Virus record (IMG/VR): IMGVR_UViG_3300021959_000418 | Coordinates: 1 to 23,073 of that record | Length of the DNA: 23,073 nt | Origin: a virus | Strand: one strand, 5' to 3' | Shown here: positions 1 to 23,073 of the stretch, in pieces | Numbering within the stretch: position 1 is the stretch's first letter | Layout: each line of letters opens with the position of its first letter | Made by a program: the position numbers and the translations under genes | The notes under the pieces: generated by a model | The model's input: only the letters and a program-made list of their open reading frames with translations | Databases searched by the model: none | What the model was told of the DNA's origin: nothing

Positions 1-233
1 GAAGGAAATTTAGGTTTGGCGGCATTGATGCAGCCCTTAGATCAAGGCTTACGCCTTACGACAGACCAGTTCTAGGCTCTTTAGTTACCACTGAGAAAAG
101 TCAAAGGTGGATGATTGGAGTTGCTATGGGTATCTCTCTAGGTTCACGCTGTGTGTTCCTTGGTAGGGATGGCCTAATCAAATTAAACGCAGAAGACGTA
201 CAAAGTTCTTGGGGGCCAAATGTCAAGATATAA
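1..233 (+). CDS. Partial tail-module protein (3' end only)
   Basis: An open frame enters the window at base 3 and runs to a TAA at 231-233, giving the last 76 residues of a protein whose start lies upstream. It overlaps the start of the tail-tip gene by 14 bases, typical of co-translated tail genes. The visible part has a basic start (RKFRFGG) and a glycine-rich hydrophobic stretch (MIGVAMGISLGSR). I do not recognise the family. By position, just before a J-like protein, it is probably a minor tail or tail-assembly component. That role is inferred from synteny only. Confidence 0.6.
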   Translation, partial: RKFRFGGIDAALRSRLTPYDRPVLGSLVTTEKSQRWMIGVAMGISLGSRCVFLGRDGLIKLNAEDVQSSWGPNVKI

Positions 234-2922
234 ATTAGGCAGCTACACAGTTACGCACTGGAACTCTTGGGATAGAGTAACTCGTGATCCAGCCACTATT
301 GGTTATATGATCTTAAACGGTGTTGGATACGCTGCGGCAGGTACAGCTGTCGCTGGTGCAGGGGCTCTTGCAGCTTTTGGTTACATGGCAGTAGGCTACA
401 TTGCCACCACTCTTGTTACCTCCGCACTCCTCTCTGCACTTGCACCTAAGCCTGACTTTGGTTCACTTGCGGGTAGTGGTGGACTTCTGGTTAACGGTAA
501 AGGTGCTACAGAACCTGCACAGGTTGTATATGGTCAAATCCGCAAGGGTGGCACAGTCACTTTCGTTGAGTCTACTGGGGGAGACAATAAGATTCTGCAC
601 CAGATCATTGTACTGGCTGCACACGAAGTGGAAGAGATTGGCGACATCTACTTAAACGATGAAGTCGTTACTATGTCTAGCGAGAATGTAACATCTGCAC
701 CGTTCAATGGTTTTGTAAAGATATACAAGCACACTGGCAACCAGACAAGTATAAACGATGCCTTTGCCAATAGCTCAAGCACTCTTGCCAACACAATCAT
801 TTCAGCAACAAATGCTGACAACGATTTCGTAGGTAAGGGTTTAGCTTACTTGTATTGTCGTTTTACTTACGATCAAGATGCCTTCGTAAACGGCTTACCA
901 GTAGTGACAGCTGTTGTTAAGGGTAAGAAGGTTACTAAGACTGTATCTGGTGTAGATCAATCGGCTGCGTACTCTAACAATGCTGCTTGGGTTATCAAGG
1001 ACTACTTGACATCTAACTACGGTATGAATGACGACAGCATCGACTACACTACCTTTGAGGCAGCTGCTGATGTTTGTGACCTGACTGACATTCTATCGGA
1101 TGGGTCACCTCAGTACACAATCAATGGGGTAGTCAACCTAAACCAACCCCTACGAACTGTACTTGAACAGATGATGACCTCCTGTGGTGGTACTCTGTTC
1201 TGGGGTGCTGGCATGTGGAAGTTGTACGCTGGTGAGTTTACAACACCAACCAAGACGTTCACACTAGATGATCTTAGGTCTGGCATATCTCTTGATACTA
1301 GGGTTTCCTCTAGGGATAACTTTAACAAGGTAACTGGTACTTTCATCGACAAAGACCAAGACTGGATTAGTGCTGACTACCCAGCTATCACCTCTACTTA
1401 CTTCTTAAACGATGATAACGGTGTAGAGACACCTCTTGATCTAGCTCTGCCTTACACCACAAACAACCTTGCTGCACAAAGAATAGCAAAACAAATGCTG
1501 TTCCGTAGTAGAGAGCAAATCTCCTTGTCTGCTGACTTTGGTTTAGAGGCTCTGGACGTTGAGGTTGGAGACTTTGTTAAGTTTCGTAACGAGCGTTACG
1601 GATGGGGTGTGGGTGATGAGAAGACCTTTGAGGTTATAGGTTGGAGGCTGAACCCTGACCCAGAGAACCTAGACCTTCGGGTTAACCTGCAACTGCGGGA
1701 GAGTAGTCAAGCTGCCTTTGGGTTTAGCGTTTCAGACGAAAAAACTATCATATCTAACAACACAACACTGCTGAAGTACTATGACACACCACCCATCGGT
1801 GTTACAGTTAGTCAAGAGTACCGTGAAGTTAACGAGAATGTAGTTAACGTGCTGGTCGTACAAGTTGGCAGTTCTGCTATCGAAAGGGTAGACTCAGTTA
1901 TCCTTAAGTACAAGAAGACCTCTGATGCCAACTTCAAGTCTGTTGGTCAGACAATCCTTGTTAACGAGGGCAACTCAGCTGGTAGGTTCGAAATCGTTGG
2001 TGTTGACGCACCTCAGATCAGTGAGCCACCAGTCAACTACACTGTCTCTGTAACACCAGTTAACGCTCTTGGTTTCAGAGGCCCAGCTATACAGACATAC
2101 TACAACCTTACTGCTGACACTACACCACCATCTGAGCCTAGTTCACTCTCCCATTTACTATCGGGGGGTACGATCTTCTTTGACTGGGAAGCTGTTAGTG
2201 ACTTAGATTTGTCGCACTACAAGTTGTACTACTCTTCAAATACTTCTGCTAACTTTGGGGATGCCTCTACATTCCTTGCGGTTAAGAAGATCGCAAGACC
2301 AGCGACATCAATTTCCTACCCAGCACTTGCAGGTAAGTTTTTTGTGTCGTCAGTGGACAAGACTGGTAACGAGAGCGTAGCTGCTGCTACAACGACTGTG
2401 GCTTCGTCTGAGCTACCTGCACTTGGCAACAGTTTTACACACACTGAAAGTCCCTCGTTCAGTGGCTCTAAGACGAACCTTACGGTCTCTGGTGGCTCTT
2501 TGTTCATGTCTAGTTACTCAACCGATGGGGCTACTGGTACATACAGCTTTGACCACAATGGCGCTGGCTATTTCGACGCTGGTACATCACGGACTATACG
2601 TCTTTCCTCTTCAGTAACAGCGTCTCGTAAACATCTGAATACTGTAAATGGAGAAGTTGACTGGGATGACATACCCGATAACTGGGACACATGGCCTGAT
2701 AACTGGGATACATGGACAGACGAGGACGCCGACTTTGCTGACTTCGCTGTGGTCCTACAAGCTAGGGCTGCAACTACAGTAGCTGGTCTGTCTAGCGCAC
2801 CATGGACCGTAGCCTCTGGTGAAGTAGTTGGTCGTTATGTACAATTCAGAGCAATCCTCTCAAACACTAATGCAAACGTAACCCCGAACATAACAGCACT
2901 TAGTGCTACAGTGGAGTATTAA
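220..2922 (+). CDS. Lambda J-like tail tip / host-specificity protein
   Basis: A 900-residue protein that most likely forms the tail tip and contacts the host receptor. After a short polar start, residues about 30-75 are strongly hydrophobic and alanine/glycine-rich, as in other phage J-type proteins. The middle (about 90-500) has the beta-rich hub look, with segments such as VVYGQIRKGG and DVEVGDFVKFRNERYGWG. Residues about 520-720 resemble fibronectin type III modules (VNYTVSVTPVNALGFRGP; DLDLSHYKLYYSS). Near the C terminus is a tandem PDNWDTW repeat. The ATG overlaps the preceding gene, and a putative fibre gene follows after 5 bases. Family assignment rests on size, order and domain style. 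A siphovirus-like tail is likely. Confidence 0.8.
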   Translation: MSRYKLGSYTVTHWNSWDRVTRDPATIGYMILNGVGYAAAGTAVAGAGALAAFGYMAVGYIATTLVTSALLSALAPKPDFGSLAGSGGLLVNGKGATEPAQVVYGQIRKGGTVTFVESTGGDNKILHQIIVLAAHEVEEIGDIYLNDEVVTMSSENVTSAPFNGFVKIYKHTGNQTSINDAFANSSSTLANTIISATNADNDFVGKGLAYLYCRFTYDQDAFVNGLPVVTAVVKGKKVTKTVSGVDQSAAYSNNAAWVIKDYLTSNYGMNDDSIDYTTFEAAADVCDLTDILSDGSPQYTINGVVNLNQPLRTVLEQMMTSCGGTLFWGAGMWKLYAGEFTTPTKTFTLDDLRSGISLDTRVSSRDNFNKVTGTFIDKDQDWISADYPAITSTYFLNDDNGVETPLDLALPYTTNNLAAQRIAKQMLFRSREQISLSADFGLEALDVEVGDFVKFRNERYGWGVGDEKTFEVIGWRLNPDPENLDLRVNLQLRESSQAAFGFSVSDEKTIISNNTTLLKYYDTPPIGVTVSQEYREVNENVVNVLVVQVGSSAIERVDSVILKYKKTSDANFKSVGQTILVNEGNSAGRFEIVGVDAPQISEPPVNYTVSVTPVNALGFRGPAIQTYYNLTADTTPPSEPSSLSHLLSGGTIFFDWEAVSDLDLSHYKLYYSSNTSANFGDASTFLAVKKIARPATSISYPALAGKFFVSSVDKTGNESVAAATTTVASSELPALGNSFTHTESPSFSGSKTNLTVSGGSLFMSSYSTDGATGTYSFDHNGAGYFDAGTSRTIRLSSSVTASRKHLNTVNGEVDWDDIPDNWDTWPDNWDTWTDEDADFADFAVVLQARAATTVAGLSSAPWTVASGEVVGRYVQFRAILSNTNANVTPNITALSATVEY
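2674..2715 (+). repeat. Two-copy 21-bp in-frame tandem repeat in the tail-tip gene
   Basis: Bases 2674-2694 and 2695-2715 are near-identical 21-mers differing only at third codon positions. Each encodes PDNWDTW, and the preceding WDDI looks like a further decayed copy. The synonymous differences mean the protein repeat is kept while the DNA drifts. Confidence 0.85.
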
Positions 2923-2927
2923 GAACT

Positions 2928-3587
2928 ATGTCAACACATGACTACGAAATCGTAAACCAGACAGCCCTTGCCGCAAGGGACGACATTAACGATGCGCTAC
3001 AGGCTCTGGCCTCTAACAACAGTAGTGAGTCAGAACCAAGCTCTCCGTATGAGAAAATGTGGTGGTATGACACTTCTGTTAACATACTAAAGTCTTACAA
3101 AGGCGATGGGACTTGGATTAGTGTAGGTAGGTTCAACCAGACAACTAACGCATTTGAAATACTAGACGATACTAAGGTGGTCACAACCTCTGGAACTGAA
3201 GTTGGTATTCTTACGGATCAAGCTACAGGTACTTGGACAACTGGTACAGGCACGACTGATAGCCTTGTGTCGCCAGCTAAAGTTAAGGCTGCTGTTGAAG
3301 CTCTTGGCTACACTCAACCAACTGGAAACGGGGATGTTGGGACTTACAAGTTCTTAGTGCGAAATGGCGCGGCTGTGGTCGCTGGTTCCTCATACTCTGG
3401 AGGCGACTTGCTCGACAGTGGGATTAGAGCCGTTCAAAGCCTCACAACCTTAAACTCCGCTTATAACGCCAGTGCCACAGGTTTAGCACGCGGTGCTTCT
3501 TATCAATCTGGGACATGGCAAGCGATGGGTAGTGTCCCGACGGGCACGACTTATGGTCGAGGAACACTATTTTTGAGGATTTCATAA
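2928..3587 (+). CDS. Putative tail fibre protein
   Basis: A 219-residue protein that starts 5 bases after the tail-tip gene. The N-terminal part (MSTHDYEIVNQTALAARDDIN) is a probable tail-attachment segment. It contains EKMWWYDTSVNILKSYKGDGTWISVG, a pattern common in phage fibre and baseplate-decoration proteins, where a WWYDT..N.LK motif recurs. The rest is Ser/Thr/Gly-rich and predicted beta (residues 70-219), as in receptor-binding fibre tips. Its stop overlaps the ATG of the next gene (TAATG), a fibre chaperone candidate, which supports the fibre role. No enzymatic domain is visible. Confidence 0.65.
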   Translation: MSTHDYEIVNQTALAARDDINDALQALASNNSSESEPSSPYEKMWWYDTSVNILKSYKGDGTWISVGRFNQTTNAFEILDDTKVVTTSGTEVGILTDQATGTWTTGTGTTDSLVSPAKVKAAVEALGYTQPTGNGDVGTYKFLVRNGAAVVAGSSYSGGDLLDSGIRAVQSLTTLNSAYNASATGLARGASYQSGTWQAMGSVPTGTTYGRGTLFLRIS

Positions 3588-4003
3588 TGGCTATCACAAT
3601 ATCACAGGTTAGAAATGCGGTCTCTCTCCAAGCCGACAATTTACGCATGGAGGTAGAGATTAACCATCCAAATTACGGTTGGATACCATATCATTTAAAC
3701 CCTGCCGACACAGACTCGACCATTGATAATATTTCTGTCATGTCCTTAATCGGTGCTGACTTCACAGCATATGTTGCGCCGACGCAGGTGGAATTGGACG
3801 CAGAAACAGCAAGCTCTGTCCGTGCAGAGCGTGACAGCCTTTTATTCACAGACGTTGATCCTTTGGTGTCTAATCCGCTTCGCTGGGCTGACCTTACATC
3901 CGATCAACAGGCAGAATGGACGCAATACAGGTCTGATTTGCTGGCTGTCCCGCAACAATCTGGCTTCCCAAATAGCATAACATGGCCCACTAAACCAGAG
4001 TAG
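3587..4003 (+). CDS. Tail fibre assembly chaperone-like protein
   Basis: A 138-residue protein with two parts. Residues 1-60 are a divergent N-terminal region. Residues about 70-138 match the phage tail assembly chaperone pattern (Pfam Phage_tail_APC as I recall it): VRAERDSLLFTDVD, then WTQYRSDLLAVPQQ, then a terminal ITWPTKP. The W..YR..L..(V)P...WP ending is characteristic. It is translationally coupled to the fibre gene (TAATG at 3585-3589). A role helping the neighbouring fibre fold or assemble is inferred from family and position. No membrane segment or signal peptide is seen. Confidence 0.7.
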   Translation: MAITISQVRNAVSLQADNLRMEVEINHPNYGWIPYHLNPADTDSTIDNISVMSLIGADFTAYVAPTQVELDAETASSVRAERDSLLFTDVDPLVSNPLRWADLTSDQQAEWTQYRSDLLAVPQQSGFPNSITWPTKPE

Positions 4004-4011
4004 GAATAAAT

Positions 4012-4437
4012 ATGTCATACAAGTTCGGAAAACGTAGCCTACAGAGGCTATCAGGTGTGAACCCTGACATGGTACAGGTTATGAAACGTGCCATTGAAAT
4101 TAGTGAAAGGGACTTCACGATCATCGAAGGTATTCGATCTGAGGTCCGACAACGTGAGTTGTTCAAATCTGGCAAGTCACAGACAATGAACTCACGACAC
4201 CTAACAGGGGATGCTATCGACTTAGTGCCCTACCCTGTGTCGTGGGAATGGGAAGACTTCTATCCAGTAGCTGATGCAGTTATCCAAGCGTGTAAGGACG
4301 AAGACATAGCCTTGCGCTGGGGTGGTAACTGGAGAGTGAAAGACCTGCGTGAGTGGGACGGGACATCCAAAGAGCTTGTGTCAGCTTACGATGGCACGTT
4401 TCACGACCTACCACATTTTGAAATACCAAGGACGTAG
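4012..4437 (+). CDS. Endolysin, M15-family peptidase (VanY / L-Ala-D-Glu type)
   Basis: A 141-residue zinc peptidase expected to cut peptidoglycan stem peptides at lysis. The M15 zinc-site motif SRHLTGDAID is at residues 61-70, with H63 and D70 as ligands. The third ligand is H135 in DLPHFE near the C terminus. The stretch IIEGIRSEVRQRELF (38-51) is the usual G.R....Q..L core of this fold. There is no signal peptide, so export would need the holins encoded just downstream. It starts 8 bases after the fibre chaperone gene and opens the lysis cassette. Length fits single-domain phage M15 endolysins. Confidence 0.85.
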   Translation: MSYKFGKRSLQRLSGVNPDMVQVMKRAIEISERDFTIIEGIRSEVRQRELFKSGKSQTMNSRHLTGDAIDLVPYPVSWEWEDFYPVADAVIQACKDEDIALRWGGNWRVKDLREWDGTSKELVSAYDGTFHDLPHFEIPRT

Positions 4438-4439
4438 TT

Positions 4440-4709
4440 ATGACAGATCAGCCGTGGCACCTTAGCAAATCCATCCCCCTCACCTTTATACTGGCTATTA
4501 TAGGACAAACTGTTGCTCTCGTTTGGTTTGTTGCATCCTTAAATAGTGACATACAAACTAACACCAGAGAGATCGTAAGGCATGAGACACGGCTGATTGC
4601 CCTAGAGGGTATCGTACAAGTACAAGCTGTAACAATGGGCCGTATGGACGAGAACATCAAAGCTATAAGACAAATGATGGAGCGGAGTAGGGATGAAAAA
4701 CGCCAATAG
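4440..4709 (+). CDS. Small single-TM protein with coiled coil, i-spanin-like
   Basis: An 89-residue protein directly downstream of the endolysin (2-base gap). Residues about 11-33 form one hydrophobic segment (IPLTFILAIIGQTVALVWFVASL). The rest is charged and predicted helical coiled coil (about 35-89), with heptad-like spacing. An N-terminal inner-membrane anchor followed by a periplasmic coiled coil is the layout of Rz-type inner-membrane spanins, and the location fits. No sequence signature proves this, and a small holin accessory protein is an alternative. Confidence 0.5.
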   Translation: MTDQPWHLSKSIPLTFILAIIGQTVALVWFVASLNSDIQTNTREIVRHETRLIALEGIVQVQAVTMGRMDENIKAIRQMMERSRDEKRQ

Positions 4710-4718
4710 GCCAAGGTA

Positions 4719-4892
4719 ATGCTATGTGTATTGGTGTTTGTTTCCTTCGGACATGCTTGGACGACTGGTGGTAATCAGTTGTTTCAATACTGCTACTACG
4801 ATTGCGGTGACCCTAAGAATGGTCTTTGGTACGACAGGGTTTACAGGGTAAGCCATAACTATGTGTGTCCTATAGAGGTTAAGTTCAAATGA
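4719..4892 (+). CDS. Small secreted Cys-containing protein, function unknown
   Basis: A 57-residue frame. Residues 1-13 (MLCVLVFVSFGHA) look like a signal peptide with an AXA-like cleavage site around GHA/W. The mature part has three Cys (CYYDC, then C50) and several aromatic residues. It begins three codons after the TAG of the preceding gene and in the same frame. It ends in an ATGA overlap with the next start (4889), which strongly suggests it is translated. There is no lipobox cysteine after the signal, so an outer-membrane spanin lipoprotein is not indicated. Its place in the lysis cassette suggests an envelope role. Confidence 0.6.
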   Translation: MLCVLVFVSFGHAWTTGGNQLFQYCYYDCGDPKNGLWYDRVYRVSHNYVCPIEVKFK

Positions 4893-5365
4893 TAGACCCA
4901 TTTACAGCATTTACTGTTGCTCAGACTGCCGTATCAGCCATTAAACGTGGGATACAATTAGGTAAGGACATTGGGGGTATATCGAATGACTTAGCTAAGT
5001 TCGCTGGGGCTATCTCTGATATTAACTTTGCACATAAGAGGGCTGAGGATCAACCTTGGTATGCCATCTTATTCGGTAGTTCAGGCCCAAGTGCAATGGA
5101 CATCTTCGCTAAGAAGAAACAAGCGGAGGCTCTTCGTGCGGAGATTAAGCAGTATATTCAGTTTGCCTATGGTCACAGTGCTTGGGAAGAACTACTCAAG
5201 ATTGAAGCTCAGGTTCGCAAGGATCGTCAAAACACTCTGTATCGTAAAGCGCAGATCAAGCAGACTATTCTGGAGTGGACTTTGGGCATACTGGTGGTGG
5301 TATCAGGAGTTGGTATTCTTGGCTTTGGAATTTATTTCCTCGGCAAAAAACAAGGGAAGTGGTAA
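4889..5365 (+). CDS. Hypothetical membrane protein of the lysis region
   Basis: A 158-residue protein with a long soluble N-terminal part (about 1-128) rich in charged helices (KKKQAEALRAEIKQYIQFAYG; EAQVRKDRQNTLYRKAQIKQTI). It ends in one C-terminal membrane helix (about 130-151, LGILVVVSGVGILGFGIYFLG) and a basic tail (KKQGKW). It is coupled to its neighbours on both sides (ATGA at 4889, TAATG at 5363). I do not recognise a named family. A tail-anchored membrane protein acting in lysis or in moving virion contents is possible but unproven. Confidence 0.65.
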   Translation: MIDPFTAFTVAQTAVSAIKRGIQLGKDIGGISNDLAKFAGAISDINFAHKRAEDQPWYAILFGSSGPSAMDIFAKKKQAEALRAEIKQYIQFAYGHSAWEELLKIEAQVRKDRQNTLYRKAQIKQTILEWTLGILVVVSGVGILGFGIYFLGKKQGKW

Positions 5366-5604
5366 TGACGATACTTGATGATTGGAAAGTTCTACCAAGG
5401 CTAATGATGCTGGCAGTCACTGTACTGACGTATCAAGCTGTACATTGGTTTATGGCGTTACCTGACCCCAGTGTAGCCCAAAGTGGGCTTGTATCGGTCT
5501 GTATGGGGGCCTTAACAGGATGTTTCGGCATATGGATGGGCAAGGAGTCTAAGACTACTGTAACCCCCACTAAGGTTGTACACGAGGAGAAGTATAGCAA
5601 ATGA
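5365..5604 (+). CDS. Putative holin-like two-TM protein
   Basis: A 79-residue protein. The ATG at 5365 overlaps the previous stop (TAATG), so I prefer it to an in-frame start further upstream that would lie inside the preceding gene. Two hydrophobic segments are visible: about 12-30 (LMMLAVTVLTYQAVHWFMA) and about 38-58 (AQSGLVSVCMGALTGCFGIWMG). A charged tail follows. Small size, two membrane helices and a position between an endolysin and a GTA-type holin suggest a holin or antiholin. No family-specific motif confirms it. Confidence 0.55.
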   Translation: MTILDDWKVLPRLMMLAVTVLTYQAVHWFMALPDPSVAQSGLVSVCMGALTGCFGIWMGKESKTTVTPTKVVHEEKYSK

Positions 5605-5951
5605 TAGGGCAAATCATAAGTTCTGTCGGTGGACTAGCTGCTAGTATAATCGACAGTAAGACACAGCTTAAACTAACAGAAGCTGAGATTAAGAAGAAAC
5701 AACTAACTGGTGAGATCGACTGGGACATAGAAGCCATACGATCAACTCAATCCAGCTGGAAAGACGAGTGGATAACTCTACTTTTCTCTATTCCCCTTAT
5801 ACTGGCCTTCTGTGGTGACTGGGGTAACCAGATAGTACAGGATGGATTTACTGCACTTGAGGTTATGCCAACGTGGTATCAAGTTTCCCTTGGAGGGATC
5901 GTTAGTGCCAGTATAGGACTCAGGTCAATATCTAAATTCTACAACAAGTAA
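5601..5951 (+). CDS. Holin, GTA 3-TM holin-like
   Basis: A 116-residue protein resembling the holin family found in gene transfer agents and phages of Alphaproteobacteria (GTA_holin_3TM). The N terminus (IGQIISSVGGLAASIID) is amphipathic or hydrophobic. A charged stretch with SSWKDEWITLLFSIPLILAFCGDW (about 51-74) follows, and then a C-terminal hydrophobic segment (about 95-110). The SWKDEW pattern before the central membrane helix is typical of this group. It overlaps the preceding gene by 4 bases (ATGA) and is the last plus-strand gene before the terminator. It would permeabilise the inner membrane so the M15 endolysin can reach the wall. Confidence 0.65.
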   Translation: MIGQIISSVGGLAASIIDSKTQLKLTEAEIKKKQLTGEIDWDIEAIRSTQSSWKDEWITLLFSIPLILAFCGDWGNQIVQDGFTALEVMPTWYQVSLGGIVSASIGLRSISKFYNK

Positions 5952-5964
5952 TTTACAATAAAAT

Positions 5965-6004
5965 AAGCCCCCGTATTCCACTTAAGGAGTACGGGGGCTT
6001 TTTT
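5965..6004. terminator. Bidirectional rho-independent terminator
   Basis: An 11-bp perfect stem (5965-5975 with 5990-6000, core GCCCCCGTA/TACGGGGGC) is extended by four further pairs, one of them G-T, to a 6-base loop ACTTAA. A T-run follows on the plus side (5999-6004), and A-rich sequence precedes it (5955-5966), which reads as T-rich on the minus strand. It lies between converging gene blocks and should stop transcription from both sides. Confidence 0.9.
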
Positions 6005-6233
6005 ATGGTATGTTGGGGCCTTTGAAAGGCTCTATCTTATCAGGCTTAAGGAACATCAATGCGACACTCAGCTTCTCTTGGTCCTTGTGAGAAAAACCAC
6101 AGTACAGTTGATCCTCTAAGTTAGCAGTCCTTGCGTCCCAAGATGCAGAACTACTCATTGCAGGTATCCTAGACTGTATCCCTAACACCATGTCAGATAT
6201 GTACTTAGCTAATTCTCTCGCAGGGTCATTCAT
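6003..6233 (-). CDS. Hypothetical protein, last gene of the leftward block
   Basis: A protein of 76 residues from the ATG at 6233; a GTG one codon upstream (6236) is an alternative start. It overlaps the end of the upstream 49-aa gene by 8 bases. Its own 3' end runs into the T-run of the terminator. The sequence is mixed, with motifs such as DPARELAKYISDMVLG and EDQLYCGFSHKDQEKLSVALMFL. No membrane helix or catalytic motif is visible, and I do not recognise the family. A conserved phage accessory protein is likely. Confidence 0.55.
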   Translation of the reverse strand: MNDPARELAKYISDMVLGIQSRIPAMSSSASWDARTANLEDQLYCGFSHKDQEKLSVALMFLKPDKIEPFKGPNIP

Positions 6234-6375
6234 CACTCTCTAGCCCCACTTCCTTCATACACAGAGCTAGACCTTGATACATGGTATCTATGTCAACTTC
6301 CATCTTACCTATCCTGTAAAGGGCGTATGCGTTAGCTGCTAGGCTTAGTAATACCACTCCTTCGTAAAAGGTCAT
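6226..6375 (-). CDS. Small hypothetical membrane-associated protein (49 aa)
   Basis: A short frame supported by context. Its ATG at 6375 overlaps the stop of phoH (6372-6374), a good Shine-Dalgarno (AAGGAG) lies about 6 bases upstream, and its stop overlaps the next start. Residues 6-20 (GVVLLSLAANAYALY) are a hydrophobic helix. The remainder (KMEVDIDTMYQGLALCMKEVG) is helical and acidic. This could be a small membrane-anchored protein. No known family is recognised. Confidence 0.6.
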   Translation of the reverse strand: MTFYEGVVLLSLAANAYALYRIGKMEVDIDTMYQGLALCMKEVGLESDE

Positions 6376-7076
6376 AGCTTCTCCTTCATAAATGTCTTAA
6401 CCCACATGGCTGTGATGTCTGACCTAATGATGTCATCGACACCAAACTCAATGATGGGTACTGGAAGCATATACTTCTTAGCTAGGTGGATCACCTTGGA
6501 CAAACCGTCAGCTTCCTTCAAGTCAGACTGTTGCACATCACCGTTGAGGACAATGGTGGTCCCTTCCCCTACACGGGTCAAAAGCATCTTCAACTCATGT
6601 GTCGTTATGTTCTGAGTTTCGTCTACGATAATAAAGGCACTGTCAAAGCTGCGACCACGCATAAGTGCAAGAGGTGCCATCTCAATGTTGCCATTCTTGA
6701 TCCCTGTTTCCACTGCACCCTTACCAAGGTGTTTCTCTAATACGTCTAATACAGGCAATGCCCAAGGCATAGTTTTCTCTGTTAGGTCGCCCTTTAGGAA
6801 ACCAAGCTCTTTACCCACCGCCACATGCGGCCTTGTGATAACGATTTTATCAATTTGCTTAGTCGTATATAAATCCGCCGCGTAAGTCGCCGTAACGTAA
6901 GTTTTGCCTGTTCCAGCTGGACCAAGAACAAATACTTGACTCGATACTTGAAGGGCATCTAAGAACTCCTTTTGTTTGTGTGTTTTTGCGACAATACCAG
7001 AGGTGGCCTTCTTTTCAGCCCCCTTGTAGTTTGTCTTCCGTCTGGTACGCTTGGGCTTCTCAGGGAAGTCATCCAT
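6372..7076 (-). CDS. phoH: PhoH-like P-loop ATPase
   Basis: A 234-residue PhoH-family NTPase. Walker A is GPAGTGKT at residues 52-59, Walker B is IIVDE at 149-153 followed by TQN, and the TRP (81-83) and NGDVQQ motifs are also typical. The first 25 residues are basic (RTRRK...KK), as in many phage versions. PhoH is widespread in marine phages and is thought to act in RNA metabolism or ATP-dependent unwinding, but its exact phage role is not settled. The start overlaps the stop of the glutaredoxin gene by one base (7076), so the two are probably coupled. Confidence 0.93.
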   Translation of the reverse strand: MDDFPEKPKRTRRKTNYKGAEKKATSGIVAKTHKQKEFLDALQVSSQVFVLGPAGTGKTYVTATYAADLYTTKQIDKIVITRPHVAVGKELGFLKGDLTEKTMPWALPVLDVLEKHLGKGAVETGIKNGNIEMAPLALMRGRSFDSAFIIVDETQNITTHELKMLLTRVGEGTTIVLNGDVQQSDLKEADGLSKVIHLAKKYMLPVPIIEFGVDDIIRSDITAMWVKTFMKEKL

Positions 7077-7312
7077 TACCTTTGCTCTTTCTGTAGTTTA
7101 TCTTTAAGTTCTGTATAACCACCAATGTAATTTCCACTGGGGTCAAAGATTTGAGGTACTGTGGTTAGTTCAGATTTCTTCATTAGCGTCAAGACCCAAC
7201 GAGAGCTTTGGGACTGCACGTTATACTCTGTGTAAGGGAAGCTACTGTTCTTTAGCAAAGCCTTAGCTGCATCACAGAAGTTACATTGGTCACGGGTTAT
7301 GATGGTGTACAT
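7076..7312 (-). CDS. Glutaredoxin
   Basis: A 78-residue thioredoxin-fold protein. It has the redox motif C10-NF-C13, the cis-proline motif TVPQIF and the glutathione-binding GGYTEL near the C terminus. It would pass electrons from glutathione to the class II ribonucleotide reductase encoded 47 bases upstream, whose C-terminal Cys pair needs re-reduction. The order RNR then glutaredoxin is common in phages. A Shine-Dalgarno (CAGGAG) lies upstream of the ATG at 7312. The variable CNFC pair (CPYC in many bacterial glutaredoxins) is usual for phage forms. Confidence 0.9.
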   Translation of the reverse strand: MYTIITRDQCNFCDAAKALLKNSSFPYTEYNVQSQSSRWVLTLMKKSELTTVPQIFDPSGNYIGGYTELKDKLQKEQR

Positions 7313-7359
7313 GGGGGTCTCCTGTGTAAGCAGTTTCAGTACATGCTTAGGTACACGGG

Positions 7360-9264
7360 TTACACTAGGTCTACGATCTCACAGCTATCTCCAGAGCAAG
7401 CTAATGTCTGGCTTCCTGCTGTATTGTCCTCCACCTCATACTCAGCAAGTTCATCCCAGTTGAGGGTAGCTGGCATAACAGCTTTTAACTCTTCGTAGTC
7501 AGACTTCTCACACTCTTGATACGGCGCTTGTTGATATGTGTGCTCGTTGTATGGTAGAAACGACACACCTGACATTTCATCGAAGTGTTCATATACGAAA
7601 GCACCAACGGAAATCCATTCGCCAGAACGGACATTTATAGTCACCGATGGTTTGTGTTCGCACCATGAACGCTGGTAGGATAACCACATCTCTAATTGCT
7701 CTACAGCAGTCATGTCAGATGTCGTTACAGCATTGTCAGGAGACTTCATGGGGAAACTAAACACCACTGTGGTATCTGGCTTCATCACGCAAGGCTCATT
7801 TGGTACGCCACGATCCTTCAAGAAGTTCGTGATTGGGTCTTTAATGTCTCCACGCACCGTGCGGATGTAATAAGGGCTGTGACGAGCGTGTATACCACTA
7901 GCAGAATCAACGAGTTGGGAGACAGTGCCACTAGGTTTGACACAAGTGATAGCAGTAGCAACAGGGATACCAAGACGCTCGGCCCATTCAGCATTAGTAT
8001 TGATAGCGACATTTCTAAGGTGCTCCAGTGTTTTGTCTAACCCACCATTCTTGGCGGTCATTAGAGGGTTGTCCATAATGCCTGTGAGGCTAACCCCCAA
8101 CAGACGTTCTTCTTCTGTATTATCCTTCCATTCCTTTGAGAGGTACGGAAAGTGTGTGTAGGTACTTTGGATCGTGCCCAAGATGGTAGCAAGTTTTACC
8201 TTGCGTTCTAAGTCTTCAACACTATCAGTGGCACGGATAACGCACTCCGTTAGGTTACAAAACTGCGAATCACGCAAGATGATTTCCGAACATGGATTCG
8301 TGCCAAAGTCAAGGTCTGACTTACGGCGTCCGTTCTTAGCTGCCTGTACCTTAGCTGCCTCTCTGTTGAAGATACCACGTTCACCACTGCCACTTTCCAC
8401 TAGGGCTTGCCACTCACGCATGAAAGAGATGCTGTCTGGCTTCTCAGTGTAGCTCACAGAGTTGTTAGCCAAAGCTCGTTGTGGGTTGTTCTCCCACCAT
8501 GCACCTGACTTAGCGTGACGCATACGATCATCGGATAGGTTGCTCAATGAGATCATAGCTGAACGTCTCACGCCGCCTACGACTACCACTTCACCAATCT
8601 TACACATGATGTCGTGACATTCGATAGAGGACAACTTACGTCCTGTAGCACCCTTGAATGTGTGGGCGACAAAGTTGAACAAGTCGATCAGAGGCGCTGG
8701 GCCACTAGCACGACCACCGAAGGTCTTTAGTCGAGCGCCAGCTGGACGTACCTTGGAGACATCCCACTTGGGAACCTCACCACTATACAGCAACGCAATC
8801 ACCTGACGTAGAGCCTTAGCCCAACCCTCCTTGCTATCCTTCACAACGATTGTAGTATCGCTATTGAACAGAGCCTCTGGAACCTCTGGCAGCTTGTTGA
8901 TGTACTGACGCTCTACTGAGAACCCTACGCCTGTGCCACATAACAAAATGAACATAGCTTGGTCAAAGCTCTTGATGTTCTTAACTGTTAGGTAACTACA
9001 GTTGTACATGGCTGTATTGTCACGGAGGGCTGCTGGCCCAGCGGTCATAAGAGATCGCATGGATGGCATAACGTCGAGAGATAGGATAGAATCCTCAATC
9101 TGACGTACATAGCTGTCGTCTCCTGCCACAGGCTTTACGATGTTCTCCATGTAACGCTCTACAGTCTCCCCCCATGTCTCACGGCGTCCCTCTTTATCTA
9201 GCCAACGTGCATAACGTGACTTGTGGATGAAGGCTTGGTAGTCTGTTGGTAGTTGGTTGCTCAT
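7360..9264 (-). CDS. nrdJ: Ribonucleotide reductase, adenosylcobalamin-dependent class II (monomeric)
   Basis: A 634-residue enzyme that makes deoxyribonucleotides using coenzyme B12. Key cysteines match the Lactobacillus-type monomeric enzyme: C89 (NCS), C325 in NPCSEI as the thiyl-radical site, C336 (FCNL) 11 residues later, and a C-terminal C623-x4-C628 shuttle pair. The FILLCGTGVGFSVE segment (105-118) is also typical. It needs no R2 subunit or oxygen, which suits a host that makes or imports cobalamin. The start overlaps the DUF1127 stop (ATGA), and glutaredoxin lies downstream. Length is slightly below the roughly 700 residues of the reference enzyme but all catalytic residues are present. 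Confidence 0.95.
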   Translation of the reverse strand: MSNQLPTDYQAFIHKSRYARWLDKEGRRETWGETVERYMENIVKPVAGDDSYVRQIEDSILSLDVMPSMRSLMTAGPAALRDNTAMYNCSYLTVKNIKSFDQAMFILLCGTGVGFSVERQYINKLPEVPEALFNSDTTIVVKDSKEGWAKALRQVIALLYSGEVPKWDVSKVRPAGARLKTFGGRASGPAPLIDLFNFVAHTFKGATGRKLSSIECHDIMCKIGEVVVVGGVRRSAMISLSNLSDDRMRHAKSGAWWENNPQRALANNSVSYTEKPDSISFMREWQALVESGSGERGIFNREAAKVQAAKNGRRKSDLDFGTNPCSEIILRDSQFCNLTECVIRATDSVEDLERKVKLATILGTIQSTYTHFPYLSKEWKDNTEEERLLGVSLTGIMDNPLMTAKNGGLDKTLEHLRNVAINTNAEWAERLGIPVATAITCVKPSGTVSQLVDSASGIHARHSPYYIRTVRGDIKDPITNFLKDRGVPNEPCVMKPDTTVVFSFPMKSPDNAVTTSDMTAVEQLEMWLSYQRSWCEHKPSVTINVRSGEWISVGAFVYEHFDEMSGVSFLPYNEHTYQQAPYQECEKSDYEELKAVMPATLNWDELAEYEVEDNTAGSQTLACSGDSCEIVDLV

Positions 9265-9458
9265 TCGCCGCGTCCTCGCATTGTTTTATCTTCTTCTAAC
9301 CAGACCATACGGTCAATGTCACCACGGTTAAGACCGATGTCTTTAAGTTGTCTGTCTGACAGGGTGTTAAGGTGCTTAATAGCTTGACGATGCTCTGACC
9401 ACATCACTGAGTACCTCAAGAACCTCACAAATATATTGTTTACCCATCTCTTCTTCAT
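9261..9458 (-). CDS. DUF1127 (YjiS-like) small basic protein
   Basis: A 65-residue protein. The core RQAIKHLNTLSDRQLKDIGLNRGDIDRMVW (about 24-53) is the DUF1127 signature: an arginine-rich helix, LSDRQLKDIGL, then RGDI. In Rhodobacter some DUF1127 proteins bind RNA and affect sRNA maturation and stress or phosphate physiology. The N-terminal part (KKRWVNNIFVRFLRYSVMW) is basic and amphipathic. It is coupled by 4-base overlaps to the MazG-like gene above and nrdJ below, and has a GGAG ribosome site about 9 bases before the ATG. The family is mainly cellular, so this is a probable host-derived gene. Confidence 0.8.
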   Translation of the reverse strand: MKKRWVNNIFVRFLRYSVMWSEHRQAIKHLNTLSDRQLKDIGLNRGDIDRMVWLEEDKTMRGRGE

Positions 9459-9811
9459 CTGTTATCTCCTGATCCTCTAATCACACCACGTTTGGCACGA
9501 TCATCTAACTTGTCCATGTTAACTTGCATTACCTCTTCTAGGTTGCTGTAGAAGTAGTTTGACAAAGCAGTAGCGTAGAACACGACATCACCAAGCTCTT
9601 TGACGATCTCCTTCTGGCTTACCTTGCTGTTGTCTCGCAGGTACTTCTTGATCTTCTCAGCCACCTCTCCTGCTTCACCGACTAGGCCAAGGGTATTCTC
9701 AACCAGCCTAGTGTCGCCCTCAGTGACGATCTTGTCCTCCACCCAATAGGAATACGACATCGGTGTGATGTTCATAACCTTGAAGGCGTCTATATCCTCT
9801 TGCGTAATCAT
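9455..9811 (-). CDS. MazG-like nucleotide pyrophosphohydrolase
   Basis: I choose the ATG at 9811 because it overlaps the methyltransferase stop (ATGA) and has GGGAGA upstream. A longer frame would intrude into that gene. The 118-residue product carries the metal-binding pattern of the all-alpha NTP pyrophosphatases: E46-xx-E49 in GEAGEV, and E72-xx-D75 in KELGDV. The ending (KLDDRAKRGVIRGSGDNR) is also typical of the group. It would hydrolyse NTPs or dNTPs to monophosphates, for pool sanitation or alarmone control. It sits among nucleotide genes in a continuous leftward operon. Confidence 0.85.
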   Translation of the reverse strand: MITQEDIDAFKVMNITPMSYSYWVEDKIVTEGDTRLVENTLGLVGEAGEVAEKIKKYLRDNSKVSQKEIVKELGDVVFYATALSNYFYSNLEEVMQVNMDKLDDRAKRGVIRGSGDNR

Positions 9812-10353
9812 ATCGTTCTCCCGTAGAACTCTGTTGGTGTACCTGATGTCTTCGCTATATCGAAAAGATACCAAGCACAGTTATCTTTACCCACACTCTT
9901 GCTGCCTTCAATCCACTTAACCCTGCCGATACTAACTACCTTAACACAGTACGTCATCAAGATAGCTGACTGCTTAGTGTGCATCCAGTCTGCATCAAAC
10001 AATAGCCATGTAGGACACATCTGCATCCACATTTCCATTAGGGGGTGTAGTATCTTTCTGTCCCACGGGGGGTTAGTGATACAGAAGTCTGTCACCCCAT
10101 ACTCCCCGAAGGTCAGGTCGAGAGCATCATGCTTATAGATGCCCTCAGCCCTTGGCTCAATGTCACAAGCAAACAGACACTCAGCATGACCCTCAGTCAG
10201 TTGCTCAAGGTGTTGGATCAACCTACCGTCACCCGCACAAGGCTCCACATAGTCAAAGGAGTAAGGCAAGTGTGGGATCAGAGGCTCTACAGCTTCGATA
10301 GGAGTGGGATAGTAATCCCTTGGTACTCTCTCAAAGTCGCTGCGTTTACCCAT
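9808..10353 (-). CDS. SAM-dependent DNA adenine methyltransferase-like protein
   Basis: A 181-residue protein. The SAM-binding motif EPCAGDGR (37-44) and the catalytic motif TNPPW (93-97) are characteristic of N6-adenine methyltransferases. DYYPTP near the N terminus (13-18) is also commonly seen in such phage enzymes. No separate target-recognition domain is obvious, so specificity cannot be read. It could protect phage DNA from restriction or mark it for regulation. It overlaps the metallophosphoesterase gene upstream and the MazG-like gene downstream. RNA or protein methylation cannot be excluded from sequence alone. Confidence 0.75.
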   Translation of the reverse strand: MGKRSDFERVPRDYYPTPIEAVEPLIPHLPYSFDYVEPCAGDGRLIQHLEQLTEGHAECLFACDIEPRAEGIYKHDALDLTFGEYGVTDFCITNPPWDRKILHPLMEMWMQMCPTWLLFDADWMHTKQSAILMTYCVKVVSIGRVKWIEGSKSVGKDNCAWYLFDIAKTSGTPTEFYGRTI

Positions 10354-11110
10354 ATAGCTGTTCCAATCTCTTCAGAGATACAAACTCAGGTTCGTATGTA
10401 CCGTTACTGATCTCACGTTTGATAACGACACCCTTCCACCAGTCTAAGTTAGCTTGACCCGCCCAACCTTCCTCAGCACCCTTGAAGCAGCCTGCTACCA
10501 AACCGATAGCACCAGCTGCATCCTTGAACTTCACATCACGCTTGTGGCTGTGACCGCAGGTAGAACTCTTGTACCTGTGGTTGAGCAAACTGTTAGCGTG
10601 GTGCATACCTGACATGGCAGTGCCGTAGTTGCCAGCACTAAAGAAGTGAGCGTAGGACACACCATCGTACTCAGCTATAGCGGGTGCGGAGTTGTGGTAT
10701 TCATGGTACTCGTCAAACCACAGGTCAGTCTGTAGGTGCTTGAAAGACACACCGTACTTGTCACCCTCAATCCGTGGGTCGTGCTTCAAGGCTTTCTTGA
10801 TGCGGTTTTCGTGGTTCCCTTCAAAGCCAAACCAAGCGGAGCGTTTGTACTTCCTAGTAGAGGGCTTTCGTCTAAGACGGTCCATTGACTCATTGTAATG
10901 TTCAATATCTGATTGGTAGCTTTGGCTAACAATAGCCTCAGGGTATCGACCGTCAAAAGTGTTAAGAGAGCGCATATCGGCCCCATCACCAAGATCAATG
11001 ACGTAGTTAGGATTAACCTCATATATCAACTCCCCTAGCCAATCAAACCGCTCATTGTTCGTCGAGGGGTCACTGTGTGCGCAACTAAAGATGATAGCTG
11101 TTTTAGGCAT
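10346..11110 (-). CDS. Calcineurin-like metallophosphoesterase
   Basis: The start is placed at the ATG at 11110 (MPKTAII), with GGGGGAG upstream; a longer frame to 11152 lies inside the previous gene. The 254-residue product shows motif II DLGDGAD (39-45), motif III GNHE (98-101) and motif V GHSH (186-189). Motif I, normally D-x-H, reads C10-A-H12, so one usual metal ligand is replaced. Related phage enzymes cut phosphodiester bonds in nucleic acids or nucleotides, but the substrate here is unknown. It overlaps neighbours by 8 bases on both sides. Confidence 0.8.
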   Translation of the reverse strand: MPKTAIIFSCAHSDPSTNNERFDWLGELIYEVNPNYVIDLGDGADMRSLNTFDGRYPEAIVSQSYQSDIEHYNESMDRLRRKPSTRKYKRSAWFGFEGNHENRIKKALKHDPRIEGDKYGVSFKHLQTDLWFDEYHEYHNSAPAIAEYDGVSYAHFFSAGNYGTAMSGMHHANSLLNHRYKSSTCGHSHKRDVKFKDAAGAIGLVAGCFKGAEEGWAGQANLDWWKGVVIKREISNGTYEPEFVSLKRLEQLYG

Positions 11111-11339
11111 GGTACTTCTCCCCCTCATACGGCACTTTGATCTCAACCGCATCTATGGAGTAATCAAACATACGCTTGAATTTGTAGGCATCATTGAAGG
11201 TATCGAATGGGATATCGTCGGTAAACATATCTCCAGCCTCTACGTCTTCCACACGACAGGTAAGTAGGTAATTTCCACTATCGGGGTCTAGGAAAGCGTC
11301 ATTAAAGACACGATGCACTTTGTATGTTATTTCAGCCAT
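11103..11339 (-). CDS. Hypothetical protein (78 aa)
   Basis: The start is taken at the ATG at 11339 (MAEITYKVHRVFND), 13 bases inside the end of the endonuclease I gene; a longer frame would overlap much more. The sequence is acidic, with an alternating beta-like pattern (GNYLLTCRVEDVEAGDMF) and a helical segment (TFNDAYKFKRMFDYSI). Its stop overlaps the metallophosphoesterase start by 8 bases. It has no membrane segment or catalytic signature, and I do not recognise the family. Confidence 0.6.
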   Translation of the reverse strand: MAEITYKVHRVFNDAFLDPDSGNYLLTCRVEDVEAGDMFTDDIPFDTFNDAYKFKRMFDYSIDAVEIKVPYEGEKYHA

Positions 11340-11725
11340 TCTTCGGGTATCCTTTTGTCTGCGTACATGAAGCCATACTTGTCTGCCCACATGCCCAATG
11401 TTGTCTTAGACCCTTTACGAATCTTAGCCCTACTGTTGCTGAATACAAACCGTATGTCAAGCTCAGGGTGTTGTTTCTTGATCTCTAAATGTTTCATTCT
11501 GTCATCTGTTGTGAAGCGACCTTTTGATTCAACTATCACACCATTAGGCAGGATGAAGTCAGGGGTGTAACTCTTGTTACGGTGCAAGACCCACTTGATC
11601 TTCATGGTCTCGTAGCCGAAAGCTACACCCCTTTGTTTGAGGTCTTCTGATATGTCATCCTCAAGCCCAGAACGGTAACCGTGCTTTATAGCTTGTTGTC
11701 GCTTCGAGCTTTTGGAGGCAACCAT
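11327..11725 (-). CDS. Endonuclease I (T7 gp3-like Holliday junction resolvase)
   Basis: A 132-residue homologue of T7 endonuclease I, which resolves four-way junctions and debranches replicating DNA. The catalytic set can be placed on the sequence: E22 (SGLED), E39 (YE), D56 (YTPDF), E66 and K68 (VESKG). These correspond to T7 E20, E35, D55, E65 and K67. The conserved HPELDIRFVF and the C-terminal IPEEWL also fit. The gene overlaps the end of the 5'-3' exonuclease gene by 40 bases. It probably also helps break down host DNA, as in T7. Confidence 0.95.
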   Translation of the reverse strand: MVASKSSKRQQAIKHGYRSGLEDDISEDLKQRGVAFGYETMKIKWVLHRNKSYTPDFILPNGVIVESKGRFTTDDRMKHLEIKKQHPELDIRFVFSNSRAKIRKGSKTTLGMWADKYGFMYADKRIPEEWLK

Positions 11726-12405
11726 ATCTCACCCTCTTTCCTTCGTAACCAGAGTAGTCTGGCGTTCTCTGTGACCCTATCCTCGTCTCCGTCATACGCT
11801 TTGACGACACGATCCCAGAGGTCTTCTTCTCCTGTAGCACCATCCAGTATCTTTTCTGCCTTCTTTGGTCCAACCTTAAATAGACCCACTATGTTATCCG
11901 CCCTGTCTCCAGTTAGGATTTGAGTATAGAAGAACTTGATACCTTCGTCTGGTGTTACTTTGGTGTAATCGCCCCTGACAATGTTGAAGTGCCAACAGGG
12001 TATCTGTAGCATATCTTTATCAATAGAGGCGACACAAGCATCGTAGCCTAGTCGGGCGGCTTCAATAGCAATGAGGTCATCGGCTTCCTCTCCTTCGCTT
12101 ATAGTGGCTTTATACTTGCTCTCCATGTAGTCTCTGGCGTGTTGCAAGTGTCGGGGTTTCTGAACGCTTTTCCTGTTTCCCTTGTAGACATGAGACTTTG
12201 CAATCTCAAATCGGAAGTTACCCTTACCCGTTAGGTAAACAACGTAGTCTTCCAGTATCTCAGGAAACAGTACAGTCTTGTCTAAGATGAAGTCGATGAG
12301 AGCGTCAACCTTTGCTTCGGTATCTTTCGCTCCCATCTGTTCAGTGGAGAAGGCTGCACGGTAAGCAATGATGTCCCCGTCAATCAGTACCTTCCCCATG
12401 TCCAT
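11686..12405 (-). CDS. 5'-3' exonuclease / flap nuclease (T7 gp6-like)
   Basis: A 239-residue FEN-family nuclease expected to remove RNA primers and degrade DNA. Metal-binding acidic residues appear in order: D9 and D11 (LIDGD), EADD at 107-110, D129 and D131 (SIDKD), and GDRADN at 166-171. A helix-hairpin-helix segment follows (VGPKKAEKIL, 178-187). The ATG at 12405 directly abuts the stop of the upstream small gene, with GGGAGA about 8 bases before it. A second ATG two codons in is less likely to be used. Confidence 0.92.
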   Translation of the reverse strand: MDMGKVLIDGDIIAYRAAFSTEQMGAKDTEAKVDALIDFILDKTVLFPEILEDYVVYLTGKGNFRFEIAKSHVYKGNRKSVQKPRHLQHARDYMESKYKATISEGEEADDLIAIEAARLGYDACVASIDKDMLQIPCWHFNIVRGDYTKVTPDEGIKFFYTQILTGDRADNIVGLFKVGPKKAEKILDGATGEEDLWDRVVKAYDGDEDRVTENARLLWLRRKEGEIWLPPKARSDNKL

Positions 12406-12606
12406 TTAGACGTCTCCCCAGTGCATGTCCCCTGCATCGTCCTCAAAACCTACAGCCTTGACGTAGGTGTATCCCATGGACACAGCAGCTTGAGCGAACA
12501 GTGCAGCTAGGTCTGTAAGGTCCATGACGTTATCTCGAGATACATCTGAACTTCCATCGTAGCCATCCTCGCTCTTATCCATGTAGGCGTTAACAGTTAC
12601 TCGCAT
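12406..12606 (-). CDS. Small acidic hypothetical protein (66 aa)
   Basis: A 66-residue acidic protein (many Asp residues, ending in DDAGDMHWGDV). A clear ribosome site (AAGGGAG) lies upstream, and the gene lies between the SSB gene (11-base gap) and the exonuclease gene (0-base gap). The central DLTDLAALFAQAAVSMGYTYVKAVGF is likely helix then strand. Small acidic proteins here could interact with replication enzymes, but no family is recognised and no function is claimed. Confidence 0.6.
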   Translation of the reverse strand: MRVTVNAYMDKSEDGYDGSSDVSRDNVMDLTDLAALFAQAAVSMGYTYVKAVGFEDDAGDMHWGDV

Positions 12607-12617
12607 TTATATCTCCC

Positions 12618-13169
12618 TTAAAACGCAAACAGTTCATCATCTTCTGAGATGACCGAGTTGTTTTCATATGCCACATGCTCTGTGACGCCAATGTTAAGCA
12701 GTCGTACACCAGCACCGTTTGCATAAACATCAAACTGTACCTTAGCCTTCGTGCCGTTACCAAGTGGACCATCTGCCTCAAAGTCCCACATACGCTTGTT
12801 CTCACGCCCCTGTGTGAGGTCTACGACCTTTGGTGCGCCACCGTAGTCAACTTCCACTGGTTCGCCTGTCTTGTTATCCGTGAAGGTCTTAACGTCTGAG
12901 ACCTTACGTTTGACCTTCATGTATTTACCGATACCCAAGTCTGCATTTCCTTGGAGGATGCGGTTACTGTTCATCGGGTGTAGGTCCAGACCCTCTTTCT
13001 CAAGCTGGTCGATCTGTCCCTGATCGGTGAAATATGCGTTGGTGATGAACTGTCCCCCATTAGCATAGATTGCTTGTGCAGCCCGTGGGCCATCAGCTGA
13101 ACCCATGTCTGCGTTTTGCTCAAACACTTTTGCGTATTCAAGTACCATGTCCATTGTGTATTTAGCCAT
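12618..13169 (-). CDS. Single-stranded DNA-binding protein (T7 gp2.5-like)
   Basis: A 183-residue protein with the features of phage SSBs of the gp2.5 type. A conserved early segment (DQLEKEGLDLHPMNSNRILQGNADLGIGKYMKVKR, about 56-88) is typical of this group. It has an OB-fold-like beta-rich middle and an acidic C-terminal tail ending in an aromatic residue (ISEDDELFAF). That tail normally contacts polymerase and helicase, both encoded just upstream. It is preceded by a strong promoter candidate at 13201-13230 and an AAGGAAA ribosome site, consistent with high expression. Confidence 0.8.
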   Translation of the reverse strand: MAKYTMDMVLEYAKVFEQNADMGSADGPRAAQAIYANGGQFITNAYFTDQGQIDQLEKEGLDLHPMNSNRILQGNADLGIGKYMKVKRKVSDVKTFTDNKTGEPVEVDYGGAPKVVDLTQGRENKRMWDFEADGPLGNGTKAKVQFDVYANGAGVRLLNIGVTEHVAYENNSVISEDDELFAF

Positions 13170-13200
13170 TATCGAGTTTCCTTTCGGCTGTTGGTATATA

Positions 13201-13230
13201 TGTATAACCCTTAATTTTGCCCTATCGCAA
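13201..13230 (-). promoter_or_regulatory. Sigma-70-like promoter upstream of the SSB gene
   Basis: On the minus strand TTGCGA (13225-13230) and TATACA (13201-13206) are separated by 18 bases. A nearly identical element precedes the primase-helicase gene, sharing TATATGTATAACCCTT and CGCAAC (plus-strand reading). The conserved core in two separate gaps argues for real use. Predicted transcription starts about 7 bases past TATACA and gives a leader of roughly 25 nt. Confidence 0.75.
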
Positions 13231-13249
13231 CCAAGGGGTAGAAATAAAA

Positions 13250-15088
13250 TTAGTGGATGTCGGCGTATGTTGTACCGAACTGAGCATCCACACCTAGAGG
13301 CACGTTAAGTTTCAGTTTCTCATTGAGAATTTCTATCGCACCCTCCATGACATTTTTTGTCGCATCCTCTTCTCCTTTCTTGACTACAGCAATGATCTCG
13401 TCGTGGAACTGACCCACAGTTTTGATACCATTCTTACGACACAACGACACCCAACTGTCAAAGCAGAACACCCCAGTTCCTTGGTTGAGAGTGGAGAAAC
13501 GATCCTTCTCACTCCGTAAACTATACCAAAACTTAGACACAGGGTTCTGCAACCACATGCCATCGAAGAAGGTACTTGTACGCACCGTAGAGGCCACCTT
13601 TTCAACTGACCAGTTACGGGACCAGAAAGCATCTAACAGCACCTTACAGTCCTTAGATGGCATCCCAGTGGTGCGTGATAGAGTAGCTGCGCCCACACCA
13701 TATGTTGCGCTGTAGTTAACGACCTTGTAATTCTTACGGAGGGCTTTGAGTGACCGCTCTCCGCTGTTGTGCATGTCGATGTCCTCCTGCGTAATGACCC
13801 CAGCGTGTAGTGCTAAGTCCAAGTGTGGGTCGAACCCCTCTGCTGACATAGCCTCAACATAACTAGGGTCCAGTGGCTTCATGTAGTGGCGCTTAGTAGT
13901 ATCCTCAAGGGATGTCATATCAGCACCGCACAAAGTGTAACCCTCTGGACAGGTCAGGCACCCTCGTATCTCTTTACCGTATGGCTTGTCGATAGAAGGC
14001 AGGTTGACCAGAGGCTTTGCGTGTTTGAAGCGCAGAGTGTTAGTCAGTCCAGCTACAGTAGCCTTAACGTATCCCTCGCTGTGAGCTGTTACCATGCCCT
14101 TAAGGACACCTATGCGGTGTGACAGTACACTGAGACCATCTAGTAGCTCAATGGCTGGCTCAACGGCTACAAGCTCCTTCACAGATGGACAAAGCTCACC
14201 GTCTTTTCGTACCTGCTCTAATTCCCTCGTATCCCCTGTAACCTTGTCACGCATGAACTTGAACGTCCGTGGCTCCCAACCAAGAGAGAAAAGCCAACTC
14301 TTGATCTGTTCGTTAGAGTTGGGGTTAGCACGTTCATGTCCTGTCACTACAGTCAGAGACTGGGTTGTATAGGGTTGTTTAGCACTCTTGCACAACTCTA
14401 TCCACTTCTCGCCCAGCGCAGACAGAGAGCCATCCTTCTTGTGCATAACCTTTGGCTGCGTTCTAACAGATGTTATAACACGCTTAGGCATAGCATCGGC
14501 AAGCAATTCGATCTTCTCTGCCTTAAGTGCTTCCCACTCTGCTAGGTGAGCCTCTGCCTTCTCTACGTCCAGTTTCCACTGTAGGGCTTCTTGCTCTGCG
14601 GCACACTGTAGCTTGAATGTCAGATAGTCAACCAAACGGTCCTTGTCACTTTCCACTGGGTACATCTTGCCCAGCTTGTAGTTGAGGGTCTTCCACAAGA
14701 GGTTGTTGATGCGTACATCTTCCTCACAGCGGTGCTTGTATTCCTCTGGTGACAGGTTCTCCCAATCGTCGATCTTAGGTTTAGGTACACCGTACTCCTC
14801 CCCGTACTCTGCTAGACCGTGCTTTGTCTTCCAGTGGTTGACGTACCAAGAGATACCCAGAGTGTCGATCAGTCGTGCTGTGATCTTGATGCCCAGAATC
14901 TTTTCCACTGCGGGTACATCGTAACGTACAATGTTATGTCCGCAGAGGATTGGACTGTTGAGTAAGACATAACGCATATCGTCATAGTCATGCGTGGATC
15001 GCACCTCGCCTAGATCATTAGACCAAGACAAGACATGGATCAACGTAGGGTCTAGTCCGTCTGTCTCAATGTCAAATACTGTAATCAT
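13250..15088 (-). CDS. DNA polymerase family A (T7-like, 3'-5' exonuclease plus polymerase)
   Basis: A 612-residue replicative polymerase. The exonuclease domain starts with D6 and E8 (FDIETDG), then GHNIVRYD and the EEDV block. Polymerase motif A has D390 and E395 (DMTSLE), corresponding to T7 D475 and E480. Motif B is R451-x3-K455-x3-Y459-x3-Y463-G, with Tyr at the position of E. coli Phe762 / T7 Tyr526. Motif C is H562-D563-E564. The residues after motif A (DTTKRHYMKPLD) differ from the usual LR-type continuation. It is shorter than T7 polymerase (about 704). The ATG overlaps the upstream nuclease-like gene by 4 bases. Confidence 0.95.
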   Translation of the reverse strand: MITVFDIETDGLDPTLIHVLSWSNDLGEVRSTHDYDDMRYVLLNSPILCGHNIVRYDVPAVEKILGIKITARLIDTLGISWYVNHWKTKHGLAEYGEEYGVPKPKIDDWENLSPEEYKHRCEEDVRINNLLWKTLNYKLGKMYPVESDKDRLVDYLTFKLQCAAEQEALQWKLDVEKAEAHLAEWEALKAEKIELLADAMPKRVITSVRTQPKVMHKKDGSLSALGEKWIELCKSAKQPYTTQSLTVVTGHERANPNSNEQIKSWLFSLGWEPRTFKFMRDKVTGDTRELEQVRKDGELCPSVKELVAVEPAIELLDGLSVLSHRIGVLKGMVTAHSEGYVKATVAGLTNTLRFKHAKPLVNLPSIDKPYGKEIRGCLTCPEGYTLCGADMTSLEDTTKRHYMKPLDPSYVEAMSAEGFDPHLDLALHAGVITQEDIDMHNSGERSLKALRKNYKVVNYSATYGVGAATLSRTTGMPSKDCKVLLDAFWSRNWSVEKVASTVRTSTFFDGMWLQNPVSKFWYSLRSEKDRFSTLNQGTGVFCFDSWVSLCRKNGIKTVGQFHDEIIAVVKKGEEDATKNVMEGAIEILNEKLKLNVPLGVDAQFGTTYADIH

Positions 15089-15570
15089 TGTTGCTCTGCC
15101 TCCAAAAAGTGTGTGGCGTGTTTCTGTATGTAATCTAGGGGCAGGATTGTCATAAGGTCTCCACGATCAGGTCTTGCATGAAGTCCAAAGTCGCCCCTAA
15201 AGTGTTCTGTACAGCGTACCCTAAGATCGTCAATAATGTTTGATGGATTAACAAGGTAAAACCCATCGTATGATCTCACTGCAATAAACCTGTCAAAGTC
15301 ATTAGGTACACCCCAACCTTTTGTCGGCTTCCAGTTTGGAGGTCGCTTAACAGTCTTTAACTCCCACCAAATCGTATAGTCGATAGGGCCGCCACGAAAC
15401 TTTCTCTTAGCTGCTTTTACATCAACCATCCCAAACTCTTTGTCGAGTACGTCCCAGTGTTGATGTATGTCTTCTTGTTTAGTGGCTCTCCTGACAAAAG
15501 AGTTTGCTCGTAAACTTATGAACTCTTGCTCTGCTGCCGTGCCCTCCCTTATCGAACTTGTATTTCTCAT
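15085..15570 (-). CDS. Putative PD-(D/E)XK-type nuclease or nuclease-like protein
   Basis: A 161-residue protein coupled by 4-base overlaps to primase-helicase upstream and polymerase downstream. HWDV at 38-41 followed by VDVK at 49-52 gives a D40...D50-x-K52 arrangement typical of the PD-(D/E)XK fold. A preceding conserved helix (AAEQEFISLRAN) and a following strand (IDYTIWWELKTV) also fit. An alternative catalytic set is D64...E70-x-K72. The GWGVPNDFDRFIAV segment resembles the region after the core in such proteins. Its place within the replication core suggests a recombination or repair role. The family call is by motif only. Confidence 0.5.
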   Translation of the reverse strand: MRNTSSIREGTAAEQEFISLRANSFVRRATKQEDIHQHWDVLDKEFGMVDVKAAKRKFRGGPIDYTIWWELKTVKRPPNWKPTKGWGVPNDFDRFIAVRSYDGFYLVNPSNIIDDLRVRCTEHFRGDFGLHARPDRGDLMTILPLDYIQKHATHFLEAEQQ

Positions 15571-17138
15571 ATGATTTCCCTCAGTGTGAATGTATCTGTG
15601 CTAAAGCGGAGCATCCCAGCCAAACCCTCTTCGGAGCATGGGCGATTCTTCTCAACCTTAAGATACGTTGTGTTACGTTCCTCTATACTGTCAGCTTCTT
15701 TGTCACGGGTCAAGTCGATAATAACCGATGCACGTTGACCAATCATCTTACAGTACTTAGGGTCTCCATTCTCGTTTGTGTGTGCAATCGTCACAATGCC
15801 CACGTTAAGCTCTGCTGCCAGCTTCGACAGTCGGATCGACAGGTCAGCCAACATAGCCTCTTTGCTCTCGTCAGACGTACCCACGACCACATCCTGTATA
15901 GGCTCAAAGAAAACAAACTTACAGTCACAAGCCTGACTAAAGAACCTGATCTGGTCGATCAACTCGTCAGTCCCCTGACCATCCCCAAGATAGAACTGAT
16001 AGAAGTTCTCGTCCTTAGTGATGTTAACGATAGCCTCACGAACAAGATCGTCTGCACCCTTCTCTTCGATCAAGTCACGGCGTGTAAGATTGTCACCTAC
16101 CTCATAAGACACAAGGCCCAGAAGTGACCTCAGCTTTGTTTCCTCTAAGTGCCACGCTGCAATCGGGATGCCTTGCTGCAACATGCTGTATTCCATGTAC
16201 CGCATAAGCTCTGTCTTGCCGATACCTGTAGGCGCTTTGAACACTGTGAAGTGTCCCTGCATGAGGCCCAGTATCTTATCGTCTAAGGCTTGGATACCTG
16301 TTGGGTAGTAGGTATGCTCAGGCGTCTCTGTGTACAGCTTTAAGAACTCGTCAGACGTATTCAAGATGTTCTCTGGTGTGTGCTTAACTGGCTTCCACCA
16401 CAGGTTCTTGAACTCTCTTTCCTTCCCAGCCTGTAAGAACTCGTTAGCGTCCTTGTACTCCCCGTGTTGTACCCGATACACCTTGTTAGGGAATAGCCGT
16501 GCCATACGATCAGCTAAGGCGTTCCCAGCATCATCTGTATCAACCGACAGGATGATCTTGTCGAAGGATGCAAGCCACTCGCTACAGTTCTCCCAGAGCT
16601 TCTTAGAGGGCGTTGCAGAGGGTAACGACACCACAGGGTTAGTGTACTGGCTCTTGAGCATTTGCGCTACTGAGAGAGCGTCTAGTTCGCCCTCAGTGAT
16701 GGTTACCATCTTGGAACAACCTGCTGGATACAGGTTCATACCGAATAGCTCGTCACCCTTAAAACCGTTCTTGGCGTAGAAGGCTTTCTCTTCCAGATTA
16801 CGAACCTTGATGCCACCGCTGGGGTACACATACTCCTGACGGTCATCGTAGGTCAGCACGTTGTAATCACGCATCGTGTACTCTTGGATGCCACGCATAC
16901 TTGTGTAACGACCAGAAGATTGGCTCTCTATACGCTTAGGCGTAAATGCTGTCACGTTCATTTCGTAATCCCCCTTCTTTGTTGGGTACTTCTCTTTGGC
17001 CCAATCGAACATTTGTTCTCTGGACGGGTAGCCTCTATCACAACCGTGGCACTTACCAAAACCATCGGTGTTGTAACAGAAGGCGTCACTTGAGCCACAC
17101 GACACATATGGACAAGGTTGATGTGCTACGTCTGTCAT
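15567..17138 (-). CDS. DNA primase-helicase (T7 gp4-like)
   Basis: A 523-residue bifunctional enzyme that primes and unwinds at the fork. An N-terminal zinc-binding domain has C9, C14, C30 and C33. The TOPRIM primase core shows TEGELDALS (148-156) and SVDTDDAG (198-205). A RecA-like hexameric helicase domain follows, with Walker A APTGIGKT (302-309), Walker B-like FVFFEPI and a conserved TIAHTNE. The ribosome site is AGAGGAAA before the ATG at 17138. A promoter candidate at 17215-17244 gives it a leader of about 70 nt. It forms the replication core with the downstream polymerase. Confidence 0.95.
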   Translation of the reverse strand: MTDVAHQPCPYVSCGSSDAFCYNTDGFGKCHGCDRGYPSREQMFDWAKEKYPTKKGDYEMNVTAFTPKRIESQSSGRYTSMRGIQEYTMRDYNVLTYDDRQEYVYPSGGIKVRNLEEKAFYAKNGFKGDELFGMNLYPAGCSKMVTITEGELDALSVAQMLKSQYTNPVVSLPSATPSKKLWENCSEWLASFDKIILSVDTDDAGNALADRMARLFPNKVYRVQHGEYKDANEFLQAGKEREFKNLWWKPVKHTPENILNTSDEFLKLYTETPEHTYYPTGIQALDDKILGLMQGHFTVFKAPTGIGKTELMRYMEYSMLQQGIPIAAWHLEETKLRSLLGLVSYEVGDNLTRRDLIEEKGADDLVREAIVNITKDENFYQFYLGDGQGTDELIDQIRFFSQACDCKFVFFEPIQDVVVGTSDESKEAMLADLSIRLSKLAAELNVGIVTIAHTNENGDPKYCKMIGQRASVIIDLTRDKEADSIEERNTTYLKVEKNRPCSEEGLAGMLRFSTDTFTLREII

Positions 17139-17214
17139 ACTTACGTTTCCTCTATTAGTAATGATATATACTAGAAGTAAGAAAACTTATGTTTATACTT
17201 ACGTTCCCCGTATA

Positions 17215-17244
17215 TGTATAACCCTTGATTTTACAATTACGCAA
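17215..17244 (-). promoter_or_regulatory. Sigma-70-like promoter upstream of primase-helicase
   Basis: On the minus strand TTGCGT (17239-17244) and TATACA (17215-17220) are 18 bases apart. It matches the promoter before the SSB gene in the -10, the adjacent AAGGG and the -35 region. The -35 lies inside the last codons of the sigma-like gene (stop at 17237). An 11-bp direct repeat (17137-17147 and 17195-17205) brackets the leader. Confidence 0.75.
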
Positions 17245-17752
17245 CATCACAAATTGTTACAACCTTGGATTTTATCTTATCTAGTCGCTTCTCACAGGCT
17301 TGTCTTGAGATACCTAAGCTCCTACCGACAGCTGCTGAGTTGTTGTTATTGCTCCAGAAACTGAGTAGTAACTCTTTCTCTTCCTTGTCGAGAACTTTAC
17401 CTAACACCTCTAAAACATTCTTTAGCTCATACGACCCAAAGACATCATCAAGAGATGCTAACTCAAAGTCTTCCTCGGTGTCGTTGATGTTTAAAAAGGA
17501 TGTGTTGTCCTCTTTGATACGATCTAAACCAGCCTGTCCCTTGGGGTAACTGATCTGTGATGAACCGACATTGTAGTAATAGTGCATGGATCGTCTAGCC
17601 TCGTAGTAGAGTGCGGCGGGGCTATCAACCCCACCAGCACGAAGGTCAAGACATTTAACCACACCCTCAGATACTAGGTCGTCATACTCCTGCGAGTTTC
17701 TGTACTTGCCAGCCAGTCTGCGACACATATCTAGGATTTCTTGGTTTGTCAT
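17237..17752 (-). CDS. Sigma-factor-like protein (region 2-like and region 4-like HTH)
   Basis: A 171-residue protein. Residues about 8-37 (DMCRRLAGKYRNSQEYDDLVSEGVVKCLDL) resemble sigma-70 region 2.1-2.2, where a D-L-x-(S/Q)-E-G core is typical. YYEARRSMHYYYN follows as region 2.3-like. The C-terminal part (about 120-165, EEKELLLSFWSNNNNSAAVGRSLGISRQACEKRLDKIKSKV) fits a region 4 helix-turn-helix. It is coupled to the DUF3310 gene (ATGA). It could redirect host RNA polymerase to phage promoters such as those at 13.2 and 17.2 kb. The match is by pattern and divergent, so another HTH regulator is possible. Confidence 0.6.
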   Translation of the reverse strand: MTNQEILDMCRRLAGKYRNSQEYDDLVSEGVVKCLDLRAGGVDSPAALYYEARRSMHYYYNVGSSQISYPKGQAGLDRIKEDNTSFLNINDTEEDFELASLDDVFGSYELKNVLEVLGKVLDKEEKELLLSFWSNNNNSAAVGRSLGISRQACEKRLDKIKSKVVTICDVA

Positions 17753-18060
17753 AGCCTGTCTTTACCCTCCAGTTGATTGATACGCATCTGTGCATAACGT
17801 ATGACCTTCTCAAGGTCTGTGATCTCGCTCTGCACATCGTCCATTCCCTCGTAGGGCTTGTACCCTGCACGACTGGCATACTTGATGATGTTACCACGCC
17901 AGAACTCAAAGCCGTTACGCATGATGTAGGTGATAGGTTCTATTTTCCATCGGGCGTAGTGCTTAGGTTCATGCACGATGTCTGATGTGTGTTCTGCCAT
18001 TACTTTATCCTCAAATGATTCATGCTTTTTCCTTAGTCGATCCCATTCACTCTTTATCAT
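17749..18060 (-). CDS. DUF3310 family protein
   Basis: The start is set at the ATG at 18060, with GGGAGG about 7 bases upstream; the longer frame lies inside the preceding gene. The 103-residue product contains the DUF3310 block: [34 protein letters not shown], then a helix [17 protein letters not shown]. The H-Y...EP and N-(I/V)-KY-(I/A)-xRAG-x-K motifs are signature positions. The family is widespread in phages, often labelled nucleotide-kinase-like, but its biochemistry is not established. It lies between ThyX-side genes and the sigma-like gene in the leftward operon. Confidence 0.85.
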
Positions 18061-18259
18061 AGCGTACCTCCCAATACTTGTTGAACAACTGCTCAAACTT
18101 CCACTCGTATAACTGCTGCATACCCAGCAGAGCGTTCATTAGTTCATCCTGTGTAGGATCACTCTCACCATCACCTATCTGTTTAAACACTGCCTCAAGG
18201 TCATTACACACATTCCAACAGCCCAGAATCATAGGCTCTAAGTCATACAGTTTAGCCAT
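18047..18259 (-). CDS. Hypothetical phage protein (70 aa)
   Basis: A 70-residue, mostly helical acidic protein ([40 protein letters not shown]). It is coupled on both sides: its ATG at 18259 lies within the last codons of thyX (8-base overlap), and its end overlaps the DUF3310 start by 14 bases. The helix-rich tail with regular aromatics suggests a small protein-protein interaction module. No named family is recognised. Confidence 0.6.
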
Positions 18260-18941
18260 CTCTCAGTGCCTCCCACGATACAGGAAATAGCTCAAGCATC
18301 TTTTCATTAATGTTATCTGCAACTAACCTTGTCTCGTATTGCGTATCACTGGCGCAACGTAACTTACACATGGCGGAGAAGGCATCCAAGCTACCTGACC
18401 AGTACCACTCAGTCATAGTAGACTGTGGTAGCACCATACGGGCTTGCTCAGGGGCTACTCCATCTTCAAGCAACTGTTCATAGGAAGCTAGGCAAATCAG
18501 GTAAGGGTGAGTTATTACACTCTCTGAGTAAGTATCATCAAACTCCTGCAATCTAGGGTCTGCGTGTTCGACAAAACCTTCACTACCTTGCTTCTTGTCT
18601 TTGCTACGGCCTCTCCATTTACCTTTAGTTGGTTCATAGAACTCAATATTTTCAGTCGTATATCGCCTCGACACTTCGTTCCAACGAAGAAATTTATGCT
18701 TTACAAGTTGCCGTGCTACAAAGATCGGAGCCTTAACCCTAAAGGTAGCGAAGCAATGACCAAAGGGACTGATGTGCTTCTCTCTGGCAAGGTAACGGAT
18801 CAGCTTTGCATCTTTCTCTTTGAGCTTAGGTGGACCCCAAGCATCGTCTTCTAGCTCACTCTCTTTCTGAAAGCTCACCCGTGCGCTATTGGCAACCGTT
18901 AGGTCACTACCGCAGTGGTGTATATACTCAGCTTTTATCAT
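18252..18941 (-). CDS. thyX: Flavin-dependent thymidylate synthase
   Basis: A 229-residue ThyX from the ATG at 18941; a TTG one codon earlier is less likely. It methylates dUMP using FAD and NADPH without needing dihydrofolate reductase. The ThyX signature region is present in altered form: [14 protein letters not shown] (81-94), against the canonical RHRxxSxNExSxRY. Supporting segments are [14 protein letters not shown], the VLP block, and QYETR near the C terminus for the usual (A)QxEIR. A GGAGTGA ribosome site precedes the start. It complements RNR in supplying dTMP for replication. Confidence 0.93.
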
Positions 18942-19113
18942 CAAAATTCACTCCTATACATTCTACTGTTTCATTCTTGTCATTGACCATAACCGAAGCA
19001 TCCTTCAGTGCAGTCTTACAAAAGGTTTCATTCTCATACGTCCCTAAGTGATAGTACCTTACGTCAGTATCAGGGACAACGACAAACCATATTAGTATCC
19101 ATATTGTATTCAT
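18928..19113 (-). CDS. Small putative secreted or membrane-anchored protein (61 aa)
   Basis: A 61-residue protein. Residues 1-14 (MNTIWILIWFVVVP) are very hydrophobic and aromatic, like an uncleaved anchor or signal peptide. The rest is polar with two Cys (C32, C52), which could pair in the periplasm. The ATG overlaps the previous stop (TAATG on the minus strand), and its 3' end overlaps the thyX start by 14 bases, so translation is plausible. No family is recognised. A superinfection or envelope-modifying role is only a guess. Confidence 0.5.
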   Translation of the reverse strand: MNTIWILIWFVVVPDTDVRYYHLGTYENETFCKTALKDASVMVNDKNETVECIGVNFDDKS

Positions 19114-19268
19114 TAGAACGGCACCTCTCCATTTCCATTGCGGGGGTCATTAAAGTATCCTTTCTCTAGGTAGATATGACGGGTATCGGTAACAGCTGCG
19201 ACCTCTTCGATCTGAGTAGGCTCCATCAAACCCATATCACGCATGTGCTGCTCAAGTGTAATGTTCAT
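19113..19268 (-). CDS. Small acidic hypothetical protein (51 aa)
   Basis: I prefer the ATG at 19268 (MNITLEQHMRDMGL), with AGAGGG upstream, because the longer frame to 19322 sits inside the SleB-like gene. The 51-residue product is acidic and lacks hydrophobic segments, ending in DPRNGNGEVPF. It is coupled at its 3' end by a one-base overlap (19113). No family or motif is recognised. Confidence 0.5.
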   Translation of the reverse strand: MNITLEQHMRDMGLMEPTQIEEVAAVTDTRHIYLEKGYFNDPRNGNGEVPF

Positions 19269-19269
19269 T

Positions 19270-19665
19270 TCATTTTCCCTCTGGGGCTGTGTAAAAGATA
19301 TGTGATCCAATCTGACCGTCACGCTTGTAGTGATTCGACCAACTTGGTGTAACGTATGTAGCGTGGTAGTGGGTGCTTGTCAAGCCTACCTTGTCTCCAT
19401 CTAGCGCAGAGATTGCTACTGCCTCTGCTATCCGTACTGCCTGCCTATCGAACACGTTGTCCATATGCTCCCAGTAGCGGTCATGCTTTCCATCGTGGGT
19501 GAAAGAGAACTGCTTACGCTCGAACACTACGTCACAGACTTCCTCGGGCCAGCGTGGTGAGGCGGCACGGTTAAGCACTACCTCAGCTACCGCTCTCTGG
19601 CCTTCTAAGGGCTGATCTCTAGCCTCAAAGAAGACCGCTGCTGCAAGACACATCAATGGGGTCAT
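19270..19665 (-). CDS. SleB-type cell wall hydrolase
   Basis: A 131-residue protein matching the hydrolase_2 / SleB fold. It starts almost directly in the catalytic domain: AAAVFFEARDQPLEGQRAVAEVVLNRA (8-34), with E14 the likely catalytic glutamate. PRWPEEVCDVVF and QFSFTHDG then follow, all hallmark segments. SleB-like enzymes act as lytic transglycosylases or amidases on peptidoglycan. It has no signal peptide. It lies in the leftward block with replication genes, far from the M15 endolysin in the lysis cassette, so it may serve a different step. The ribosome site is weak (GGTAAACT before the ATG). Confidence 0.88.
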   Translation of the reverse strand: MTPLMCLAAAVFFEARDQPLEGQRAVAEVVLNRAASPRWPEEVCDVVFERKQFSFTHDGKHDRYWEHMDNVFDRQAVRIAEAVAISALDGDKVGLTSTHYHATYVTPSWSNHYKRDGQIGSHIFYTAPEGK

Positions 19666-19717
19666 AGTTTACCTATCCAATGGGTTACGTCGTCGTGTGG
19701 ATCATCACATTGTGACA

Positions 19718-19975
19718 TTAGTTGATTTCTACTACCGCTTCTTCGTGGAAGCACTTCCAGCTGTTCTCAGAGACAGAGAAGATAGGGATGTAGCCGTTAG
19801 CCTTCATGGTCTCAGATACCACACGACCCTTGGCGTTGCCAATGATGTGGCTGGAGGGACGGAAGAGGCCGTTTACTACACGCTCACTGCCATCTTTCTT
19901 GATGAACTTTACTGTAGCGAAACGTGTACCACGGGACTTAACGATGTCACGAACTGTTGTTTTACTGATAGTCAT
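19718..19975 (-). CDS. SH3-barrel-like small phage protein
   Basis: An 85-residue protein. The stretch TRFATVKFIKKDGSERVVNGLF (about 17-38), then GYIPIFSVSENSWKCFHEEAVVEIN at the end, follows the pattern of small phage proteins annotated as SH3 beta-barrel-like (F.KKDG..R...., then a final strand pair). These have no assigned activity. The ATG at 19975 overlaps the previous gene's stop by one base, with AGAAGGAAG upstream. It is followed by a 52-base gap before the SleB-like gene. Confidence 0.5.
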   Translation of the reverse strand: MTISKTTVRDIVKSRGTRFATVKFIKKDGSERVVNGLFRPSSHIIGNAKGRVVSETMKANGYIPIFSVSENSWKCFHEEAVVEIN

Positions 19976-20298
19976 TATATGCTTCCTTCTGCATGTGTGT
20001 TTGTATTGAGACCTGTATAGAGTGATTCGTTGTGGGCGTCAAGCACATAGTTCCACTCTTCTTCCATGTCGATCATAAACGGTGGGTTCATAGTCTTCGC
20101 AGTGGTGTTGTATGCGACACAGTAATCACCTAATGGCTTGATAAGTGTCATGTATTTCTCATTCATATGCTTGGCAACCTTCTCTGCTTTCTCTATCTGC
20201 ATAAGAGGTAGGTTTAGAGCAAAGGGTCCACGCTTAGGGTGTACCACAGCCACAGTATATACTTTGTTCTCGTGCTTAAACATCTGAGTCATTTTCAT
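19975..20298 (-). CDS. Hypothetical protein (107 aa)
   Basis: A 107-residue soluble protein that starts inside the tail of the small zinc-ribbon gene (23-base overlap). An in-frame ATG two codons later is a possible alternative. The N-terminal half looks like beta-strand then helix (NKVYTVAVVHPKRGPFALNLPLMQIEKAEKVAKHMNEKYM), and the C-terminal half is acidic (DMEEEWNYVLDAHNESLY). No catalytic or membrane motif is recognised. Coupling to neighbours on both sides supports it as a genuine gene. Confidence 0.6.
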   Translation of the reverse strand: MKMTQMFKHENKVYTVAVVHPKRGPFALNLPLMQIEKAEKVAKHMNEKYMTLIKPLGDYCVAYNTTAKTMNPPFMIDMEEEWNYVLDAHNESLYTGLNTNTHAEGSI

Positions 20299-20410
20299 TC
20301 CATTCTTCTACTTGTTGTGAGTATTCGTAACAGTGCTTGCACACACCTTGATCGTCTATCTTATCCTCGTCCACGATGCGACCACACTCTTCGCAGACTT
20401 CCTTGTTCAT
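20276..20410 (-). CDS. Small zinc-ribbon-like protein (44 aa)
   Basis: A very short frame with strong support. Its ATG at 20410 overlaps the stop of the cytidylyltransferase gene (ATGA), and it has a paired cysteine layout C6-x2-C9 ... C24-x2-C27 typical of a zinc knuckle or ribbon. The tail is acidic (QQVEEWNENDSDV). It may bind nucleic acid or a protein partner such as host RNA polymerase. The function is not evident from sequence. Confidence 0.7.
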   Translation of the reverse strand: MNKEVCEECGRIVDEDKIDDQGVCKHCYEYSQQVEEWNENDSDV

Positions 20411-20808
20411 TCTGTGTAACATTCCAACACTCTCTTTCTTAGCTCCGTTGTAGAGTAACCGTGGTTACGCTTGTTGTAGTGTACATACTGGGTAAAGCCC
20501 CTACCCGTGTACTGGTATCCCTCATACTCCTCCCCTATGACACGGATGTCAACCTCATGTGCGAACAGAAGCTCCTTAAGCTCTTCCTCTGTAGAGTACA
20601 CAACAACCTTGTCTACATACTTGATAGCCTCTAGCTGTATCTGACGCTCGACAAGAGACTGTACTGGCTTGTTCTTGTTACTACGCTCTATGCTAGGGTC
20701 AACGTGCAACCCTACTATAAGGTAGTCACACACGGTGGCAGCTTCCTTTAGCATCATAACATGACCTGCATGTAACAGATCAAAACAACTCGCTGTAAAT
20801 CCTATCAT
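20407..20808 (-). CDS. Nucleotidyltransferase of the glycerol-3-phosphate cytidylyltransferase type
   Basis: A 133-residue protein of the HxGH superfamily. FDLLHAGHVMML holds the HxGH motif (H13-A-G-H16). GLHVDPS and IGEEYEG are typical later segments, and YSTTELRKRV near the end corresponds to the (I)STT motif. Such enzymes join CTP to a phosphorylated alcohol or sugar (TagD, RfaE C-domain). It could modify phage or host surface polymers or a nucleotide cofactor, and the substrate is not deducible. A strong ribosome site (AAAGGAG) precedes the ATG at 20808. It is the first gene of the leftward block. Confidence 0.85.
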   Translation of the reverse strand: MIGFTASCFDLLHAGHVMMLKEAATVCDYLIVGLHVDPSIERSNKNKPVQSLVERQIQLEAIKYVDKVVVYSTEEELKELLFAHEVDIRVIGEEYEGYQYTGRGFTQYVHYNKRNHGYSTTELRKRVLECYTE

Positions 20809-20843
20809 TGTCTTCTCCTTTGTTTATACGAATCACTTTACAT

Positions 20844-20910
20844 ATTTCCACTGAGGGGGTCAAGACTAATTTCCACTGGGGGGGTCTGGCTAATTTCCAC
20901 TGGGGGGGTC
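20844..20910. repeat. Three tandem 24-25 bp G-rich repeats
   Basis: ATTTCCACTG followed by a G-rich run and TC starts at 20844, 20869 and 20893, so the spacing is 25 then 24 bases. Copies 2 and 3 are identical over about 22 bases. They sit 35 bases upstream of the first leftward gene, at the point where sequence character changes. On the minus strand each reads GACCCCC..CAGTGGAAAT. This may be a regulatory array or the repeat-bearing end of a vanished insertion element. Confidence 0.85.
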
Positions 20911-20960
20911 TGGGGTGACGATAGGGCCGATTCGGACCCAAGTGTGGTATTTCTGCAACG

Positions 20961-21164
20961 TGACAAATTTGCCACTTGACAATCGACGAATCGTAAGGTG
21001 TGACATTCTTGCCACAGTGACATTTGTGCAACTGATTCGGTAAAACATTTTTGCAACACTTGACTCCCGACGAATCTTGATGTGTGACAAATCTGCAACT
21101 GATTCGGGTGTGATATAAATACGACACTTGACAAGCCATTTGTGACATTTATGCAACTGATTCG
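20961..21164 (+). repeat. Iteron-like cluster: six copies of a 15-bp direct repeat
   Basis: Copies of TGACAttTnTGCaAC, all on the same strand, start at 20961, 21001, 21018, 21043 (degenerate, AAACA start), 21085 and 21143. Those at 21018, 21085 and 21143 continue as TGATTCG. A longer composite unit (CACTTGAC, 4 bases, GACGAATC, 5 bases, GTGTGACA) occurs twice, near 20974 and 21058. No gene is visible in this stretch. It may be an origin, an operator array or a control region for both gene arms. Confidence 0.75.
21111..21119 (+). promoter_or_regulatory. Possible extended -10 promoter element, rightward
   Basis: TG-A-TATAAA at 21111-21119 has the extended -10 form, but no good -35 lies 16-18 bases upstream. 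It sits between iteron-like copies at 21085 and 21143. If used, it would read toward the right-hand operon through the small minus-strand gene. Weak evidence. Confidence 0.25.
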
Positions 21165-21231
21165 CACCTGCCGTCCTTCGGTGTTTTTTGCGACCGCGAT
21201 TCGGAAAATCTAGCCCTGAGTCATATAGTGT

Positions 21232-21257
21232 GGGGGACGTCAACCCCCCTTTTGACG
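21232..21257 (+). other. Overlapping alternative hairpins in the divergence region
   Basis: GGGGG (21232-21236) can pair with CCCCC (21244-21248). The intervening CGTCAA (21238-21243) can instead pair with TTGACG (21252-21257). The two structures exclude each other. Each is followed by only modest T content, so a classical terminator is not clear. Confidence 0.35.
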
Positions 21258-21265
21258 CTTTGGAT

Positions 21266-21433
21266 TTATTTTTTCGGTGTGATGTCATATTCCGTGGTGA
21301 GCAGATTCCACATCATCATTGCTGCGGTTGTCACCATCGGGTCGCGAGCGTCCGCAATCCAGTTTTCTAATTCGCGCATATCTTTCGGTGTGTGAAAAAA
21401 TCCGATTGGCGATAGTTTTGATTCTGTTGTCAT
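21266..21433 (-). CDS. Small hypothetical protein (55 aa) inside the divergence region
   Basis: A 55-residue minus-strand frame from the ATG at 21433, with AAGGA about 9 bases upstream, to a TAA at 21266. The sequence (MTTESKLSPIGFFHTPKDMRELENWI, then TAAMMMWNLLTTEYD) has a balanced composition and looks like a helical small phage protein. A good ribosome site and sensible amino acid content support it. It is separated by more than 450 bases from the leftward block and would need its own promoter. No family is recognised. Confidence 0.55.
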   Translation of the reverse strand: MTTESKLSPIGFFHTPKDMRELENWIADARDPMVTTAAMMMWNLLTTEYDITPKK

Positions 21434-21597
21434 ATCTGCTGTCCTTCTTATCAGCGTTTCGATAACCCCTTATGGCATACGATTCGCCATAGGTCAAGCG
21501 CAAAATTAAATTCACTTTTGATTAGATTCCACTTGCGAATCGTTTGGGCATATGCGAATAAGATGACAAGGAAACACAAACACAAGGGAACGACAAA

Positions 21598-21771
21598 ATG
21601 ACATACGCAGAAACAAGTGACTTGGTAAGAGCGATTGACGAGATTGAGACATGGGCAGGCTCTATAATGAGAGAACATGCAAAAGAATCAATGGATTATG
21701 ATCGCATACTCACGATGGAAAAATACTTGAAAGAGGCGAAAGAAAAGATTTTTGACATCGCCAACAAATAG
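21598..21771 (+). CDS. Small helical hypothetical protein (57 aa), first gene of the right arm
   Basis: A 57-residue plus-strand frame with AAGGGAACGACAAA directly before the ATG. A nearly identical leader (AAAGGAACGACACA) precedes the next gene, which supports both starts. The protein is charged and predicted all-helical (LVRAIDEIETWAGSIMREHAKE; MEKYLKEAKEKIFDIANK). No family is recognised. As the first rightward gene after the control region it is a candidate early, host-directed protein. Confidence 0.65.
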   Translation: MTYAETSDLVRAIDEIETWAGSIMREHAKESMDYDRILTMEKYLKEAKEKIFDIANK

Positions 21772-21779
21772 GATCGAAA

Positions 21780-21799
21780 CGGGGGTGACCTAGCCCCCG
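21780..21799 (+). other. GC-rich hairpin between the first two right-arm genes
   Basis: CGGGGG (21780-21785) pairs with CCCCCG (21794-21799) around an 8-base loop. No T-run follows, so it is not a standard terminator. It may stabilise or process the mRNA between the two small genes. The last base of the stem begins a GANTC site (21799-21803). Confidence 0.5.
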
Positions 21800-21850
21800 A
21801 ATCGCCCCATAAAGATTGCACAAGTTAACACCGATAAAAGGAACGACACA

Positions 21851-22111
21851 ATGACACCCGAACAAACCCTAATCAAAGGCTTAGACGATGCAGCGATTGC
21901 GCGAGTCTACCATCGCAAACGTAACCCCGCCCCCACGACACCCCCATTCATGGAACGACTCGCAAGTTTTCTTGCCAAGTTAACTGGCATTTTATATTTC
22001 GGCTTTTTGTGCTTCTGCCTTGGCTACTTCTCGACTCTATATTTTGACGGACTCTTGTTTGAGATTCCTGGTCTCTTGTCATATTGGATTGATTTTGGGG
22101 GTGCGCAGTAA
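21851..22111 (+). CDS. Small membrane protein, function unknown (86 aa)
   Basis: An 86-residue protein. A soluble basic N-terminal part (MTPEQTLIKGLDDAAIARVYHRKRN) is followed by a hydrophobic segment at about 40-65 (LAKLTGILYFGFLCFCLGYFSTLYF) and a short hydrophobic C-terminal tail (LLFEIPGLLSYWIDFGG). One or two membrane helices are likely. The leader AAAGGAACGACACA precedes the ATG. The stop overlaps the next start (TAATG at 22109-22113), so the two genes are coupled. No family is recognised. Confidence 0.65.
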   Translation: MTPEQTLIKGLDDAAIARVYHRKRNPAPTTPPFMERLASFLAKLTGILYFGFLCFCLGYFSTLYFDGLLFEIPGLLSYWIDFGGAQ

Positions 22112-22731
22112 TGGAAACTCTAATCAAAAACATCATTGCCACACGGCGCAAGGCAACATCAGACGATATCAAGGACGGAGTCGAATGGTATGCCATAGCG
22201 CAACAGAATTGCCTAGACATTGCCGAGTCGCATTGTATGCCTCTCAATATCGTCGTCGGTGTTGTTGCCGCCCTATCGCCTAACAACAAGTGGTCCCGCA
22301 ACATTGCAAACGCAAACGATTTGATTGGCGCTTTCATGAATGGTGACACCATCGAGTCGGTCAAGGTGTCCACATATAACACGATGAAACAGAAGGCTTG
22401 GGGTATCCTTGAGGCTATGCCAGACGACAACAAATCCATTATGCGAATGTTGAATGGTCAGAAAATCATCGCCTTCTTTGAGTGCATCATGGACCTAGAC
22501 TCTTGCTGCATCGACGGGCACGCGCGGAACATTGCTTACAATGAGCGCATAGGCTTGACAGACGATAGAACCAACATCGGAAAGCGTGAGTATAAAGAAC
22601 TTGTGCAAGCCTATGTAGCGGCCTCTAAACGATGCTCTATCTTAGACAATGGCAAGCGCCGCAATCTTAAGCCCTATGAATTGCAAGCGATAACATGGAC
22701 AGTCTGGCGCAAACAGTGGGGGATTGTATAA
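22111..22731 (+). CDS. HhH-GPD DNA glycosylase-like protein (divergent)
   Basis: A 206-residue phage protein with an order of motifs like endonuclease III. ALSPNNKWSRNIANANDLI (54-72) resembles the LSAQTTD..VN.A helix region. MKQKAWGIL (92-100) resembles NSKAENI, and LNGQK (114-118) sits where the helix-hairpin-helix loop (LPGVGRK) would be. CCIDGHARNIAYNERIG (132-148) resembles the VDTH..R block with the catalytic Asp (D135). No iron-sulfur cysteine set is seen. It may bind or cut damaged or modified DNA, or be a non-catalytic relative. It is coupled to both neighbours. The call is by eye. Confidence 0.45.
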   Translation: METLIKNIIATRRKATSDDIKDGVEWYAIAQQNCLDIAESHCMPLNIVVGVVAALSPNNKWSRNIANANDLIGAFMNGDTIESVKVSTYNTMKQKAWGILEAMPDDNKSIMRMLNGQKIIAFFECIMDLDSCCIDGHARNIAYNERIGLTDDRTNIGKREYKELVQAYVAASKRCSILDNGKRRNLKPYELQAITWTVWRKQWGIV

Positions 22732-22973
22732 TGAGAAAAGTTATACAGCACAGGACAAACAAACACAGCAGACTCGAGTTTGAATATCGCAATCTAGTAT
22801 TCCGCAAGGACTCTGACAAGTGGCATTGCTTCTATGTTTACGATTGCCCTAACGCTTGCCGCTTACACGCAGAAGAATTGAGGATCGACAAGCCACAATT
22901 GGACTTCATGCCTGTATCGTGGCGCTTGGACGTCCACACCTATAGCGTTCTGCCAGACTGGGACGACGATTAG
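22731..22973 (+). CDS. Hypothetical protein (80 aa)
   Basis: An 80-residue protein. The ATG at 22731 overlaps the previous stop (TAATG), so I prefer it to an upstream in-frame start. The sequence is basic then acidic, rich in aromatics and His (KVIQHRTNKHSRLEFEYRNLVFRKDSDKWHCFYVYDCPNACRLHAEEL). Three Cys (one in WHC, two in CPNAC) might bind a metal, but the spacing does not match a known zinc motif. It ends in PDWDDD just before the terminator. No family is recognised. Confidence 0.6.
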   Translation: MRKVIQHRTNKHSRLEFEYRNLVFRKDSDKWHCFYVYDCPNACRLHAEELRIDKPQLDFMPVSWRLDVHTYSVLPDWDDD

Positions 22974-23000
22974 ATTCTATATCATGTGACTCCCTAACTT

Positions 23001-23027
23001 GGGGCGCTTTCGGGCGTCCCTTTTTTT
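23001..23027 (+). terminator. Rho-independent terminator of the right-arm operon
   Basis: GGG-CGC pairs with GCG-(T)-CCC around a TTTCGG-type loop (23001-23020, with one bulged T). A run of seven T follows (23021-23027). It lies 28 bases after the last right-arm stop codon and would end rightward transcription. Confidence 0.85.
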
Positions 23028-23073
23028 GTGCCTTGTCATTGGCTTGACTCTTGTTTGTGTCTTGATTGTGTCG

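Follow-up and report, generated by a model that had tools for sequence, protein, structure and literature searches.

The CRP-6-type roseophages carry a dense island of GANTC sites, which is composed of a divergent control region and one predicted early operon and is bounded by that transcription unit. The sites are kept by selection in both the non-coding and the coding DNA of the island. From the sequence evidence presented below it is considered somewhat probable that the island is read by the host through the methylase CcrM and the cofactor GcrA, and that it controls early transcription.

GANTC content of the window and of the phage bodies

The window is the whole stretch of DNA analysed, 23,073 nucleotides of an IMG/VR roseophage contig, and its features are listed in Table 1. 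Over positions 1-20809 it is about 89% identical to Roseobacter phage CRP-6 (MK613348), whose host is Rhodobacteraceae FZCC0042 of the RCA lineage, and this alignment arrives at the beginning of the CRP-6 record at 20.8 kb. The counterpart of the remaining DNA is the opposite end of the record, where alignment is limited to about 190 bp of the control region. CRP-6 is complete, the relatives of the window being mostly metagenomic fragments. The group is reported to be abundant in coastal oceans (PMC6918029), and a primase search of sequenced bacterial genomes yielded no provirus or phage contig.

Table 1. Features of the window, with positions counted from its first letter
Feature	Positions	Strand	Remarks
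GANTC-poor body	1..20829		22 GANTC, ~80 expected
Genes in body	1..20829		tail fibre, lysis genes, PhoH, class II RNR, MazG, exonuclease, DNA polymerase, primase/helicase, ThyX, endolysin, cytidylyltransferase
Divergent control region	20809..21597		between replication and early operons; 15 GANTC, 7/15 YGATTCG
GANTC island	20830..23073		31 sites; right end cut by contig end
GANTC directly after -10	20830..20834		context TGATTCG on - strand
Leftward replication-operon promoter (predicted)	20835..20863	-	hexamer scan; 22 distinct versions in relatives
Three iteron copies	20844..20910		ATTTCCACTGRGGGGGTC; overlap replication promoter
Five iteron copies	20960..21164		GTGACAnnTnTGCMACW; GATTCG follows three: GTGACAnnTnTGCAACTGATTCG
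Early ORF, 57 aa	21598..21771	+	relatives in islands L006, L147, L163; no Pfam or PHROG match
Early promoter-like unit	21785..21813	+	GTGACC-N17-CATAAA, GAATC (21799-21803) in spacer; hexamers assigned by inspection
Early ORF, 86 aa	21851..22111	+	hydrophobic stretch, probable membrane protein; conserved in five islands
Early gene, 206 aa	22111..22731	+	DUF7178 / phrog_3842; homologue of SIO1 gp9
Early ORF, 79 aa	22734..22973	+	relatives in five islands
Intrinsic terminator	23001..23020	+	GGGGCGCTTTCGGGCGTCCC then T7; probable early-operon end

An earlier note on this DNA had described, from counts made by eye, a jump in GANTC density at about 20.8 kb; the exact counts agree with its figures and the boundary is right to the base, position 20830 being where a GANTC adjoins the -10 hexamer of the promoter for the leftward replication operon. 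In the full comparison with shuffled controls that the note had proposed, the left part (1-20829) contains 22 sites, or 1.06 per kb, and lies below the range of dinucleotide-preserving shuffles (79.7 +/- 8.3, minimum 57), and the right part (20830-23073) contains 31, or 14 per kb, and lies above it (9.7 +/- 2.9, maximum 18). Fifteen of the latter fall in 20830-21541 (21.1 per kb, dinucleotide-shuffle mean 3.4) and 16 in 21600-23073 (10.9 per kb, mean 6.0), the density expected from single-base composition being about 3.8 per kb. When the 53 sites were placed at random in 2000 trials, no 2244-bp stretch received more than 16, against the 31 observed. The right/left ratio per kb is 13-fold, and the runner-up among 16 control words (each base once around a central N, strands merged) reaches 2.5-fold.

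The same picture was obtained with 20 islands, where GANTC is the most over-represented four-base word (608 observed, 169 expected, 3.6-fold), and with the bodies of the same phages (210 observed vs 839 expected, 0.25), so that a pattern of restriction-site avoidance holds in the body and is reversed in the island. The note had also suggested that GANTC was lost from the main body. The depletion is real but not special, since the roseophages without an island have observed/expected values of 0.30-0.54 and host loci, at 0.24-0.27, are as low as the phage body; GANTC avoidance is known for the class Alphaproteobacteria (PMC3973325) and, outside the island, it is ordinary. The low level in the body matches that of the host (~0.25) and is accounted for by the avoidance of methylase or restriction sites found in phage and host genomes, which cannot however yield the enrichment of the island. 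Other words are avoided as well: in the window (1-23073) CCGG is absent (~68 expected), CCNGG occurs once, and CGCG is strongly avoided in the body and not in the island. The same avoidance is seen family-wide and looks like the result of separate restriction or modification pressures.

Extent of the island and origin of its genes

The CRP-6 island comprises 38 GANTC in 42433-44927 (2.5 kb), the other 42.4 kb containing 31. In all 33 related contigs with a recognised replication promoter the island lies on the early side, with 1015 sites in 76.4 kb on that side (13.3/kb upstream) vs 136 in 80.1 kb on the other (1.7/kb downstream), pooled counts that are inflated by the kinship of the contigs. 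Three long contigs (32-43 kb) have one island each, which in the 42.6-kb contig is split between the two ends. Distant family members, with terL down to 57% identity, show the same pattern. Conservation of the sites in related phages, the check on which the earlier idea could have failed, was thus found across the family. Roseophages CRP-4, CRP-5, CRP-7, CRP-345 and SIO1 have no island, their GANTC being low and even (the CRP-7 and CRP-345 records covered to 50 kb), and no promoter units like those of the island were found in these five. A scan for three close TGATTCG recovered real islands mostly from the CRP-6-type family; the inspected hits outside it were mostly repeat arrays.

The right boundary is visible only in relatives, as the island of the window reaches the contig end. 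In these the island covers the divergent control region and the early operon, and a gap of 0.3-0.5 kb separates its end from the small terminase gene; in the window the terminator at the right end probably closes the operon. The label "early" for these transcripts rests on gene order. The position of the island between the control region and the terminase genes would suit a packaging or DNA-entry mark, either a P1-like pac under methylation control or a label on the first-entering end of the DNA. Such a mark is very improbable: the island does not reach the small terminase gene, its length far exceeds that of P1 pac, and its sites are most crowded at the other end, where the promoter lies.

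The early operon of the islands is formed by variable small genes (DUF7178, GP88, DUF7227 and small membrane proteins) and appears as a cassette mosaic in which DUF7178, GP88 (phrog_1617) and DUF7227 (phrog_2554) swap between close relatives. At early-gene starts of CRP-6, G002, G006 and L006 the Shine-Dalgarno sequence is often itself a GANTC (GGAGTC, GGACTC, GGAATC). In the relative G004 (L205), 1.9 kb within positions 1-2300 hold 52 GANTC; tandem TGATTCGTTCC units contribute to these, and 27 lie in one 981-bp ORF.

That the arm had been acquired separately was a further suggestion of the earlier note. In one form of this explanation the early arm came from a GANTC-rich donor, and in another it is merely a region free of restriction-site avoidance; its k-mers do differ in other respects, CGCG not being avoided and GTA being rare. 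However, the homologues of the arm genes elsewhere are GANTC-poor. The DUF7178 gene has 31 sites in 4.9 kb in CRP-6-type phages (6.3/kb) vs 14 in 21.4 kb elsewhere (0.65/kb), and the GP88 gene 215 in 16.6 kb (12.9/kb) vs 15 in 10.3 kb (1.5/kb). Because these two early gene families are GANTC-rich only in CRP-6-type phages, the island is not imported DNA. The density also persists though the gene cassettes differ between relatives, all of them being GANTC-rich, the level is 3.6 times above random, which is beyond mere relaxation, and other palindromes show no similar rise. An imported arm was ruled out by the GANTC-poor homologues together with the synonymous-codon shuffles described below, and a donor or relaxed region is the least credible of the explanations considered.

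Control region and promoters

In the window the predicted replication promoter is formed by a -35 TTGACC (20863-20858), a 17-bp spacer and a -10 TAAAGT (20840-20835). Among the 22 distinct replication promoters of the relatives the spacer is 17 in 21 and the -10 is mostly TAnnGT, giving the general form TTGACC-N17-TAnnGT followed at once by GATTC. The early-side units of the relatives have the form TTGACY-N17-18-YATAAA with GAATC in the spacer, their hexamers assigned by inspection. Thus GATTC abuts the weak -10 of a conserved, predicted sigma-70-type replication promoter, and GAATC lies between the -35 and -10 of the putative early promoters.

The control region of the window contains two iteron families, and repeats of the ATTTCCACTGRGGGGGTC family were present in the 10 control regions compared. 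Their core in the window (TTTCCAC, 20844-20910) resembles the alphaproteobacterial DnaA motifs NTCCACA quoted in PMC4287350. The control regions of L004, G006 and G008 have arrays of the 10-bp unit GGTATRCGAT where other relatives have GTGACATTnTTGCAAC iterons, as if operator sets had been swapped. Simple tandem repeats were rejected as the source of the sites, the iterons accounting for only part of the non-coding ones. No Rfam match to an RNA element was obtained.

The main rivals of a host-read promoter island are an origin-timing element, considered here, and a decoy for CcrM or GcrA, considered with the selection on sites. In the former the island would mark the phage origin, and GANTC left hemimethylated by replication would time re-initiation, as SeqA and GATC do at E. 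coli oriC. GANTC also rises around the chromosomal ori in Alphaproteobacteria (PMC9836097), and what these clusters have in common with the island is a high density of sites for a cell-cycle methylase where replication or control elements lie. The island begins at an iteron-rich divergent region beside the replication operon and sits at the cumulative GC skew minimum. It is however phage-borne and bounded by a transcription unit, its density running on through 1.5-2 kb of early genes and stopping at the operon end; divergent transcription accounts for the skew minimum as well, a polymerase and a primase are encoded by the phage itself, and the bias for YGATTCG at promoters is not predicted by an origin. 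These hosts have no known SeqA-like reader, and an origin-timing role is judged unlikely.

Selection on the sites and the host CcrM/GcrA circuit

In 45 island genes there are 158 GANTC against 72.4 +/- 6.1 in synonymous-codon shuffles (z 14), an excess found in all three frames, and body genes have 14 against 58; none of the other four-base palindromes behaves like GANTC under these shuffles. In aligned islands (~83% identity) 84.8% of the GANTC are intact, which puts GANTC first among 256 words of this form (mean 57%), and the excess holds at every divergence level from 75 to 97% identity. The central N does not vary more freely than that of other words (identical in 0.96 vs 0.90), which gives no support for pure methylase recognition. 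Spacing is essentially without periodicity apart from a faint 10-bp component, and gaps below 10 bp are under-represented.

In the decoy explanation, the 30-50 sites per genome, multiplied by many copies, titrate host CcrM or GcrA and upset the host cell cycle. The high total density, with coding sites counting like non-coding ones, agrees with this, as does the lack of an evident fixed periodicity or operon position, save the few gaps below 10 bp. A sponge, though, predicts neither confinement to one transcription unit nor placement beside a -10, and it predicts turnover of sites where individual sites are conserved instead. The decoy is marginally less probable again than the origin.

The sites belong to two classes: control elements have YGATTCG, and genes have generic sites rich in GASTC. 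YGATTCG (TGATTCG plus CGATTCG) makes up 103 of 249 non-coding sites vs none of 152 coding sites, and YGAKTCG matches 132 of 424 sites in 12 islands, 46 being expected from composition. Caulobacter GcrA is described as activating at TGATTCG / YGAKTCG in PMC7987155, which also states that the extended motif was not found in Brevundimonas. Even in Caulobacter, GcrA ChIP peaks and GcrA-dependent genes fit GANTC only loosely (PMC7987155, PMC4287350). GcrA of three Alphaproteobacteria prefers fully methylated GANTC over hemimethylated or unmethylated DNA (PMC3667746), and Caulobacter promoters with GANTC between -35 and -10 fire 40-60 min into the cell cycle (PMC4287350).

Host genes were counted in relatives of Lentibacter, of the same family as the RCA host, and at this family level GcrA was identified in 61 of 61 genomes and a CcrM-type RAMA domain in CcrM-sized ORFs in 57 of 61. 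In the phages, none of 11 records (several of them fragments, CRP-6 complete) matched PF01555 or PF07750, the families searched for an encoded N6/N4 methyltransferase or GcrA. In the Lentibacter genome L430, which otherwise avoids GANTC, five sites fall within about 160 bp at ~6820-7000, each of them a TGATTCG on one strand or the other; the translations of the flanking ORFs look, when judged by eye, like dnaG and rpoD. The host sigma-70 itself may be under GcrA/CcrM control.

The island resembles the GcrA/CcrM sigma-70 promoters of Alphaproteobacteria (ctrA P1, mipZ, podJ and others) in having GANTC in the core region of predicted promoters, the Caulobacter-derived motif YGAKTCG, sigma-70-type hexamers and the same host clade. 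The host promoters mostly have a single site (in PMC4287350, 50 bp around the TSS include more than one at 11 of 96 cell-cycle TSSs), whereas the island of this lytic phage has 30-50 sites over a whole operon. The earlier proposal of a CcrM link, with sites kept in the control region and early arm, stands in that the enrichment concerns precisely GANTC, the CcrM word, the family conserves the sites and the promoter contexts fit the reported GcrA/CcrM promoters; that the phage senses host methylation is what we infer from these.

In the favoured reading of a host-read island, host CcrM would methylate the GANTC sites, and host GcrA, as sigma-70 cofactor at m6A-GANTC promoters, would then turn on the early and replication promoters, so that phage expression would track how far the phage control region is methylated and where the host stands in its cell cycle. 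Promoter activation alone does not explain the coding sites, because these are without the extended motif. More speculatively, the coding-strand sites (mostly GASTC, never YGATTCG) might capture processive CcrM like an antenna, or might integrate the methylation state; either could make the adjoining promoters switch fast and together, for example when methylated early DNA becomes hemimethylated replicated DNA. A wider proposal, which is possible but falls a little short of probable, is that of an operon-scale epigenetic island, where the whole early unit, coding DNA included, is set in CcrM sites and host methylation with GcrA would time the early and replication programmes, coupling lysis to the cell cycle with no sensor encoded by the phage.

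Clusters of host adenine-methylase sites in phage control elements have precedents in enterobacterial phages, which use Dam (GATC) clusters of about 100-200 bp and few sites, as in P1 pac and Mu mom. The island shares with these the local clustering in a control region; it differs in covering kilobases and the whole early operon, coding DNA included, instead of forming a small cluster within a control element, in involving another methylase, and in that its site is avoided in the rest of the genome. The phiCbK-like Caulobacter phages encode a GcrA homologue, and phage use of the GcrA circuit was proposed there (PMC3556154); the CRP-6-type phages encode no GcrA and carry sites instead. The paper describing CRP-6 makes no mention of GANTC or CcrM, and among the publications found by pairing GANTC with phage terms no title or abstract describes a similar island.

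If the favoured reading is true, the island would tie a marine lytic phage directly to the CcrM/GcrA cell-cycle circuit of the host, through a link that is conserved and can be tested. It also offers a natural assay of the effects of dense GANTC methylation and is a case of coding DNA under selection for the site of a host methylase. This family avoids GANTC nearly everywhere and packs dozens of sites into 2-3 kb, which suggests that the virus may read the cell-cycle methylation of its host to time infection.
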